From: Candidatus Poribacteria bacterium
Lineage (GTDB): Bacteria; Poribacteria; WGA-4E; WGA-3G
DNA length: 64,000 nucleotides
Direction: 5' to 3'
NCBI GenBank assembly: GCA_022826805.1
Contig: JAJDUH010000008.1
Span: forward strand, 34,032 to 98,031
Position numbers and translations under genes: made by a program. The notes below the pieces were generated by a model. That model had not been told where the DNA came from, ran no database searches, and worked only from the letters and a program-made list of their open reading frames with translations. Below, one piece after another: positions 1-64,000 of the stretch (within the stretch, counting starts at the first letter, position 1; each line of letters opens with the position of its first letter).

Positions 1-2
1 CT

Positions 3-578
3 TTTATTCCCCGCATGGAACTTTCTACCTTATCAAGTGGGCTATCTACACACGAGATAACATGGGAAACCGCCATTACTGAAGAAGAAGCCCGCAAAAA
101 GTTAAAGTCTGCGTTCTACAAGTTTGCTGAAATTGAATGGATCCCGATTGAAGATGTGGTTGAACTCGCGAAAAGAACAAATCGTCCGATCCACGCGTTA
201 GTTTTATTTGGCGCACTTGATGATGAGTCATGCTGAGGGACGGGCAAAATTTTGAGAGCGGGTCCGCTCTCCGCAGCGAAAGTTATCAAGTTGCTTAACA
301 CAAAGTTTGTGAATACATGGGTTTTACTCAGAGAATTACCGGATCTTCAGGATGGTGCCAAAGGGGCTGCTGCAGCTGCCTTAGCGACAAAACTTCAAGA
401 ACACTTTGTTTATCCTGTTGATCCCATGATTCTAACACCGGAATTAGCGTTTATCCAGCATCTACCAACAAACGAGTTTATCAAGTCCTTTCCAATCACT
501 AAAGAACGGAAATCCCAATATTTAACGTGGCTAAAGTCCTCTTTAGCACAAATAGATAGACACCAAAAAGGAGTCTGA
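3..578 (+). CDS. Predicted selenoprotein, thioredoxin-like, 5'-partial (in-frame UGA = Sec)
   Basis: The reading frame is open from the window edge to a TAA-free stop at 576-578, apart from one TGA at 234-236. Both halves are in the same frame, and the join reads ALDDESC-U-GTGKILRAGPLS. A strand (HALVLFG) precedes this Cys-Sec turn, a helix follows, then a second strand (NTWVLLREL). That is the layout of a thioredoxin-like redox active site, with vicinal Cys and Sec instead of CxxC. A hairpin with a GGUC loop lies 17 nt after the UGA (see the SECIS entry). The first ATG is at 15, but it has no Shine-Dalgarno and the frame is open to the edge, so the true start is probably upstream. The stop lies 1 nt before the next ATG, and that gene's AAAAAGGAG lies inside this one, so the two are probably co-translated. 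The role is inferred as thiol/selenol redox; the substrate is unknown. The alternative is a nonsense-split pseudogene, which the SECIS argues against. Confidence 0.8.
254..271 (+). promoter_or_regulatory. Bacterial SECIS element for UGA recoding
   Basis: Seven perfect base pairs (GAGAGCG at 254-260 with CGCTCTC at 265-271) close a GGTC tetraloop at 261-264. The loop starts 25 nt after the last base of the TGA at 234-236. A GGU-containing apical loop at this distance is the hallmark of SelB-bound bacterial SECIS elements such as that of E. coli fdhF. The hairpin is also coding sequence, as expected for bacterial SECIS. No bulged U is visible in the 5' arm, which differs from fdhF. The selA/selB/selC genes are not in this window. 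Confidence 0.8.
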
Positions 579-579
579 T

Positions 580-1275
580 ATGATAACGAAAATTGAAAAA
601 CTCTTCCGGTCACCTTATTCGGTGCCGAACGGTTTACAAGTTACCGAAGACGGTTTGTGGATCGTCGACCAGATTACCGATAGAGTTGCATTGGTTGAAA
701 TCACGGCAGATGAGGACTATACCGTTCCGAAGCTCATTCGTGATATTCCGAGTGAATCCTCCAATACGAGTGGTATGACGTACGGCGATGGGGCACTCTG
801 GTTAGCTGCAAATGGATCTGGAGAACGCTGGCGTCCTGTCCGTGATACAGATGCTCAGACAGGCGAGGTTTTCAAAGTTGATCCCGATACCGGCGAAACC
901 CTCGGACGTTATCCGATACCGGATGGTGGTGGCACACACGGCATTGAATACGACCACTACGATGAAGGCCATCTGTGGGTTCAGACTCTCAAAGATCAAG
1001 TTACACATAAAATGAGAATTTCAGATTGGTCCGTGGTAAAGACGCTGCCGCTACCCCATGGACGTGGACACGGTATGGTTCGCGTCGAAGATGGACTCTG
1101 GTCAACACATACCTCCGATAGGCTTATTGTCAAACTCGACCTTGAAGATGGCACACCGATGGATCAGATCTATGTACCTGAAGATTGCCCTGAACCGCAC
1201 GGTTTGTCCCTCTATGAAGACAATTTTATCTATTGTGATGCCTCATCAGGGTGGGTAGGAAAGATTTCATGGTAA
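580..1275 (+). CDS. Beta-propeller protein, SMP-30/streptogramin-lyase-like
   Basis: A 231-residue protein with repeated short strands of the form GLxVTEDGLWIVDQ, GMTYGDGALWLAANGSG and GHGMVRVEDGLWSTH. These are the blade signatures of NHL/SMP-30 and Vgb-like propellers. It has no signal peptide and no membrane segment, so it is probably cytoplasmic. The several HG/GH pairs (GTHGIEYDH, GRGHGMV, EPHGLSL) could line a metal or substrate pocket, but this is inference. The start is set by AAAAAGGAG ending 6 nt before the ATG. The ATG follows the stop of the predicted selenoprotein by one base, so the two genes are probably translationally coupled. Substrate unknown. Confidence 0.65.
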   Translation: MITKIEKLFRSPYSVPNGLQVTEDGLWIVDQITDRVALVEITADEDYTVPKLIRDIPSESSNTSGMTYGDGALWLAANGSGERWRPVRDTDAQTGEVFKVDPDTGETLGRYPIPDGGGTHGIEYDHYDEGHLWVQTLKDQVTHKMRISDWSVVKTLPLPHGRGHGMVRVEDGLWSTHTSDRLIVKLDLEDGTPMDQIYVPEDCPEPHGLSLYEDNFIYCDASSGWVGKISW

Positions 1276-1282
1276 AATGGTT

Positions 1283-1418
1283 ATTAGTTGTCAGTTATCG
1301 GTTTTTAGTGAAAACCTTTATGATGGGAAAAAGCATTCTACTCATCACGAACTACTCTCACTAACCGACTACTGACAACTATGTCCCTAACCTCTGACAA
1401 CCGATAGCCGACAACTAT
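1283..1418 (+). repeat. Imperfect palindromic intergenic repeat (family B)
   Basis: The left arm AGTTGTCAGTTATCGG begins near 1287 and is matched by CCGATAGCCGACAACT near 1402. A second inner match, ACTGACAACT, lies at 1371-1380. Related words occur at 22911-23012, 41221-41400 and 57047-57080, so this is a dispersed family. There is no convincing gene here; the hydrophobic minus-strand frame over 1338-1526 is an unlikely product. Confidence 0.5.
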
Positions 1419-1517
1419 TAAAATGATGGCAGCCTGCAACAACGGCGCAGGCGGTGGGCACCCCAAAATTGCTATCAAACCAATTGCCTGATTTAACGCC
1501 TTGCGAATTAATAAAAA

Positions 1518-2924
1518 ATGATACACATCCCAATTCTACGTGCAGGACGTTCCTACAGAAGTCTGAATACTATTCGCGTATCACATATCAAGACAAGCGA
1601 ACCCTTAGTTGAGGTGAGCCAAGCGAACCGTGGATTGATAGCGAAGGATCTTCTTGATATCGCTCTCCAAAAGGAGATACTCGGACAACGTTCTGTCGCT
1701 GAACTGATTTCCATTTGTAAGGAGGCGGCGCGCCATTTCACAACGACGACGCTGCCTCTTGATGGAACCGTTCAGTCTCCGACAGATTATATCCAACAGG
1801 TCTCCGGGACAACCGGTTTGCCTGAAGCACTGTGTCGGGAAAATTTGTTCAAAATCCAAGGCGTTTTGGAAAATATTGATACAGTTTTAGACGGACTCAC
1901 CCGTGGACTGGATTTACAAGTGCTTGACACTGGCTGGGGAGTCCAAAACGGACACACGCTGAGTTACGTCTGTGAAACCAATTCCTTGGGTGCTGTGTTG
2001 CCGAGCAATTCGCCGGGCGTGCATTCATTGTGGGTGCCAGCTATTCCGTTGAAAGTTCCGCTCGTTCTGAAACCGGGTCGCGAGGAACCGTGGACCCCCT
2101 ATCGGATAGCCCAAGCATTTATCGCGGCTGGTGCTCCCGCAGAGGCGTTCAGTTTCTATCCTACCGATTACGCCGGTGCCAACGAAATTCTCGTCCGATG
2201 TGGACGCTCCATGCTTTTCGGTGGCGGTTCAACCGTTGCTCCATGGGTGAACACACCTCGCGTCGAAATCCATGGACCAGGACGGAGTAAAATCGTCATC
2301 CACGAAGAAGCGCAGAACAATTGGGAACAGTACCTCGATCTTATTGTAGAATCGGTCGCCAAAAACGGCGGCAGATCCTGCATTAACGCTTCTGGTGTGT
2401 GGGTAACAGCAGAGGGACGTAAAATTGCCGAAGCATTGACAGAACGCTTAGCACGTATTGCACCGAAACCGCTTGACCATCCAGAGGCAGGTATCGCAGC
2501 GTGGGCAAATCCGAAAGCAGCCCACGGCATCTCATCGCTGATTGATCAGTATCTCAAAGAACCTGGTGCAACGGAATTAACAACTGGAGATAGAGTTGTT
2601 GAGTTAGATGGCTGCACCTTCCTCAGACCGACGGTCATCTGGTGCAAGAATACGGAACATCCATTAGCAAACACGGAATTCCCTTTCCCCTTCGTGACCG
2701 TTGTCGAAGTTCCATCTACGGAGTTAGTTGAATCTATGGGTGCGACACTGGTAGCCACGGCGATTACAGAAGATGCGTCGCTCACACAAGAACTGATAGC
2801 AACACCCCTTATCGACCGACTGAATTTAGGGGCGATTCCAACAAACCAGATTTCTTGGGATAGTCCGCATGAGGGAAATCTGTTCGAGCATCTTTACAGG
2901 CAGCGGGCATTTCAACGTGGGTAA
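1518..2924 (+). CDS. Aldehyde dehydrogenase superfamily protein
   Basis: A 468-residue NAD(P)-dependent aldehyde dehydrogenase-fold protein. The cofactor region reads VLKPGREEPWTPYR near residues 184-196. The catalytic cysteine is probably C288 in NGGRSCINAS, followed by the C-terminal EFPFPFVTVVEV region. The general-base Glu and the usual FTGS motif are not obvious (here MLFGGGSTV at 232-240). This makes it a divergent branch, possibly closer to acyl-CoA reductase or coniferyl-aldehyde-type enzymes. The substrate cannot be read from sequence. The start ATG has little Shine-Dalgarno, but the N-terminus gives a plausible mature sequence. A sulfatase gene follows 39 nt downstream on the same strand. 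Confidence 0.75.
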   Translation: MIHIPILRAGRSYRSLNTIRVSHIKTSEPLVEVSQANRGLIAKDLLDIALQKEILGQRSVAELISICKEAARHFTTTTLPLDGTVQSPTDYIQQVSGTTGLPEALCRENLFKIQGVLENIDTVLDGLTRGLDLQVLDTGWGVQNGHTLSYVCETNSLGAVLPSNSPGVHSLWVPAIPLKVPLVLKPGREEPWTPYRIAQAFIAAGAPAEAFSFYPTDYAGANEILVRCGRSMLFGGGSTVAPWVNTPRVEIHGPGRSKIVIHEEAQNNWEQYLDLIVESVAKNGGRSCINASGVWVTAEGRKIAEALTERLARIAPKPLDHPEAGIAAWANPKAAHGISSLIDQYLKEPGATELTTGDRVVELDGCTFLRPTVIWCKNTEHPLANTEFPFPFVTVVEVPSTELVESMGATLVATAITEDASLTQELIATPLIDRLNLGAIPTNQISWDSPHEGNLFEHLYRQRAFQRG

Positions 2925-2963
2925 TCCCTTCAAAGACCTTTTTTAGCGTCCAACATTATACTT

Positions 2964-4460
2964 ATGGCCGATAACCCGAATGTCATTCTTATCTACGGTG
3001 ATGATCTCGGACGGGGTATGCTGAGTTGCTATGGACAGCAACATTTCGAGACACCGAACATTGACCGCCTTGCAAACGAGGGAATGAGATTCAACCACGC
3101 CTACGGTTGCGCTTTTTGCGCTCCCTCTCGCGCCAGTATGCTGACTGGTCTCCATGACTGCCACAACGGGACATGGACATACACACAGGGCGGACTCTAT
3201 GACAGAATAAGTGCGGGTGAGCTGACGCAAAATCAAATTACGGAGTTGATTCATACAACCGGACTTCAAGCGGATCCTGATGATATTTTCCTTGCACAAA
3301 TTGCTGAGGAATCGGGTTACGTTACAGGACAGATTGGGAAGTTGGAATGGGGTTTTGCTACAACGGGTGCGCGTATCCGTCGGCACGGCTGGCAGTATCA
3401 TTACGGTTACTATGACCATGCACGCTGTCACGGATTTTACCCACCTTTCCTATTTGAGAACGGAGATTCAACGCACATTCGAGGCAATACACATGCAGAC
3501 TGTGGTGTGCACCTGGATTGGGATTCTGAGGAAAACAGAGCGCGCCGCCAGAATCGACAGGGGAAAGCAGTATACTCTCAGGATATTTTTAACGAAAAGA
3601 TTGTTGAATTCCTTCGTTCCCACCAAGACAAACCTTTCTTTCTCTATCATCCCTCTCAGCTGCCACATGGACCGATTGCGATCCCTGATATCCATCCAGC
3701 AGTGAAACATTCTTCGGAGTTAACAACGTTTGAGAAAGAGTACGCTTCCATGATCCTAAAATTGGATGAGACGGTAGGGATCATCTTGGATGAACTCGAA
3801 AGTCTCGGAATTGACGACCGCACAATGATCATTTTTTGTTCGGATAATGGTCATGAAGTGTATGCTTTGCAGGAGAGACGCACTTCCGGTCGGAGAGCAG
3901 ATTTAAACGGTGAACCCTTTGACGAAATCACAACGAAATTCTATTCGGAGACAGGTGGCGATGTTTTTAATGGGAACGACGGTATGGGCGGCTTGAAGTG
4001 GTCGAGTTGGGAAGGTGGCACGCGGATTCCTTATATCGTTCGCCTGCCCGAAAGAATCTCGCCGGGGAGTGTGTCTAATCACAGGATCGCTAATTACGAT
4101 CTCATGCCGACACTCGCCGACTTCATCGGTGCAGAGTTACCAGAGGGGAAAGACGGTGTGTCTTTCTTACCGACCTTACTTGAAGAACATGAAATGCAAC
4201 AGAATCGTGAGTGGATTGTATATGCCTCTCGTCTCGGTCCTGCATTGGTAACACCAGATGGCTGGAAATTGCGGTATATTAATAGCACCGACGGTTTCCA
4301 ATTGTATCATCTCCCGCACGACTATCGCGAAGAGAACGACGTTTCCGCGGATTGCCCTGACATCGTTGCCCGACTGAGTGGATGGCTTCTGAATGCTTGT
4401 GATGGCGATTATCAAAATGGTACGCCCCAAGCGCATCTTGCTGCATATCCAGATTTTTAA
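2964..4460 (+). CDS. Type I sulfatase (arylsulfatase family)
   Basis: A 498-residue member of the alkaline-phosphatase/sulfatase superfamily. The N-terminal metal motif NVILIYGDDLG is followed by C52-A-P-S-R56. This is the C-x-P-S-R signature whose cysteine must be oxidised to formylglycine. Further conserved pieces are GKLEWG, LPHGPI, IIFCSDNGHE and KWSSWEGGTRIP. No signal peptide is visible, so it is cytoplasmic, or exported in a way not seen here. It hydrolyses sulfate esters; the substrate (polysaccharide or small molecule) is unknown. It needs a formylglycine-generating enzyme. The only SUMF1-fold sequence in the window (50 kb) lacks the expected cysteines. Confidence 0.92.
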   Translation: MADNPNVILIYGDDLGRGMLSCYGQQHFETPNIDRLANEGMRFNHAYGCAFCAPSRASMLTGLHDCHNGTWTYTQGGLYDRISAGELTQNQITELIHTTGLQADPDDIFLAQIAEESGYVTGQIGKLEWGFATTGARIRRHGWQYHYGYYDHARCHGFYPPFLFENGDSTHIRGNTHADCGVHLDWDSEENRARRQNRQGKAVYSQDIFNEKIVEFLRSHQDKPFFLYHPSQLPHGPIAIPDIHPAVKHSSELTTFEKEYASMILKLDETVGIILDELESLGIDDRTMIIFCSDNGHEVYALQERRTSGRRADLNGEPFDEITTKFYSETGGDVFNGNDGMGGLKWSSWEGGTRIPYIVRLPERISPGSVSNHRIANYDLMPTLADFIGAELPEGKDGVSFLPTLLEEHEMQQNREWIVYASRLGPALVTPDGWKLRYINSTDGFQLYHLPHDYREENDVSADCPDIVARLSGWLLNACDGDYQNGTPQAHLAAYPDF

Positions 4461-4672
4461 TTCAGGGTACCCAAGACTGTGTTCCGCTATACATTTCCTT
4501 GTATTTTCTCGCGAGCAGGGAAAAGGTGGCACAGGTTTTCCCTGATTCTGTCGGTAATCGGAGTCCTCTCCTACAACCAGATCCGTAGATGGTAATGGAA
4601 TGGAGATCGGACACTAAGGACAGTCCATCAAAGTTCTAATCTACGTTGTCCTCCTGCAAGGTAAATTAAAAA

Positions 4673-5755
4673 ATGCTTATTATTGATGCCCATCTCGATT
4701 TATCCATGAATGCGTTGCAAGGCAACCGGGACTTGTTGAGTTCCGCCTATACGATTCGCACCCAAGAAAGCGGTATGCCCGGTAAGGGGCAAGGAACCGT
4801 GGCGCTCCCAGAGATGCGTCAGGGACGCATTGCCCTGAGTTTCGTTACTCTGTTTGCTCGCTCCACTGGTAGGCCCTCCCCACATTCTGATTTTGCCTCG
4901 CCTACTCAATCCTACGGCATTGCTCAAGGGCAATTGGCTTACTATCGCGCTTTAGAAGAAACAGTACCCGTCCGTATCATCACGGACAGTGAAAACTTAG
5001 ACAGCCATATCGACGACTGGCGGACTTGGGAAAATGAAAAGGCACATGATACAAGTGATCACAATCATACACCACCTTTGGGATTTGTGATTAGTATGGA
5101 AGGTGCCGATCCGATTCTCCATCCGAGTCAATTGGAGGTTTGGGTTAACAGTGGCGTGCGACTTATCGGATTGACGCATTACGGTCCTGGACGCTATGCT
5201 GGTGGTACAGGTACAGAAATCGGATTGACTGAGCTGGGTCAGCCGTTGTTGGCTGAAATGGAGCGTTTAGGCGTAACCCTTGATTTGACCCATAGCTCTG
5301 ATCAGGCGTTCTGGCAGTCGTTAGAACACTACAGCGGATTAGTCCTCGCCAGCCATAACAACTGCCGGGCATTGGTTCAACACCAACGTCAATTCAGCGA
5401 TGCGCAATTACGTGCGATCTTCGAGCGGGATGGGGTTATTGGTGCTGCTTTTGACGCGTGGATGCTCCATCCAGGCTGGGTTACTGGTGAAACTCCCCAC
5501 GAAGCGGTTACTTTGAACACTGTCGTGGATCACATCGACTATATCTGCCAGTTAGCAGGCAACAGTCGCCACGCTGCTATCGGGACAGACTTAGACGGAG
5601 GTTATGGTCGTGAACAATCTCCCAGTGACTTGGATACCATTGCTGATCTACAGAAGTTAGTGGGTTTGTTAGAGACACGTGGCTATAGCGATGACGATAT
5701 TGCTGCGATCATGCACGGTAACTGGCTGCGGTTTTTACGCGAAGCATGGACTTAG
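4673..5755 (+). CDS. Membrane dipeptidase-like metallopeptidase (M19)
   Basis: A 360-residue amidohydrolase of the renal dipeptidase family. The expected binuclear zinc ligands are present in order: H7 and D9 (DAHLD), E143 (SMEGAD), H207 (LTHSSD) and H228 (SHNN), followed by D306 (GTDLDGG). Length is normal for the family. There is no signal peptide or GPI-type tail, so it is probably cytoplasmic. It is likely to hydrolyse dipeptides, possibly including D-amino-acid dipeptides; the substrate is inferred. It follows the sulfatase by 212 nt and precedes a lipoprotein gene by 15 nt, so those last two are probably co-transcribed. Confidence 0.9.
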   Translation: MLIIDAHLDLSMNALQGNRDLLSSAYTIRTQESGMPGKGQGTVALPEMRQGRIALSFVTLFARSTGRPSPHSDFASPTQSYGIAQGQLAYYRALEETVPVRIITDSENLDSHIDDWRTWENEKAHDTSDHNHTPPLGFVISMEGADPILHPSQLEVWVNSGVRLIGLTHYGPGRYAGGTGTEIGLTELGQPLLAEMERLGVTLDLTHSSDQAFWQSLEHYSGLVLASHNNCRALVQHQRQFSDAQLRAIFERDGVIGAAFDAWMLHPGWVTGETPHEAVTLNTVVDHIDYICQLAGNSRHAAIGTDLDGGYGREQSPSDLDTIADLQKLVGLLETRGYSDDDIAAIMHGNWLRFLREAWT

Positions 5756-5770
5756 ATAAGGAGGTCTTCC

Positions 5771-6187
5771 ATGAATCGAATACTTAGAGTTCTCGTGCTA
5801 ATTGTTATCGGATCGTTTGTTGTTTTGATGAGCGGATGTTCAAGCATGAACCGCCCTTACATTGACTTTGACGGGATAGGCTTCAGCGTCCAATTCGGCG
5901 GTCTGAACAAACGTTCAGATCCCGTCCGACACGTTCAAGGCGGTGCACGCATGATCTTGGCTTACGATCCCCAAAACCGCTCTATCAAAGGACATGTGGA
6001 GAACACAACTGACCAAACATTGAAACGGGTCAGGGTTAAAGTCCGCTTATCCAATGGTGTAAAATTCGGTCCAACGCGCGCAGTAGATCTGCCGCCAAGG
6101 ACAACACAAGAAATCAAGTTTGCCGAGATAGATGGAGATTTTGCAGGTTGGACAGCGCATGTTGAAGTCGGTGGGAGTGAGGATTAA
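5771..6187 (+). CDS. Small lipoprotein with FxLYD-like beta domain
   Basis: A 138-residue protein with a hydrophobic leader ending in the lipobox LMSGC (Cys at about residue 23), so it is predicted to be lipid-anchored. The mature part contains IKGHVENTTDQTLKRVRVKV and PPRTTQEIKF. That pattern is typical of FxLYD/DUF-type immunoglobulin-like domains, in which a backbone of beta strands surrounds a G-x-V-x-N core. Function unknown. The start is supported by a strong AAGGAGGT 7 nt upstream of the ATG. It ends 24 nt before the convergent WD40 gene. Confidence 0.75.
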   Translation: MNRILRVLVLIVIGSFVVLMSGCSSMNRPYIDFDGIGFSVQFGGLNKRSDPVRHVQGGARMILAYDPQNRSIKGHVENTTDQTLKRVRVKVRLSNGVKFGPTRAVDLPPRTTQEIKFAEIDGDFAGWTAHVEVGGSED

Positions 6188-6211
6188 ATGTAAACACGAC
6201 TTACGTAATTT

Positions 6212-8680
6212 CTATGTGATATCCCACAGCAGCACTGTGCCGTCGTCACTTGCACTTGCGAGCGTCTTACCATCCGGACTGAACGACACACTAAAAATAA
6301 CCCCTGTATGTCCGATAAGTGTATGGCGTTCTGCTCCGGTCTCTACATCCCATAAACGAACAGTCTTAAAACTTCCACTTGCGAGCGTCTTACTATCTGG
6401 ACTAAACGATACACCATACACCCAACCGATAGGTCCAGTAAATGTAAGTGTATGGCGTTCTTCTCCTGTCTCCACATCCCATAAACGAACAGTCCCGTCT
6501 TCACTCCCACTTGCGAGCATCTTACCATCTGGACTAAACGACATGCTGTTGATGTCATCTGTATGTCCAATGAGTGTGTGCCGTGCTTCCTTTGTCTCTA
6601 CGTCCAATAGACAAATAGTGTTATCTGTCCCATTACTGGCAAGTGTGTGCCCATCTGGACTAAGTAGTAGACTATTGCTCTGCCACATATTTTCCGTGGG
6701 CGGTTGATGTTCTTCTCCTGTTTCAATATCCCACAGACGAATAGTCTTGTCATCTCCAGTACTTGTCAAGGTCTGCCCATCTGGACTAAAAGATAGGTAT
6801 CCCACCGAACCTGTATGTCCTGTGAGTGTCAGACGTGCAGTAGGAGCAACATTCCATAAATATATGTCGTCCCCCCCGCTTGCGAGCGTCTGCCCATCTG
6901 GACTAAACGACACAATATCAACTAAACCTATATGTTCTGTGAGTATCTGTCGTTCTTCGCCTGCCTCGACATCCCACAGCCGGATGGTCTGGTCCCCACC
7001 GCCGCTTGCGAGCATCTTACTATCCGGACTAAAAGAGATACTGTTCACTTGATATCTGTGCCCAATGAGCGCGTGGCGTTGTTCACATATCTTTACGTCC
7101 TGATTCCACTGATCCCACGGACCAAAATCCCGAGGAGGAAAATCCCATAGATAAACTGTTCCGTGGCTATTCCCAGTTGCCAGTATCTTACCATCTGGGC
7201 TAAACGACGATACACCGGTCAGCTGATTATCGGACGTGTTAGCTATAATCATAAGGCGTTCCCCTGTCTCTACATCCAGTAGTGTAATGATATGGGACCA
7301 AGTCCCGATTGTGAGCATCTTACCATCCGGGCTAAACGACACCACACCATTGGCTTGGGAAGTAGTAAATCTCCAGCGTTCCGTCCGTGTAGTAACATCC
7401 CACAGCCGGACGGTCTTGTCTGAACTCTCACTTGCTAAGGTCTTACCATCCGGACTAAATGATACACTGTTCACCTGATCTGTATGTCCTGTAAGCACAT
7501 AGAGTTTTCCGCTTGTTTCCATATCCCACAGACGGATAGTCTTGTCAAAACTCCCGCTTGCCAAGGTCTTACCATCCGGACTAAATGACACGCTGTTCAC
7601 CTGATCTGTGTGTCCTGCGAGTATGTAGTATGTTTCGCCTGTTTCCACATCCCACAGACGGATAGTCTTGTCAAAACTCGCACTTGCCAAGGTCTTACCA
7701 TCCGGGCTAAACGATATACCGTTTATTCGGTCGGTATGCCCAGTGAATCTGTCGTATTTTGGTTCCATAGGAACATCCCATAAACAAATAGTACCGTCTT
7801 TACTCGCACTTGCGAGTGTCTTACCATCCGGGCTAAACGATACACTGTTCACCTGATCTGTATGTTCTGTGAGTATCTGTCGTTGTTCACCTATTTCCAC
7901 ATCCCATAGACGGACGGTCCAGTCTCGACCCCCACTTGCGAGCGTCTTACTATCCGGGCTAAATGACACACTGTTCACCTGATCTGTGTGTCCTGTGAGT
8001 ATGTGGCTTTCTTCACTTGTTTCCACATCCCACAAACGAATAGTCTTGTCCGAACCCCCGCTTACCAAGATCTCACCATCCGGACTAAATGACACGCTGT
8101 TCACCCAATGGGTATGTCCAATGAACGTGTGGCGCTCTTCGCCTGTCTCGACATCCCATAGACAGACAGTCTTGTCCGAACCCCCGCTTACCAAGGTCTT
8201 ACCATCTGGACTAAACGACACGCTGTTCACCCAATGGGTATGTCCGATGAGTATCTGTTGTTCTTCGCCTGCTTCAATATTCCAAAGGCGGATGGTCTCG
8301 TCCGAACTCCCGCTTGCCAAGATCTTACCATCTGGACTAAACGACACGCTATCAACTAAACCTGTATGTCCTGTAAGCACATGGAGTTTTGCCCCTATCT
8401 CCATATCCCACAGACGAACAGTCCAGTCCAGACTTCCACTTGCCAATGTCTTACCGTCTGGACTAAATGACACACTTTTTACACGATCTGTAAACAAGCG
8501 AAGTTCTTTGCCAGTCCGGGCATCGTAGAGCCAGATACCAATAGAACTCGCAACCGCCAAAAGCGTACCGTCTGGCGAATACTGAAGATCGTTTATTTTC
8601 CCCTTACCGAGCCTGGCTTTTGCACCTTCGGGTAAACTCCATGTTGTCCAGTCTTGCGCGAAGGTTCGTTGTTCTTCCAT
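6212..8680 (-). CDS. WD40 repeat protein with about 19 blades
   Basis: An 822-residue protein built almost wholly of WD40 repeats. I count 19 copies of the SFSPDGKTLASGSxDKTIRL-type unit, each about 40 residues and ending in LWD. Several adjacent repeats are nearly identical, which suggests recent internal duplication. The repeats would fold into two or more propellers used as a protein-interaction scaffold. The N-terminal 40 residues (EQRTFAQDWTTWSLPEGAKARLG) are unique. No catalytic domain, signal peptide or membrane segment is seen. I chose ATG 8680 over the in-frame TTG at 8686 because AAGAAAG sits 8 nt before the ATG. It is transcribed divergently from the chaperone operon, with about 300 nt between them. 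Confidence 0.9.
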   Translation of the reverse strand: MEEQRTFAQDWTTWSLPEGAKARLGKGKINDLQYSPDGTLLAVASSIGIWLYDARTGKELRLFTDRVKSVSFSPDGKTLASGSLDWTVRLWDMEIGAKLHVLTGHTGLVDSVSFSPDGKILASGSSDETIRLWNIEAGEEQQILIGHTHWVNSVSFSPDGKTLVSGGSDKTVCLWDVETGEERHTFIGHTHWVNSVSFSPDGEILVSGGSDKTIRLWDVETSEESHILTGHTDQVNSVSFSPDSKTLASGGRDWTVRLWDVEIGEQRQILTEHTDQVNSVSFSPDGKTLASASKDGTICLWDVPMEPKYDRFTGHTDRINGISFSPDGKTLASASFDKTIRLWDVETGETYYILAGHTDQVNSVSFSPDGKTLASGSFDKTIRLWDMETSGKLYVLTGHTDQVNSVSFSPDGKTLASESSDKTVRLWDVTTRTERWRFTTSQANGVVSFSPDGKMLTIGTWSHIITLLDVETGERLMIIANTSDNQLTGVSSFSPDGKILATGNSHGTVYLWDFPPRDFGPWDQWNQDVKICEQRHALIGHRYQVNSISFSPDSKMLASGGGDQTIRLWDVEAGEERQILTEHIGLVDIVSFSPDGQTLASGGDDIYLWNVAPTARLTLTGHTGSVGYLSFSPDGQTLTSTGDDKTIRLWDIETGEEHQPPTENMWQSNSLLLSPDGHTLASNGTDNTICLLDVETKEARHTLIGHTDDINSMSFSPDGKMLASGSEDGTVRLWDVETGEERHTLTFTGPIGWVYGVSFSPDSKTLASGSFKTVRLWDVETGAERHTLIGHTGVIFSVSFSPDGKTLASASDDGTVLLWDIT

Positions 8681-8983
8681 AATCAAATCTTTCTTTTATT
8701 TTTACGTTTTTGATTCTACGCCGAATATTTCACCTATTTAGGGGAGTTTCAACAACTCAACTCCCAAACCCTCATTATTGGAAAAATTATAGAAAAAAGT
8801 GTAAATATCGTCAACAAGTTTTTCAGACTGTTCCGGAGCATCCAACGGAATTTCTATGTAAAAAATTTATCCGTTTTTTATAATCTGTGTATGATATTTT
8901 GCAGATTTGCGGTGTCCTAATTCATACTGTTGCAGTAACTATCCAGTCGGATACTCGGGCGAAATAGACCTACCGAAGGAAAA
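8681..8983. promoter_or_regulatory. Divergent promoter region, WD40 gene / chaperone operon
   Basis: The AT-rich gap between divergent genes must hold promoters for both. A TATAAT hexamer at 8879-8884 is a candidate -10 for the rightward chaperone operon, but no good -35 sits 16-18 nt upstream. No CIRCE (TTAGCACTC-N9-GAGTGCTAA) heat-shock operator is visible. Confidence 0.35.
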
Positions 8984-9337
8984 ATGGAAGAACATAAAGA
9001 TGCCATCATTAACATGGCAATTGAATCTTGGCGTTTTGCACGCTTGTTTGAACGTCTGCTTACGAAACTTGACGCTGGCGCGCACAAGCGCTATGTAGGG
9101 CAGTTGAAATGGTTCATCAAAAAGACAGAAGAATCGTTGGATCAAATCGGTCTACAGCTCGTCAATGTTGAGGGACACCCTTATGATCCGGGTATGGCTG
9201 CCATACCGCTCAATATTGAAGATTTCAATCCGGACGATGTTTTAATAGTCAACCAGATGTTAGAACCGATTATTATGGAAAAGGAAAAAGGAGTTTTAGT
9301 GAAAACAGGAGCTGTTGTTTTAAGGAGGGCAGAATAA
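8984..9337 (+). CDS. GrpE-like small partner of Hsp70
   Basis: A 117-residue protein in two parts. The N-terminal half (1-58) is helical and charged. The C-terminal half contains GHPYDPGM (64-71), then NQMLEPIIMEKEKGVLVKTGAVVLRRAE. This resembles the GrpE beta domain, in which a G-x-x-F/Y-D-P motif is followed by a GY/RVLRPA-type strand. I infer a nucleotide-exchange role for the adjacent Hsp70. The stop TAA overlaps the Hsp70 ATG (TAATG), so translation is coupled. It is much shorter than canonical GrpE (about 190 residues) because the long dimerisation helix is reduced. If it is not GrpE-like, it is an uncharacterised Hsp70-operon protein. Confidence 0.6.
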   Translation: MEEHKDAIINMAIESWRFARLFERLLTKLDAGAHKRYVGQLKWFIKKTEESLDQIGLQLVNVEGHPYDPGMAAIPLNIEDFNPDDVLIVNQMLEPIIMEKEKGVLVKTGAVVLRRAE

Positions 9338-11889
9338 TGGAGCACTTTATCGGTATTGACTTGGGGACAACCAATAGTGTCATCTGTTCTTATGATGGCA
9401 ACGATACCCGAATTTGGAAGAGCCCAGATCAGAACGATGTAACCCCTTCTGCTATCTATATCACCAAGTTTGGGCATAAATTCGTCGGTCAACATGCTTA
9501 CAACACTGCTCAGCTCCGTCCTGACAACTGCGCGACGCTGTTCAAACGTTTCATGGGCACCAGCACCCTTATTGAGTTATCTGCAGTCAATCGCACCTTC
9601 ACGCCTGAACAATGTTCTGCCGAAATCCTAAAGACGTTGTTCGGTTATCTCCCAGAAGAAATTAGAAATGATCCCGAAACAGGCACCGTTATTACTGTGC
9701 CAGCGGCGTTCAATCAGATGCAAAAAAACGCCACGATGCGAGCCGCAGAAATGGCTGAAATTGGTAAGGTCGCGCTGATGCAAGAACCCGTTGCTGCAGT
9801 GATGAGCGTTATGAGAACCCGTAACACCGACGGCATCTTTTTAATCTATGACATCGGGGGCGGAACGCTTGATATAGCCATCGCCGAAAGCATCGGCGGC
9901 ACGGTAAACCTACTTACACAGGGCGGTATCCAGATGTGCGGTGGACGGGATTTTGACCGTGTTCTTATGGATAATCTTGTGCGGACCTGGTTACTCGAAA
10001 ACTTCGATCTCCCTGAAGACCTTGCTGTAAACCCAGCCTTCAAACCACTTATTCGCTTAGCGACATGGGCAACCGAACGCGCCAAAATTGAATTGTTCAC
10101 CCGTGAAAACACAATGATATTTCTTGATGACCAAACGCTTCCCCGCGATCTCAGTGGCGAGGAAATCTATCTCAACATTCCGTTGCAGCGAGATACTCTT
10201 GATGCGTTGATTTCAGATCGGATCGAAAATACAATAACTGCCGCCCGTGAAACGTTATCACAAGCAGGACTCACGCCTAACGATGTTGAAGAGATCGTCT
10301 GGGTCGGAGGCCCAACAAATTATAAGCCCTTACGGGATAAAGTTGCTTTTGAGTTGGGGATCCCCGGAGACGCAATGACGGTTAATCCGATGACTGCCGT
10401 TGCAGAAGGGGCAAGTGTATTTGCTGAATCCGTCGACTGGAGCTCTGAAACTCGGTCAAGAAAAGAGAACCGCGGGCAGATTTCATCCGGCGGTGCGCTC
10501 TCGTTGACATTTAATTACATTGCGCGCACATCAAGTCCAACTGGTAAGATTGGCATCCAAATCAACGGATCGGTTGTCCTTGGTTCTGAATTCCAAGTCA
10601 ACAGCTCGGATACCGCGTGGAACTCCGGTCGACTGGCACTCAGAAACGATGCAACCGTCGACGTCCCCCTCGCAAAACCTGGAGAAAACACGTTTAAAAT
10701 TTTTGTGTATGATGATGTAGGTGGAGCTATAGCGATAGAACAAGACGAGATTATCATCACCCAGACGGCTGCAACCGTTGATGCGATACCGGCTTCACAC
10801 GCAATTGCTTTGGAGGTCTTAGAGAAACCTGGCGGACCTTCAAAGCTTGTGTACCTTATCCAAAAAGACGAACCGCTTCCAAAACAAGGAACACTCCCAA
10901 AACTGAAGACGGATGTATCGGTGGTAGCGGAATCGTCCACTCCTTCCCTTAATTTTAGACTGTGGTCAGGGGAAATTGAGGAACCTATCACAGATAATCA
11001 ACGTATTGGTGTACTGAAAATAACTGGGACAATGTTCGATGCAGGTCACATTCCAATCGGTGCAGACCTTGAAGGTTCTTATGAAATACTGGATTCAGGT
11101 GAACTCAAACTTGAAGTATCAGTTCCGTGTATCGGAGCTACTTTCGACTGTGTCTACTACTACGGAGACATAAAAGTTCCAGATGCACGCCAAATTGCTG
11201 AAGAGGCTGAGAAAGCGAGCGACCGCATCAAGGATATTAAGGAAGTCATAGAGGATCCGAAACTGGAGCAAGCCAAGCAGAAACTGACAGGGACACTTAC
11301 GCTTGATCCAGAGGAATCCGATCTCGAAAAGAGACAAGAGCAGTACCAAGCCGCCTTAGAGGCGAAACAACTGCTATATCAGATCCGAAAAGAAAACCTC
11401 AAAGAGATTCGTCAGATTGAACTCGACGAGGTTCACACATTCTTTGATACGTATATTCGTCAGCATGCCCATTCAAGAGAGGCAGAAGCGTTTGATAATC
11501 TGATTGAAACGGCACGGCGTGCTATTGACAATAACGAAAATGACTTTGAGGATCATCTGGATGAACTTAGAGGTAGAAACTTTGAAATTCTCTGGTGCCA
11601 GGATTGGTTCGTTATTCAAAGATTCAAGTATATGGCGGATTCACCCCACCTTTTTGCTGATAAAGACCGCTTTGAGGAACTTGTTCACATTGGCAACCGT
11701 CTCATGAACCATGAAGACGTACAACGGATTATATCCGGCATGGGAGGCCTGAACAAATCCACCATAAAAAGCAAGGTTGTTGATCAACTTCGGGGCATTG
11801 TCGCACAGATGATGAGCATCCCTCGGACGGGCGCGGCATCTGAGTATGACGAAATTCGCGATGCCGTTACGATCATTCTCGCCAAATAA
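9337..11889 (+). CDS. Divergent Hsp70 (DnaK-like) chaperone
   Basis: An 850-residue protein. The nucleotide-binding domain is clear: phosphate-1 motif IGIDLGTTNS (5-14), TVPAAFNQMQKNA (120-132), QEPVAAV (149-155), phosphate-2 motif YDIGGGTLDIA (171-181) and the adenosine motif WVGGPTNYKPLRDKV near 330. Beyond about residue 385 it no longer resembles DnaK. It has a beta-rich segment, then a long coiled-coil-like tract (EEAEKASDRIKDIKEVIEDP onward) and a helical C terminus without an EEVD-type tail. It is about 210 residues longer than DnaK. The substrate-binding part is therefore new or heavily diverged. It lies between a GrpE-like and a J-like gene, which argues for a specialised second chaperone rather than the housekeeping DnaK. 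Confidence 0.92.
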   Translation: MEHFIGIDLGTTNSVICSYDGNDTRIWKSPDQNDVTPSAIYITKFGHKFVGQHAYNTAQLRPDNCATLFKRFMGTSTLIELSAVNRTFTPEQCSAEILKTLFGYLPEEIRNDPETGTVITVPAAFNQMQKNATMRAAEMAEIGKVALMQEPVAAVMSVMRTRNTDGIFLIYDIGGGTLDIAIAESIGGTVNLLTQGGIQMCGGRDFDRVLMDNLVRTWLLENFDLPEDLAVNPAFKPLIRLATWATERAKIELFTRENTMIFLDDQTLPRDLSGEEIYLNIPLQRDTLDALISDRIENTITAARETLSQAGLTPNDVEEIVWVGGPTNYKPLRDKVAFELGIPGDAMTVNPMTAVAEGASVFAESVDWSSETRSRKENRGQISSGGALSLTFNYIARTSSPTGKIGIQINGSVVLGSEFQVNSSDTAWNSGRLALRNDATVDVPLAKPGENTFKIFVYDDVGGAIAIEQDEIIITQTAATVDAIPASHAIALEVLEKPGGPSKLVYLIQKDEPLPKQGTLPKLKTDVSVVAESSTPSLNFRLWSGEIEEPITDNQRIGVLKITGTMFDAGHIPIGADLEGSYEILDSGELKLEVSVPCIGATFDCVYYYGDIKVPDARQIAEEAEKASDRIKDIKEVIEDPKLEQAKQKLTGTLTLDPEESDLEKRQEQYQAALEAKQLLYQIRKENLKEIRQIELDEVHTFFDTYIRQHAHSREAEAFDNLIETARRAIDNNENDFEDHLDELRGRNFEILWCQDWFVIQRFKYMADSPHLFADKDRFEELVHIGNRLMNHEDVQRIISGMGGLNKSTIKSKVVDQLRGIVAQMMSIPRTGAASEYDEIRDAVTIILAK

Positions 11890-12038
11890 TATAGGATGAA
11901 AGCCAAACGGAGATCGGACATCGCAGTATAGGTTTATCCGATTTTATGCCACTATACCGTTATCCTAAGACCTGATAGGGAACAAGAACAGTAGAATCGG
12001 TAGGTCAAGCGCGTCGGTTCTACACAACCTGCAAAAAC

Positions 12039-13832
12039 ATGGACATTCTACAAAATCCTTTTCATATTCTCGGTGCAACAACCCAAGATACTAAACAACG
12101 GATTGTGGAGCTTGCAGAGCGCGCTCTATTGCAGGATCCTGACGCGTTGTCCAGCAATGCCCGTCGCACACTGATGCTCCCCAAAAAACGCATCGCTGCC
12201 GAAATCGCATGGCTGCCAGGGGTTACACCAGAATGTGTTTCTCAACTGTTGATACTGTTGAAATCATCCGCAGGAAATCAACACAGTGGAAATATACTGA
12301 TGCCCACTGTTAAAACGCCACCTCTCGCTGCTGCCTTAGCTGCACTGCCTTATACCGATTCCGCTACTGTTGCTGACAAAGTTTTAGAAATACTGAAATT
12401 GTCAAGTACGACACTTCCTGAAACAGACAATTTGGACAGCATCCAAAATTTACTCGGTATAGACGCGTTGAATCCTTTGTCCCATGCAAATCTGCTTGCT
12501 GCGAGAATATCACGTCTACCGGACTACACAGCAGAAGACGTGACGGGATGGATACTTGAAATCGTCCGCGTGTTTGAGAAGATAAAACCGAAAGATATTT
12601 TAATAACGCTCAACCATGAGCGCGAAATAGCGGGCTTTCCTAAAATCGCTAACGTCTCGGTTATAGAAGAAAAAATCCAGGAGCGTCGATACTACTATCG
12701 GCGAGTTATTCGTTCTGCTTTGGAAAAATTGTCTGCTGAAGAACGTTCACAAATCGTTATGACAGCAATAGACTCAGCAATAGGAAACACCTGGCCCCTC
12801 CTAATTGAGGATTTAGTTGACGTTTATGAAAGTGGGATTCAAGAATTTCTCAACATACAAGAAAAAAACATTACAATACAAGATACACGGGTTCGAGAGG
12901 CAGCGAATGCAGAGTTTTTCGATGAAAACTTCACAACTATCGTAGATGAATTCGTCCAAACCGTTGAAAAGTGGGATGCCATCGCGCAACCTATCCAAAT
13001 CAGTAGGAAACGACAAGGGTTGCACCATGAGGAGAGCCTGCGCGTTGGAAAAGATGCCAGACAACTGGCTATCTATCTTTACAACGAACATGATAAACTT
13101 GAATCTTCTCGGCAACTTATCGGAATACTGGAAGAAGTGTTCGCAGAAATTCCAGAGGTCGCCGAACAACTTGCCGAAAATGCAGAAGCGTTGGATAAAA
13201 TCGCCACTGCTGAAGAAGAACTTTCAGAAGCATTGGAAAATCTTAAGACACATATCGACGAACTCCAATGGACAGCAACGCTGGCGAACATCAAGAAACA
13301 AGTCGAAGAACTCCGAAAGGCAGTTGATACGGGAAATCCTGACTACATTTTGGCTTCAAGGGTGAGGGAACTCGTGCACGCTGTGAAAAAATGGGATGCT
13401 TTATCACAGTCGATTGAGGCGGATTATACGATAATGACGCTTGTAGGAGATTTAGCAGATCACTTGTTAATCGAACACAATGAACCTGATTTGGCTTTAC
13501 AAATCATAAAAGCCACTCGTGATGTTTTCCCAAAGTTTCTCGATATATTTCCAGAGTTTCTGGTAGTTACCAATCCCGATATTGACAGACTGACAGCTCC
13601 TTCATTTTGGGATGATCTCAAGTCAAAACTCCCTATGAGGATTAGGTGGGGCTTACTTACAGATGAAATTCCGACTGTCAACGCCGTAGGTGTGGTTGAA
13701 ATCCCGTGTTCACCGGGTTATCTTCTTTTTCTCTCGGATACCGATAAGAAAATTATCGCTGGTGCCTTAACAGAGGCGGTTGGTAGGCCTGTAGACATAG
13801 AACTCGTTCCACTAGAGATTGTCCAATATTGA
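12039..13832 (+). CDS. Hsp70-associated protein with J-like N terminus
   Basis: A 597-residue protein beginning MDILQNPFHILGATTQDTKQ. This resembles the start of J domains (xPYxxLG followed by helix II). Where a J domain has HPD, the sequence has D33-P34-D35, so the key His is absent. The rest is helical and acidic, with two related stretches containing KWDA (about 305-345 and 445-475), which suggests an internal repeat. I infer a co-chaperone or client adaptor for the upstream Hsp70, 149 nt away; this is from position and the J-like start. No membrane segments. The last 12 codons are duplicated downstream (see the repeat entry). Confidence 0.6.
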   Translation: MDILQNPFHILGATTQDTKQRIVELAERALLQDPDALSSNARRTLMLPKKRIAAEIAWLPGVTPECVSQLLILLKSSAGNQHSGNILMPTVKTPPLAAALAALPYTDSATVADKVLEILKLSSTTLPETDNLDSIQNLLGIDALNPLSHANLLAARISRLPDYTAEDVTGWILEIVRVFEKIKPKDILITLNHEREIAGFPKIANVSVIEEKIQERRYYYRRVIRSALEKLSAEERSQIVMTAIDSAIGNTWPLLIEDLVDVYESGIQEFLNIQEKNITIQDTRVREAANAEFFDENFTTIVDEFVQTVEKWDAIAQPIQISRKRQGLHHEESLRVGKDARQLAIYLYNEHDKLESSRQLIGILEEVFAEIPEVAEQLAENAEALDKIATAEEELSEALENLKTHIDELQWTATLANIKKQVEELRKAVDTGNPDYILASRVRELVHAVKKWDALSQSIEADYTIMTLVGDLADHLLIEHNEPDLALQIIKATRDVFPKFLDIFPEFLVVTNPDIDRLTAPSFWDDLKSKLPMRIRWGLLTDEIPTVNAVGVVEIPCSPGYLLFLSDTDKKIIAGALTEAVGRPVDIELVPLEIVQY

Positions 13833-13895
13833 TGATCGCCAGACGGCCCGCACTGCGAAGGCCTGTAGACATAGAACTCGTTCCACTAGAGATTG
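13785..13895 (+). repeat. 37-bp direct duplication of the gene's 3' end
   Basis: The 37 bp at 13785-13821, inside the end of the J-like gene, recur exactly at 13859-13895, 74 nt downstream. The second copy lies after the stop and is noncoding. The copies are identical, so the event is recent or the copies are kept alike by conversion. Confidence 0.9.
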
Positions 13896-13968
13896 ACTCT
13901 GAATCCATCCCTTTCTGAAACTTAAGTACACGCGGTGCTATCGTCTAACAACCATGGTAAACCTTAGA

Positions 13969-14075
13969 ATTATAGTGGATTCCGGAATTATTTACACGCC
14001 ATGCCTCGGCGAGGTTTCCTAACCTCGCCTACCAGGGGGCGGAAGTGTAAATTTATTTTTAGGATTCACCATAAT
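13969..14075. repeat. MITE-like element with imperfect terminal inverted repeats
   Basis: The left end ATTATAGTGGATTCC and following ATTTACAC (13969-13997) mirror GTGTAAAT and GGATTCACCATAAT (14045-14075). Inside is a smaller palindrome, GGCGAGGTT-TCCT-AACCTCGCC (14008-14029). It has no coding capacity. A lone right end with the same TTCAC-TATAAT sequence lies at 57269-57302, and a degenerate left end lies at about 25985-26010. Confidence 0.6.
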
Positions 14076-14089
14076 TAGACATTTAGCAC

Positions 14090-14310
14090 CGGTGCGGCTT
14101 CAAACCGTGAAGAAACACCCAAGCAAAAACCCTACTGGGTTGGGGTAAAATGTCTGTTTATTTACCTATTTTACCCCAAGTTGCTACTTATAGGATTTTA
14201 GATAAATAACCCTGTTTTTCATTCAAGACAGTTCATGATTCAGCGGCATTTTGTAGCGTAGACTGTTAGTCTGCGTGTTTAAGATGCACAATCTAACAGA
14301 TTATGCTACA
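14090..14310. repeat. Repeat-rich intergenic island: three further palindromes
   Basis: No gene is seen. 14112-14131 carries GAAACACCCAAGCAAAAACC, the core of a family also found at 41293-41333 and 47545-47592. 14140-14151 and 14168-14179 are a perfect 12-bp inverted repeat (TTGGGGTAAAAT) around a 16-nt loop; there is no T-run, so a terminator is doubtful. 14252-14310 is another imperfect palindrome, TGTAGCGTAGACTGTTAG against CTAACAGATTATGCTACA. Confidence 0.6.
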
Positions 14311-14354
14311 ACTGGCAACTTGGGTTAGACATAGATAATACTGCCCTTGATCGA

Positions 14355-14630
14355 TTAGACAACGTGTGAAATTCGGATCCCTTCAAGCCCACCGACAGTA
14401 AGCACATCTACCGGTTTCCCAAGAATCTCCTCAAAATAGTCGGCAAACTCCATGAATTTAAAACCCAAGGGTGTTTCAAATTCGACGATGATGTCAATAT
14501 CGCTGGCTTCAGTGTAGGTGCCATTCGCATAAGAGCCAAATAAGCCAATCTTCTTAACGCCATACACCTCGGCAAGGTATTCGGATTTTTCGGAAAGGAT
14601 GTCTGTAATTTTTTCTCTTGTTAACATCAT
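14355..14630 (-). CDS. MNT-type nucleotidyltransferase, nonsense-truncated
   Basis: A 91-residue MntA-like minimal nucleotidyltransferase. It has KKIGLFGSYANGTYTEASDIDIIVEF, with the GS-x10-D-x-D motif, and PVDVLTVGGLEGIRISHVV. Proteins of this family usually end in a segment like IKRxIIYV. Here the frame stops at TAA (14355-14357), but the next nine codons still read SIKGSIIYV and a second stop follows at 14325-14327. A single nonsense change therefore removed the last ten residues. MNT proteins normally neutralise or AMPylate a HEPN toxin encoded next to them; no HEPN gene lies on either side. This looks like a decaying orphan antitoxin. ATG 14630 or 14627 could start it. Confidence 0.8.
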   Translation of the reverse strand: MMLTREKITDILSEKSEYLAEVYGVKKIGLFGSYANGTYTEASDIDIIVEFETPLGFKFMEFADYFEEILGKPVDVLTVGGLEGIRISHVV

Positions 14631-14783
14631 CTATCCCATCTCCAATGTCCACTGATAATACGCGAAAAATAAAGTGTTAGAGCCGACCAAATTGTCCTGA
14701 ACGAAAAATACAACACAAATTATTTTACCACGGTTCCAGAGAGTTGTCAAACTCTTCACGCTTCTTTGCCAATCGTTTCTGAC

Positions 14784-14813
14784 TTGACTTTGCCCCTTGA
14801 CTTTTGGTATCAT
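14784..14813 (+). promoter_or_regulatory. Sigma-70-type promoter for the iron alcohol dehydrogenase
   Basis: TTGACT at 14784-14789 and TATCAT at 14808-14813 are separated by 18 nt, and the ATG follows 68 nt downstream. Confidence 0.5.
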
Positions 14814-14881
14814 GTTAAAAAACAGTGTGGCGTAACAGAGGACAGGAATCCACAAAATTGACTCAACCCTAACGCACAAAC

Positions 14882-16003
14882 ATGCATGCTTTTGATTCAG
14901 AACTCACGCAACGGGTTATCTTTGGCGACAACAGCATAGAAAAATTAGGCGAGTTAACTCAGATACTCGGTGGTAGTCGCGTCCTCATTGTGACGGATCG
15001 CGGTATTGAAAAGTCGGGGATTCTTGCGCGAGCCGTATCAGCGTTGCAAAGCACTGGAATTGCCACTTATGTTTTTGTCGATGTTACGCCTAACCCTACA
15101 ACGGAAGATGTCGAAGCTGCTGTTGCAGTCGCGAAAGCCGATGTGCCAATAGATTTAATTATTGGACTCGGTGGTGGCAGTCCAATGGATTGTGCGAAAG
15201 GCACGAACTTCCTGCTTACAAACGGCGGCAAAATGGAGGATTATTGGGGCACCAACAAAGCAAAACGACCAATGCTTCCCTCCATTGGCGTTCCGACGAC
15301 AATTGGCACCGGAAGCGAAGCGCAATCCTTTGCGCTTATCGCGCAGCGAGGGACGCACATCAAGATGGCATGTGGGGATAGAAAGGCGAAATTCGGAACC
15401 GTGATTTTGGACCCTACACTTACTGAAACTTTGCCGAGATCCGTAGCGGCAATAACAGGCATAGATGCCATTGCCCATGCGATCGAAAGCTTCATCTCAA
15501 CCAGACGGAATCCGATGTCCCAGATGTTCTCACAACACGCGTGGCAGTTGTTAAACGCCAACTTTGAAGCAGCTCTGGCACCCAAAAGTGGTGCAGCACG
15601 AAGCAACATGTTATTCGGTGCCTACCTCGCTGGACTGGCAATCGAAAATTCAATGTTAGGCGCTGCACATGCATGTGCCAATCCATTGACCGCAAGATAC
15701 GATATTATCCACGGTGTTGCTGTTGCACTGATGTTACCACATGTTATTCGATTTAATAGTACCGACGCAGGAAAATTCTATCGCCAATTTCACCCAGACG
15801 GCAGTTTAGCGGACAGGATTGTTCATTTAAAGCAGATTGGTGATTTACCGAACACATTACGCGCTTGTGCTGTCCAACATACCATTACCCCAACCGATAT
15901 ACCAATATTAGCAAAAGAGGCATCAATACAGTGGACTGCACAATTCAATCCACGTCCTCTGAATATAAAAGATTTCACAAAACTCTATGAAGCAGCTTAT
16001 TAA
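14882..16003 (+). CDS. Iron-containing alcohol dehydrogenase
   Basis: A 373-residue member of the Fe-ADH family. The nucleotide-binding loop GGGSPMD is at 97-103. The predicted metal ligands are D195 and H199 (GIDAIAHAIES), H263 (AAHACANPL) and H277 (IIHGVAVAL); all four are present. Full length for the family. It probably reduces aldehydes or oxidises alcohols with NAD(P); the substrate is unknown. Its end overlaps the next gene by 17 nt, so the two form an operon, and a good promoter lies upstream. No strong Shine-Dalgarno is seen before the ATG. Confidence 0.93.
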   Translation: MHAFDSELTQRVIFGDNSIEKLGELTQILGGSRVLIVTDRGIEKSGILARAVSALQSTGIATYVFVDVTPNPTTEDVEAAVAVAKADVPIDLIIGLGGGSPMDCAKGTNFLLTNGGKMEDYWGTNKAKRPMLPSIGVPTTIGTGSEAQSFALIAQRGTHIKMACGDRKAKFGTVILDPTLTETLPRSVAAITGIDAIAHAIESFISTRRNPMSQMFSQHAWQLLNANFEAALAPKSGAARSNMLFGAYLAGLAIENSMLGAAHACANPLTARYDIIHGVAVALMLPHVIRFNSTDAGKFYRQFHPDGSLADRIVHLKQIGDLPNTLRACAVQHTITPTDIPILAKEASIQWTAQFNPRPLNIKDFTKLYEAAY

Positions 16004-17144
16004 TATAAACCACTCTGTATGCAAATTCGTTGTGCTATGCGTGATGCTCCTACTGTTCTTCATTGGACACGCATCTTTTGCCAATTGGGCAAGTTTTCGT
16101 GGGAATCCACAACTCACCGGTGTTAGCGACTCCGAACTTTCCGAAAATCCTCGGTTGCTCTGGACTTTTCAGGCAGCAGATATGATTGAATCCACCGCCG
16201 CAGTCGTTGACGGCACCGTCTATGTTGGCGCGTTAGATGGCTTCCTCTACGCAATTGACGCACAGACAGGAAAAAAAAGATGGACATATCAGGCGAGTGG
16301 ATTTACTAAAGCATCACCCTCGGTTGATAACGGGATAATTTACTTCGGTGATAGTGAAGGCGTCTTCCATGCAGTAGATATTTCGACGCAACAAATGAAA
16401 TGGCAGTTTAAGACGGAGGGAGAGATTATATCATCAGCAAATTTTGTTGGTGACCGTGTGTTATTCGGTTCGTATGACGGATTTCTGTACTGTCTCAATC
16501 GAGAAAACGGAGAATTGATTTGGAAATTTGAGACGGAAGGTTATGTCCACGGTACGCCCGGGGTATGGACACAGTCTACAAAAGAAACCGGTGATGCAAG
16601 AAATTTCACCATCGTTACTGGATGCGATAGTTATCTTCGCGTTCTCAATATCAGCGATGGAGCACAAACCCAACAGGTTGACCTCGGGGCTTACGTGGGT
16701 GCGAGTCCAGCAATTTCAGGAAGTTACGTTTATTGTGGGACGTACGGCTCTGAGATTTTGGGAGTCAACTTAGATACCGGGGCGATTGCTTGGCGGTATC
16801 GGCATCCGAAACGGCGCTTTCCATTTTTCGCCTCCGCTGCTCTTACGGATAACGCGGTTATCATTGGCGGACGGGATAAGATGGTCCACGCGCTCTCGCC
16901 TGAGACTGGAGAATCGCTATGGACTTACACAACCAAGTCTCGTATTGAGTCATCGGCAGTTATTGTAGGCACGCGCGCTTTTTTGGGAACGACAGGAGGT
17001 GTACTTATCGCTTTAGACGTATCTACAGGAGAATCGGTGTGGGAATTTGCAACGGGTTCATCAATTGTGGCTTCACCCAGTGTAGCTGATAACAGACTCT
17101 ACATCGGGACCGAGGACGGGATTCTCTATTGTTTTGGAAAGTAG
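15987..17144 (+). CDS. Exported PQQ-like beta-propeller protein
   Basis: A 385-residue protein with an N-terminal hydrophobic segment (about 12-32, FVVLCVMLLLFFIGHASFA) that reads as a signal peptide. It is followed by eight or so blades of the PQQ/quinoprotein type: VDGTVYVGALDGFLYAID, KRWTYQASG, and DTGAIAWRYR, where W-docking strands end each blade. Catalytic PQQ-dehydrogenase residues are not apparent, so it resembles BamB-like scaffolds rather than an enzyme. Predicted periplasmic. The start ATG lies within the end of the Fe-ADH gene (17-nt overlap), which indicates co-translation. Confidence 0.8.
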   Translation: MKQLININHSVCKFVVLCVMLLLFFIGHASFANWASFRGNPQLTGVSDSELSENPRLLWTFQAADMIESTAAVVDGTVYVGALDGFLYAIDAQTGKKRWTYQASGFTKASPSVDNGIIYFGDSEGVFHAVDISTQQMKWQFKTEGEIISSANFVGDRVLFGSYDGFLYCLNRENGELIWKFETEGYVHGTPGVWTQSTKETGDARNFTIVTGCDSYLRVLNISDGAQTQQVDLGAYVGASPAISGSYVYCGTYGSEILGVNLDTGAIAWRYRHPKRRFPFFASAALTDNAVIIGGRDKMVHALSPETGESLWTYTTKSRIESSAVIVGTRAFLGTTGGVLIALDVSTGESVWEFATGSSIVASPSVADNRLYIGTEDGILYCFGK

Positions 17145-17268
17145 ATTCATCGTGGAAAAATTTCTCAGTAATGAGCCTCATAAGAATATATACCAACTTT
17201 ATACAGTCTATGCGTTGCCGTAGGATTAGAAGATACTAACGCATATTTAAGACAAAGGAGCAAAGATA

Positions 17269-18609
17269 ATGCCTAAAACAAAACCAGAACCGGCAACAGC
17301 AGGAATAGATTCAAAACAGACGACCGTTGGAAGCGTTTTCGTCTCGAACTATCCACCGTACTCTACTTGGGGTGAATCAGATGTGCCAGAAGTAGAACGA
17401 GCACTCGGCGAACAACCGCGACCTGATGCCACGCTTGGGCTCTACCTCCACATCCCTTTTTGTCGGAAGCGGTGTAAGTTCTGCTATTTCCGCGTTTATA
17501 CCGATAAAAATAGTTTGGAAATCGACACCTACCTGAATGCCCTCGCGAAAGAGATTGAACTTTACAGCAAACAACCCGCAATCGCAGGCAGACCTCTGCG
17601 TTTCGTCTATTTCGGAGGCGGAACCCCGTCCTATATCAGTGTCAAACATCTCACAACCCTTGTTGATAGAGCGAAACGGGTGATGCCGTGGGATGCTGCT
17701 AAAGAGGTGGCGTTCGAATGCGAACCGGGAACCTTGACAGAAAAGAAAGTAGACGCCATCAAAGGGATCGGCGTGACCCGACTGAGTCTCGGCGTCGAGA
17801 ATCTAAACGATGAAATTCTTGCTGAAAACGGCAGGGCGCATCTTTCAAAAGAGGTGTATCGCATTGTGCCATGGATAAAGTCGTTAGCGTTCGATCAGGT
17901 TAACATTGATCTCATCTCGGGCATGATAGGCGAGACGTGGGAAAGTTGGCGTGAAACAGTAAAGAAAACGATAGAACTTGATCCAGACAGCGTCACTATC
18001 TATCAGTTAGAATTGCCGTTTAATACTGTTTATTCTAAAGATCTCCTCGGTGGTGACTCCCTTCCGGTAGCAGATTGGAAACTCAAACGTGAATGGCAGC
18101 AATATGCTTTTGGGCAGTTTATGGAAGCCGGTTACGCGCAAGCCAGCGCGTACACAGTGATTAAGAAGGGTAAACCGTGCGAATTCGTCTATCGCGATGC
18201 AGTATGGCGGGGAAGCGATATGATAGGTACAGGCGTAGCCTCTTTCTCACACCTCAGCGGGATTCACTTTCAGAACGCCCCATCATGGGGTGATTATCTC
18301 AGCCATCTTGAAGAAGGCAGGCTTCCAGTTTACCGCGCACTGAAACCTACAGATGCGGAACAGTTAACGCGAGAGATGATCCTGCAACTCAAACTCGGAA
18401 AAATTAGACCGTCCTACTTCAAGGCGAAGTTCAATGCTGATATCCTCACGCTTTATGCCGAAGCCTATGGGAAACTGCAGAACGACGGTATGCTACACGT
18501 CAATGCTGAATCAGATGAGATCCAATTGACGCAACGCGGTCTGCTCCGAGTCGATAGTTTGCTTCCAGCGTTCTATGCCCCAGAATACCAGAACACACGG
18601 TATACATAA
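17269..18609 (+). CDS. Radical SAM enzyme, HemN/HemW-like
   Basis: A 446-residue radical SAM protein. The iron-sulfur cluster motif is C65-RKR-C69-KF-C72, preceded by LYLHIPF, exactly as in coproporphyrinogen III dehydrogenase-related proteins. FVYFGGGTPSYI (SAM-binding GGGTP), SLGVENLNDEIL, and the QLELPFNT region in the second half of the barrel follow. A C-terminal winged-helix-like HemN tail (QLTREMILQLKLGKI) is present. It could be a heme chaperone (HemW-like), a coproporphyrinogen oxidase or another radical SAM enzyme of this group; sequence alone does not decide. The start is set by AAAGGAG 9 nt before the ATG. Confidence 0.85.
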   Translation: MPKTKPEPATAGIDSKQTTVGSVFVSNYPPYSTWGESDVPEVERALGEQPRPDATLGLYLHIPFCRKRCKFCYFRVYTDKNSLEIDTYLNALAKEIELYSKQPAIAGRPLRFVYFGGGTPSYISVKHLTTLVDRAKRVMPWDAAKEVAFECEPGTLTEKKVDAIKGIGVTRLSLGVENLNDEILAENGRAHLSKEVYRIVPWIKSLAFDQVNIDLISGMIGETWESWRETVKKTIELDPDSVTIYQLELPFNTVYSKDLLGGDSLPVADWKLKREWQQYAFGQFMEAGYAQASAYTVIKKGKPCEFVYRDAVWRGSDMIGTGVASFSHLSGIHFQNAPSWGDYLSHLEEGRLPVYRALKPTDAEQLTREMILQLKLGKIRPSYFKAKFNADILTLYAEAYGKLQNDGMLHVNAESDEIQLTQRGLLRVDSLLPAFYAPEYQNTRYT

Positions 18610-18657
18610 GAACGTTGTCTAATAAACATATTTTTCAGTCATGGAAGGAGTGAAAAC

Positions 18658-18894
18658 GTGGATAATAAACTAATCGTATCCAACCCATCAATTATGATGG
18701 GTAAACCTGTTATTGCGGGCACCCGCATCACTGTTGAATTAATCTTAGAAAAGTTTGCAGCGGGTGAGACAATTGAGCAGTTACTTGAGGCACACCCACG
18801 CTTGACCGAGGAAGGTATACTCGCAGCGTTTCACTTCGCGTCTCAAGCCCTTCGAGCTGACGTTGTATATCCAATAGTTGAAAGAAATCCATGA
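18658..18894 (+). CDS. DUF433 antitoxin-like protein
   Basis: A 78-residue protein starting at GTG, with GGAAGGAG about 9 nt upstream. It has the DUF433 signature: NPSIMMGKPVIAGTRITVELILE, then a helix-turn-helix-like LLEAHPRLTEEGILAAFHFA. DUF433 proteins are commonly encoded immediately before DUF5615 PIN-like toxins and are taken as their antitoxins. Here the stop overlaps the toxin ATG by 4 nt (ATGA), which is typical of toxin-antitoxin pairs. It may bind its own promoter; no operator was recognised. Confidence 0.85.
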   Translation: MDNKLIVSNPSIMMGKPVIAGTRITVELILEKFAAGETIEQLLEAHPRLTEEGILAAFHFASQALRADVVYPIVERNP

Positions 18895-19244
18895 ACCTAC
18901 TTGTGGATGAAAACGTTGACAAATCAATTGTGGATGAACTTCGGCAAAATGGACACAATGTGCTATACATCGCCGAATTTGCTCCGAGTATTAACGACGA
19001 GACGGTGCTACATCAAGCCAATCAAAACCGTGCTTTGCTGCTTACAGAGGATAAAGACTTTGGCGAACTTGTTTTTCGTCAAGGCCTAGTACATATGGGT
19101 GTAGTACTTGTTCACTTTGCTGGTTTGTCCCCACAAGCAAAATCGACAATTATTTCAACCGTCTTTGCAAATCACGAGAACGAACTGAAAGAAGCTTTCA
19201 GTGTTATTTCACCCGGAAGAGTTAGAATTCGTCGAAACTTGTAA
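18891..19244 (+). CDS. DUF5615 PIN-like toxin
   Basis: A 117-residue PIN-like nuclease (Mut7-C/DUF5615 group). The acidic residues of the fold are visible: MNLLVDENVD (D6, E7), APSINDETVLHQA and LLTEDKDFGELVF (E and D of the third motif). Length is normal. It is predicted to be a ribonuclease toxin neutralised by the preceding DUF433 protein, and it overlaps that gene by 4 nt. The target RNA is unknown. Both genes look intact. Confidence 0.85.
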   Translation: MNLLVDENVDKSIVDELRQNGHNVLYIAEFAPSINDETVLHQANQNRALLLTEDKDFGELVFRQGLVHMGVVLVHFAGLSPQAKSTIISTVFANHENELKEAFSVISPGRVRIRRNL

Positions 19245-19305
19245 CCAACTAATCATATCAACTATTCTTAATTTTCATCATTTCCATTAATTAAACTCAA
19301 GAAAC

Positions 19306-20559
19306 ATGGATACAAAGGCTCAATTACACCGTCTGCGCGAGATGCTTGCTCCCATATTAGAGACAAACGCCTTCTACCGTCGAAAACTCACTGAAGCTGG
19401 GATTACAGGTCCAAACGACGTGCAAACGTTGGAGGATTATTGTCAATTACCCTTTACCACAAAGGCAGAACTGAGTGCAGATCAGGTATCACATCCTCCG
19501 TATGGTACAAATCTCACCTTTCCGTTAGAGCATTACACCTCCCTCCATCGCACATCGGGAACAACCGGCGCTCCCCTACGATGGTTGGATACAGCAGAGT
19601 CGTGGGACTGGTGGGGTAAGTGTTGGCGAGAAATCTACGACGCTGCAGGTGTGACATCAGCAGATCGGCTCATGCCCGCTTTCTCGTTTGGTCCGTTTAT
19701 TGGGTTCTGGAGCGCATACCACGGTGCACAGCAACTCGGGGCGCTCACAATCGCAAATGGTGGTTTCACCTCGGGTCAGCGTATACGTGCCATCCTCAGT
19801 AACGATGTGACAGTCCTTATTTGTACACCAACCTACGCGTTGCGACTCGCCGAAGTTGCAGAAGAAGACGGGATCAATCTCCGCGAAGAATCTTCGGTTC
19901 GGGTCACCATTCACGCCGGTGAACCCGGTGCCAGCCTACCGGCAACCAAAGAACGGATTGAAAACAGCTGGGGTGCGCGCGCTTATGATCACGCTGGTGC
20001 AACGGAGGTCGGGGCATGGGGTGTTATGTGTAAATCACAGGCAGGCGTCCACCTCAACGAAAATGAGTTTATCTGTGAGGTGCTCGATCCAGAAACCGGG
20101 CATCCAGCAGACGCCGGGGAATTAATCATCACCAACTTAGGGCGGATTGGCATGCCGGTTATTCGTTACCGGACTGGAGACTACGTTAAACTCAAATCAA
20201 CACCGTGCGAATGTGGTAGAAAGAGCCGTGTTCTTGAGGGTGGTGTTATCGGCAGGGTTGATGATGCGCTCATTATCCGTGGTCTGAATGTGTACCCCGC
20301 CACGATCGAAAATATTATTCTTGAGTTCCCAGAGGTACGCGAATTCGCTGTTCGCGCTTACAGCACAGAGACATTCGATGAGCTTGAAATTCAGGTTGAG
20401 TCTACAAATCCACGCCCCATGGACACCGCCACTGCTGTAACTGCTGCCATCCGAGATATTTTAGGTTTGCGCGCCGTAGTCAAATCAGCACCGCTCGGAA
20501 CACTACCGAGATACGAACTCAAGTCAAAACGGTTCACCGATCAGCGAAAAACAGACTAA
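19306..20559 (+). CDS. Phenylacetate-CoA ligase-like (PaaK-type) AMP-forming enzyme
   Basis: A 417-residue adenylate-forming enzyme. The P-loop-like motif HRTSGTTGAPLRW begins near residue 81. Further motifs are AGEPG, YDHAGATEVG (the A5 position), GELIITNLGRIGMPVIRYRTGD and RGLNVYPATIENIIL, with a Cys pair (CECG) before the hinge. These are the hallmarks of PaaK and its relatives, and the length fits. It would activate an aryl or acyl acid to its CoA thioester. The exact acid is unknown; no other phenylacetate-degradation genes are nearby. Start at ATG 19306, with a weak Shine-Dalgarno. Confidence 0.88.
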   Translation: MDTKAQLHRLREMLAPILETNAFYRRKLTEAGITGPNDVQTLEDYCQLPFTTKAELSADQVSHPPYGTNLTFPLEHYTSLHRTSGTTGAPLRWLDTAESWDWWGKCWREIYDAAGVTSADRLMPAFSFGPFIGFWSAYHGAQQLGALTIANGGFTSGQRIRAILSNDVTVLICTPTYALRLAEVAEEDGINLREESSVRVTIHAGEPGASLPATKERIENSWGARAYDHAGATEVGAWGVMCKSQAGVHLNENEFICEVLDPETGHPADAGELIITNLGRIGMPVIRYRTGDYVKLKSTPCECGRKSRVLEGGVIGRVDDALIIRGLNVYPATIENIILEFPEVREFAVRAYSTETFDELEIQVESTNPRPMDTATAVTAAIRDILGLRAVVKSAPLGTLPRYELKSKRFTDQRKTD

Positions 20560-20660
20560 AACCGCGCGCAGGTATGACTTCTGTGTAACCTTCAGTAATA
20601 GGAACGTTGTTAGCGATCAATATGCTTAGGGATTTTTGATATTTTTCATAGAGGTGAAAT

Positions 20661-21197
20661 ATGTTACGGTTATTTTTGTTTTTCCTCATAGCAGTGATAG
20701 TTTTCAGTGTGCCATTGAGGGTTGAAGCCAAAATTGAAGACGCATCCGCCAAACGCGATGCAGAAAAGGACGTAAGAAGTTACAATGAATATAAATGGTT
20801 TGCTGGCGGTTGTTTAGGGGCTGCCATCCCTTTGATGTTGTTGTCCGTTTGGCGGTTTGCTGATTATCATGGCCATGGCGTATATATTGAAGATTATATT
20901 CCACATCCCCAGGGGCAAAATACCCTTGATTTTTCTTATACTAATTATTGTTGGTTGTCTTCTCTCGTTGCGGGCGCACTTATGCCGACATTGTACGCGA
21001 TATTTCATTCACCTACGCCACCCGCCGAGAAGTTTTTAGGGAAATCACCCGATTATATCAATGCCTATATCATTGCTTACACCAGCAAAGTTAAACGACA
21101 GCGGATCGCATTGAGCACAGTGGGGTGTATAGTCGGCACGTGCTTGGGAACGTCTACTCACCTGCTTATACCCGAGTCATACGACATAGCAGATTAA
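20661..21197 (+). CDS. Membrane protein of unknown function
   Basis: A 178-residue protein not assigned to any family. A signal-like segment spans 1-23 (LFLFFLIAVIVFSVPLRVEA). Hydrophobic stretches then lie at about 47-64 (FAGGCLGAAIPLMLLSVW), 95-115 (CWLSSLVAGALMPTLYAIF) and near the C terminus (ALSTVGCIVGTCLGT). The sequence PPAEKFLGKSPDYINAYIIAY between the last two looks like a conserved loop. A GAGGTG sequence lies 7 nt before the ATG. No operon partner is evident. Confidence 0.6.
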   Translation: MLRLFLFFLIAVIVFSVPLRVEAKIEDASAKRDAEKDVRSYNEYKWFAGGCLGAAIPLMLLSVWRFADYHGHGVYIEDYIPHPQGQNTLDFSYTNYCWLSSLVAGALMPTLYAIFHSPTPPAEKFLGKSPDYINAYIIAYTSKVKRQRIALSTVGCIVGTCLGTSTHLLIPESYDIAD

Positions 21198-21528
21198 GGC
21201 GCGCGGGCAGCCTGTCTGATTTTATAGTAAAGTCCGCAAATAAGTTGGCATATTCTAAGATTTATTCGATTCTCTAAGTCTTGAGCAATAAGTTCGGGAC
21301 CTCTCTGCTCAGTGTGTTCCTTAACTCCTATTTGGGGCAACCCCTGATGAAACTCAAAGACCTTGTTCTCGCATGAAATCTAATTAGCACAACTCGTTTT
21401 AAAAAGAATAATCTATTTGTTTTTTTATGAAAATGTAAATATATAGTGTACTTAACGGGATCTGTATCTATGGACTAAAGCCCATAGTTTTAGCCCCCGA
21501 ACTCATCAGATAAACCATCACCCTAAAA
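21198..21528. other. Gene-free gap
   Basis: No ORF of note and no strong terminator. A small palindrome, CTATGG-ACTAAAGC-CCATAG, lies at about 21467-21487, downstream of the convergent GTPase gene. The stretch before it is AT-rich. Nothing else was recognised. Confidence 0.4.
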
Positions 21529-22689
21529 TTACACAACACTTGTCACGACACCGAACCCTATTCTCACGCCCATCTTTTTCACCTCAAATCGGGTACCGAT
21601 TTCCATCACCAACGGTAGGTCAAGTGCGATGGTGATATGCGCGTAAGCCCCCGACGTCAAAAGAGAAAGTTCTGGTGGAAATTGCAGATGTGCCGGGATA
21701 TCAACACCCCATAGGAAAATATCAGGTCTATCGTTTTCTATGAGCGGGATATGCGTACCACTCTCTTCAAACGTCAGTAGGTAAACGAGTGCAGTAAACT
21801 CAGAGTGCGATTTGACAGTTTTCGGTGTACAGAGCACCTGCCCGACGGACAACCAATCTGGTTCAGATTCGACCCGCACTTCACTCCCATCGATACCAAT
21901 TACCCGCGTCTTGATTCTGTCCCCCTTACCGACAATATCCACTGCTTGTCCGACAGAGAGTTGACCTTGCATAATTTCGCCTCGCACGGATACACTCTCT
22001 TTCGCCGCCTCAGTAATCTCATAAATTGGCATAATAAGCGGTAAGTGTTCGGTATCCACGGGTGCGGGCATTGTGCTGTTCATCGCGACGACCAAATCAA
22101 CAATCGGTTGCCACTGAGGAGAGGTAATTCGATCGCCTTTATAGTCCAACGCCTTACGTACGTCGCCGACGATTATGGGTGTTGTTTCTTTCTCACTTCC
22201 ATACACATTTAGGAGTTCCTGCATCTCTTGGTGGCAGATGTCTACAATCTCATCGTCCTCTGGCACATCACCCGTATTGAGGAAAGCAAGCACTGCGGGT
22301 AGATGCATATCGCTCGTGAGTCGGAGATGTGCTTCGGAGTCTGGTGTAACACCTTCAACGGCGTTCACTACCCAAATCGCGCTTTGAATTCTCGGTGAAC
22401 CGCTGATTAGCATCTTGACTACATCAAGGGATGTCTCGCAGTCGATTTGGGTGTAAAATTTGCCGCTAGTCTCATAATCAATCGCACGGTAGGTGATGCC
22501 AACCCCCTCGCGGATTGGATGATGGATTGGGAGTTGTGCTTCAAAATCGCCGTTTCCATCTGTGTGAATTGCCCCGATTCTTGCGATGACTTTTGCCATT
22601 GCAGCGGTTAACGTCGTTTTACCGTGTCCATCTGCACCGAGGGTACAGATAGGCAGCCTGTTACGTGCATTTTCTTTTTTTTCTGTCAT
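21529..22689 (-). CDS. Degenerate EF-Tu-like GTPase paralogue
   Basis: A 386-residue protein with the overall plan of EF-Tu: P-loop G18-ADGHGKT25, a switch-I-like REGVGITYRAIDYET (60-74), and beta-barrel domains 2 and 3 (EITEAAKESVSVRGEIMQG, then GDRIKTRVIGIDGSEV). The G3 motif DCPGH is replaced by D83-CET, losing the invariant Gly and the catalytic His. The G4 motif NKxD is N138-TGD141, losing the Lys. It also lacks the tRNA-contact stretches of real EF-Tu. GTP hydrolysis and canonical elongation are therefore unlikely; it may be a regulatory or scaffolding paralogue. The start is the ATG at 22689, with AGGAGAGAAG upstream. Confidence 0.8.
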   Translation of the reverse strand: MTEKKENARNRLPICTLGADGHGKTTLTAAMAKVIARIGAIHTDGNGDFEAQLPIHHPIREGVGITYRAIDYETSGKFYTQIDCETSLDVVKMLISGSPRIQSAIWVVNAVEGVTPDSEAHLRLTSDMHLPAVLAFLNTGDVPEDDEIVDICHQEMQELLNVYGSEKETTPIIVGDVRKALDYKGDRITSPQWQPIVDLVVAMNSTMPAPVDTEHLPLIMPIYEITEAAKESVSVRGEIMQGQLSVGQAVDIVGKGDRIKTRVIGIDGSEVRVESEPDWLSVGQVLCTPKTVKSHSEFTALVYLLTFEESGTHIPLIENDRPDIFLWGVDIPAHLQFPPELSLLTSGAYAHITIALDLPLVMEIGTRFEVKKMGVRIGFGVVTSVV

Positions 22690-23020
22690 CTCTTCTCTCC
22701 TGATGGCATAATTTCCTTACTGCGATTTCCAGCTCATTATAGCACAAAACCGTGAATTAGACAATAATGTGATTAGAAAACTTGTTCCATTCTTTATAGA
22801 ATTCTGTGTTAGAAACATATATATTGAAAGGGAAGTCGCGATGCGGAGATCACTCCTACAGAAAAGGAAAAATTTGCTAAACACCCCAAAGCATGCTAAA
22901 CTATTTTAATGGTTACGGACTATCGGTTTTCAGTTTTCAGTCAAGAGAAGTTTGGGTAAGGAAGTAATACACAATTAATAGAAAGAATTAATCGACAACT
23001 AACAACTATTGCTAAAGAAT
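22690..23020. other. Gene-free gap with family-B repeat
   Basis: No gene is seen. 22911-23012 contains CGGACTATCGGTTTTCAG and TCGACAACTAACAAC, words shared with the repeats at 1283 and 57047. 22829-22866 carries a GAAGTCGCGATGC...CACTCCTACA block that resembles the one at 53722-53786. Confidence 0.4.
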
Positions 23021-23527
23021 ATGGCAAACCAAAAAATCTATGATCGCAATAAACTTGCGAGCATTCTTCAACAAGCGAAATCAGAGGGTTCCGTTGTTGT
23101 CACTACTAACGGTTGTTTTGATGTCCTGCATTTAGGTCATCTTCGGTACCTGCAAGCAGCACGTCAACTGGGTAACCTACTCGTAGTAGCGGTTAATAGT
23201 GACAGTTCAGTCCGGGAGCTGAAAGGCGAAAATCGTCCACTTGTTCCTGAAGAAGAGCGGGCAGAGATGCTCGCAGGATTATCATGTGTCGATTACGTCG
23301 TCATCTTTCCAGAACTCACGCCAATTTCGCTGCTTTCCGAACTCAAGCCGAACATCCACGTTAAAGGTGGCGATTATAAATTGGAAGAACTCATTGAAAG
23401 AGACGTCGTTGAAGCAAATGGTGGCAAAGTTATTGTCGGTCTGAATGTTCCCGGTAAATCGACAACCAATCTTATCGAAGTGATATGTGAACGGTATCAA
23501 GATACTCATTCCGCAGACGCGTCGTGA
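23021..23527 (+). CDS. rfaE2: D-glycero-beta-D-manno-heptose 1-phosphate adenylyltransferase
   Basis: A 168-residue nucleotidyltransferase of the RfaE domain-II (HldE C-terminal) type. TTNGCFDVLHLGH carries the H37-x-G-H40 motif, followed by NSDSSVRELKGENRPL and HVKGGDYKLEEL. It adenylylates heptose 1-phosphate in ADP-heptose synthesis for LPS core, so it implies an outer membrane with heptose or an ADP-heptose pathway. It is the free-standing form, with no kinase domain fused and no hldE N-half nearby. I chose ATG 23021 over the in-frame TTG 23009. The next gene starts 49 nt after its stop. Confidence 0.88.
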   Translation: MANQKIYDRNKLASILQQAKSEGSVVVTTNGCFDVLHLGHLRYLQAARQLGNLLVVAVNSDSSVRELKGENRPLVPEEERAEMLAGLSCVDYVVIFPELTPISLLSELKPNIHVKGGDYKLEELIERDVVEANGGKVIVGLNVPGKSTTNLIEVICERYQDTHSADAS

Positions 23528-23576
23528 AGCTGTAGGCGGGGTTTCTAACCCCGACAGAGGAGGCAACCATAGTATA

Positions 23577-24947
23577 ATGCATATAAACGATTCATTACGT
23601 ATTACTGACCTGAAACCTCAGATTGAGAGGCTTTTTGAGTGTTCAGGTCAAAAGATTTTAGCCATTGAGGACACGTGGCCTCCTGAAAAAGGCACACCCG
23701 TCTTCACCGTTGCTGGTACTTATACAACACGCGGCTGGACAGAATGGACCCAAGGCTTTCAATTCGGCTCAGCTATCCTCCAATTCGATGCCACTGGTGA
23801 TGAGCAATTCCTTGAAATCGGCAGACGGAACACAATTGAGAAGATGGCACCGCACATCACACACATCGGTGTGCACGATCACGGGTTTAACAACGTTTCC
23901 ACTTACGGTAACCTCCGTCGATTGATGCGGGAGGGTGTAATTCCGTGGAACGATAGCGAAATGGATTTTTACGAACTTGCATTGAAAGCCTCCGCTGCCG
24001 TGCAGGCGAGTCGCTGGACTCAAATCAAAGATGGAACGGGGTATATCACCTCTTTCAACGGTCCTCATTCGCTCTTTTCAGATACTATCCGATCACTACG
24101 GGCTTTAGCACTTGGGCATACACTGGGTGCGGTGTTGATGGGTGAAGGTGATGTCGCTATCAGTCTGATGGAACGTCTGCTCCATCACTCTCAAACGACG
24201 GCAGCCTATAACGTCTATTACGGCGAAGGACGTGATGCTTTTGACGTGCGTGGACGGGTGGTGCATGAGTCTATCTTCAATACGAACGATGGAAACTACC
24301 GCTGTCCGAGTACACAGCAGGGATATTCACCATTTACGACGTGGACACGCGGGTTGGCATGGATTGTTACCGGCTATGCTGAGCAGCTTGAGTTTTTTGA
24401 CACACTATCTGCAGATGAACTTGAACCTTACGGTGGGTACGCATTGGTAACAGCACACATGCGTAAAGCGGCGGAAGCTACCGCTGATTTCTATATTGAG
24501 AACACTGCACAAGATGGGATTCCGTATTGGGATACGGGTGCTCCGGGCTTAGCGGAGCTTGGTGATTATTTGGCAGTTCCTTCGGATCCGTACAACGATC
24601 TTGAACCGGTGGATAGCTCAGCGGCAGCGATTGCAGCACAAGGACTCATTCGACTTGGCAACTATCTTAAAAAACATGGCGAAGCAGAAGCAGGCAATTC
24701 CTATTACCAAGCGGGTTTGACGGTAGCCAAGACCCTTTTCGATGAACCGTATCTGTCCGAAACTGACACACACCAGGGATTGTTGTTGCACTCGGTGTAT
24801 CATCGTCCGAATGGGTGGGATTATGTGCCTGAGGATCAGAAGATTCCGTGTGGAGAGGCTTCAATGTGGGGCGATTATCACGCTCGCGAACTGGCGGTCT
24901 TATTGTGGCGGGAAATTGTTGGGAAGCCGTATTTGACGTTTTTCTAA
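23577..24947 (+). CDS. GH88-like unsaturated glucuronyl hydrolase
   Basis: A 456-residue (alpha/alpha)6-barrel protein. HDHGF (with D101) and the later SLFSDTIRSL (with D169) match the paired-Asp pattern of GH88/GH105 unsaturated glucuronyl hydrolases (HDLGF and DT). Aromatic barrel motifs WTRGLAWIVTGYAEQ, GIPYWDTGAPG and VDSSAAAIAAQGLIRLG support this. It probably removes an unsaturated uronic acid from polysaccharide fragments, which suits a host- or algae-associated scavenger. The upstream in-frame ATG at 23487 lies inside rfaE2 and is unlikely. ATG 23577 has GAGGAGG about 14 nt upstream, slightly long. A bidirectional terminator follows. Confidence 0.82.
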   Translation: MHINDSLRITDLKPQIERLFECSGQKILAIEDTWPPEKGTPVFTVAGTYTTRGWTEWTQGFQFGSAILQFDATGDEQFLEIGRRNTIEKMAPHITHIGVHDHGFNNVSTYGNLRRLMREGVIPWNDSEMDFYELALKASAAVQASRWTQIKDGTGYITSFNGPHSLFSDTIRSLRALALGHTLGAVLMGEGDVAISLMERLLHHSQTTAAYNVYYGEGRDAFDVRGRVVHESIFNTNDGNYRCPSTQQGYSPFTTWTRGLAWIVTGYAEQLEFFDTLSADELEPYGGYALVTAHMRKAAEATADFYIENTAQDGIPYWDTGAPGLAELGDYLAVPSDPYNDLEPVDSSAAAIAAQGLIRLGNYLKKHGEAEAGNSYYQAGLTVAKTLFDEPYLSETDTHQGLLLHSVYHRPNGWDYVPEDQKIPCGEASMWGDYHARELAVLLWREIVGKPYLTFF

Positions 24948-24960
24948 TCTTGATTTGACA

Positions 24961-24991
24961 AGCGCGCCTTGCGATCTGGCAGGCGCGCTTC
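24961..24991. terminator. Bidirectional intrinsic terminator
   Basis: A perfect 10-bp stem (AAGCGCGCCT at 24961-24970 with AGGCGCGCTT at 24982-24991) surrounds an 11-nt loop. T-rich tracts sit on both sides, between two convergent genes. Confidence 0.75.
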
Positions 24992-25005
24992 TTTGATTTA
25001 TCCGT

Positions 25006-25965
25006 TTATTCTATTACCTGCTCAACCTGACCCGTTTCCAACGAGCGGTTCGCTGCGAGTGTGACGGCAAGGGATTTGACGGCATCCGCATAGGACGAAA
25101 GCACCAGTCCTTGATCGTTTGCTTCAACCGTTGTGATGAACTGTTCAACCTGTCGGAAGTAACCCGCTTCCGTGCCGGTGTAGTCAATTGCTTCACCGCT
25201 GATTTGTCCGCGCAATCCGAGGTCAAGCGTAAGTTTCAGATAGAAGTCATCACCGACCAATTCGGTTGCGAAATGGTCGTGGGCACGGGCAACACACGTG
25301 CTGGTAATACTGCCTACCGCGCCACTCTCAAACTGCATATTGCAAACGGTGCATTCCTCAAAATCCGCGATACCTTCGGAAACCCCTTTGATGCCATACG
25401 CTTGAACACTCGCCACATCGCCAAGAAAATAGCGGATGAGATCGAAGACATGGGTCGTCTGTTCTACCATTTGTCCACGGGATACGTCGTATTTCCCCCA
25501 CCATGGGTGGTTGATACCCATTCGCGTGAGGAACCGTCCAATCCCCATAGCAAGTTGCCGATCTCTGACCAACTCCTTCGCCTTTGCTGTGATGTCGCTG
25601 TATCGCGCCATATAGCCGACTTGACTAAGGACACCGGCTGTATCAATTGCTTCGCGGGTGCGTTGGGCAGTTTCTAAATCCTGCGCAACAGGTTTAGCGA
25701 CGAAGAGTGCGGCACCGGACGCAGCTGCATCAGCAACCTGTGTGGTGTGTGCCCCTGGTGGGATACAGATAAAAACGACATCGGGTTGCTCTTTCTGCAG
25801 CATTTCACTGTGGTCGGTGTATGCTGTTGCATTTTCTTCAGCGGCGATAGTTGCTACGCGCTCTGCGTTTATATCACAGACTGCGGCAATGGGACGTTCG
25901 AGTTGTTTGAGGCTTTGGCGGTAACTCCTGGTAATCCCACCAACACCAATAAAAGTAATTTTCAT
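25006..25965 (-). CDS. Gfo/Idh/MocA family oxidoreductase (first copy)
   Basis: A 319-residue NAD(P)-dependent dehydrogenase. The Rossmann motif is MKITFIGVGGITRSY at the very N terminus, followed by VCDINAERV and the family EKP-like VAKPVAQD near residue 91. The C-terminal alpha/beta domain includes TTHVFDLIRYFLGD, where the His is a typical catalytic residue. It probably oxidises a sugar or inositol-type polyol; the substrate is unknown. ATG 25965 is chosen because AGGAG sits 6 nt upstream; the longer frame to 26043 adds an unlikely 26 residues. It faces the GH88 gene across a terminator. Confidence 0.88.
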   Translation of the reverse strand: MKITFIGVGGITRSYRQSLKQLERPIAAVCDINAERVATIAAEENATAYTDHSEMLQKEQPDVVFICIPPGAHTTQVADAAASGAALFVAKPVAQDLETAQRTREAIDTAGVLSQVGYMARYSDITAKAKELVRDRQLAMGIGRFLTRMGINHPWWGKYDVSRGQMVEQTTHVFDLIRYFLGDVASVQAYGIKGVSEGIADFEECTVCNMQFESGAVGSITSTCVARAHDHFATELVGDDFYLKLTLDLGLRGQISGEAIDYTGTEAGYFRQVEQFITTVEANDQGLVLSSYADAVKSLAVTLAANRSLETGQVEQVIE

Positions 25966-25984
25966 ATCATCTCCTATCTTATCT

Positions 25985-26065
25985 ATAATAGATTTTAGAA
26001 TTACTTTACAGTCTAAACCAGCGAGGCACGGGGACCTCGCCAAACATCTGTCGCAGGGGCGCGGT
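25985..26065. repeat. Degenerate dispersed repeat with two small palindromes
   Basis: TAATAGATTTTAGAATTACTT resembles the left end of the MITE-like element at 13969. GCGAGG-CACGGGGA-CCTCGC and GGGCGCGGTT/TTTCGCCC are short palindromes of the family seen at 14008 and 23537. No coding capacity. Confidence 0.4.
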
Positions 26066-26091
26066 TCGGAAATTTCGCCCTACACTCTTGG

Positions 26092-29000
26092 TTAATCATC
26101 AGCTGGGATAGCAGCACCTAATAAATCTTCGTCTGAAACGGGTTGGAACCTTTGCTCTGGATTTTTTAGGAAGATACGGCGTAGATCCGTCGTGATGGCA
26201 TATAATCCCGGCATCACGAACAACGTCATCAATGTTGCAACGGCGAGTCCGAAAATGATCGTATACGCCATCGGCATCCATATAGGCGACTTGCCACCTA
26301 ACCCGATTGCCATCGGAATGAGTCCGAAAATCGTCGTCACCGTGGTGAGAACAATTGGACGCAATCGGAGACTACTGCCTTTCAGAATAGCGTACCACTT
26401 GTTATACCCCTTTTCTCGGTACTTGTTAATGAAGTCGATAAGAACAATTGAATCGTTCACCACAATCCCCGCGAGTGCAACAATGCCAAACATTGCGACG
26501 ATACTCAGCGTCGCATTGGAAAGGAGGAGGCCAATCATCGCACCGATCATACCGAATGGAACGGCAAACATAATGATAATCGGTTGTATAAACGACTTGA
26601 ATTGGGCACCCAATACAACATAGATAAGCAACAGCCCAACAATGAACAACTTCCACAACTCGGAAAAGGATTCTGTAATTTCATCAAAAACCCCTCGAAA
26701 ATCGAGTTGGTATCCCGGATACAAAGATTCTATACCAGCAAATGCGCTGATGAGCGATTGATTCACTTTAAAGGCAGTCGTCTTTCCTCTATCTACCGAG
26801 GCATAAACCGTAATTGCCCGTTCTCCATCGAATCGATGGACATCTGCGTATCCCTTTTCTACCACGATGTCCGCAACATCCTTGAGTGGAACAATAGCAC
26901 CAGCGGGTGTTGCAATCAAGAGGTTATTAAGTTCAGCAAGATTTGTAAGTGTGTCCTCCTCATATTTGACGATGACATTAATCGCCTCGTCTGCTTCACG
27001 ATAGGTTGTACCTTTAGCACCTTCAATGGCTGTACGCACCGTTTGTGAGACTTGGAACGTGGTTAATCCATATTGATGCGCTTTCTCTGGCTTCAAGTAG
27101 ATACGCAGTTCAGATTTTCCGATGCTGAAGTCATCTCGGATATCGTAAACGCCATCTATCTGAGATAGGGCTGTCTTAAGAACGCCAGCGAGTTCAGTCA
27201 GATTCTCAAATCTCGGTCCTTTTACTTTGACACTCACATCTGCTACTTGTGGTGCACCACCGTCCTGTGTGACGAAACTCAGTCGCTCAATTCCACTAAT
27301 GGTTGTGGTTTTCGTCCGTAGTTCTGCGATGATCTCATCCACACCTCGGGTGCGTTCTTGCTTTGGTGTGAGCTCAACGATTACCTCTCCTAAATTTGAG
27401 CCGTAGGTAACACTTCTTCTTATCAAACCTGACATAAATGTGTGTAAACCGACATTGCTGATGACCGCATCAACTTCAGTTGATGGAAGTCTTTTAGCCA
27501 TCTCTTCAATTTGGACAATCACTTCTGTTGTTTCCTGTATTCCGTAGGAAGGTGGCATCTCGGCTTGGACATAAAATTGTGGGAACTCTTCACCAGGGAA
27601 GAGTTCCCTGTCAAGAACAAAAAATGCCCCAATGCATGCAACCAACCCGAAGAAGAGGACACTACCTACAAACGCATATCGGTGTCGAATGGTTATTTTC
27701 AGGATTCTAACATATCGGTTCCGAATTAATTCAAAAAACATGGCAAACCACACGAAAAAGCCGACAATGCGGACACTGAGGGTGAAACCGCTCGGAGACC
27801 CGGTTCGGAGGTTTTCAAGCCTGCTGCGTCCTGTGCGAATTTTGGTTCTTCCCCATTCAGCGACGTGGGCTGGTAAAATTACGAAGACTTCAAAAAGAGA
27901 TGCTATTAACACCAGAATCGCCATAACCGGCACGATCCGCATAAACTGTCCAGTAACACCAGACATAAACATCAACGGCCCAAAAGCACAGATCGTCGTC
28001 AAGCTTGCTGCCACAACGGGCCAACCGACCTCTTCTGCACCACGAATGGCGGCAACTTTCGGTGATTCACCTGCCTCAATATGCCGGTAGATGTTCTCTA
28101 TGACAACGATAGCATCGTCAACAACGATTCCAACGACTAAAATAAGCCCAAACAAAGAGACACCGCTGAGTGTATAACCAGAGATGGACATAAACCAAAA
28201 CGTTGCCATGAACGCCACTGGTATGCCGAGTGCCGCAAATAGGGCATTCCGCCATCCAATAAAGAGAAGGAGCATTAGCACAACAAGCACTAAACCGAAA
28301 AAGGCATTTGTTTCAAGAATTCCCAATCGTTCTTTGAGAACAACGGAATAGTCATTAACAACCGTCAACTCAGCACCTTCAGGGAGATCTCTTCTCCGAT
28401 TGTCGACTAATTCTCGAAGTTTAGTAACTAATGCAATTGTGTTCCCCTCAGTCTTCTTTTGCACACTCAGGCTAATCGAAGGTTGTCCATCAATTCGCGA
28501 TAGCGTTCTCACCTCCTCGTAGGTGTCAGAAATCGTTGCAACATCTTTCAGACGGAGAAGCGCACCCATCGGCTGAACAGTAATGAGAGTTTCGCCAATA
28601 GTGTCCAAATCCGTGAATTCTCCCATTGTTCGGATCATGAATTCTGTGCCTCCCAGTTCCATTTTGCCGGCTGGGAGATCCAAGTTGTTTGTTCCCAGCG
28701 CGGTAATGACCGCTGAAATTGGGAGTTGATATGCCTTCAATCGATCCGGGTTCACCTCAATCCATATTTCCCTCTCACGGAGACCTGCCATTCGGACAGA
28801 GGCGATGTTTTTAATGTCCGAGATTTCATCTTTGAGATTTTCAGCAATATCTCGCATCTGCATTTCCGCAATGTCTCCACCTACAACAATCGTCAAAATA
28901 GGAAAACCAAATGAGATATCAAATTCTTCGACCCTCGGATCATCCAAAATCTCCTCTGGCAACTCATTTACCTGCTCAACAGCGGTGTGTAGGTTTCCAA

Positions 29001-29322
29001 GTTCCTTGTCAAAATCCCGGTCGCTTATCTCCTCAAAATCGACAAAGATAACAGAACGCCCCTCTGAAGAGGTAGAAAACAATAGGTCAACTTTGTTGAC
29101 GTTCTCCTCAATTGCGTCTTCAATAGGAGCAGTGACAAGTTTTTCGACCTCTTGGGGAGATGCTCCCGGATAGAGTGTTGTCACAACTGCGCTCTGGACT
29201 GAGACTTCTGGGGTGAGTTCCCGTGGTAGGTTTATCCATGCGTACAACCCAAAAATGATGATTATAATCATTAGCATGTTCGCTAAAACAGGGTTGTTTA
29301 CAGATATTTTGGGAATAGACAT
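26092..29322 (-). CDS. RND efflux transporter, HAE-1/AcrB-like (copy 1)
   Basis: A 1076-residue inner-membrane proton-driven pump. The TM4 proton-relay pair is in GIVVDDAIVVIENIYRHIE. The paired halves each have a large periplasmic loop (two porter segments with LYPGASPQEVEKLVTAPIE and SISLSVQKKTEGNTIALV) and a 5-TM bundle (LLLFIGWRNALFAALGIPVAFM, and LIYVVLGAQFKSFIQPIIIM in the second half). Full length. No membrane-fusion or outer-membrane partner is encoded nearby. It is strongly similar to the gene immediately upstream, so the two are a tandem duplication. The start ATG lies in a region without a clear Shine-Dalgarno. Cargo unknown. Confidence 0.95.
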   Translation of the reverse strand: MSIPKISVNNPVLANMLMIIIIIFGLYAWINLPRELTPEVSVQSAVVTTLYPGASPQEVEKLVTAPIEDAIEENVNKVDLLFSTSSEGRSVIFVDFEEISDRDFDKELGNLHTAVEQVNELPEEILDDPRVEEFDISFGFPILTIVVGGDIAEMQMRDIAENLKDEISDIKNIASVRMAGLREREIWIEVNPDRLKAYQLPISAVITALGTNNLDLPAGKMELGGTEFMIRTMGEFTDLDTIGETLITVQPMGALLRLKDVATISDTYEEVRTLSRIDGQPSISLSVQKKTEGNTIALVTKLRELVDNRRRDLPEGAELTVVNDYSVVLKERLGILETNAFFGLVLVVLMLLLFIGWRNALFAALGIPVAFMATFWFMSISGYTLSGVSLFGLILVVGIVVDDAIVVIENIYRHIEAGESPKVAAIRGAEEVGWPVVAASLTTICAFGPLMFMSGVTGQFMRIVPVMAILVLIASLFEVFVILPAHVAEWGRTKIRTGRSRLENLRTGSPSGFTLSVRIVGFFVWFAMFFELIRNRYVRILKITIRHRYAFVGSVLFFGLVACIGAFFVLDRELFPGEEFPQFYVQAEMPPSYGIQETTEVIVQIEEMAKRLPSTEVDAVISNVGLHTFMSGLIRRSVTYGSNLGEVIVELTPKQERTRGVDEIIAELRTKTTTISGIERLSFVTQDGGAPQVADVSVKVKGPRFENLTELAGVLKTALSQIDGVYDIRDDFSIGKSELRIYLKPEKAHQYGLTTFQVSQTVRTAIEGAKGTTYREADEAINVIVKYEEDTLTNLAELNNLLIATPAGAIVPLKDVADIVVEKGYADVHRFDGERAITVYASVDRGKTTAFKVNQSLISAFAGIESLYPGYQLDFRGVFDEITESFSELWKLFIVGLLLIYVVLGAQFKSFIQPIIIMFAVPFGMIGAMIGLLLSNATLSIVAMFGIVALAGIVVNDSIVLIDFINKYREKGYNKWYAILKGSSLRLRPIVLTTVTTIFGLIPMAIGLGGKSPIWMPMAYTIIFGLAVATLMTLFVMPGLYAITTDLRRIFLKNPEQRFQPVSDEDLLGAAIPADD

Positions 29323-29405
29323 GATGATAGAATTTAGGGGTGTAGGGGTGCTGAGTGATTGGGTTTACACTGCGGGTTTTCGTTTTAAACGGTTGAAAAC
29401 CGTGT

Positions 29406-29431
29406 AGAGTGAGGTCCGAGGACCACACTCT
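29406..29431. terminator. Hairpin between the tandem RND genes
   Basis: AGAGTG-A-GGTCC, loop GA, GGACC-A-CACTCT (one A-A mismatch). It lies just after the 3' end of the upstream RND gene (minus strand). No T-run follows, so it is a weak terminator or an mRNA stabiliser. Confidence 0.35.
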
Positions 29432-29447
29432 ATCACCTTATTTCAAT

Positions 29448-32400
29448 TTAATCATCAGCTGGGACCGCATCACCCAACAGCTCATCCGCTGAAACGGTTT
29501 GGAAACGTTCCTCTGGATTTTTCAGGAAGACACTTCGTAGATCCGTTACAATTGCGTATAGAGCAGGCATCACGAACAGGGTCATTGTGGTTGCAAGCGC
29601 GAGTCCAAAGATAATTGTATACGCCATCGGCATCCAGATCGGTGATTTGCCACCCAAACCGATTGCCATTGGAATGAGACCGAAAATCGTCGTCAGTGAA
29701 GTGAGAATGATTGGACGCAATCGGATACTCCCGCCTTTTAGGATCGCATACCATTTGTTATAGCCACGCTCCCGATACTTGTTGATGAAGTCGATAAGGA
29801 CAATCGAATCATTCACCACAATTCCGGAGAGTGCGACGATCCCAAACATGGCGACCATGCTAAGTGTCGCATCGGCAAGGAACAACCCAACCATCGCCCC
29901 TATCATCCCGAAGGGGACAGCAAGCATAATGATAATCGGTTGTAGAAACGATTTGAATTGCGCCCCTAACACGACATAGATCAACAACAGCCCGACGATG
30001 AACAGTTTCCATAATTCGGAAAAGGACTCTATAATCTCATCGAAAAGCCCTCTAAAATCGAGTTGGTATCCGGGATACAGGGATCCAACATCGGCGAACG
30101 TGCCGATTAACGCCTGAGTTGCCGCAAAAGGCGTTGTTTTTGCCCTATCTACGGATGCATAAACTGTAATCGCCCGTTCACCGTCAAATCGACGGATGTC
30201 AGAATAGCCTTTTTCCTCTGTGATATCGGCGACATCCTTGAGGGGAACGATAGCACCGGTAGGGGTCGTAATCAACAGATTATTCAGTTCAGCAAGATTT
30301 CCGAGCGTCCCTTCCTCGTATTTGACGATGACATCAATCGCCTCATCTGCTTCACGATAGGTTGTCGCTTTGGCCCCCTCAATAGCGGTGCGCACTGTTT
30401 GCGCAACTTGGAATGTGGTTAATCCGTATTGATGTGCTTTCTCCGGTTTTAGGTAGATACGAAGTTCGGATTTCCCCGTGCGAAAGTCATCACGAATGTC
30501 GTAGACACCGTCCATCTGCGAGAGTGATGCTTTAAGGGTATCAGCGAGTCCTGTAAGTTGCTCAAATCTCGCCCCCTTCACCTTGACTTCAACATCCTCC
30601 CCTTGTGGCGGACCGCCTTCTTGCGTAATGAAATTCAACTCTTCTATACCACTAATCGTTGTGGTTTTCGTCCGCAGTTCTGCGATGATGTCATCTACCC
30701 CCCGCGTGCGCTCCTGTTTTGGTGTGAGTTCAACAATAACCTCTCCAAAATTGGATCCATAGGTAACACCTTCCATTATAGCCCCGGTCGGCGTGTGTAA
30801 CCCAACGTTGCTGACGATTGCAGCGACTTCACTTGATGGAAGTGTTTTAGCGGCTTCTTCAATCTGGGCTATTACGTTAGTCGTTTCTTGGATGCCATAG
30901 GAGGGCGGCATTTCGGCTTTGACGTAAAATTGTGGGAAATCCTCTCCGGGGAAGAGCTCCTTATCAAGTATCACGAACGCACTAATACATACAACCGAGC
31001 CGATCAAGAGAACACATCCGACAAACGCATATCGGTATCGTATCGTTTTCTTCAGGACTCTCACATATCGGTTTCGGATGAGGTCAAAAACCGTACCGAA
31101 CCATGCCAAAAAGCCGACGATGTAGGCAGTTAAGGCAAAAGTATTCCGAGATCGAGTTCGGAGGGGCTCAAGTCTGCTGCGCCCCGTCCTGGGTTTGGGT
31201 CTTCCCCATTCAGAGACGTGCGCTGGCAAAATGACGAACACTTCAAAGAGAGAAGCCACCAGAACAAGGATTGCCATAATCGGCACGACCCGCATAAACT
31301 GTCCAGGAACACCAGACATGAACATCAACGGACCAAAAGCACAGATCGTCGTCAAACTTGCTGCCAGAACTGGCCAGCCAACCTCTTCTGCGCCGCGAAT
31401 GGCGGCAACTTTTGGAGGTTCACCTGCCTCAATATGCCGGTAGATATTCTCCACAACAACAATAGCATCATCTACAACAATCCCTACGACTAAAATAAGT
31501 CCAAACAAGGAAACACCACTGAGTGAGTAGCCACCTACAGACATGAACCAAAACGTTGCCATGAACGCAACTGGTATGCCGAGTGCCGCAAACATAGCGT
31601 TACGCCATCCGATAAAGAGAAGAAGCATCAACACAACAAGTATCAACCCGAAAAGCGCATTTGTTTCCAGAATGCCTAACCGCTCTTTTAAAATAACAGA
31701 GTAGTCGTTAACCGCTGTTAATTCGGCACCTTCAGGCAGGTCCTTTTTCCATTCTTTAACCAATTCCCGGAGTTCGGCAACTAACGCGATCGTGTTGCCC
31801 TCAGTCTTTTTTTGCACACTCAGGCTGATAGAGGGTTCTCCACTAATTCGGGATAGAGTTCTCGCTTCTTCGTAGGTGTCCGAAACAGTCGCAACATCCT
31901 TGAGTCGGAGCGGGGTCCCTGTCGGTTGAACAGCAATGATGGTTTCACCAATTGTATCTGGATTGGGGAATTCACCCATCGTTCGCACCATGAATTCTGT
32001 ATTGCCGAGTTCCATTGTGCCAGCTGGTAGATTCAAGTTACTGGCACCGATTGCAGTAACAACAGAGGCAATGGGAATCTGATATGCTTTCAACCGATTT
32101 GGATCCAGCTCAACCCAGATTTCTCTTTCACGGAGACCTGCTATCCGGACAGATGCGATGTTTTTAATATCCAATATTTCGTCTTTGAGATTCTCAGCAA
32201 TATCTCGCATCTGTCTTTCTGAGATATCCCCACTCACAACGATTGTTAGCATAGGGAAACCGGATGAGATATCAAGTTCTTCGACCCTTGGATCGTCTAA
32301 AATCTCCTCTGGCAATTCATTTACACCTTCAACAGCAGTGCGGAGATTTTCAACTTCCTTGTCATAATCTCGGTCACTCATCTCTTCAAAGTCAACAGAG

Positions 32401-32675
32401 ATGACGGACCGCCCCTCTGAAGAGGTAGAAAACAGCAGATTGATTTTGCTGACATTTTCCTCAATAGCGTCTTCAATGGGGGCAGTAACGAGTTTTTCAA
32501 CTTCTTCCGGCGAGGCTCCCGGATAGAGTGTTGTCACCGTCGCACTCTGTAATGCGATTTCTGGTGTGAGTTCTCGGGGTAGGTTTATCCATGCATACAC
32601 CCCAAAAGCGATGATTATAATCATTAGCATATTTGCCAAAACAGGGTTATTCACGGATATTTTAGGAATGGACAT
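29448..32675 (-). CDS. RND efflux transporter, HAE-1/AcrB-like (copy 2)
   Basis: A 1075-residue pump with the same plan as its downstream neighbour: N-terminal MSIPKISVNNPVLANMLMII, the TM4 GIVVDDAIVVVENIYRHIE pair, and the C-terminal bundle ending GLALATTMTLFVMPALYAI. By eye, long blocks are identical to copy 1, and differences are concentrated in the periplasmic porter segments and TM8-9. This is what one expects if the two copies keep the same energy coupling but differ in cargo. No MFP/TolC partners are visible. The start has AAGGAG 13 nt upstream, which is long. 125 nt separates the two genes. Confidence 0.95.
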   Translation of the reverse strand: MSIPKISVNNPVLANMLMIIIIAFGVYAWINLPRELTPEIALQSATVTTLYPGASPEEVEKLVTAPIEDAIEENVSKINLLFSTSSEGRSVISVDFEEMSDRDYDKEVENLRTAVEGVNELPEEILDDPRVEELDISSGFPMLTIVVSGDISERQMRDIAENLKDEILDIKNIASVRIAGLREREIWVELDPNRLKAYQIPIASVVTAIGASNLNLPAGTMELGNTEFMVRTMGEFPNPDTIGETIIAVQPTGTPLRLKDVATVSDTYEEARTLSRISGEPSISLSVQKKTEGNTIALVAELRELVKEWKKDLPEGAELTAVNDYSVILKERLGILETNALFGLILVVLMLLLFIGWRNAMFAALGIPVAFMATFWFMSVGGYSLSGVSLFGLILVVGIVVDDAIVVVENIYRHIEAGEPPKVAAIRGAEEVGWPVLAASLTTICAFGPLMFMSGVPGQFMRVVPIMAILVLVASLFEVFVILPAHVSEWGRPKPRTGRSRLEPLRTRSRNTFALTAYIVGFLAWFGTVFDLIRNRYVRVLKKTIRYRYAFVGCVLLIGSVVCISAFVILDKELFPGEDFPQFYVKAEMPPSYGIQETTNVIAQIEEAAKTLPSSEVAAIVSNVGLHTPTGAIMEGVTYGSNFGEVIVELTPKQERTRGVDDIIAELRTKTTTISGIEELNFITQEGGPPQGEDVEVKVKGARFEQLTGLADTLKASLSQMDGVYDIRDDFRTGKSELRIYLKPEKAHQYGLTTFQVAQTVRTAIEGAKATTYREADEAIDVIVKYEEGTLGNLAELNNLLITTPTGAIVPLKDVADITEEKGYSDIRRFDGERAITVYASVDRAKTTPFAATQALIGTFADVGSLYPGYQLDFRGLFDEIIESFSELWKLFIVGLLLIYVVLGAQFKSFLQPIIIMLAVPFGMIGAMVGLFLADATLSMVAMFGIVALSGIVVNDSIVLIDFINKYRERGYNKWYAILKGGSIRLRPIILTSLTTIFGLIPMAIGLGGKSPIWMPMAYTIIFGLALATTMTLFVMPALYAIVTDLRSVFLKNPEERFQTVSADELLGDAVPADD

Positions 32676-32861
32676 GGCGGTAGAATTTCTCCTTACGCTT
32701 TGGCTTTATATTCCGTAAGCCTATTAAATGTTGTCTTTTGAAACGATACGGTCTTGATTAAGAAGTGGTATTGGGGTAGTGCATTTACCACCCCATTTTA
32801 AATCTGTTGGTGTGTTAGACGGATTCCTTCTCTTTCTACAGGAAACCCAGTCTATCCAAGA

Positions 32862-33602
32862 TTATCGACTCGCTTTAAGCGTACTCCATGTTGTCGTTAA
32901 TTTGCCATTTGGAGCAACTTCCAAGGGTTCAATTCCTTCGCCTTCAATGGAGAGTGTGTCAACCAGAAAAGTGACTGTTTGGCCTCCCCAACTGTTCATG
33001 AATCCGATCCCGACACGCTCTACATCAAACTTGTGGTTCCACGTTTTGTTGCCAGAGAGGGTCCAGTCATCCTTTTCGCTTTCACGGTAGTAGCCAGAGA
33101 ACAGATCGTCCTCTTTGACGATCTTGAGGTGAAGTGGGACATCAAATCCGGTCTGGAAGTGTCCTTTGTCTTGCCAATTGGCTTCAACCATACTACCGAT
33201 CAGCGTTTTCTGCGGTTGATTGGCTTCGCCACCAAATAACAAGCAGGCGTAGTTCAAATCGTCATCACTATAGAGAAAAATGCCAATCCAAGAATCGGCA
33301 GGTTTATCTGGCTCAGTGGTAAAAATCCCGCTGACCGTTATATTCTTAGCTGCGGTTTTTGGAATTTCCCGTTCAAGCATAGGTTTGTCTGGCGTCGTAT
33401 GCCCCCATCCACCGTTTGGATTGGTCATCTGTAAGAAGCCGTCTTTGACTTCATAGGTTGTAACTTTGTCACGATAGTCGCGAAATTCCCAGCCTTCAAC
33501 GAGTTCGTCGCCATCAAACGGATCTGTCCATACACCAGCAGACCCTACTGCAATAAAACCGAACATTAAGGCACCGCAGATCAGAATCATAGACATTTTC
33601 AT
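32862..33602 (-). CDS. Secreted beta-sandwich (DUF1080/LamG-like) protein
   Basis: A 246-residue protein with a signal peptide (MKMSMILICGALMFGFIAVGSAG) followed by a concanavalin-like beta-sandwich: WTDPFDGDELVEGWEFRDYRD, YEVKDGFLQMTNPNGG, KNITVSGIFTTEP and DVPLHLKIVKEDDLFSGYYR. This is the architecture of DUF1080 and other lectin/glucanase-like domains common in such genomes. It may bind or cleave glycans; no catalytic motif was confirmed. ATG 33602 has an excellent AAAGGAGG 8 nt upstream, so the longer frame to 33713 is rejected. The gene stands alone. Confidence 0.7.
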   Translation of the reverse strand: MKMSMILICGALMFGFIAVGSAGVWTDPFDGDELVEGWEFRDYRDKVTTYEVKDGFLQMTNPNGGWGHTTPDKPMLEREIPKTAAKNITVSGIFTTEPDKPADSWIGIFLYSDDDLNYACLLFGGEANQPQKTLIGSMVEANWQDKGHFQTGFDVPLHLKIVKEDDLFSGYYRESEKDDWTLSGNKTWNHKFDVERVGIGFMNSWGGQTVTFLVDTLSIEGEGIEPLEVAPNGKLTTTWSTLKASR

Positions 33603-33672
33603 AGCTAGTCCTCCTTTTAGAAGTATAACTATTATAGCATGTGGGAAGGTGTTACCACAAGGAAATCCCAAA

Positions 33673-33741
33673 TTATAGATTTGCTTTGAGGCTCCATGCG
33701 ATCGCCCAGGCAATTCCTAAAACTAAGATCAATTTTCACAT
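33673..33741 (-). pseudogene. Broken small hydrophobic peptide
   Basis: An AAAGGAG with ideal 6-nt spacing precedes ATG at 33739-33741. The second codon is TGA, and the frame then continues KLILVLGIAWAIAWSLKANL to TAA at 33673-33675. This is a plausible one-TM peptide with a stop at codon 2. A GTG one base later opens another 35-codon frame with no hydrophobic segment. It may be a pseudogene, a leader or chance. The rest of 33603-34069 has no recognisable gene. Confidence 0.3.
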
Positions 33742-34000
33742 CTGCGTCTCCTTTATCTACTTTGGATCGTTGGGTTTCGCTTATCTATCCTCCCAATACA
33801 ATAAGCACTGGAAGGTGGAATCCTCCATATAAACAAGGTGATCTTGTTTCTTCCCGCTTAACCCAACCTACGTTTTCGGAAAGGTTTCCTCAATAAACAG
33901 CTGAATTTTGGTAAGTGATATGGATTTTATAATTATAACATGTTGTATAAGACTCTAACAGATAAAGAAATATTTTTGAAACCACCTGTTATATTTCTAA

Positions 34001-34030
34001 TTGGACATTGAACAAAAATTGTGGTAAACT
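34001..34030 (+). promoter_or_regulatory. Candidate sigma-70 promoter for glcD
   Basis: TTGGAC at 34001-34006 and TAAACT at 34025-34030 are separated by 18 nt, 40 nt before the ATG. The match to consensus is moderate. Confidence 0.4.
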
Positions 34031-34069
34031 AAGTACAACTATAAATTGCCCTTGGGAAGGATATAGAAT

Positions 34070-35503
34070 ATGGACCAAAAAGAACAACTTGTTGCTGACC
34101 TTTCTACGCTTCTGGGTCCTAGAAATGTTCTAACGGATGCGACTGCCTTATCGGTATATGAATGCGATGCCGCCCCGTCTTTCAAGGCGATGCCAGATGT
34201 TGTTGTTTTCGCAGATACAGCGCAGCAAGTATCGGACATTGTAAAGTTGGCGAACAAATACAGTGTCCCCTTTATCGCTCGTGGCGGCGGCACTGGTTTG
34301 AGCGGTGGTATGCTTTCTGTCCAAGGTGGGATTATTATTGCTCTGAATCGCATGGATCGTATCTTGGAGATAGATCTTGAAAACGAGCGAGCAGTGATTG
34401 AACCTGGGGTCGTGAATCTCTTGTTGACGGAGGCGGTGGAAAAAAGAGGTTACCACTACGCGCCTGATCCGTCGAGCCAGAAGGCATGTACAATAGGTGG
34501 AAATATCGCCGAAAACTCTGGCGGACCGCATACTTTGAAGTATGGTGTCACATCCGACCATGTACTTGGACTGGAAGTCGTCTTACCCGATGGCGAGATA
34601 ATTGAATTGGGCGGCAGCGTTGAAGAAGCAATCGGCTACGATCTCCGCGGTGTGATGGTCGGTTCTGAAGGTACATTCGGGATAGTCACCAAAGCTACCG
34701 TACGTCTTACTCGTAATCCGCAAGCATACCAAACAGCACTTGCTGTCTTTGAAACGATGGACGATGCCTCAAACGCCGTGTCAACTATTATCGGTGAGGG
34801 TATTATTCCTGCGGCACTTGAGATGATGGACAGCCTCGTCATTCGTGCTTTGGAAGAGGCTTTCCATTTTGGTTTTCCACTTGATGCCGAAGCCATCTTG
34901 ATTGTGGAACTTGACGGTATTCAGGCAGGCATGCAGAATCAAACAGACCAGATTTTAGAGATATTCAAGCAGCATAACGCGCGGGATGTAAGCTATGCCA
35001 AAAATGAAGGGGAGCGGCAGCAACTCTGGAAGGCGCGAAAAAGTGCTTTTGGCTCATTCGGACGACTTGCACCGAATTATATCACCCAAGATGGCGTTGT
35101 CCCGAGGACAACACTACCAAAGGTTTTACGGCGTATCTCTGAAATCTCTGAAAAATATCAGATTCCGATTGCGAATGTGTTTCACGCTGGAGACGGGAAT
35201 ATACATCCTATTGTTCTCTTTAACGAACGCGATGCCGACCAGTGCGAACGCGTAGAACATGTCAACAAGGAAATTCTGACAGTTTGCGCTGAAGTTGGTG
35301 GTACAATCACCGGCGAGCACGGTATCGGTGTTGAAAAGATGGATTACATGCCCCTGATCTTTAGTCCTGCAGATCTGCAAGTAATGGCGACAGTTAAAGG
35401 TATTTTTAATCCAACCGGGCTTTGCAATCCTGGGAAGATATTCCCGACAGCTGAATCCTACGCGAAACTCGGTCTGCCATCCGATGCAGTGGAGAACTTT
35501 TAA
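34070..35503 (+). CDS. glcD: Glycolate oxidase subunit GlcD, FAD-linked
   Basis: A 477-residue FAD-binding oxidase of the PCMH/VAO family. The FAD pyrophosphate segment PFIARGGGTGLSGGML is at about 75-90, and PDPSSQKACTIGGNIAENSGG follows. The C-terminal region has FHAGDGNIHP, TGEHGIGVEK and the CNPGKIFP end typical of GlcD and D-lactate dehydrogenases. It would oxidise glycolate or D-lactate as the catalytic subunit with GlcE and GlcF. A glcE-like gene lies 667 nt downstream, and no glcF (Fe-S subunit) is in view. The start has GGAAGG about 10 nt upstream. Substrate specificity is inferred. Confidence 0.88.
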   Translation: MDQKEQLVADLSTLLGPRNVLTDATALSVYECDAAPSFKAMPDVVVFADTAQQVSDIVKLANKYSVPFIARGGGTGLSGGMLSVQGGIIIALNRMDRILEIDLENERAVIEPGVVNLLLTEAVEKRGYHYAPDPSSQKACTIGGNIAENSGGPHTLKYGVTSDHVLGLEVVLPDGEIIELGGSVEEAIGYDLRGVMVGSEGTFGIVTKATVRLTRNPQAYQTALAVFETMDDASNAVSTIIGEGIIPAALEMMDSLVIRALEEAFHFGFPLDAEAILIVELDGIQAGMQNQTDQILEIFKQHNARDVSYAKNEGERQQLWKARKSAFGSFGRLAPNYITQDGVVPRTTLPKVLRRISEISEKYQIPIANVFHAGDGNIHPIVLFNERDADQCERVEHVNKEILTVCAEVGGTITGEHGIGVEKMDYMPLIFSPADLQVMATVKGIFNPTGLCNPGKIFPTAESYAKLGLPSDAVENF

Positions 35504-35830
35504 ATGAAAACCTATTCCAAAAACGCTGTTATCAGCACCATTCGGGATATGCTCCAAGATGTTACTGAAGTTGAATCTATTGAACATCTGGGCGGCAATG
35601 AATTTACAGTCCGCATTATTATTAGTGAAGCAGACAAGATACCGGTTATCCCTACCCGAAGTTACGAACGCTTTATTGACACTTTTGCTTCCACTTTAGG
35701 ACATAAATTTGACTCCGAGGGCAGCATGTCAAGCACTGGTGACAAGATGGAATACCTTGATAGTAGGTCAGGGGAGTACTGGACGAGACAGATTCATTTC
35801 AGTCTTGACCAGATTAATGTGGAGGGATAG
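35504..35830 (+). CDS. Unknown small protein between glcD and glcE
   Basis: A 108-residue soluble protein with no recognised family. It starts directly after the glcD stop codon (no gap), so the two are co-translated. Its sequence is mixed alpha/beta (TIRDMLQDVTEVESIEHLGGNE, FTVRIIISEADKIPVI), with no Cys and no membrane segment. Being locked into the glcD transcript suggests an accessory role, or that it belongs with the next small gene. Function unknown. Confidence 0.65.
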   Translation: MKTYSKNAVISTIRDMLQDVTEVESIEHLGGNEFTVRIIISEADKIPVIPTRSYERFIDTFASTLGHKFDSEGSMSSTGDKMEYLDSRSGEYWTRQIHFSLDQINVEG

Positions 35831-35834
35831 GTGA

Positions 35835-36080
35835 GTGATAGAGACAAGTGTCATAGCTGCCTTACTTGCAGCTAGGGTCCCTGTATTACTTGGTATCGTG
35901 GGCGGCATCATCTGGATTGTTCGAGAATTTGGTAAAGTGAACGCGCGGCTAGCTTTGCTTGAACGGAGTGTGAAACATTTGGAAGATTTTTCCATTTACC
36001 AAGCCCCTGTTCAACCAGATCAAGTTGAAAAGATAGAAGGATTTGAGATAAGAATCCTTAGTAAGAAGTCTGAGGCATAG
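35835..36080 (+). CDS. Small single-pass membrane protein
   Basis: An 81-residue protein starting at GTG 35835, with GGAGGG 8 nt upstream. There is one hydrophobic segment at about 5-28 (SVIAALLAARVPVLLGIVGGIIWIV), then a charged heptad-like helix (LALLERSVKHLEDF) and a tail. The stop of the previous gene is 4 nt away, so it is in the same operon. It could dock the neighbouring soluble protein to the membrane; this is inferred from order only. Confidence 0.6.
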   Translation: MIETSVIAALLAARVPVLLGIVGGIIWIVREFGKVNARLALLERSVKHLEDFSIYQAPVQPDQVEKIEGFEIRILSKKSEA

Positions 36081-36169
36081 ATTTTCAAGATAAATTTGAC
36101 AGTAGACAATACCTTCTACCGATTGATCTTTAGAACGATTTTATAATAACGACTGAGAAAGAAAAACAG

Positions 36170-37522
36170 ATGGAAAATTCACGTGCACTGCACGATGAAC
36201 TTAGGCACGTTGTTGGAGAATCAGGTGTCCTGCCTGAGGCGGAATCTGCAGCTTATGCTTTTGATGGATGTTTTCCGAAGGCGGTTGTTTTACCAGCATC
36301 TATCCAAGAGATACAAGATGTTCTCCAATTTGCGGCAAAACGGGACCTGTCTGTCATTCCCGCCGGTACAGGCACGAAACTTGGCATTGGAAATCTTCCG
36401 CCAAAAATAGACATGGTATTGGCGACAACGCGTCTGAACGATGTTATTGAATATGAACCGGCAGATCTAACTGTCACTGTGGAAGCTGGTATTCGCTTGG
36501 TAGACCTCCAAAAGGAGTTAGCGAAACATCGACAGTACTTGGTGTTGAATCCACCGTATGCTGAACAATGTACCATTGGTGGGATTGTTGCGGCAAATGC
36601 AAGCGGATCGTTTCGTCTTCGACACGGAACTGCGCGAAACCAAGTGTTAGGATTGCGAGTTGTCCACGCGAACGGTACTGTCGTTAAGAGCGGCGGGAAA
36701 GTCGTGAAAAATGTTGCAGGCTATGATCTCAACAAACTCTATATCGGTGCCTTTGGAACACTCGGTATCATCACTGAAGTGGCACTCAAGTTGTCCCCGA
36801 TACCGACTCGGCAAGCAGCAATCGCAGTAGAGTTTCATGATATTCACAATGCAGCCAACACAGGCTTAAGCATTGTAGGTTCACAGACCCTACCGATGTT
36901 TGTAAATCTATTCATCAATTTCGATCCAATGCGTGTCGAAACCGATGGACAGGGATCCAATACAGCAGACAGGGGCACATTCACCCTGATAGCCGGATTC
37001 GGCGGGGATCCTGAAACTGTAGCGTGGCAGTTGACTCAAAGCCAAGAAATCGTGAAACAAAACGGTGCTATGGGTGTGACAACAATAGAGGGTGAACCAT
37101 ACCAACGCCTCCAAAAGACTATTCAGGAGTTCTCGGCAGATAACGGGGAAACTGAGAATGTGATTGCCAAAATAAACCTGAAACGCACCGATATTGCTGA
37201 GTTTGCCGGGCACATTGCAGATTCAAGTTGGGGTAGCGATGTCCAAATGATGCTGTTACTCGGAAGTGGTGTATTGTATTTGACGATCCCTTTAGTAGGA
37301 GAAACAGATTTCCAGTATCTTGCGGATGTGCTGATGCAGCTGCGTCAATCCGCCGTGGAGAAGCGAGGGAATCTTATTATAGAAACTGCGCCTCCTGAGC
37401 TCAAGCGGCACATTGACGTTTGGGGACCGGTTGGCGATACACTCAGATTAATGAAACAGGTTAAAGCCAAATTCGATGCGGGCGGTTTATTGAATCCCGG
37501 GAGGTTTGTTGCCAGTATTTAG
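36170..37522 (+). CDS. glcE: Glycolate oxidase subunit GlcE-like, FAD-linked
   Basis: A 450-residue FAD-binding oxidoreductase. The PCMH-type FAD motif PAGTGTKLGIGN is at about 64-75, and LNPPYAEQCTIGGIVAANASG and KNVAGYDLNKLYIGAFGTLGIITE follow. The C terminus ends MKQVKAKFDAGGLLNPGRFV, the GlcD/GlcE-type ending. It is shorter than GlcD and lacks its HAGDGNIHP segment, which fits GlcE. It is separated from glcD by the two small genes and follows the second by 89 nt; the operon is likely. A PorX-like gene follows after 140 nt. Confidence 0.85.
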   Translation: MENSRALHDELRHVVGESGVLPEAESAAYAFDGCFPKAVVLPASIQEIQDVLQFAAKRDLSVIPAGTGTKLGIGNLPPKIDMVLATTRLNDVIEYEPADLTVTVEAGIRLVDLQKELAKHRQYLVLNPPYAEQCTIGGIVAANASGSFRLRHGTARNQVLGLRVVHANGTVVKSGGKVVKNVAGYDLNKLYIGAFGTLGIITEVALKLSPIPTRQAAIAVEFHDIHNAANTGLSIVGSQTLPMFVNLFINFDPMRVETDGQGSNTADRGTFTLIAGFGGDPETVAWQLTQSQEIVKQNGAMGVTTIEGEPYQRLQKTIQEFSADNGETENVIAKINLKRTDIAEFAGHIADSSWGSDVQMMLLLGSGVLYLTIPLVGETDFQYLADVLMQLRQSAVEKRGNLIIETAPPELKRHIDVWGPVGDTLRLMKQVKAKFDAGGLLNPGRFVASI

Positions 37523-37662
37523 TTTCTGTTTTGCTCAATAGAATACCGTGGCAGACTTCTCTGCTTTTCGTCAGAAGATTCACAACTGCTCACCCCGAAA
37601 AAAACCAAGTACGCAACGGCGCGTGCATTTTGCAAGTCTATATTGCAAAGAAGGGGATTACT

Positions 37663-39330
37663 ATGGAAGAAAGAAGAAGGAGGATTTTGTGGATTGACAA
37701 CGAGGTTTCTGATGTACGGCAATCAAATGTCCAGACTGCAGATCGATATTCTGAAAAGCAAACATATATCACACCAAAACCTTACGTTCCCTTTTTGGAA
37801 CACCAAGGATATGATGTGTCTGTAGCAAACAGTGCTGCACACGGAATAAGCGCGCTCAAAGACAGGACGTATGATGCTGTTCTATTGAATTATGACGGAC
37901 CGGCGCGAAAAGAAAATCTGCTCTCGCATATTCGGAACTCCGATGCACACATCCCTATCCTACTCTTAACACGCAAAGATGGCGAAGAAATAAGACAGGA
38001 AGCAAGCCTTTACGATGTTACCAACATCTTTATAATGCCAACAAACCCGCCGGACGAGGCTTGCGAGATGATATTGTGCAAACAATTGGCAGCATCCCTC
38101 GCTTTTCTGATTGAAAAGCGAACAGTGCGTGAGTCGTACATGCCACAAGCTTACGTTCAAAACTTTAATAGCGGGTATATCTCCGACAGTGTAACCCAAG
38201 CACATAACCTCACCAACGGTTGGCAAACGTGGATCGATACTTACCTTAACCTGATCAAATGGGACATGCAGCTTGATACGCTCCATAACGTAGACGAGCT
38301 CAAAGCCATCCATGCGATGCAAAAGCAGGAGGCAAACGCTGCATTCGCGAATTATATTCAAGATAATTATAGCAGCTGGCTCGTTAATGAAGCGTCGCCT
38401 ACCTTATCGGTGGATGTCATTTACAGGTACGTTATCCCCGAACTTCAAGCGGGAAAACAGGTGTTGTTTGTTGTTATGGATTGTATGCGTTTAGATCATT
38501 GGTTAGAAATTGAGCCGATGCTCTACCCAATGTTCGATATAACAACGAATTACTATTATTCCATTTTGCCGACAGCCACTCGTTATGCAAGAAACGCTAT
38601 TTTCAGTGGACTGTTCCCCCTTGAACTGGCTGAACGGTACCCACATTTATACGCAGAACCAGATCAAGCACACACAAGCATTAACCGCCATGAGAAAGAA
38701 CTCTTGCGCTTACAACTTGATCGACACGGTATCGCACTCAAGCCGCCACCGCATTATTTTAAGATTTTTGATACACAAGGTGAGGCACAATACCTACAGT
38801 GGCTCAGTACCACTGATCGCATTAGTTTGGAAGCAATCGTTGTCGACTTCCTCGATATGCTGACCCACACACGGTACGAGACGGATTTACTTCGGCAGCT
38901 TATCCCAGATGAATCGGCGTTTCGGACCCTTGTGCAAGCGTGGTTTCATCATTCATGGCTCTATAAGATATTCAGAATGGCTGCCGATCGCGGTATAACC
39001 GTCGTCTTGACATCCGATCACGGTTCACTACTCTGTCATAACGCGGCAAAAATTTCAAGCCAAACTACCTTGACCACCGGATTACGGTTTAAAGAAGGAA
39101 AGCATATTACCTGCGATCCTGATGCCGGATATCTCATAACAGATCCGGAGACATATCGTTTACCCGGTAGCATAGAAGGGAAAAGCTACATCCTCGCGAA
39201 AGAGGATTATTATTTCATTTACGAAAGACAGTTCAATGTCTATAAAGAACTATTCCACGGTAGTTTCCAACACGGTGGCATTTCGCTTGAAGAAATGATT
39301 CTTCCTTGCATTGTGCTTGAACCAAAGTAA
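37663..39330 (+). CDS. PorX-like receiver-PglZ protein
   Basis: A 555-residue fusion of a response-regulator receiver and a PglZ (alkaline-phosphatase superfamily) domain, the layout of PorX of Bacteroidetes. In the receiver, D12 and E14 (WIDNE) and D78 (LLNYDG) are present. A 25-residue insert follows the first motif, and the usual K of the KP motif is M125 (FIMP), so phosphorylation is doubtful. The PglZ part has VVMDCMRLDHW (metal Asp D273), PTATRYARNAIFSG (nucleophile Thr at 304/306), and TSDHGS. ATG 37663 has AAGGGG 7 nt upstream; the longer frame is rejected. PorX cleaves cyclic oligonucleotides or regulates secretion in Bacteroidetes; the role here is unknown. Confidence 0.8.
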   Translation: MEERRRRILWIDNEVSDVRQSNVQTADRYSEKQTYITPKPYVPFLEHQGYDVSVANSAAHGISALKDRTYDAVLLNYDGPARKENLLSHIRNSDAHIPILLLTRKDGEEIRQEASLYDVTNIFIMPTNPPDEACEMILCKQLAASLAFLIEKRTVRESYMPQAYVQNFNSGYISDSVTQAHNLTNGWQTWIDTYLNLIKWDMQLDTLHNVDELKAIHAMQKQEANAAFANYIQDNYSSWLVNEASPTLSVDVIYRYVIPELQAGKQVLFVVMDCMRLDHWLEIEPMLYPMFDITTNYYYSILPTATRYARNAIFSGLFPLELAERYPHLYAEPDQAHTSINRHEKELLRLQLDRHGIALKPPPHYFKIFDTQGEAQYLQWLSTTDRISLEAIVVDFLDMLTHTRYETDLLRQLIPDESAFRTLVQAWFHHSWLYKIFRMAADRGITVVLTSDHGSLLCHNAAKISSQTTLTTGLRFKEGKHITCDPDAGYLITDPETYRLPGSIEGKSYILAKEDYYFIYERQFNVYKELFHGSFQHGGISLEEMILPCIVLEPK

Positions 39331-39347
39331 TTGAGGAAAATTAACGC

Positions 39348-41195
39348 ATGCTTAAAATTTTCAGACCCCATAAACCCATACTCTGGATACTGCTAATCCT
39401 TAGCACGATAACTTTTCCGATTTGCGTACAGGCACAACTCGCCGACTTTGGCCTTGTTGAAAAGGCGCCTGCTGAAAAACTTACCGTAAAAGGATACCTT
39501 TCGGTTGACAAAGTGCAACCGGGAAGTCAATTCCAAATTGCTGTTGTCGTAGACATTGCCGAAGGGTGGCACGTCAACGCTAATCCGGCGGGTGAAGGAC
39601 TTATTGCTACTGAGATCCTTCTCCCTGATACACCGGACTTCACTTTTGGTGAAACTGTATATCCGACAGGCGAAGTGCTACAAATTGATTCAATTGGGGA
39701 AGCCCCTGTCTACCACAATACCATTACTATTGGTATCCCAGTTGACGCAAGTCAAAATGTTCCGATTGCACCGATAGTGCTGGATTTCCAGCTGCAGTAT
39801 CAGGCGTGCAATGACGACCAGTGTCTACTCCCCGAAACCCTTGCTTTTACTGTCCCTGTTGAAATTGTCGGTATAGAAGAGACGATTCAACGAATGAATG
39901 AAGCGGTTTTCGCCAATATTGAGTTTGGAGCACCCCCAAGTTCAGGTGGCGATGAGGGAAACCTTGCGCGTGCGCTCTCTGGAGGACAGGTGTGGCTTGC
40001 TTTTCTACTCGTGTTCGCCGGAGGTATCTTGACGAGTTTGACGCCCTGCGTCTATCCACTTATACCCATTACTGTCTCCATCTTCGGTGCCAATGAATCG
40101 GCGGGACTTTTCAAATCTTTCCTGCTCTCTGTTGTATATGTTCTCGGAATCGTTGTCACCTATTCAATTTTAGGCGTAGCGGTTGCATCAACAGGTGCGG
40201 TTTTCGGTCAGATAATGGCAAATCCGTGGGTTGTCGGATTCATTAGTTTGATCCTGGTTTCTCTTGGACTCTCCATGTTCGGTGTCTTTGAAATTCGGTT
40301 GCCGTATGCGGTGCAGAATCGCCTTAATACCGTTGGAGGCACCGGATTTGCTGGAGGATTTGCCATGGGAACAGTTGCAGGTGTGATCGCTGCACCTTGC
40401 ACGGGACCGGCATTAGCAGTGGTATTAACTTATATCGCAACGACAGGGAGCCTGTTCCTCGGTTTCTGGCTCATGTTCACCTACGCTCTCGGAATGGGGC
40501 TACTCTTTATCGGCATTGGCACTTTCTCAGGTCTACTCTCTGCGCTGCCACGGTCAGGTGGGTGGATGTACGTTTTGGAAAACATCTTTGGAATTGCTAT
40601 TATTACGATGGCACTCTATTTTCTCAAAGATGTATTTCCACCGTTGCTGAACTTCCTTCAAAACTCGCTACCCTTCTTCGCTATCGCTGGTGGCTTAGTG
40701 CTTATAGGACTGTGGTTGGGTAAGTTAACAGAGCGTTTTAGTGGTATTTCTGGAGGGATGCGAATCCAAAAAGCGTGTGGTCTCTTGTTGGCTGTCCTCG
40801 GCACCTATATGCTTGTTGGTGGTATTCAACAACCTGCAGGACCGCACCTGAATTGGGTTTATGACGAAACCGAAGGTCTTGAAATCGCAAAACGCGAGGA
40901 CAAACTCGTAATGCTTGACTTTTACGCGTCTTGGTGTGCGGCTTGCAAGGAACTTGACCACAAGACTTACGCTGACCCGGCAGTGGCTGCAAAACTCGCT
41001 GACTACGTCAACGTCAAACTCGATTTCACCCGCAGTTCTGAGACCACTGAGGCATTGACGGAAAAGTATCAAATTCCAGGATTACCTGTTGTTATCTTCA
41101 TGGACGCCGATGGGACAGTTCTTAAGAGGTTCACAGGCTTTGTTGCGCCAGAAAAGATGCTTAGTGTTCTCAACGAGATTGAGAATGGGATGTAG
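39348..41195 (+). CDS. dsbD: Thiol:disulfide interchange protein DsbD
   Basis: A 615-residue protein with a signal peptide (about 1-30, ending VQAQ) and an N-terminal DsbD-alpha domain with the Cys pair CNDDQC. It then has eight membrane segments with the redox cysteines in SLTPCVYPLIPI and IAAPCTGPALA, and a C-terminal thioredoxin-like domain with WCAAC (in DFYASWCAACKEL). This is the full three-module pathway carrying electrons from cytoplasmic thioredoxin to the periplasm. It lies 18 nt after the PorX-like gene, so it is probably co-transcribed. Length and all six cysteines are normal. Confidence 0.93.
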   Translation: MLKIFRPHKPILWILLILSTITFPICVQAQLADFGLVEKAPAEKLTVKGYLSVDKVQPGSQFQIAVVVDIAEGWHVNANPAGEGLIATEILLPDTPDFTFGETVYPTGEVLQIDSIGEAPVYHNTITIGIPVDASQNVPIAPIVLDFQLQYQACNDDQCLLPETLAFTVPVEIVGIEETIQRMNEAVFANIEFGAPPSSGGDEGNLARALSGGQVWLAFLLVFAGGILTSLTPCVYPLIPITVSIFGANESAGLFKSFLLSVVYVLGIVVTYSILGVAVASTGAVFGQIMANPWVVGFISLILVSLGLSMFGVFEIRLPYAVQNRLNTVGGTGFAGGFAMGTVAGVIAAPCTGPALAVVLTYIATTGSLFLGFWLMFTYALGMGLLFIGIGTFSGLLSALPRSGGWMYVLENIFGIAIITMALYFLKDVFPPLLNFLQNSLPFFAIAGGLVLIGLWLGKLTERFSGISGGMRIQKACGLLLAVLGTYMLVGGIQQPAGPHLNWVYDETEGLEIAKREDKLVMLDFYASWCAACKELDHKTYADPAVAAKLADYVNVKLDFTRSSETTEALTEKYQIPGLPVVIFMDADGTVLKRFTGFVAPEKMLSVLNEIENGM

Positions 41196-41453
41196 TAACA
41201 TGTATCCGACGGCTTAATCGAAATTAGTGGAATAGTTCTCAGTTGCCAGTAGTGTGGATAGACGGATTGGATCCTATTATTCGGGTAAACCGGCGAGGTG
41301 TTTTTGCTTGGGTGTTTCCCTTAAGAAACCTCGCCTACTATAATAGTTATCAATTGTCGGTAAGCGGATAGGTGGATTAGATACTTTTATTATCGACAAC
41401 CAGCAAAGCAGGAAATTAGGACTACCCACACAGATATAAGTAGAGGAATTAAG
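41196..41453. repeat. Intergenic repeats (families B and C)
   Basis: 41221-41262 and 41338-41400 carry GTTCTCAGTTGCCAG and ATCAATTGTCGGTA, weak relatives of the family-B words. 41293-41333 holds GGCGAGG...AACCTCGCC around GTGTTTTTGCTTGGGTGTTT, the same element as at 47545-47592 in reverse orientation. Confidence 0.45.
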
Positions 41454-42563
41454 ATGCCTTTTAACACAAAATCACTATTTTCTTTACGTAGCTGGCTCTT
41501 CTATGCAGAAGTGTTAGCGGTAATAGGTTTTGTCGTGCTTGCGGCACTGTATATTCGGCGCGGGAGTGCTGATCCTGAACCTCCCCCTTTATCGCAGGCA
41601 GGCACATTTATTGAAAAAGCAGACGCTCTATTCGAGAAACAGGATCTCGTCGATGCTGCGCTCCTCTATTGGCAAGCGTTGCAAGCTTTAGAAACGAGCG
41701 GTGAAGATCAGAACGTCCCAATAAAGGGTAGGTCTCAGTCAAGTTCAGAAGCGCGTTTGCACGCCAATCTACGTATTGCGGAGATTTATTCACACAGCAG
41801 TTGGCTGAAAGATGCAAAGGCGCGCCTTGCGCATGCTGCACGCATTCAGCCTGAGCATTCTGGTGTTCGTCTCCTACGGGGTAAACTGTTTCGCGATGAA
41901 GGCTTACTCAGTGAAGCAACAGAAGAGTTTCTCGCAGTCCTCAAACAGGACCCACATCACGCCGAAGCCCATTATCTCCTGGGTGTCCTTTACCAAGGGA
42001 GTAAGCAACTTAAATCAGCGGCAGAATCCTATAACAACGCGATCGAAAATGATCCGGATTTGAGAGAAATTTCCTCTGAAAAAGCACCCATCGGTATCCT
42101 TGCTCGCCTTCAGCTGTCAAGGACCTACGCCAAAATACTTCTGGATTATCAGTTTCTCGATCGGGAATTCACCGACGAAGATCTGGCTGAGGTTACTCGA
42201 CTTGAATCGGAGTCGGTTCGCTTGCTGGAAGAGGCACATAAAAAGTATCCAGAAATGGATGAAGTGGTAAATGATCTTGTCCGTTTGTTATTTGCCCGTG
42301 CGGTTTCACTGGAGCGCGAGGATATCGAAACGCGTCAGTATGCAGATGCTCTTCGCGTCTACGAGCGCATTGTAGAACTCGATTCACGAGAGGTTCGCGC
42401 ACTGGAACGGATGGGTGAAATTTACGCCAGTTTCCTCGGTGATAAGGCGGCTGCGCTGGAGATGTACCGGAAAGTGTATGAGATTGAACCACATCCGACT
42501 GTCTTAGCGAATGTCAAATCGCTTGAAGAGGATGTCGCTGCTGAGATGGTATCGGAGGAATAA
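41454..42563 (+). CDS. TPR protein with N-terminal membrane anchor
   Basis: A 369-residue protein with one TM segment at about 14-36 (WLFYAEVLAVIGFVVLAALYI) and then tetratricopeptide repeats to the end: AGTFIEKADALFEKQD, ARIQPEHSGVRLLRGKLFRDEG, QDPHHAEAHYLLGVLYQGSK and ALEMYRKVYEIEP. I count at least four TPRs, one interrupted by a charged insert (LDREFTDEDLAEVTRLESES). It would act as a membrane-tethered assembly platform on the periplasmic or cytoplasmic face; its partner is unknown. GAGG lies 7 nt before the ATG. Confidence 0.8.
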   Translation: MPFNTKSLFSLRSWLFYAEVLAVIGFVVLAALYIRRGSADPEPPPLSQAGTFIEKADALFEKQDLVDAALLYWQALQALETSGEDQNVPIKGRSQSSSEARLHANLRIAEIYSHSSWLKDAKARLAHAARIQPEHSGVRLLRGKLFRDEGLLSEATEEFLAVLKQDPHHAEAHYLLGVLYQGSKQLKSAAESYNNAIENDPDLREISSEKAPIGILARLQLSRTYAKILLDYQFLDREFTDEDLAEVTRLESESVRLLEEAHKKYPEMDEVVNDLVRLLFARAVSLEREDIETRQYADALRVYERIVELDSREVRALERMGEIYASFLGDKAAALEMYRKVYEIEPHPTVLANVKSLEEDVAAEMVSEE

Positions 42564-42571
42564 AAACGAAA

Positions 42572-42643
42572 AGCCGATGAGAGGATTTGAACCTCCGACC
42601 TACTGATTACGAATCAGTTGCTCTTCCCCTGAGCTACACCGGC
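42572..42643 (-). tRNA. tRNA-Thr (CGU anticodon)
   Basis: On the minus strand the sequence folds as a cloverleaf. Acceptor GCCGGTG pairs with CATCGGC, with an expected G-T wobble. The anticodon loop is TTCGTAA on the ACTGA/TCAGT stem, giving anticodon CGU (reads ACG). The T-arm has GGTTCAAAT. CCA is not encoded. Confidence 0.92.
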
Positions 42644-42675
42644 TTATCAAACTATTACAATTGGAAAGAAAGAAA

Positions 42676-42748
42676 TGCCGAGAGGCAGAATCGAACTGCC
42701 GACACATAGATTTTCAGTCTACTGCTCTACCGACTGAGCTATCTCGGC
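42676..42748 (-). tRNA. tRNA-Phe (GAA anticodon)
   Basis: Acceptor GCCGAGA pairs with TCTCGGC and the discriminator is A. The anticodon loop CTGAAAA on GTAGA/TCTAT gives GAA. The D-arm has AGCTCAGTCGGTAGAGC and the T-arm GTTCGATTC. CCA is not encoded. It lies 32 nt upstream of tRNA-Thr on the same strand, so the two are probably one transcript. Confidence 0.94.
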
Positions 42749-42760
42749 ATTGGCTATATA

Positions 42761-42789
42761 ATAATATCATAAAACGGTAGGAATGTCAA
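42761..42789 (-). promoter_or_regulatory. Sigma-70 promoter of the tRNA pair
   Basis: On the minus strand TTGACA (42784-42789) and TATTAT (42761-42766) are separated by 17 nt and lie 12 nt upstream of the tRNA-Phe 5' end. The -35 is a perfect consensus. Confidence 0.75.
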
Positions 42790-42816
42790 GTTTTTTTCAA
42801 ACAGACCCAAGGGATT

Positions 42817-43920
42817 TTAGGACTCCAAACGCATCGGCATCACCAGACAGACATGTGCTTCATCACCGATGGGTTTGATTAGAACAGGTGAAAATTCGCC
42901 TGTGAATTCTATAGCGAGTAACTCCGTTTCAATGTGGGCGAAAATCTCTATGAGCAGACGGGCATCAATCGCAATCCGCGCATTTGCGGTGCAGGACTGG
43001 ATGGGGACGGTCTCATGCGCCTCTCCCAATTCCGGTGTCTTCGCAGAAATTGTAATCTGTTCCGCCTCTATGTCCAAAGAGATTGAATAGTTCTTCGGAT
43101 TCGACAACAAGGCAACACGTCGAGCTGCGCGTAAGATATCCTCTTTGGAGAGAACCGTTCTACCCGTTGTGGACTCCGGAATGAGTTTCTCATACTTCGG
43201 ATAATCCCCTTCCACAAGCCGAGCGGTTAGGGTGGCGTGTTCATCAGCAAAAAGAATCTGATTTTCAAACATTGAGATGGTCACTGCAGATGAATCTGCG
43301 AATGTGCGTGTGATCTCTTTAACGGCTTTAAGGGGTAAGATAAACCCGTCAACATTCCCTGGCGCCTTGAGTGGGTCGGTGTATGCGAGCGCGAGCCATC
43401 TTGAATCGGTGGCAACGACTTCTGTCCTATCTGCAAGAAAACTAAAATAGAGCCCGTTTAGGAAGTAGCGGACATCCTCTGTAGATGCGGCGAATTCTGT
43501 TTTGCGGAGTAGCGCGCGTAGGGTATCGCCATCAATCGTCAACAATTCTCCGTCAACAGAAGGCAATTGTGGGAATTCTTCGTCGGACAGTCCAATAATT
43601 CTGTAAACCCCATCACCACAGGTAATTTCGACGCGGTCATTTGCTGTCGTCGCGAAGTGTATTGTTTCATTTTCGGGTAATTCTTTGACGATATCTGCTA
43701 ATTTTCTGGCGGAGACAGTGATTGCCCCATCTTCTTGGATAGCCCCTTCTACTCTGATTTTAATACCGACTTCTAAATCCGTGGCGACACATTCAATTTT
43801 TCCATCTTCGGCTTGGATGAGGACATTTGATAGAATCGGCAGCGTGCTACGTCCACTTGCGACACCTTGTAACACCTGCAGGGAATACAAGAGGTTATCC
43901 CTTTGAAAAGTTAATTCCAT
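42817..43920 (-). CDS. dnaN: DNA polymerase III beta sliding clamp DnaN
   Basis: A 367-residue three-domain sliding clamp: RDNLLYSLQVLQGVASGRST, LPILSNVLI, FILPLKAVKEI (domain 2) and the C-terminal VCLVMPMRL, the conserved end that docks binding partners. Length is right. It encircles DNA and tethers polymerase III. It sits alone with two tRNAs, not next to dnaA, recF or gyrB. ATG 43920 is chosen over ATG 43926 because AAGGAG is 8 nt from the former but only 2 from the latter. A strong promoter lies 36 nt upstream. Confidence 0.97.
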   Translation of the reverse strand: MELTFQRDNLLYSLQVLQGVASGRSTLPILSNVLIQAEDGKIECVATDLEVGIKIRVEGAIQEDGAITVSARKLADIVKELPENETIHFATTANDRVEITCGDGVYRIIGLSDEEFPQLPSVDGELLTIDGDTLRALLRKTEFAASTEDVRYFLNGLYFSFLADRTEVVATDSRWLALAYTDPLKAPGNVDGFILPLKAVKEITRTFADSSAVTISMFENQILFADEHATLTARLVEGDYPKYEKLIPESTTGRTVLSKEDILRAARRVALLSNPKNYSISLDIEAEQITISAKTPELGEAHETVPIQSCTANARIAIDARLLIEIFAHIETELLAIEFTGEFSPVLIKPIGDEAHVCLVMPMRLES

Positions 43921-43955
43921 TTCCATTTCTCCTTATTAAGCATTACCTACAATTT

Positions 43956-43984
43956 ATTATACCCAAAAAGTGTGTTAAAGTCAA
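43956..43984 (-). promoter_or_regulatory. Sigma-70 promoter of dnaN
   Basis: On the minus strand TTGACT (43979-43984) and TATAAT (43956-43961) are separated by exactly 17 nt. The -10 is perfect and the -35 differs at one base. Confidence 0.8.
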
Positions 43985-44065
43985 GGTTTTTTTAACTTTC
44001 GTTAAGTAATGTTAATAAAGACAACGATTTCAGGCACCCCTTGCATTCCCGCGGATTGAGCAACT

Positions 44066-47000
44066 CTACTTGATAATATTTTCAATGTGAAGCGGTTGAT
44101 CCATCTTCTGGTTTTCGGCTTCTAATTTTTCACGACTCGCGACGACACAGATCGAGGCCTTGTCCCTGTTTTCCTCAAGCACCTGAAGTAGTGCGCGTTT
44201 TACTTCTTTGGGAGTTGCGCGTCGGAGTTGGGCATATCTTCCTTCCACTATTTCACGTGTTTGCCCTGTGAGGTAGTGCGTGAGCGCATCGGTTGCGGCT
44301 TGACTGGGACGGACTGTCTTTTGATAGTCTGATGCTGTCCGGATAATCGCTTTGTCAATATCGGTCTGCGTCCACTCTACCTGTTTGACGTAATCGGCAG
44401 TTTGTTCAAAAACATTGAGCGAACGCGCGATATGGGGACCAAAATACGAACCTTGAGAGAGCATCGCAGCAAACGGGTTATATTCAAAAGTACCAAGGTA
44501 AGCGTTACCTTTAAGTCGGACTTCGGTCATAATGTAATCAAGATCCAAGATGTGTGCGCCAATCGTCAACGGGATAGAATCTGGGTGTGAATAGTGCGGT
44601 GCCGGTATTATATGCGTGCAGTTCGCTATCTGAATGGGAGCTGCCAGTCCTTCACGCGGATATGTGTCAAAAGGTCTAAACCCCGTTGATTTTGGGTTTA
44701 TCGGTTCATCACGCATGTTATCAATCCAGCCAGCAAACTTTCTATTGAGCGTCTCAAAAGCTGCATCGGAACCGGTAAAACTGGCACTCACGCGACTACG
44801 CACTAACAAGAAATCACGAATTTGCCCAATGTAATCGCTGAGCTCTTCATGAGATTCACCAAAATTTTGGAGTAACATCTCACTCCTGCGGAACTGTGTT
44901 AGTCCGTAGACGATTTCTGACAGATATCCGTGTGGCGCAAGTCCGCGGGCAGCACGATGGTTCGTAATATCTAAACACCGATAACCGTGGATATACGTTC
45001 GATATTCTGCTACCGATTGGCTAAGCACATCGTGAAATCGTCCAGTATCCCGTGGATTCACAGCAAAAATCAGATCGTGCAAGACATCCAAGGCATCTCC
45101 CATTTTATCATCAAGCGCTTTGAGTCGAAACTGCATATTCCACACAGGCTGATTAGGGTTAAAGGCGTGGGTGCTAAAGTTCGGAGAACACTCGAGTCCC
45201 CCGGTAGTCGATGCGGTACGGCGTGCCATCTGCTCATAATTCATCTTACCAGCACCGAGTTTGCTGATCGCATCGGTGTATCTGGGTAGATACTGCCAAA
45301 GGTGTTGTGGTAACCCTTGCAAATCAAAATTTAGCACGAGATAGTTCACGCCGTTGGAAAAAACATCATTTAGGAGTAGGGGCCGTCCGCTAACCGCCTC
45401 AACGGTTGTAGGAATATGCAGCGGTTTCTCCGGTAGATCAGAGACCTGCAGTTGTGGTAACTTTGCCAAATCTTCGGGGGCGTTGGGTTCTCCGCTGAGT
45501 CGTTCGAGTTCAGCAGCGTCGGCAGCAATCTCTCTTACCTGTTCATCGGTGAGTTGTGCGCGGATCGCCTTCAAGCGTGCCTCCTCAGCCGCATCAAGAC
45601 GCGCTTGCCTCCCTGGATCAGGGGCATAGACGACCGTCAATCGATGTGGATTATCAAGGAATCTCTCACGAATTAGTTCATTAAAGAGGCGCGGGTTTTG
45701 CTTCCAACGTTGACGGATGGCAGATAGGACTGCGCCCATTTTTAAGAAGAGGGTCGGTTCCTTCTCATATATCCAAGTGTTTACAACACGCTCCATCATC
45801 TGAAACGGGAATCCCGGCGTGATCTCCTGATAGTCGTAAGTGATTTGTTGAAATGCGGCTTCCACCTTCTCCGTGTCAATGTCTGTGTCCGCAATGCGCG
45901 TTAATGTCCTGACAATCAACTCCGTGAAAACATCAACGCGATCGGTTTCACTACCGGTCAAGCCGATGTGAAAAGTATTATGTGGACCCACAATACCGGC
46001 TCCAGCGGGCATCCAATAATTATCATGTATATCAGTGCCAAGTTCAGAATCAACAATCTCCTTGCGGAGCGGTGCCGCCTCGTTTCCGAGGAGAATCAGG
46101 CTTAAAATTCGGCACAAAGCGACATCTTCAGGATCTGTTGCATCTCCGACACACCAACTGAGCATCAGATACGTTTTTTCGGCGAGTGATTCATCCGGAG
46201 CAATCGGATAGACTTCTCTCACAATCCGCGGGGACTCCCATTTGGGCGGATGTGTGACTTCGGGTCGGAGCGGATGCTGAGATCCGTCTATTTCAGTCCT
46301 TGGTAGTGCTGCCAGTTTATCGGTAAAAAATTCGAGATAATCGCTCGTTGGAATATTGCCGTAGAAGAAAAGGTAACAGTTACTCGGATCATAATGGGTT
46401 TGGTAATAAGTTCTGAGTTGTTCGTAGGTTAGATCCGGTATAGCTTGTGGATCCCCAGCACCATTATAAGCATAACAGGTATCAGGCAGAAGCCCCTTGT
46501 GAACAATCAGGTCCAAGTAATCTTCTGGACCGCCACTTTTTACTTCATTATAGACAATCCCATTTATTTTTAAATCTCCTATAGGTTGATTGGGGTCCAC
46601 GGGTTCAAGATGGTGACCTTCACGCTTGAAGGTTTCCTCTGTCAAAAGTGGGTGAAAAACGCTATCAAAGAATACCTCCGCCATATTGAATAAGTCTTTC
46701 CGTACATTGCTCGAAGTGTAGTAAAAAGCATGATCAATGTAGTTCATGGCATTCGTACTGTCAAAGGTTGCGAGGCTCCTCTTCATCATCTCAATGAACA
46801 CCTCTTTTATAGGATAGTTGCGGGATCCTGCCATTACAGAATGTTCAAGGATATGTGTTAATCCTGTATCGTCATTGGGGTTTGGAGTTATCGGACTGAT
46901 TGAGACCCAATTTTTGGTATCGTCTGTATAGAGATGTAAGAGCCGTGCGCCACTGTGTAAATGTGCGAGTTCTATTGCTACTGCTTGCAAGTCGTCAATG

Positions 47001-47098
47001 GGTGTGACGGCTTTCACTTCAAAACCGTGAAGGTGTTGCCCTGGGGACAAGTTAACGGATGGATGCTGAGAATCTGTTCTGCTCTGTTCTGAATTCAT
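44066..47098 (-). CDS. M16C metalloprotease, PreP/Cym1-like
   Basis: A 1010-residue pitrilysin-family protease. The inverted zinc motif is H82-ILE-H86 (HILEH), preceded by DDTGLT, and E185 is in NGIVYNEVKSG. This is the arrangement of the presequence protease group, which uses two large halves joined by a hinge to engulf peptides. Length (about 1000) is normal. In bacteria such enzymes degrade signal peptides and small unfolded peptides; the cellular role here is inferred. ATG 47098 has GGAGG 5 nt upstream; the in-frame TTG 47110 is rejected. It stands in its own transcription unit, with a repeat-filled gap upstream. Confidence 0.92.
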   Translation of the reverse strand: MNSEQSRTDSQHPSVNLSPGQHLHGFEVKAVTPIDDLQAVAIELAHLHSGARLLHLYTDDTKNWVSISPITPNPNDDTGLTHILEHSVMAGSRNYPIKEVFIEMMKRSLATFDSTNAMNYIDHAFYYTSSNVRKDLFNMAEVFFDSVFHPLLTEETFKREGHHLEPVDPNQPIGDLKINGIVYNEVKSGGPEDYLDLIVHKGLLPDTCYAYNGAGDPQAIPDLTYEQLRTYYQTHYDPSNCYLFFYGNIPTSDYLEFFTDKLAALPRTEIDGSQHPLRPEVTHPPKWESPRIVREVYPIAPDESLAEKTYLMLSWCVGDATDPEDVALCRILSLILLGNEAAPLRKEIVDSELGTDIHDNYWMPAGAGIVGPHNTFHIGLTGSETDRVDVFTELIVRTLTRIADTDIDTEKVEAAFQQITYDYQEITPGFPFQMMERVVNTWIYEKEPTLFLKMGAVLSAIRQRWKQNPRLFNELIRERFLDNPHRLTVVYAPDPGRQARLDAAEEARLKAIRAQLTDEQVREIAADAAELERLSGEPNAPEDLAKLPQLQVSDLPEKPLHIPTTVEAVSGRPLLLNDVFSNGVNYLVLNFDLQGLPQHLWQYLPRYTDAISKLGAGKMNYEQMARRTASTTGGLECSPNFSTHAFNPNQPVWNMQFRLKALDDKMGDALDVLHDLIFAVNPRDTGRFHDVLSQSVAEYRTYIHGYRCLDITNHRAARGLAPHGYLSEIVYGLTQFRRSEMLLQNFGESHEELSDYIGQIRDFLLVRSRVSASFTGSDAAFETLNRKFAGWIDNMRDEPINPKSTGFRPFDTYPREGLAAPIQIANCTHIIPAPHYSHPDSIPLTIGAHILDLDYIMTEVRLKGNAYLGTFEYNPFAAMLSQGSYFGPHIARSLNVFEQTADYVKQVEWTQTDIDKAIIRTASDYQKTVRPSQAATDALTHYLTGQTREIVEGRYAQLRRATPKEVKRALLQVLEENRDKASICVVASREKLEAENQKMDQPLHIENIIK

Positions 47099-47110
47099 CT
47101 TGACCTCCAA

Positions 47111-47633
47111 ATTTCTTATATTTCTGAAAAGCGAATGAGACTTCGGTCTGAAAGGAGAACGGTCTTCCGCAGACCGAAGCCGACTAGAAAAATGGTATCT
47201 CAGTCAAGCACATTTCTTGACCGAGAAAACCTTAATTCCGGTCCCTCTTTGCGCGTATTATTATTACAAATGAATCATGAAATAGTTGCACTTTATTTGT
47301 AATCCAAGAAGATGCTATACACTTCTATACACATGTCGCCCCGCTGGGGCTTTTCATTCATATTCAATTAAGTGTTGATTTCAAAGTGCGGCTATAGGAA
47401 AACGCCTATATATTGATTATATAGAGGCGTCTAAGGCTAAAAGGATAGTGAAAATCTGGCATAGGTATGTTACTATCTGCTTTATGTCCGTAAAACGCGT
47501 AGATTGACATCTTTAGCAGATTTTAGAAGGACTTGGACATTGTGACCGGCGAGGTTAGGGGGAAACACCCCAGCAAAAACACCTCGCCTACCGAAGGAGA
47601 GGGTATTAAAGTATGAAAAATCAGAGGAAGCGT
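47111..47633. repeat. Gene-free gap with hairpins, a REP-like element and a family-C repeat
   Basis: 47141-47150 and 47170-47179 are a perfect 10-bp inverted repeat (CTTCGGTCTG). 47326-47353 holds GCCCC-GCT-GGGGC with flanking ACATGT, a relative of the REP at 63121. 47402-47430 is an ACGCCT...AGGCGT hairpin that, read on the minus strand after the TAXI gene, ends in TTTT and may terminate it. 47545-47592 is GGCGAGGTT...ACACCTCGCC with the family-C core. Confidence 0.6.
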
Positions 47634-48659
47634 TTATTTGTTCCAAATGCCGATTTCGCGATAGAAACGGATAGCCCCCGGATGGAAAGCCGTGCCTGTG
47701 TCCTTAACGACATTTTTCGGATTGATGGCTTTCCCGGCACCGTGTCGTTTAACGACTTCCGCCCGGTGTGTATACAAGGTCTTTGTGAACTGGTAGACCA
47801 TATCTTCATCTACGTTCTCGGCGGTGATTAGGTGCATCGCGCCTACATTCATGCTGGGGAATGGCTCCGTCTGTCCTTTGTAGGTATTGGCGGGGATAGT
47901 TATTGCGTTAAAGAAGGGATAGTCTGCGAAGAGGGACTGTTTCGCTGTTTCGTCAAATGGAATGAAGAAGATGTTTTGAGAGGTACTGGCTTGGGTAGCT
48001 GCGGGGGTCGGAACAGCCCCACCGATGAATGCAGCGGCAGCCGAGCCGTCCGCTAACAGATCCACTGCCCCGATGTAAGTGCTGTTGATGGGTGTGAAAT
48101 CTTCGTAGGTAATGCCGTGTGCTGCTAATATAGGTCTAAGGAAATACTCAAACCCCGCACCTGCGGGTCCAACGACAATTCGTTTTCCAGCGAAGTCTTG
48201 AATTGTGCGGATATCCGACGATTGTGGCGTAAGAAAGAGACCGACATTAGGAGCAAGCGTCATGACGCTACGGATGGCATGTTCAGTTTCCCATGCGCCT
48301 TCGCCGCGCACTGCGAAATAGGAGATGGCGGCGTTGGCAAGTGCGAATTCCAATTCACCACCCACGATGCGGCGGATGTTCTCTTGCGTGCCTTTGGTGG
48401 CTTCGGCTGTGACTTCCCAACCTGTTTCGGGGGCGTTACCAGCGACGACCTCGGCGATTGCGGAACCAACGACGAAAAATGCCCCACCCGCAGGAGCTGT
48501 ACCGACGCTGATGTACCGGCGTTTTGAGGAACTATCGTTTACTAACTCGGTAGATGTATCGTCTCCCTGGCTTTGGGTTGTATCACGTTTTGAGGCATTA
48601 TCGCATCCGAAGGCAAATATAACACAGATAATTGATAGATAGAACAGGATTGATTTCAT
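47634..48659 (-). CDS. TAXI-family TRAP solute-binding lipoprotein
   Basis: A 341-residue periplasmic solute-binding protein of the TAXI group. The lipobox is at FAFGC (Cys about residue 19), followed by a Ser/Thr/Asp-rich linker. The fold is seen in RYISVGTAPAGGAFFVVGSAIAEVV, EATKGTQENIRRIVGGELEFALANA, GKRIVVGPAGAGFE and the C-terminal AVVKRHGAGKAI. TAXI proteins deliver substrates such as glutamate or dicarboxylates to a fused TRAP permease, which is not nearby. ATG 48659 has GGAG 6 nt upstream; TTG 48671 is rejected. The ligand is unknown. Confidence 0.9.
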   Translation of the reverse strand: MKSILFYLSIICVIFAFGCDNASKRDTTQSQGDDTSTELVNDSSSKRRYISVGTAPAGGAFFVVGSAIAEVVAGNAPETGWEVTAEATKGTQENIRRIVGGELEFALANAAISYFAVRGEGAWETEHAIRSVMTLAPNVGLFLTPQSSDIRTIQDFAGKRIVVGPAGAGFEYFLRPILAAHGITYEDFTPINSTYIGAVDLLADGSAAAAFIGGAVPTPAATQASTSQNIFFIPFDETAKQSLFADYPFFNAITIPANTYKGQTEPFPSMNVGAMHLITAENVDEDMVYQFTKTLYTHRAEVVKRHGAGKAINPKNVVKDTGTAFHPGAIRFYREIGIWNK

Positions 48660-48709
48660 GAGTTTCTCCAATAAACTATTTCGCGTTTACAAAGCCCTCC
48701 CACTTTATA

Positions 48710-49972
48710 TTAACGGAGGGGCATCTCAGGTGGAAATGGACACATCTCTGCCATGGCGGGGAAGATGTGCGTTACGTCTTTTCTAAACACATCCCCACTC
48801 AAAATATCAACGATACCGCCTTGATGTTCCGGGTACTGCGACAGAAACCGAGCAAAACTAAATTCCTTTGTGTAAAAAGCGTAGACGAGTTTCCGAAACG
48901 CCTCCATTCCCTTCACAAACTCAGGTCCAAAACTTCCGAGTTGTTGTTCGGAAAAATCATCTTTTTCAAAGGCTTCAATGATTGTATCCGCTGCCATCTC
49001 ACCGGATTTGAGTGCGAGAAAGAGGCCTGTTGAGTAGACAGGATCCAAGAATCCGAACGCATCCCCTACTAACACCCAATGATTGCCTGCGATACGACTG
49101 GCGCGGTAGGAAAAGTCTTTAGTGCTTTGAATGGGAAAAAGCTGCTTCGCACCTTTAAGTCGTTGCTGTAGTGGTGTGCATTTTGAAAGTTCTTCCGTGA
49201 AAATCTGCTGAGTATCGAGTCTACCGTTGGCATCTCTTCGATCCTGAAGGAGATAGTCGAGTTCACCAACGACACCGATACTCGTGCGATCATAGGGCAG
49301 CGGGATTGACCAGAACCATGAATCCTTCGCTTCGGTATGTAAGATGAGCGTTGCCCCCTCGTCAATGCCGTCGTCTCTGTGTCCGCCTTCATAATGCGTG
49401 AAGAGCGATGCCATTTTGAGATTCGGTTCTGTCGTATTTAGGTTCAATTGCTTTCCGATAAGCGAGCGCTGTCCGGTAGAATCGACGATGACGGTTGCGT
49501 TGAGCGTTTCACGAGAGCGATTCGCGGCTTGTACCACGACCGCAGTAGCTGTGTCTCCTTCAAACAGCACCTCTCGCACGCTGCCCCCGTGCACCACCTC
49601 TACCCCTTTCTCCTTGGCGTTGTCTAAGAGCATCTCGTCAAACTCGCTCCGCAACACTTGCCACGTAACGGCACTCTCATGCGGATTGGTTTGAAAGAAG
49701 TAGAAGGGGCTGGAGGCTTTGCCGGTGCGCGAATAGAACTGGACGCTGTACTTTTGCGGAAAGTGGCTTGCCCGTAGTTTTTCGAGCATGCCGAGTCTTT
49801 TGAAAGTCCAGTAGGTAGCTGGGATTAGCGACTCGCCGATTTTGAATTTCGGTTCGGCTTCCCGCTCAAGCAGCAACACACGATGTCCTTGTTCAGCAAC
49901 GAGTGTTGCAACGGTGCTGCCAGCGGGTCCCCCGCCGATAACGATGAGGTCGTAATTGTGGTGTGTGTTCAT
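48710..49972 (-). CDS. Flavin-dependent halogenase-like monooxygenase
   Basis: A 420-residue FAD enzyme. The dinucleotide motif is GGGPAG (13-18), GESLIP is at 46-51, and W219-F-W-S-I-P224 matches the WxWxIP signature used to tell flavin halogenases from ordinary monooxygenases. The second FAD motif LVGDAFGFLDPVYSTG follows. The catalytic Lys of tryptophan halogenases is not obvious. The likely activity is halogenation of an electron-rich or carrier-bound substrate, as in CmlS-like enzymes; reductase-like (geranylgeranyl reductase) activity is the alternative. It is 51 nt from the TAXI gene on the same strand, so an operon is possible. No Shine-Dalgarno is clear. Confidence 0.72.
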   Translation of the reverse strand: MNTHHNYDLIVIGGGPAGSTVATLVAEQGHRVLLLEREAEPKFKIGESLIPATYWTFKRLGMLEKLRASHFPQKYSVQFYSRTGKASSPFYFFQTNPHESAVTWQVLRSEFDEMLLDNAKEKGVEVVHGGSVREVLFEGDTATAVVVQAANRSRETLNATVIVDSTGQRSLIGKQLNLNTTEPNLKMASLFTHYEGGHRDDGIDEGATLILHTEAKDSWFWSIPLPYDRTSIGVVGELDYLLQDRRDANGRLDTQQIFTEELSKCTPLQQRLKGAKQLFPIQSTKDFSYRASRIAGNHWVLVGDAFGFLDPVYSTGLFLALKSGEMAADTIIEAFEKDDFSEQQLGSFGPEFVKGMEAFRKLVYAFYTKEFSFARFLSQYPEHQGGIVDILSGDVFRKDVTHIFPAMAEMCPFPPEMPLR

Positions 49973-50036
49973 CTAATTATTATTTTCAAACCTATTCCGA
50001 TTGAGTTCCTATAGTGAGTGGCAAATTGATAGAGAT

Positions 50037-53000
50037 TTAATCGATTACAGAAGTCACACAACGGAAACCAATAGTGAGAGACGTAAATGTTGGGAGTTTG
50101 GAGTAGCGTTTAGCGGCACGCATGAACTGTCCTCCATTGCCCCAGTTCCCACCACGCAATACGCGAGGAGTTTTAACATTTATGAAATTATTTATGATTT
50201 CATTAGTGCTGTCAGCACCTACAATAGGATTCGGACGCGGATAATTCTCATAGAAATCCAAACGGTATTCATCCAGACACCACTCCCATGCATTCATGTT
50301 ATACCTATAACCGGACATTTGATAACTTCCCATGCGTGATGCTTTCTCCCATTCCGCTTCTGTTGGTAGACGCTTACCCACCCATTGCGCGTATGCCATC
50401 GCTGCATACCAACTTACATAAGCGACAGGATGATAGTCTTCTCCATTCGGATAAGTGTTCTCATACCAGCGTTTCAAGTAGCTGCCATCATGGTATTCTC
50501 TAGAAATAAGGTTTTTGCTCCATTGCGGGTTTGCATTGAGGAATTTTTTATATTCTGCATTCGTCACCTCATGCGTATCTATATAGAATGAATCAATGTG
50601 GACACTACGCATGGATTTTTTGTCATTCCAGGCCGCGTTGTCGTTGTGTTTTATCTGAAATGTACCTTCAAAAATCGGGGTCATACCCACAGGCGCACCG
50701 TGTACATGCTTTACTTTTTTATTTAGTTTGGAGCGAGCACGCTTAAGGTAATCACGTGTTTTTGCACAATTCTGATCAATGTTTATTGCCTTCCGAAATA
50801 GATTTATAGCCGTTTGATACTCGCTCATCCAATAGTAAGCGTTTCCAAGATTAGTATGTACGGTTTTATCATTGGGGTCTATGTCAGTAGCCTTCTGATA
50901 GCAAGTTGCGGCCTTAGCATAATCATCTATCCAATAATAGGCCCGCCCAAGATTAGTCCATACTTCCTTATCATTTGGAGCAATATCGCTTGCTTTAAGA
51001 AGTGGGTTTATAGCCTTCGTATATTCGCTATCCTCTATGTAGGCGAAACCTCGTTTGCAATACGTTTGCTTTATATCTTCCAAAAGTGCCAATGCTAGTT
51101 GACAGTTAGGTTCAAGTCTTAAAGTTTTGTTCGCAGAATTTTCAGATTCTATTAAGTTACCCTGTCCAAAGTACGCACGGCCCAGTCCATAATGTGCATC
51201 TGCATAAATAGGGTCTATGTCTATTGCTTTCTTGAACTTGGCAGCTGCTGTCTCATATTGCCCCATGTTCGAGTAATCATAACCTGCTTTATAGTATTCC
51301 TGTTTTCGCTTATTGCCTTCAAAGCGAGAAGAATTGAGATGACTCCGGAGATAGCAAAGACTCACAGCGATTGCGTCGGCTTCATGGTCTGTTTTGATTG
51401 CCTTTCTAAGGTTAGAGCGTTTTTGGACCCCTTGCTCGACTTGTTCCTTGTTTGCCTGCTTATCACCGGTAGCAGCATATTTAACCTCTTGTGGTGTATA
51501 GCGGCGACATTCAATTCCACGTTGATCGGCGATAGTGCTTATGGCTGCTACACAACCCGCGACATAGAGGAACCAGTCTTCTTTTGCTTTCCTTGTTGCA
51601 ACTTCAAGTTTCTCAACTGCAATCGCATCAGGTCGATACAGATCTACTAAACGGTTGATCGTATGCTTAATCTTTTCGAGTTTGTCTTCTTTGTTGCCTA
51701 TAGGGTGCTCAGTATTGTGATCCAAAACAGAATATCCACCAGAGACTTTTTGCGTAACTGACCAACCCACATTTGTTTCATGAGCACCAATGTTCCCAGG
51801 ATCAACGCCGATCACAGTCATACCAGACCCAAGCAGTTTCTCGGGGAGGGGTTCATAACCAGGAGGTTCTTCAGACCCTGTTGTCTTCATTTCCTTGGGA
51901 TGGGGTGGGATAGAAGTGTTTTCAAGCGTCTTTACAGATTCAAGTAGGCTTTTAGGAATATATTTTAGAAATGGAGAGCGTCCACGTTTATGTTTTGTGT
52001 CGACCTCATAAGACGATAAACATAACCAATTCTTTGCTCGGGTCATCGCTACGTAAAGCAGACGAAGTTCTTCACTCCAATCCTCTTCTTTAGAATTGTA
52101 GTGGGGTAACAATCCAGAGCACACTCCAGCAACAAAAACATTTGGGAATTCCAAACCTTTTGATTTGTGAATTGTCATGATAGATACCTTATTTGTAGGT
52201 ATATCTGATAAGTCTTCAACTACATGAAGTGGAATTCCTGAATTCTTAAACGCCTCTTCAAAAATAGGTGATTGCGACTTCGTACTGCGGCAGAGTATGG
52301 TAAAGTCTCTGGGTTCCCGATCACCTTTGATAGAACGAGCGATAAAATTAGCGATGGTGTTAGCCTCTACATTAGCATCCTCACAATGGAGATTTATTAC
52401 TTTCGGGTCCGTGTCTTTAGATTTTCCCGTGAATAGATCTTTCTCGCGATGATCCGGATTAAATTCCGCTAAAGCACGAGAGGCCTCCACTATCCTTCGT
52501 GTTGAACGATAATTTTGACCAAGTGTGATTGGTTTTTTACCAATAGAATAATCATTCTCAAAGTTTAATATATTTTGGATATCAGCTCCTCGCCATCCAT
52601 AAATGCTCTGGTCGTCATCACCCACAACACGCAGATTTGGATGCTCTCCGGCAAGTGCTCTGATAATTTCGTATTGGATAGGGTCTGTGTCCTGGAATTC
52701 ATCAACGAAGATAAGTTCAAATTTCTCTTGCCATTTGGTTCTAACTTCAGGTGCATCTCTGAGGAGGGCGTTGGTAAAAAGCTGAATTTTTGTAAAAATA
52801 TCGCTACTATCCTCTAAAATATCTTTGTCTTTCTCCTCTAAAATCTGTTTGTATTTTTTGTAGACCTCGACACAAATTCGTGGGACTTCTTGATCACTAA
52901 TTCCCGCGGGGGAAATGTCCTGCTTTTCCCATTGTTTGATAGTATTAAGAATCTCTTTGTCATCAACAAACTTATGATGTTGGAGGCGGTCAATCTGATA

Positions 53001-53378
53001 GCGCATCTTATAGACCCGCGTTAATTCCTCAGCAGTGAAGTCTCGTTCATTTTTTTCTATGATAAGTTTTCCAGGGTGGTTGTTCCAAACGTGTCCACAG
53101 AAACTATGGAATGTAGAAATCCAAACATTATCAACTATATCCTGCTCCACAACAAAATCACCAACTCTATTTTTTAACTCATCTTTAGCTTTGTTCGTGA
53201 AGGTAAATGCAGCGATTTTACTGGGATCTACTTCAAGATTTCCTATGGCATAAGCAATAGAGCAAGCAATCGTCCGCGTTTTACCGGAGCCAGGACCAGC
53301 GATAATTAGAAGGGGACCATATTTATGTGTAACAGCTTTCCGTTGTGCAGGGTTTAGTTCATTTAATAGTTTCGACAT
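50037..53378 (-). CDS. UvrD/Rep helicase-RuvC nuclease-TPR-SUMF1 domain fusion
   Basis: A single 1113-residue ORF holds four modules. Residues 1-480 are a superfamily 1A helicase: AGPGSGKT (27-34), VDEFQDTD (225-232), GDDDQSIYGWRG (253-264), QNYRST (288-293), TIHKSKGLEF (402-411) and VAMTRAK (443-449). Residues 521-676 are RuvC-like: D526 in GVDPG, E589 in AVEKLE, H665 and D668 in DHEADAIAVSL, the full D-E-H-D catalytic set of Thermus-type RuvC. Residues 691-879 are about five TPRs. Residues 894-1109 are a SUMF1/FGE-sulfatase fold (YIDTHEVTNAEYKKFL, KRLPTEAEWEKAS, RVLRGGNWGN, IGFRCV), but the cysteines of true FGE are absent. ATG 53378 is preferred because MSKLLNELNPAQRKAV is the standard UvrD start; the TTG at 53426 is weaker. 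Likely DNA repair, recombination or defence. Confidence 0.9.
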   Translation of the reverse strand: MSKLLNELNPAQRKAVTHKYGPLLIIAGPGSGKTRTIACSIAYAIGNLEVDPSKIAAFTFTNKAKDELKNRVGDFVVEQDIVDNVWISTFHSFCGHVWNNHPGKLIIEKNERDFTAEELTRVYKMRYQIDRLQHHKFVDDKEILNTIKQWEKQDISPAGISDQEVPRICVEVYKKYKQILEEKDKDILEDSSDIFTKIQLFTNALLRDAPEVRTKWQEKFELIFVDEFQDTDPIQYEIIRALAGEHPNLRVVGDDDQSIYGWRGADIQNILNFENDYSIGKKPITLGQNYRSTRRIVEASRALAEFNPDHREKDLFTGKSKDTDPKVINLHCEDANVEANTIANFIARSIKGDREPRDFTILCRSTKSQSPIFEEAFKNSGIPLHVVEDLSDIPTNKVSIMTIHKSKGLEFPNVFVAGVCSGLLPHYNSKEEDWSEELRLLYVAMTRAKNWLCLSSYEVDTKHKRGRSPFLKYIPKSLLESVKTLENTSIPPHPKEMKTTGSEEPPGYEPLPEKLLGSGMTVIGVDPGNIGAHETNVGWSVTQKVSGGYSVLDHNTEHPIGNKEDKLEKIKHTINRLVDLYRPDAIAVEKLEVATRKAKEDWFLYVAGCVAAISTIADQRGIECRRYTPQEVKYAATGDKQANKEQVEQGVQKRSNLRKAIKTDHEADAIAVSLCYLRSHLNSSRFEGNKRKQEYYKAGYDYSNMGQYETAAAKFKKAIDIDPIYADAHYGLGRAYFGQGNLIESENSANKTLRLEPNCQLALALLEDIKQTYCKRGFAYIEDSEYTKAINPLLKASDIAPNDKEVWTNLGRAYYWIDDYAKAATCYQKATDIDPNDKTVHTNLGNAYYWMSEYQTAINLFRKAINIDQNCAKTRDYLKRARSKLNKKVKHVHGAPVGMTPIFEGTFQIKHNDNAAWNDKKSMRSVHIDSFYIDTHEVTNAEYKKFLNANPQWSKNLISREYHDGSYLKRWYENTYPNGEDYHPVAYVSWYAAMAYAQWVGKRLPTEAEWEKASRMGSYQMSGYRYNMNAWEWCLDEYRLDFYENYPRPNPIVGADSTNEIINNFINVKTPRVLRGGNWGNGGQFMRAAKRYSKLPTFTSLTIGFRCVTSVID

Positions 53379-53422
53379 CTGAGTTCCGTTCGGGTTTATT
53401 TGGAAGCAAGGCAGATCGCTAT

Positions 53423-53623
53423 TCAATCCGCAGCTTCTTCATCTTTTGATTTTGCTACTTTCGGCTTCTTTGAGAGTGGATCTACGAATTTGTACTTTCC
53501 AGATTTCCGGTATTCTTCCTCTAATGCTTGATAGTGTGCGATCAGTTTGTCCACATCGTGGTCGAACCGAACTAATATTTCTCGTTGAATTCTGTGAATT
53601 TCATCAAGTTCATAGTCTGCCAT
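53423..53623 (-). CDS. Small charged protein upstream of the helicase fusion
   Basis: A 66-residue helical protein, beginning MADYELDEIHRIQREILVRF and ending in a basic then acidic tail (SKKPKVAKSKDEEAAD). No family was recognised; its size and position are those of an antitoxin-like or accessory protein, but no toxin is present. AGGAG lies 12 nt before ATG 53623; ATG 53632 is only 3 nt away, so 53623 is preferred but not certain. It ends 44 nt before the helicase ATG. If the helicase starts at TTG 53426 instead, the two would overlap by 4 nt (TTGA). Confidence 0.55.
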   Translation of the reverse strand: MADYELDEIHRIQREILVRFDHDVDKLIAHYQALEEEYRKSGKYKFVDPLSKKPKVAKSKDEEAAD

Positions 53624-53744
53624 TTTAATCATCAACTCCTAAACAATTATAACCCTCCGCAAAACGGTATGTCAAGGTAAAGAGAAAGAGCAACAAACCA
53701 TTCAGTTTTGTCTATCAGAAAAGTCGCGAAATGTAGAACTAAGA

Positions 53745-53771
53745 CAAATTGTGCTTTCGTAGCACAATTTG
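53745..53771. repeat. Perfect 11-bp palindromic repeat
   Basis: CAAATTGTGCT-TTCGT-AGCACAATTTG lies between hisA and the helicase operon, within a block (53722-53786) that starts AAGTCGCGA and ends CGCTCCTACA. The same flanks occur at 22829-22866, so this is a dispersed element. It could also serve as a weak terminator for the small-gene/helicase region, but no T-run follows. Confidence 0.5.
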
Positions 53772-53802
53772 GAAATCGCTCCTACAAAAGAACAGAACCG
53801 TT

Positions 53803-54510
53803 TTAACGCGCTGCAGCGATGGCATCGCTGAGCGTGAGGTCCCCTGTATACAAAGCACGTCCGATAATCGCGCCGCTGGCACCTATCCCCTTCAGTGCAG
53901 CTACGTCAGCAAGCGATGTGACCCCTCCTGAACCGATTACATTCGCAGACACGGCTTTGACGATATCGGCAGTGGCATCAACATTGGGTCCCTTGAGCAT
54001 GCCGTCGCTCTTGATGTCGGTGTAGATAAGCGTCTGTACTTCTGCCATTTCTTGTGCAAATTCAACGGCAGATTTTTGAGACACCTCCAGCCACCCATCA
54101 GTGGCGACCATTCCGTCTTTTGCATCAATACCGACAGCAACGCGCCCTCCATACTTGGCGCATGCCTGCTTCACGAAATCGGGTTGTTTGAGGGCAACTG
54201 TGCCTAAAATGGCGCGATCCACTCCCAACGCTAAAACAGTATCCAACTGTTCCAGATTGCGGATACCGCCACCAAGCTGGACTGGAATTTCAAGCGCGGC
54301 GATCATCTCGCCAACAATGTGAAGGTTCGCCGATTCGCCTTGAAACGCACCATCAAGATCCACGAGGTGGAGATATTCTGCGCCTTCCGCCTGCCACCGT
54401 AGTGCCATTTCCACTGGTGCGTCGGAGAAGACGGTCTCCTGTGTCGCAATGCCTTGAACCAGATTCACACACTTTCCGCCGCGAAGATCGATTGCGGGTA
54501 GTATTTGCAT
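53803..54510 (-). CDS. hisA: Phosphoribosylformimino-5-aminoimidazole carboxamide ribotide isomerase
   Basis: A 235-residue (beta/alpha)8 barrel of the histidine pathway. PAIDLRGG (with D8), LHLVDLDGAF, PVQLGGGIRN, YTDIKSDGMLKGPN (the second catalytic Asp) and GSGGVTSLADV are all present. It isomerises ProFAR to PRFAR. It stands alone; hisF/hisH are not adjacent. AAGGAAA lies about 7 nt before the ATG. The nearest gene, a sugar permease, is 51 nt upstream on the same strand, so co-transcription is possible but functionally unrelated. Confidence 0.96.
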   Translation of the reverse strand: MQILPAIDLRGGKCVNLVQGIATQETVFSDAPVEMALRWQAEGAEYLHLVDLDGAFQGESANLHIVGEMIAALEIPVQLGGGIRNLEQLDTVLALGVDRAILGTVALKQPDFVKQACAKYGGRVAVGIDAKDGMVATDGWLEVSQKSAVEFAQEMAEVQTLIYTDIKSDGMLKGPNVDATADIVKAVSANVIGSGGVTSLADVAALKGIGASGAIIGRALYTGDLTLSDAIAAAR

Positions 54511-54561
54511 TTTTAATTTTCCTTGCGATTCGTTGAGGTAGGTTGGAGGCCTGAAAGTCCC

Positions 54562-55461
54562 TTACTCATCTCGGAAGATACCGAGTAATTTCAATTGTAC
54601 AATTGAGATTACAGCGATAATGAAAAAGAGTACCCATCCGATCGTTGCTGCATAGCCGAGACGCATGAACTGAAACCCGTTTTTGTAGAGATACATGACG
54701 ATAGTTGAACCGGCATCCGCAGGTTCGCCGCCATTTGTCAAAATATAGGGGAGATCGAAGAGTTGGAGTGAGCCTATCATTGATACAACAAAAACAAAAG
54801 CGATTACAGGTCGCAAGGAGGGGAGTGTGATGTGTAGAAACGCCTGCCACCAATTCGCGCCGTCAACTGCTGCTGCTTCATATAACTCCTGTCGGATACC
54901 TTGCAGACCAGCTAAAAAATAGATCATATTGAATCCTGCCCACTGCCACACGCCGGTTAGGATAACTGCTGGCATCACGTAATTTTCCTCGTTTAACCAA
55001 CCAATTTCTTTACCAAAGAGAACAAATTCCTGGTTTACTAAGCCTGCTCGCTGGTCATAGACGAGGTTAAAGATGATGGCGACGAAAACACCAGCGACTA
55101 ATACCGGAGCAAAGAAAGCGAGCCTCAGCACATTCTTTCCTCTGACAAATTTGGAATTGAGTAGAATCGCTAACAGCAATGCAATCGGCAATTGGAGGGT
55201 CAACGTGCCCGCAGCAAAATAAGCGGTGTTTCGGAGGGACTTCCAGAAGATTGGGTCGCGGAACAGGTCCGTGAAGTTCCCTATTCCGACAAATATTCGA
55301 CTTTGAAACCCGCGCATCTCATATAGACTCATAACGAGCGACGAAATGAGGGGATACCCCATAAATACAACGAAGAGCAGGTAGAAGGGGGCGATAAAAA
55401 GATAGGGAGCGATTTTCTGTTGTTGATTCCAGAAGCGGTATGTCGTTCGGTTTGTTCTCAT
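54562..55461 (-). CDS. Sugar ABC transporter permease, MalF/UgpA type
   Basis: A 299-residue inner-membrane permease of about six TM segments (APYLFIAPFYLLFVVFMGYPL, YFAAGTLTLQLPIALLLAILL, FAPVLVAGVFVAIIFNLV, and others). It has the cytoplasmic EAA loop ELYEAAAVDGANWWQAFLHITLPSL that docks the ATPase. It pairs with the solute-binding gene 138 nt upstream. A second permease (MalG type) and the ATPase are not in the window; hisA follows instead. The system therefore looks incomplete here, and the sugar is unknown. Confidence 0.9.
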   Translation of the reverse strand: MRTNRTTYRFWNQQQKIAPYLFIAPFYLLFVVFMGYPLISSLVMSLYEMRGFQSRIFVGIGNFTDLFRDPIFWKSLRNTAYFAAGTLTLQLPIALLLAILLNSKFVRGKNVLRLAFFAPVLVAGVFVAIIFNLVYDQRAGLVNQEFVLFGKEIGWLNEENYVMPAVILTGVWQWAGFNMIYFLAGLQGIRQELYEAAAVDGANWWQAFLHITLPSLRPVIAFVFVVSMIGSLQLFDLPYILTNGGEPADAGSTIVMYLYKNGFQFMRLGYAATIGWVLFFIIAVISIVQLKLLGIFRDE

Positions 55462-55599
55462 ATTTTTTAAATTAGCGCAAGCGAGTTGTCAGGAACACTG
55501 TAGTGTGCAGGAGCATCTTTCAAATCTGCATTGCTGCCGTTGTTGCAGTACTACAGACCTTAGCCGAGGCATTTCATCAGCCGATGCTGCTTGAGAAAA

Positions 55600-56958
55600 T
55601 TATAACTCCCCCCAGCGTCCTAAGTCTTTTGCGATGAGTGCCCGGACTTTCTTGGCAAGGTCTGTTAGGGCTTCTCTGGGGGTCTGCTTTTCTGTTACTG
55701 CGGCGAAAATAGCATCATTCAAGAGGTCAGCCCCTTCCGACCAATAGGGATTTTGATAACGCGGTGGCATATCAGGCGCGAGTTGGATAAACAAATCTCC
55801 AAGTGGCTGCCCTCCCAAATAGGCGTCAGGCTCTTTAAAGATTGGTGCGTCCCATGCGGATTTGAGGGGCGGAATAATGCGTGTCGTCTCATACCGGTTC
55901 ACAAGTCCAGCTCGGTCAAAATATGTGAACTTGAGGAGCTCCCAGGCGCGGTCAGGGTTTGTGCACTGCTTTGTCATTCCAATCATTGTGCCGCCGCGAG
56001 TAGTGGTGCGCCTGCCGCCTGGATGCCATGCTGGCATGGGTATCGCCTTCCATTTGCCGGACATCTGTGGCACCTGACTTTTGAGAATACCGACGTACCA
56101 ATCTGGCGAGAGAATAGAGAGGATCTTGCCGTCTTGCATGGCGGCAAAATTGCTTGGGTCGCCGTGCCATGTGCCGTATACCGGGGTGGCGATTTTATGT
56201 TCATTGAACAGCGACGTAAAAAACTCCAAAGTCTCAATTGCGAGTTCACTGTCGATAATAACGTTGCCTTCCTCGTCAAAAAAACCGCCGCCCTGTTGGA
56301 GGAGTAGGCTGAAGTAGTCGCTCTCAGTCCGGCGATCTAATACCATGGCGTACTGATCAATCTCACCATCGCCATCAAGATCGCGGGTCGCTTTTTTTCC
56401 GGCAACGATGAAATCATCCCATGTTTCGACTTCCGTCATCTCAACGCCTGCAGCTTTAAAGAGATCATCACGATAGAGAAGTACAACCGGATGTAAATCG
56501 TGTGGGATTCCGAAAATCTGTCCGCGATAGGACCAAGGAGTGAATCGACTGACGACTAACTTCTCCATCCAGCCCTCGCTTTCTAAACGCGGGCGGAGAT
56601 CGACAAAGCCGACCTCGTCGATTGCGCCTTTGAGGAACCTGCCGATGGATGTAATCTCGACTTCAACGAGATCTGGGGCACCGAAATTGGACAGCATCGC
56701 AGCGAGAAGTTTGTCATGCATTGTGTTACCGAAGTTGATAAGCTGCACGTTGACGCCCGGGTTCTGTGCCTCAAAAATCGGCACACGTGCTTGGTACTCC
56801 TCATAGTGGGTATTGGCAAAGATCCAAAATTCGAGACTCTCACCCTCTTCCTCAGAACGACCGAAAATAAAAAAGGTCGATATGACGAAAAGAACGAGCA
56901 TCACCATGGGTCCCTTACCGAGCGGAAACCCTTCAGCGTCAATAGGAAGGCGAAACAT
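55600..56958 (-). CDS. Sugar ABC transporter substrate-binding protein
   Basis: A 452-residue periplasmic binding protein of the sugar-type (family 1). A hydrophobic N-terminal segment (about 19-36, MVMLVLFVISTFFIFG) works as a signal anchor. The body has ESLEFWIFANTHYEEYQARVPIFEAQNP, then DLVEVEITSIGRFL, YAMVLDRRTESDYFSLLLQQGG, and RAWELLKFTYFD. ATG 56958 has GGAG 6 nt upstream; the in-frame TTG 56970 is rejected. It precedes the permease gene in the same direction. Ligand unknown. Confidence 0.88.
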   Translation of the reverse strand: MFRLPIDAEGFPLGKGPMVMLVLFVISTFFIFGRSEEEGESLEFWIFANTHYEEYQARVPIFEAQNPGVNVQLINFGNTMHDKLLAAMLSNFGAPDLVEVEITSIGRFLKGAIDEVGFVDLRPRLESEGWMEKLVVSRFTPWSYRGQIFGIPHDLHPVVLLYRDDLFKAAGVEMTEVETWDDFIVAGKKATRDLDGDGEIDQYAMVLDRRTESDYFSLLLQQGGGFFDEEGNVIIDSELAIETLEFFTSLFNEHKIATPVYGTWHGDPSNFAAMQDGKILSILSPDWYVGILKSQVPQMSGKWKAIPMPAWHPGGRRTTTRGGTMIGMTKQCTNPDRAWELLKFTYFDRAGLVNRYETTRIIPPLKSAWDAPIFKEPDAYLGGQPLGDLFIQLAPDMPPRYQNPYWSEGADLLNDAIFAAVTEKQTPREALTDLAKKVRALIAKDLGRWGEL

Positions 56959-57320
56959 AAAAAGCTCCAATTACAAAATATTGCTTGACTTTAGCCTACG
57001 TAACAGTTAAAATTTAGCAGAATATCTTCTTTTTGGCAATATCTTTTTGTGGTTGTCAGCAGTCGGTTATTGGCCGTTGGTGATTGGTTACCAGGCGTCG
57101 CGAACCGGAATTTGCTTCTACAAGAAGAGAACTCGACAATCTTATCAGGACTCACACAAACTGAATAGAAAAAGGGATTATTTTGCTGAAAAATCCCTTA
57201 TTTGGTTGTATCTAACCCCTAAAGCCCTTAACCCCCCTATCCCCCTTATCAGGGGGGAATTTGGGACCTCTAAAATGTAAACCTATTTTTGGAATTCACT
57301 ATAATGGAGGACAATTTTAT
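56959..57320. repeat. Gene-free gap with family-B words and a MITE right end
   Basis: 57047-57080 carries GGTTGTCAGCAGTCGGTTAT, a family-B relative. 57223-57260 is a C-rich CCCCCTTATCAGGGGG palindrome. 57269-57302 ends in TTCACTATAAT, the right terminus of the element at 13969-14075. No coding capacity was seen. Confidence 0.5.
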
Positions 57321-57638
57321 ATGCCCACATACGAGTATAAATGTCTCGTCTGCGATAACCAATTTGAGCGATTTCAGGGTATTACCGCCCCACCTATTGA
57401 GGAGTGCCCGGAGTGTCAGGGCAAAGTGAAGCGGCTGATTGGAGCGGGTGCCGGGTTGATTTTCAAAGGCTCCGGATTTTACATCACAGACTACCGGAGT
57501 GAGGGATACAAAGAATCGGCAAAGAAGGATAAAAACTCGTCATCAGACAAAGGCAGTTCATCGGACAAAGGCGAGAAAAAAGAGACGAAAACCGATACCA
57601 GTAGCGAATCAAAGAGCAAGTCTACCGACTCAGATTAA
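57321..57638 (+). CDS. FmdB-family zinc-ribbon protein
   Basis: A 105-residue protein starting MPTYEYKCLVCDNQFERFQG. CxxC at positions 8-11 and CPEC at about 29-32 form a zinc ribbon of the FmdB/CxxC_CXXC_SSSS family, and VKRLIGAGAGLIFKGSGFYITDY follows. The tail (about 60-105) is a low-complexity Lys/Ser/Asp stretch and likely disordered. FmdB proteins are thought to regulate transcription or act as small RNA-binding proteins; the role is unknown. The ATG has GGAGG 10 nt upstream; the longer frame from 57261 is rejected. Confidence 0.88.
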   Translation: MPTYEYKCLVCDNQFERFQGITAPPIEECPECQGKVKRLIGAGAGLIFKGSGFYITDYRSEGYKESAKKDKNSSSDKGSSSDKGEKKETKTDTSSESKSKSTDSD

Positions 57639-57701
57639 ACGCACCGGCATTATAGGGCGAGGGTTCTATGCCTCAGTCGCGTTTCGCTTAAGGGAGACGC
57701 T

Positions 57702-58649
57702 GTGCACAATCACAGTCACAACCATCACCACGATCACGGCGATGGGCACACGCATAGCCATCAGACGCATCTTCAGAAGAAATTTAAGTTTGCTGTGCTT
57801 GTCACGTTTTGCGTTTTCCTCGGCGAACTGATTGGGGGTATTTGGTCGGGGAGTTTAGCACTGCTCAGCGATGCGGCGCATGTGATGTCGGATGTCTGCT
57901 CACTTGTGATTAGCTGGCTGGCGATTTATCTCTCGACCCGTCCTGCGACGGCTTCGCGGACGTACGGTTATCATCGCGCAGAAGTATTTGCGGCTTTTAT
58001 CAACGGCGTGACGCTCATTGGCATCTCCGGTTGGATATTCTACGCAGCATACCAGCGTTACATGTCGCCAACGGAGATAAAAGTGACAGGGATGTTCATT
58101 GTGGCGTGTCTCGGTTTCGCGGGGAACCTACTTATCCTATGGCAGCTCCACGGTGCAAGTCACGATAACCTCAACGTCCGGAGTGCGATGCTCCATGTGA
58201 TAGGGGATACCCTTTCCTCAGTCGCTGTTGTCGTTGGGGGCGCGATTATCTATTGGACAGGTTGGTATCCAATCGATGCCCTGCTGAGTTTCCTCATCGG
58301 CGGGATTATACTGATTGGTGCGGTGAATGTGACGCGGGAGGCAGTGCATATTTTACTCGAAAACTCACCGCGGAACGCAGACGCAGACACCGTCGCCACG
58401 CATCTTCGAGACTTAGAGCCGGTAAAAGATATTCACGACCTACACATCTGGTCACTGTGTTCCAACTATTGTGCGCTGAGTGTACATGTCGTGGTTGATG
58501 AAAATACGACCTTAGCCTCTGATCAGATCCTTGAAGAGATTAACGCTGAATTACAAACACATTTCGGCATTAGCCATACGACCTTACAACTCGAACAGGT
58601 GGCGTGTGCACAGGCAGGAAACCTCCTGTGCAATGCGCAACACTCGTAG
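57702..58649 (+). CDS. CDF zinc/cation exporter (CzcD/ZitB-like)
   Basis: A 315-residue cation diffusion facilitator starting at GTG 57702, with AGGGAG 6 nt upstream. A His-rich metal-sensing N terminus (HNHSHNHHHDHGDGHTHSH) is followed by six TM segments. Metal-site residues are in SLALLSDAAHVMSDV and AMLHVIGDTLSSV (D/H pairs typical of zinc). The cytoplasmic C-terminal domain (HDLHIWSLCSNY, ALSVHVVVD) fits the family. It exports Zn2+, perhaps Cd2+/Co2+. It follows the FmdB-like gene by 63 nt, and the ferritin-like gene faces it 14 nt away. Confidence 0.93.
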   Translation: MHNHSHNHHHDHGDGHTHSHQTHLQKKFKFAVLVTFCVFLGELIGGIWSGSLALLSDAAHVMSDVCSLVISWLAIYLSTRPATASRTYGYHRAEVFAAFINGVTLIGISGWIFYAAYQRYMSPTEIKVTGMFIVACLGFAGNLLILWQLHGASHDNLNVRSAMLHVIGDTLSSVAVVVGGAIIYWTGWYPIDALLSFLIGGIILIGAVNVTREAVHILLENSPRNADADTVATHLRDLEPVKDIHDLHIWSLCSNYCALSVHVVVDENTTLASDQILEEINAELQTHFGISHTTLQLEQVACAQAGNLLCNAQHS

Positions 58650-58663
58650 TCTCGTGGAACACT

Positions 58664-59206
58664 TTAGCCGTGTTCTGCTTGTAGACGATGTGCTCTCCGA
58701 ATCAGTTCAGGATCTCTTGCAAACCGCTGTGTCGCTTTAACCAACCCACCTACATGTGATGTCATATCCTTCTCTACTTGCACGATCCTGTCCATCAGAT
58801 AGGGCTGATTGCTCTGCTCAATCGCCTTTCTCATGATAGAGAGGAGGTGCATATAGATGGCATCCGCCTCGCTTCCCTCAATTGCGATGGCAATTGCAAA
58901 AGCCTCATCAAGCGAAACATTCCCAGTGTTGACCTTCTGTTCATGGGCATCCAGTGCGTCCGTAATTTGTTGAACTGGTACATCGGATAACTCGGTCACA
59001 GGCGAATCAATTCCGAAGGTATCAACACATAAAGCACGCCCGAAATCGACGAGAATGTAGTGTTGCCATTCTTCCGTGCTCATCTGTTCCCAAAACCGCG
59101 CGATCCGTTCATCAACGCTCCCTAAATGCAACGAGAGAGAAGCGTAGAGTTTCGCCTGTCGCAGTTCAATGTCTTGACAAAGATTAAAGAGCTCACCGAG
59201 TGTCAA
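58664..59206 (-). CDS. Ferritin-like (rubrerythrin-fold) protein
   Basis: A 180-residue four-helix-bundle protein. Metal-site candidates recur in the ferritin-like pattern: DIELRQAKLY (E), STEEWQHY (E and H), AIAIAIEGSEADAIYMHLL (E), and VEKDMTSHVGGL (H). It probably carries a di-iron centre for oxidative-stress or iron handling, though no rubredoxin CxxC domain is fused. I chose TTG 59206 because AAAGGAG is 6 nt upstream of it, while the TTG at 59230 has no such site. The alternative adds eight residues. It converges with the zinc exporter. Confidence 0.7.
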   Translation of the reverse strand: MTLGELFNLCQDIELRQAKLYASLSLHLGSVDERIARFWEQMSTEEWQHYILVDFGRALCVDTFGIDSPVTELSDVPVQQITDALDAHEQKVNTGNVSLDEAFAIAIAIEGSEADAIYMHLLSIMRKAIEQSNQPYLMDRIVQVEKDMTSHVGGLVKATQRFARDPELIRRAHRLQAEHG

Positions 59207-59256
59207 ATGTTTCTCCTTTGTAGTAGCCAAGTGCGGTTTTGCCCTAAATTGCGCAT

Positions 59257-60312
59257 CTATATCTGAACAGGCAAAGTAATCACCTTACCCGATTGCATGC
59301 TCCGTGTGACAGCTTCCGTAAACTCCATGTACTTCACGCCGGTCTCAAGGTCGGTGTGCGTGATAACCTCTTCGCCACGGATAGCGTTCACAAATTCTTC
59401 CTCGACTCGCCAGCCGCCTGCCTCTGAATCCGGAATATCAATCTCGCTGAGTTCAGTGTCGCCTTTCTGTCCGCCATAGAGGTTATTTCCTGAAAAGCGT
59501 AAAGTTCCGTTGCTACCGAAGACATAAACTTCCGGTGCCCCTGCTAATCCAGCAACATTAGAAACTTGTATGTGGAGCTGTGCGCCGCAGGCAAGATCTC
59601 CAACAACGTCAATATGTTCAGGAATACGCACAGAACGCATGATACCGTCAGCATCAGGACGCATTTTGACGAAAGTCTTGCCCATCGCCATAATGCTTGT
59701 TGCTTCTCCGACCCAGCGTATCAATGCCTCATACCAAATCCCCATAGACATAATGTTCAAACCACTGAGGTCAAAATCCTGTCGCCATTGGAGCGGTGCT
59801 TCGCTGTCGAGAAATGCGCCGCCTGCGCGTGCTTCCACGGCAAGCACATCCCCGATATATCCCTCGGCGATGAGCCGTTGTATAGTCTTGTCTGCTCTCA
59901 GCGTCATCGGCGATGGAACGATCTGCGCGATGAGGTGTGTTTTCTGACGGGATACGGCACGCATGATGTGTGCTTCTTTGGCGTTCATCGCCATCCGTGC
60001 CTCGCACATCACGTGCTTGTCTGCCTCAAGTGCTGCCACAGTGGCGCGGCAGTGCATGTAGGGCCATGTCCCGATGACGATTGCGTTCGTATCTGGATCA
60101 GCGATTGCATCCTGCCAATTGCCGTAGGTTTTAGGGATGCCGAACTCGTCTGCTACCCGTTGCGAGGATTCCTGACTGCGATTGCAGACGCCTACGATTT
60201 CAACGCCTTCGATTGCCTGTAGTCCGGGAATATGTCTTGATCTTGTGTTACCACCAGCGCCGATAACGCCGACTCTAATTGTGTCTTGTGCCACTTGTTT
60301 TGCTCCCTTCAT
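59257..60312 (-). CDS. Gfo/Idh/MocA family oxidoreductase (second copy)
   Basis: A 351-residue NAD(P)-dependent dehydrogenase. The Rossmann motif is RVGVIGAGGNTRSRH (13-27), CNRSQESSQRV follows, then a CEARMA segment replaces the usual EKP; this variant recurs in some relatives. In the C-terminal domain, NIMSMGIWYEALIRWVGEA takes the place of the catalytic-His helix, so the usual catalytic His is not obvious. The substrate is unknown; sugars or polyols are usual. It shares only the family fold with the copy at 25 kb, so it is not a recent duplicate. It is followed by the ferritin-like gene on the same strand, 50 nt away. Confidence 0.87.
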   Translation of the reverse strand: MKGAKQVAQDTIRVGVIGAGGNTRSRHIPGLQAIEGVEIVGVCNRSQESSQRVADEFGIPKTYGNWQDAIADPDTNAIVIGTWPYMHCRATVAALEADKHVMCEARMAMNAKEAHIMRAVSRQKTHLIAQIVPSPMTLRADKTIQRLIAEGYIGDVLAVEARAGGAFLDSEAPLQWRQDFDLSGLNIMSMGIWYEALIRWVGEATSIMAMGKTFVKMRPDADGIMRSVRIPEHIDVVGDLACGAQLHIQVSNVAGLAGAPEVYVFGSNGTLRFSGNNLYGGQKGDTELSEIDIPDSEAGGWRVEEEFVNAIRGEEVITHTDLETGVKYMEFTEAVTRSMQSGKVITLPVQI

Positions 60313-60399
60313 TTTTTTCTGTCGTAGTATTTACTTTAGCAGAAATTAGGAGAAATGTCAAGCGGTAATTTTCGGACGGTCAGAAAAGAATAGTCAGAT

Positions 60400-61326
60400 C
60401 TATTCATCTTCTTGCGCAATGCGCCCGAAATCTTTCAACGTTTTCAGGGTATCAATCGTGATCCTGGATTGCCACTCCTTTTTGGCTGTGCGCCACGCCT
60501 CTGGATATTGATCGCCCCAAGAGAAATTTGGGGACCAAGAACCGTCCTCACCCTGCTGTCCAATCTCAAAGTCCAAGTTCATCTCCACTTCATCTTTAAG
60601 CCCAGCAGCTAAAGGTGATTCCGGAGAGGGTACTAACCACAGCGGTTTGAGAACATAGCCAGTCAGCTGCTCCGCGTTCCGGGCAACGCCCTGCGCTGCT
60701 GTTCGAGCGAGTTTCGCCCAGACCTTGTCCCTATTCGGCAGCGTCTCCGTTTCCGCGAGCCGGACGAAACAGAGGGTATCGTGCATCTCCATTTCGTCGG
60801 GTAGAGAATCCAGATGCTCCAGAACGGCTGCTGTTAGTGTTTCCAACAATTTCGTCGGCACGCCATCGCTAAATTCGTGCAAATATCCGACAATCTCGGC
60901 GCGAGGATTGACCAGAAACCGACCAAAAGTTTCGGCACTACTCTCGTAACTCCACCAGGGCGCGTGAGGTGCCTCATCCACTTCAGGTGGGACGATGTGC
61001 CATACCTGTTGTGGCTCGTCATAGGTGGCGAGAAAATATTGGATTCCCTTCCGTACCAATATGTGATTTGCTGGTGCTTGAATTTCCCTGAGAATCTGGA
61101 AACCTAGTGTGGTCCCAATCGCAGACGATGCAGGTGTTCTGATGTCGGGTTCTAGCCTGTGCCCGAAGCCACCGTCGTCGTTCTGATAGGGTGCCAACGC
61201 GGTGAGAACAGCATCAGCGGATCCATCTTCAAAATGAAATTCAAAACGCCTCTGGTCTAATACTCTTCCCTGCTCTATTATAAAATTCTTTGCTCTCTGA
61301 AACGCGGCTTGCGTGAGTTGTTTCAT
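60400..61326 (-). CDS. Alpha/alpha-toroid (squalene cyclase/prenyltransferase-like) protein
   Basis: A 308-residue protein with repeats of the form QNDDGGFGHRLEPD and GQQGEDGSWSPNFSW. These DGGF/DGSW motifs belong to the QW-type alpha/alpha toroid of terpenoid cyclases and prenyltransferase-like proteins. The acidic catalytic signatures of cyclases (DxDD) are not seen, so it is probably a non-cyclase relative. No signal peptide. GAGG lies about 8 nt before the ATG. It precedes the dehydrogenase gene with an 87-nt gap. Function unknown. Confidence 0.65.
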   Translation of the reverse strand: MKQLTQAAFQRAKNFIIEQGRVLDQRRFEFHFEDGSADAVLTALAPYQNDDGGFGHRLEPDIRTPASSAIGTTLGFQILREIQAPANHILVRKGIQYFLATYDEPQQVWHIVPPEVDEAPHAPWWSYESSAETFGRFLVNPRAEIVGYLHEFSDGVPTKLLETLTAAVLEHLDSLPDEMEMHDTLCFVRLAETETLPNRDKVWAKLARTAAQGVARNAEQLTGYVLKPLWLVPSPESPLAAGLKDEVEMNLDFEIGQQGEDGSWSPNFSWGDQYPEAWRTAKKEWQSRITIDTLKTLKDFGRIAQEDE

Positions 61327-61396
61327 TTATTAAACCTCTATCGGTCCGCAAACGAGCAGTTTGCGCTACAAAAACGCTGCGAATAACGAACCATCC

Positions 61397-61795
61397 TCAC
61401 TCAATTTCTACGATCTGAATATTGTTTCCGCAAGTATCATTGAAAACAGCAAAAATTGTTGTTCCTATCTTAGTAGGGTCTACACTGAATTCGACCCCAA
61501 GGTTGATTAATCGCTCATATTCTTCCTGAACGTTCTCCACACTGAATTGGGTACATGGAAGCCCTGCATCAAATAAAGCTTTTTGATACGTTTTGGCGGG
61601 TCCAAAACGGTTATCAGATAATGGTTCTAACAAAAGTTCAGGCCCGTCTTGTTCTTCTTTTGCTACTACCGTAAGCCATCTGTCACCATTTTCTAAGGGA
61701 ATGTCCCTCTTCTTAACGAATCCCAATTTTTCAGTATAAAATTTTAACGCTCTTTCCTGATCTTGAACCAAAATGCTGGTTACTCTAATCTTCAT
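61397..61795 (-). CDS. VOC (glyoxalase/bleomycin-resistance) family protein
   Basis: A 132-residue vicinal-oxygen-chelate protein. VTSILVQDQERALKFYTEKLGFV is the classic N-terminal beta-alpha motif, GDRWLTVVAKEEQDGPELLLEP gives the next strands, and IFAVFNDTCGNNIQIVEIE the C-terminal ones. Length is typical for a single-domain VOC. Such proteins are glyoxalases, dioxygenases or antibiotic-binding proteins; which one cannot be told. GAGG lies 11 nt before the ATG. Confidence 0.9.
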   Translation of the reverse strand: MKIRVTSILVQDQERALKFYTEKLGFVKKRDIPLENGDRWLTVVAKEEQDGPELLLEPLSDNRFGPAKTYQKALFDAGLPCTQFSVENVQEEYERLINLGVEFSVDPTKIGTTIFAVFNDTCGNNIQIVEIE

Positions 61796-61866
61796 AATGT
61801 TATTTACCTCGAATTCGCCCGATGAAGCGAATACTTTTTACAATTTCGCCAAAAGTGTAATTTGAC

Positions 61867-61947
61867 GGAGAGAGATGGATTTGAACCCACGGTGTAGTTC
61901 CCCGTACAATAGTTTTCACGCATCTAAAACTAATCATCCATATCTGA
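61867..61947 (-). pseudogene. Degenerate tRNA-Ser-like sequence
   Basis: The 3' half, read on the minus strand, matches a tRNA-Ser well: TACGGGG variable arm, CGTGGGTTCAAATCC T-arm and TCTCTCCG acceptor end, with TGAAAAC at the anticodon position (UGA). The 5' half is degenerate: GATATGGATGATTAG replaces the expected acceptor and D-arm, and it does not pair. It is a pseudogene, or a tRNA 3' end copied by an integrating element. Confidence 0.45.
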
Positions 61948-62053
61948 CACAAACATTTGTAAAATAAAAGATTTAGCCGTCTGCATCCGGTGAGCTGAAG
62001 CATGGGGATTTGACGCGAAGGCGTTAAACCCTTAAAAGATTGGGTACGTCCTA

Positions 62054-62079
62054 AAAATGTTACACTGGTGTAACATTTT
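62054..62079. repeat. Long palindrome AAAATGTTACAC-TG-GTGTAACATTTT
   Basis: Perfect 12-bp arms surround a TG centre. A second half-site, GTGTAACATTTT, lies near 62169-62182, and a short variant (AAAAGTGTAA) near 61850. The shape is that of an operator or transposon binding site; no regulator gene is adjacent. The flanking 61948-62317 has no ORF. Confidence 0.55.
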
Positions 62080-62317
62080 GTGTACAGTATGTAACGTTAG
62101 AGAACCCAGTGGATATAAGGATCGATAGACTTTTTTAATTTCCGTTGTAAAAAAATAATTTGACGAAAAGTGTAACATTTTTTAGTCGGCAACAGCTCGC
62201 TTTCCTGACCTCCCCCTTTTTCGTAGTTGACGCAGGATTTTCCTTTTGGAAAAATTACAATATATTATACTATTTTTATTAACATAAGTCAAGTTAAATT
62301 GGAGAAATAGATAAAAG

Positions 62318-62326
62318 TTATCCACA
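62318..62326 (+). other. Isolated DnaA-box consensus TTATCCACA
   Basis: A perfect match to TTATNCACA in an AT-rich stretch (62254-62300). Only one box was seen, so replication-origin function is not claimed. Confidence 0.3.
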
Positions 62327-62441
62327 AGAGAGAAAATAAAGAGAGGTCAATCTTTGTTGGTTGTCAGCATCAGGATTTGTTGGGGATTCTGTAAATCAAA
62401 ACTTGACACTCGATAAACCCAATGGTATACCGAAAAAATGA

Positions 62442-62518
62442 TTTAGCCCTGTAAGGGCGATATGTTTATAGATATGAAATGCCCATTCTCTTTAGCCCTG
62501 TAAGGGCGATATGTTTAT
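62442..62518 (+). repeat. REP doublet, 3' side of the Y1 transposase
   Basis: Two near-identical copies (62442-62470 and 62491-62518), starting TTTAGCCCTGTAAGGGCGAT and ending ATGTTTAT, are 49 nt apart. GCCCT-GTA-AGGGC forms a 5-bp hairpin. This matches a REP of the kind moved by Y1 transposases. Confidence 0.85.
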
Positions 62519-62537
62519 CACAATAACAAAGGCCCAT

Positions 62538-63089
62538 TTAAATCGAATCCGGAGCATCGGGATCAAAAACGTACCTCTCATCATAATCCACATTAAAACG
62601 CTTTAAAAAAGCAAGGTATTCCTCTTGGAACGTTCTGCGTTCATGATGCTTTTCCTGCCTTCTAATGTAGGCAGCCACCTCATCAACATGAGACTGTGAG
62701 TAGGAAAATGCCCCAAATCCCACTTGCCATTCAAATTTCCCGGCAACCCATTGCTTGTTGTTGATAAATTTTGAAGAATTTGCCTTGATACCTCCCACAA
62801 GTTTTGAGACTGCAATGTCTGGAGCCATGCCCACAAGAATATGAATATGATCCGGCATCGAATTGATTTGAATCATAGTCTGTTTTTTCTTAGTGATGAT
62901 ACCGGTAATATATTTGTGAAGTTCAGCTTTGTGGCGTTTTGGAATGAGAGATTGTCTGTTCTTAACAGCAAACACGATATGAACGTAGAGCTGGGTGTAG
63001 TATTTGCCACAGTTTCTCCTCGTAGAAATTTTTATACATATCGCCCTTACAGGGCTTAGGTTTTTGTTAAATGCGACAACTATAAACAT
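62538..63089 (-). CDS. Y1 (IS200-like/REP-associated tyrosine) transposase, TnpA-type
   Basis: A HUH transposase: YTQLYVHIVFAVKNRQSLI near the N terminus, the HUH motif in MPDHIHILVG, and the single catalytic Tyr in VDEVAAYIRRQEKHH. It nicks single-stranded DNA at hairpins. The 183-residue frame begins inside a REP copy, which is unnatural. A better start, GTG at 63008-63010 with AGGAG 5 nt upstream, gives VANTTPSST in the next frame. One extra T near codon 4 would make it VANTYTQLYVHIVF, the usual start for the family. A 1-nt deletion near the start therefore probably exists. REP doublets flank it in opposite orientation. It may be inactive, or frame-shifted in translation. Confidence 0.8.
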   Translation of the reverse strand: MFIVVAFNKNLSPVRAICIKISTRRNCGKYYTQLYVHIVFAVKNRQSLIPKRHKAELHKYITGIITKKKQTMIQINSMPDHIHILVGMAPDIAVSKLVGGIKANSSKFINNKQWVAGKFEWQVGFGAFSYSQSHVDEVAAYIRRQEKHHERRTFQEEYLAFLKRFNVDYDERYVFDPDAPDSI

Positions 63090-63108
63090 ATCGTCCTTAC
63101 AGGACTAA
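63031..63108 (-). repeat. REP doublet, 5' side of the Y1 transposase
   Basis: Two copies in reverse orientation at 63031-63058 and 63081-63108, 50 nt apart. The second has GTCCT/AGGAC instead of GCCCT/AGGGC, a paired change that keeps the hairpin. The transposase frame starts inside this doublet. Confidence 0.85.
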
Positions 63109-63120
63109 AGCACATCTGCA

Positions 63121-63146
63121 TAGCCCCAGCGGGACGAAATGTGTAT
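63121..63146. repeat. Divergent REP copy
   Basis: AGCCCCAGCGGGACGAAATG has the REP layout (stem, loop, GA-ATG flank) with AGC in the loop and one stem mismatch. Its closest relative in the window is at 47326-47353. Confidence 0.55.
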
Positions 63147-63303
63147 CCTCTAAAAAAATTGTCCAAAGTTTAGTTTAAATTAGAGATATTTATTTTTTTG
63201 TAGACTGGAGTGCCGGATCCCGAAACCTCTGGATAGGAGCCGATCCCCGAACCGCGACCTATCGAAAAAAACACTAATGCCGGAAGTATTAACAAAACCT
63301 CAT

Positions 63304-63804
63304 TCAACGGAAATATATATCACTATCGTCCCTTAAATGTATCTGATATGGAATATACTTATCACGTATAGCCTTATAGGGATTTTTGTTTATATCCAAC
63401 TGATCATAATTAATGAGCCAAATCAAGACCCGAATTCGTCTTTCCAAGGCAGCCTGATGTGTTTCTTCAGGACTTTCGGAAAACCTATTCGCAATCTTTT
63501 GTCGTTTTATAACCTTGTCCATCTTGTCTCCATTATCAAGAAGTTCCATCCAAACTGTCTCTATTTCCTTTTGCTTTTCTTCCATCTTGCGCTGGTAATC
63601 CATCATTTTAGCACAAGCTTCTCGCATTTTCGCAGCGTATAATCTTTCCCGCTTCGCAAATCTATTCTGTCGCCATCTCAGAAGAACATATTTATTTGCT
63701 CTTTTAAAACGAAAACACCATCTAATGACCCAAAAGAGGAAGAACACAACCACACTAATAACAATATAAAAAGTCCATTTAGCGCTGCGATTCTCCCATG
63801 TCAT
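63304..63804 (-). CDS. Membrane protein with coiled-coil, unknown function
   Basis: A 166-residue protein. One TM segment lies at about 11-30 (FYIVISVVVFFLFWVIRW), then a basic region (RFKRANKYVLLRWRQNRF), then a charged helix (KMREACAKMMDYQRKMEEKQKEIETV) that reads as a coiled coil, and a C-terminal globular-looking tail. No family recognised. The start ATG has no clear Shine-Dalgarno, and there is no operon partner. It lies between the transposase and an IS3 element, so it is accessory DNA and could be cargo of a mobile region. Confidence 0.55.
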   Translation of the reverse strand: MTWENRSAKWTFYIVISVVVFFLFWVIRWCFRFKRANKYVLLRWRQNRFAKRERLYAAKMREACAKMMDYQRKMEEKQKEIETVWMELLDNGDKMDKVIKRQKIANRFSESPEETHQAALERRIRVLIWLINYDQLDINKNPYKAIRDKYIPYQIHLRDDSDIYFR

Positions 63805-63907
63805 GAACCAGAGGCCTAGTCCAATGATACCTATAATAGGACTGCTAATTCCAACATAAGTGTACTGCCCCCCTAAATTCGGGCCACTCCCTAAACCAAG
63901 ATTGTGG

Positions 63908-63913
63908 TATAAT
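63908..63913 (+). promoter_or_regulatory. TATAAT, candidate -10 of the IS transposase
   Basis: A perfect TATAAT lies 26 nt before the OrfA ATG. The -35 position is not clearly TTGACA-like, as is common at IS ends. Confidence 0.4.
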
Positions 63914-63938
63914 ATCTACGACTTGAAAGGAGACCCCG

Positions 63939-64000
63939 ATGGCGAAACGAAAACGAAGAACCTTCACCCCCGAGTTTAAAGGCCGAGTTGTTCTTGAGGC
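63939..64000 (+). CDS. IS3-family transposase OrfA, 3'-partial
   Basis: The first 20 codons read MAKRKRRTFTPEFKGRVVLE, the N terminus of IS3-group OrfA (helix-turn-helix DNA-binding protein). AAAGGAG lies 7 nt before the ATG. OrfA normally continues for about 100 residues and is joined to OrfB by -1 frameshifting. Only the start can be seen here. Confidence 0.85.
   Translation, partial: MAKRKRRTFTPEFKGRVVLE

What the first reader, a model, noticed from the sequence alone, without database searches (positions are those of the whole stretch)
50037..53378. Helicase-RuvC-TPR-SUMF1 four-domain fusion
One uninterrupted frame joins an intact UvrD/Rep SF1A helicase (all motifs from Walker A to VI), a RuvC nuclease with its complete D-E-H-D tetrad (D526, E589, H665, D668), five TPRs and a C-type-lectin-like SUMF1 fold. 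Holliday-junction resolvase and 3'-5' translocase activities in one chain, with a TPR/SUMF1 tail of the kind used for protein binding, are not something I know as a described architecture. It could be a recombination-repair machine, or a DNA-targeting effector in a defence island.
Basis: partly seen in the sequence, partly recalled or inferred. Interest (0 to 1): 0.85.

Follow-up and report, generated by a model that had tools for sequence, protein, structure and literature searches.

The report
Helicase-RuvC nuclease with swappable tails
A single gene of Poribacteria joins a stripped-down DNA helicase, a RuvC nuclease with every catalytic residue and a tail that is swapped between relatives; it is likely a self-contained DNA-cutting defence enzyme whose tail would sense the invader.

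Summary
It is no misassembly: 121 of 121 sequences examined keep helicase plus RuvC with an invariant D-E-H-D tetrad. 'Intact helicase' is only partly right: regulatory subdomain 2B is missing. The genome keeps separate RuvC and PcrA genes.

New here: (1) the gene occupies one site, present in 14 of 84 phylum genomes; of 17 fusion-free sites read, 16 hold no trace of the head and one a gutted remnant. (2) Against a sister genome it is 57% identical where 11 neighbours are 82-99%. (3) Tails are exchanged between near-identical heads. (4) A 66-aa ORF lies directly upstream in 11 of 11 loci with a 5' end; in relatives it follows a probable PIN-toxin gene.

Best reading, inferred: an anti-invader helicase-nuclease, tail as sensor, small protein as restraint. 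Holliday-junction resolution is untested: the exchange-point lysines remain, the wedge aromatic does not. No experiment supports any function.

The parts
50037..53378 (-). Fusion gene, 1113 aa from the conserved ATG
   Evidence: Open frame; start conserved
51927..53378 (-). SF1A (UvrD/PcrA-type) helicase region, residues 17-500 of the 1129-aa frame
   Evidence: Pfam UvrD-helicase and UvrD_C; motif residues conserved across 121
52176..52247 (-). Site where subdomain 2B is missing (residues 394-417: 24 residues instead of 186 in own PcrA)
   Evidence: own PcrA sequence
51342..51824 (-). RuvC nuclease domain, residues 535-695; D542, E605, H681, D684 and K649, K660 invariant in 121 of 121
   Evidence: fold match to 7xhj
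50712..51311 (-). TPR region, residues 706-905, about five repeats
   Evidence: Pfam; helix pairs in the model, pLDDT mostly about 90
50040..50711 (-). SUMF1/FGE (C-type-lectin-like) tail, residues 906-1129, no closely spaced Cys pair
   Evidence: Pfam; PDB matches to FGE; Cys positions
50082..50126 (-). Most variable stretch of the FGE tail, residues 1101-1115
   Evidence: Mean entropy 2.29 in 25 FGE rows
53423..53623 (-). 66-aa small ORF, 44 nt upstream of the fusion ATG; proposed restraining partner
   Evidence: present upstream of the fusion in 11 of 11 loci with a 5' end
53646..53675 (-). Sigma-70 consensus promoter (12 of 12, spacer 18), 22 nt upstream of the small ORF
   Evidence: consensus match only
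48710..49972 (-). Context: FAD oxidoreductase gene that marks the fixed site downstream
47634..48671 (-). Context: NMT1-like substrate-binding protein gene, next downstream

Best explanation
This Poribacterial gene encodes one 1113-residue chain with a UvrD-type helicase lacking subdomain 2B, a RuvC nuclease with all four catalytic residues, TPRs and a SUMF1/FGE tail, and it likely works as an anti-invader DNA nuclease whose tail would sense the trigger and which is predicted to be restrained by the 66-residue protein encoded just upstream. Proposed steps: (1) small ORF and fusion are made together (order and spacing shown, promoter match shown in this window; co-transcription inferred). (2) At rest the small protein or the tail keeps the enzyme off (inferred). 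(3) TPR plus exchangeable tail binds an invader molecule (inferred; tail exchange and variability shown). (4) Lacking the inhibitory 2B subdomain, the helicase would unwind DNA as a monomer (inferred from 2B-deleted Rep). (5) RuvC cuts the branched or unwound DNA, probably as a dimer (inferred; catalytic tetrad and exchange-point lysines shown).
For: Enzyme parts under constraint: catalytic residues invariant in 121 of 121, dN/dS about 0.25. Single-gene presence/absence at one site: 14 of 84 genomes, same downstream neighbours in 13 of 13 loci that show them, 17 fusion-free sites read, one with a gutted remnant. Island of divergence between sister genomes: 57% against 82-99% in 11 neighbours; dS 0.69 to saturated against 0.15-0.54 in nine neighbours. 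Domains and tails exchanged: RuvC 82% but helicase 64% in G041/G073; at least 16 tail changes on the tree of 97 heads, minimum possible 2; heads 96.9% identical with different tails; FGE and head identity uncorrelated, rho 0.06. Toxin-antitoxin-like setting: small ORF upstream in 11 of 11; in relatives it follows a probable PIN gene at 1 nt. Motor: 2B missing; deleting 2B activates the Rep monomer (PMC13238157, passages). FGE domains as putative sensors in conflict systems (PMC7159879, PMC10907252, passages).
Against: No functional data. Genes further out are housekeeping. PADLOC gives mainly generic UvrD-helicase matches (GajB and others; 25 of 52 shown). The head tree follows the neighbour tree in part (G000+G077, G041+G034), and helicase and RuvC identities correlate moderately (rho 0.55), so exchange is not free. 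The small ORF also occurs without the fusion at 9 of the 17 fusion-free sites (one with a stop), so it may belong to the PIN gene. Its PIN neighbour matches Pfam only just below cut-off and has no NCBIfam match. The near-consensus promoter within 45 nt was found in only 4 of 11 fusion loci (window, L044, L045, L050). Conserved exchange-point lysines would also suit a junction-specific repair enzyme.
Confidence: 0.5

Rival explanations
1. A DNA repair or recombination enzyme: the helicase processes recombination intermediates and the fused RuvC resolves them, with TPR/FGE as a docking tail.
For: Catalytic tetrad and both exchange-point lysines invariant (lysine role from PMC3834835, passages); housekeeping neighbourhood; partly vertical head tree.
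Against: Absent from 70 of 84 genomes of the phylum; separate canonical RuvC and PcrA in the same genome; wedge aromatic replaced by Glu, a gap, Asp or Lys in 121 of 121; strong allele divergence and tail exchange are unusual for repair genes.
Confidence: 0.22
2. Small ORF and PIN form an ordinary toxin-antitoxin pair, and the fusion is unrelated cargo that uses the pair's promoter and safe site.
For: PIN and small ORF 1 nt apart in relatives; the small ORF persists without the fusion at 9 of 17 sites.
Against: PIN is reduced, split or absent in 7 of 11 fusion loci while the small ORF has no stop in any of the 11; spacing to the fusion ATG is 44 nt in 6 of 11.
Confidence: 0.2
3. A recognition or competition locus between strains (allorecognition-like), not anti-phage: the tail distinguishes kin.
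For: Exchangeable, divergent alleles at one site.
Against: No secretion or surface signal was looked for and nothing links it to cell contact.
Confidence: 0.06
4. Assembly artefact joining separate genes.
For: The genome is a draft of 80 contigs.
Against: Same domain order in 121 of 121 sequences, several on contigs over 4 Mb; full-length match in a named MAG.
Confidence: 0.01

Closest known systems
Gabija (GajA nuclease + GajB UvrD-like helicase)
   Same: UvrD-like helicase plus nuclease as proposed effector; GajB profiles match the helicase part (to 7.5e-83)
   Different: One chain, not two; nuclease is RuvC; no GajA-type gene among the ten neighbours scanned; the match is generic for UvrD helicases
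PcrA/UvrD/Rep helicases
   Same: All SF1A motifs, best profile PcrA 354 bits
   Different: Subdomain 2B absent, far below the equivalog cut-off of 911 bits; fused to RuvC
RuvC Holliday-junction resolvase
   Same: Fold, tetrad, two exchange-point lysines
   Different: Wedge aromatic absent, fused to a helicase, 76 bits against a cut-off of 163 for the equivalog
FGE/C-type-lectin-fold sensors of conflict systems and DGR targets (PMC7159879, PMC10907252; passages)
   Same: C-terminal FGE domain with a variable stretch near its end
   Different: No reverse transcriptase in the genome; no STAND, vWA or MoxR part in this protein
PIN toxin-antitoxin pairs (VapBC-like; name recalled)
   Same: Probable PIN gene and small ORF adjacent in relatives
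   Different: Small ORF has no antitoxin family match; toxin-first order; no PIN match at the window's locus
Cas12a2-associated UvrD and TPR genes (PMC10910872; passages)
   Same: UvrD, TPR and a RuvC-bearing nuclease in one system
   Different: Separate genes with CRISPR there; here one chain and no guide RNA family found

Membership tests
RuvC nuclease superfamily | RuvC fold with D-E-H/D-D tetrad | tested here: met
   Pfam 1.4e-19, invariant tetrad, TM 0.85 to 7xhj
RuvC Holliday-junction resolvase | Exchange-point lysines (K111, K122 in T. thermophilus) | tested here: met
   K649, K660 invariant in 121 of 121; role from PMC3834835
RuvC Holliday-junction resolvase | Wedge aromatic (F73/F69) | tested here: not met
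   E 66, gap 50, D 4, K 1 of 121; D. radiodurans RuvC also lacks Phe there, so not decisive
RuvC Holliday-junction resolvase | Cleaves four-way junctions as a dimer | not testable with these tools
   Needs biochemistry
UvrD/Rep/PcrA SF1A helicase | Motor motifs from Walker A to VI | tested here: met
UvrD/Rep/PcrA SF1A helicase | Four-subdomain plan with 2B | tested here: not met
   24 against 186 residues; at most 27 in the counted stretch in 121
Gabija | GajA nuclease gene beside GajB | tested here: not met
   None among the ten neighbouring genes scanned
Diversity-generating retroelement target | Reverse transcriptase in the genome | tested here: not met
   0 RVT_1 matches in the 5.1 Mb draft genome (94% complete)
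Toxin-antitoxin partner (small ORF) | Adjacent to and conserved with a toxin gene | tested here: inconclusive
   1 nt from a probable PIN gene in relatives; PIN match just under cut-off in one copy; small ORF also kept where PIN is gone
Anti-phage defence system | Protects against phage or plasmid | not testable with these tools
   Needs a plating or transformation assay
Active formylglycine-generating enzyme | Closely spaced catalytic Cys pair (recalled) | tested here: not met
   Only two Cys, 73 residues apart, in the last 110 residues

The most novel reading that the evidence does not exclude
A single-gene bacterial immune receptor-effector: a naturally 2B-less SF1A helicase hard-wired to RuvC, held off by a small antitoxin-like protein and switched on by exchangeable TPR/FGE sensor tails that Poribacteria recombine between alleles at one locus, much as allorecognition or NLR genes diversify, without a diversity-generating retroelement.
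Probability: 0.35. Interest if true: 0.85.

Novelty: new variant of a known kind. Interest (0 to 1): 0.66.

Why it matters
If true, it is a helicase-nuclease defence architecture with motor, nuclease and sensor in one chain. It would be a natural version of the 2B-deleted, activated helicase studied in vitro, and a use of RuvC outside junction resolution and CRISPR. It would also show a bacterial locus that diversifies its sensor by allele exchange instead of DGR mutagenesis, in a phylum known from sponge symbioses (PMC5649159).

Tried and rejected
Tail hypervariability by a diversity-generating retroelement: rejected, no reverse transcriptase match in the genome. The tail DNA has 15 partial matches elsewhere in the genome (16 with itself, best 79% over 136 bases); which genes they lie in was not checked. 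Carriage by phage or plasmid: no record where one place covers 80% of the query (0 of 2147 matching plasmid records, 0 of 169 matching phage records; 8 rows of each seen). In the 80 viral loci listed of 121, no match passed residue 540, before the first RuvC catalytic residue. RNA-guided RuvC: no Rfam match in 47000-56000, 64 nt to the next gene downstream. Flanking repeats or transposon ends: only short two-copy repeats, no inverted pair of 20 nt or more. The PglZ gene at 37531 as a defence gene: it carries a response-regulator match too and looks PorX-like (name recalled), so not counted. Positive selection: not shown, dS is raised as well as dN. Whole-chain Foldseek TM scores are low (0.1-0.2 on the query); only domain matches were used.

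Limits: one search lists the best 120 of 7862 hits. The genome-contig scan used six exact peptide patterns and found one locus, so occurrence outside Poribacteria is untested. One search scored the top 8 candidates per genome, in part on fragmented drafts; all 84 genomes match in the ordinary helicase, and I counted as fusion the 14 with a match of E 1e-145 or better. Tail classes are crude (phmmer and end-letter patterns); 24 of 121 rows with unclassified or possibly truncated ends were dropped before the tree. FGE entropy used 25 of 29 FGE rows. 17 of the 20 genomes were read (not G038, G039, G047), of 70 fusion-free ones. G051, G054 and G055, cut by contig ends, were left out of the 11-genome trees. 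The structure job used 37 of 121 sequences. L003 and L045 are the same record and were counted once.
Full report
What is there. The frame is on the minus strand, 50037-53426 from a TTG or from the conserved ATG at 53378. Residue numbers below are those of the 1129-aa frame; subtract 16 for the 1113-aa protein. Pfam gives UvrD-helicase (24-293), the end of UvrD_C (409-473), RuvC (538-691), TPRs and FGE-sulfatase (from 915), all above cut-off.

Is it real? Yes. A named Poribacteria MAG matches over residues 1-1128, 48% in the best segment. That record has the same length, 45,240 bases, as contig G057:C258, and the two fetched stretches show mirrored ORFs; G057 is in the window's genus, so the window is Poribacterial. 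The best 120 of 7862 database hits plus the window's protein all carry helicase and RuvC by phmmer, 121 of 121. D542, E605, H681 and D684 are invariant (121 of 121), Walker A Lys49 is present in the 120 that reach it, and motif II Asp-Glu is 121 of 121.

Three details of the enzyme. First, subdomain 2B is gone: 24 residues between FEEAF and motif V against 186 in the genome's own PcrA; in a slightly shorter stretch the family median is 21 and the maximum 27. Deleting 2B activates the Rep monomer as a helicase (PMC13238157, passages). Second, the lysines matching K111 and K122 of T. thermophilus RuvC, near the exchange-point phosphate (PMC3834835, passages), are invariant (K649, K660). The residue matching Phe73 is Glu in 66, a gap in 50, Asp in 4 and Lys in 1 of 121 (assignment mine). 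The genome's separate RuvC has Tyr there by eye. D. radiodurans RuvC also lacks Phe there, so this does not exclude junction cleavage. Third, the FGE tail has only two Cys, 73 residues apart, in its last 110 residues, so it is probably a binding fold.

Where it sits. In the window and the 12 fetched loci (13 of 13) the gene lies directly upstream of the same FAD oxidoreductase and NMT1-like binding-protein genes. It is present in 14 of 84 phylum genomes: 12 of 38 in the window's genus, 2 of 18 in a sister genus, 0 of 28 others (counted). The oxidoreductase was found in 20 of 20 fusion-free genomes searched. Seventeen of these sites were read: 16 show no trace of the head; G074 keeps roughly the first 22-50 residues followed by TPR sequence, the core being gone. 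The G054 allele carries a stop. So this is a presence/absence locus with visible losses.

How it evolves. Against the sister genome G077, 12 proteins of this stretch match: 11 are 82-99% identical, the fusion 57% (best local alignment). DNA identity is 94% in the oxidoreductase gene, 69-74% in the aligned parts of the fusion, 86% in the small-ORF region and 92% from HisA on. Nei-Gojobori dS is 0.78 (helicase), 0.69 (RuvC), 1.04 (TPR) and saturated (FGE), against 0.15-0.54 in nine neighbours; dN/dS of the fusion is about 0.25. Raised dS suggests old alleles brought together rather than fast protein change alone. Over 55 pairs of 11 genomes, identity of RuvC against the oxidoreductase gives rho 0.11, helicase against TPR 0.19, helicase against RuvC 0.55, and the two neighbours against each other 0.80; G041 and G073 share 82% in RuvC but 64% in helicase. 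The head tree keeps G000+G077 and G041+G034 but places G064 and G048 elsewhere than the neighbour tree, so descent is partly vertical.

Tails. By phmmer, FGE tails occur in 29 and basic-helix tails in 50 of 121; with end-letter patterns 18 more have Lys/Arg-rich ends, and 24 were dropped. On the tree of 97 heads the tail class changes at least 16 times; the minimum possible is 2 and the shuffled mean 40, so tails are clustered as well as exchanged. P0075 (FGE) and P0119 (basic helix) have heads 96.9% identical over 674 residues. Among 25 FGE rows head and tail identity are uncorrelated (rho 0.06) and variability peaks at residues 1101-1115. No reverse transcriptase was found in the genome, so no DGR.

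The partner. A 66-aa ORF, 53423-53623, lies 44 nt upstream of the ATG behind a 12-of-12 consensus promoter. It precedes the fusion in 11 of 11 loci with a 5' end, without a stop, at 44 nt in 6 of them and 14-141 nt in the rest (worked out). A promoter match of 11 or 12 within 45 nt was found in 4 of the 11 (window, L044, L045, L050); L041 has one 98 nt away, the other six none above 9 within 150 nt. In relatives the ORF begins 1 nt after a 162-163-aa gene whose L046 copy matches PIN at 1.3e-4, just under the cut-off, with no NCBIfam match for the L049 copy; the firmer PIN call is my own reading. In L047 it follows a short ORF that I read as BrnA-like, and in L081 and L042 a 246-253-aa gene that I would call Uma2-like from memory (no Pfam match). 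An ORF at the same site in L088 matches BrnA antitoxin at 1.8e-4, under cut-off. In the 11 fusion loci PIN is full length in 4, reduced or frame-split in 3, undetected in 4. The small ORF also stands at 9 of the 17 fusion-free sites, once with a stop. It has 183 database relatives, 120 listed; the four with an organism name are Poribacteria. Fourteen listed contig lengths are shared with fusion clusters, a rough lower bound.

How it likely works. I read it as an anti-invader nuclease: restrained by the small protein or its own tail, triggered through TPR/FGE, opening DNA with an uninhibited helicase and cutting it with RuvC. Architecture, conservation, site, divergence, tail exchange and partner are shown; restraint, trigger and target are inferred. 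FGE domains as putative sensors or neutralisers in conflict systems are described in PMC7159879 and PMC10907252 (passages), without this enzyme; neither text holds the word Poribacteria. [quoted passage not shown] that this genome comes from a sponge was not tested.

Known or new? PADLOC's listed matches are UvrD helicases (GajB, and one DRT-linked helicase; 25 of 52 shown). Paper searches with RuvC, UvrD, TPR and related words listed no such fusion (listings only, open-licence PubMed Central). PMC10910872 describes UvrD and TPR genes beside Cas12a2, not a fusion with RuvC (passages). I file it as a new variant of a known kind, helicase-nuclease effectors, and keep the bolder reading in the section on the most novel reading.

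Noticed in passing
window 26092-29322 and 29448-32675 (-): Two adjacent AcrB-type efflux pump genes, 82% identical: a tandem duplication.
   Followed up: partly
window 6212-8686 (-): 824-aa protein made almost entirely of WD40 repeats, at least 13 stretches.
   Followed up: no
window 37531-39330 (+): PglZ domain with a response-regulator match, beside a DsbD-like gene (39348-41195); probably PorX-like (name recalled), not a defence PglZ.
   Followed up: partly
window 42571-42749 (-): tRNA-Thr(cgt) and tRNA-Phe(gaa) next to dnaN and about 7 kb from the fusion site.
   Followed up: no
window 62538-63089 (-): IS200-like (Y1) transposase gene in the AT-richest part of the window.
   Followed up: no
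L051 (G054): This genome's fusion allele has a stop inside the frame and appears as two ORFs: a broken allele.
   Followed up: partly
database proteins P0020/P0070 and P0021/P0042: Pairs of different fusion alleles with the same longest-contig length (13,921 and 4,430,440 bases), so some genomes probably carry two copies.
   Followed up: no
L042 (G077) 12838-13035 and 13746-13892; L091 5219-6159: Two or three tandem copies of the 66-aa small ORF at one site.
   Followed up: partly
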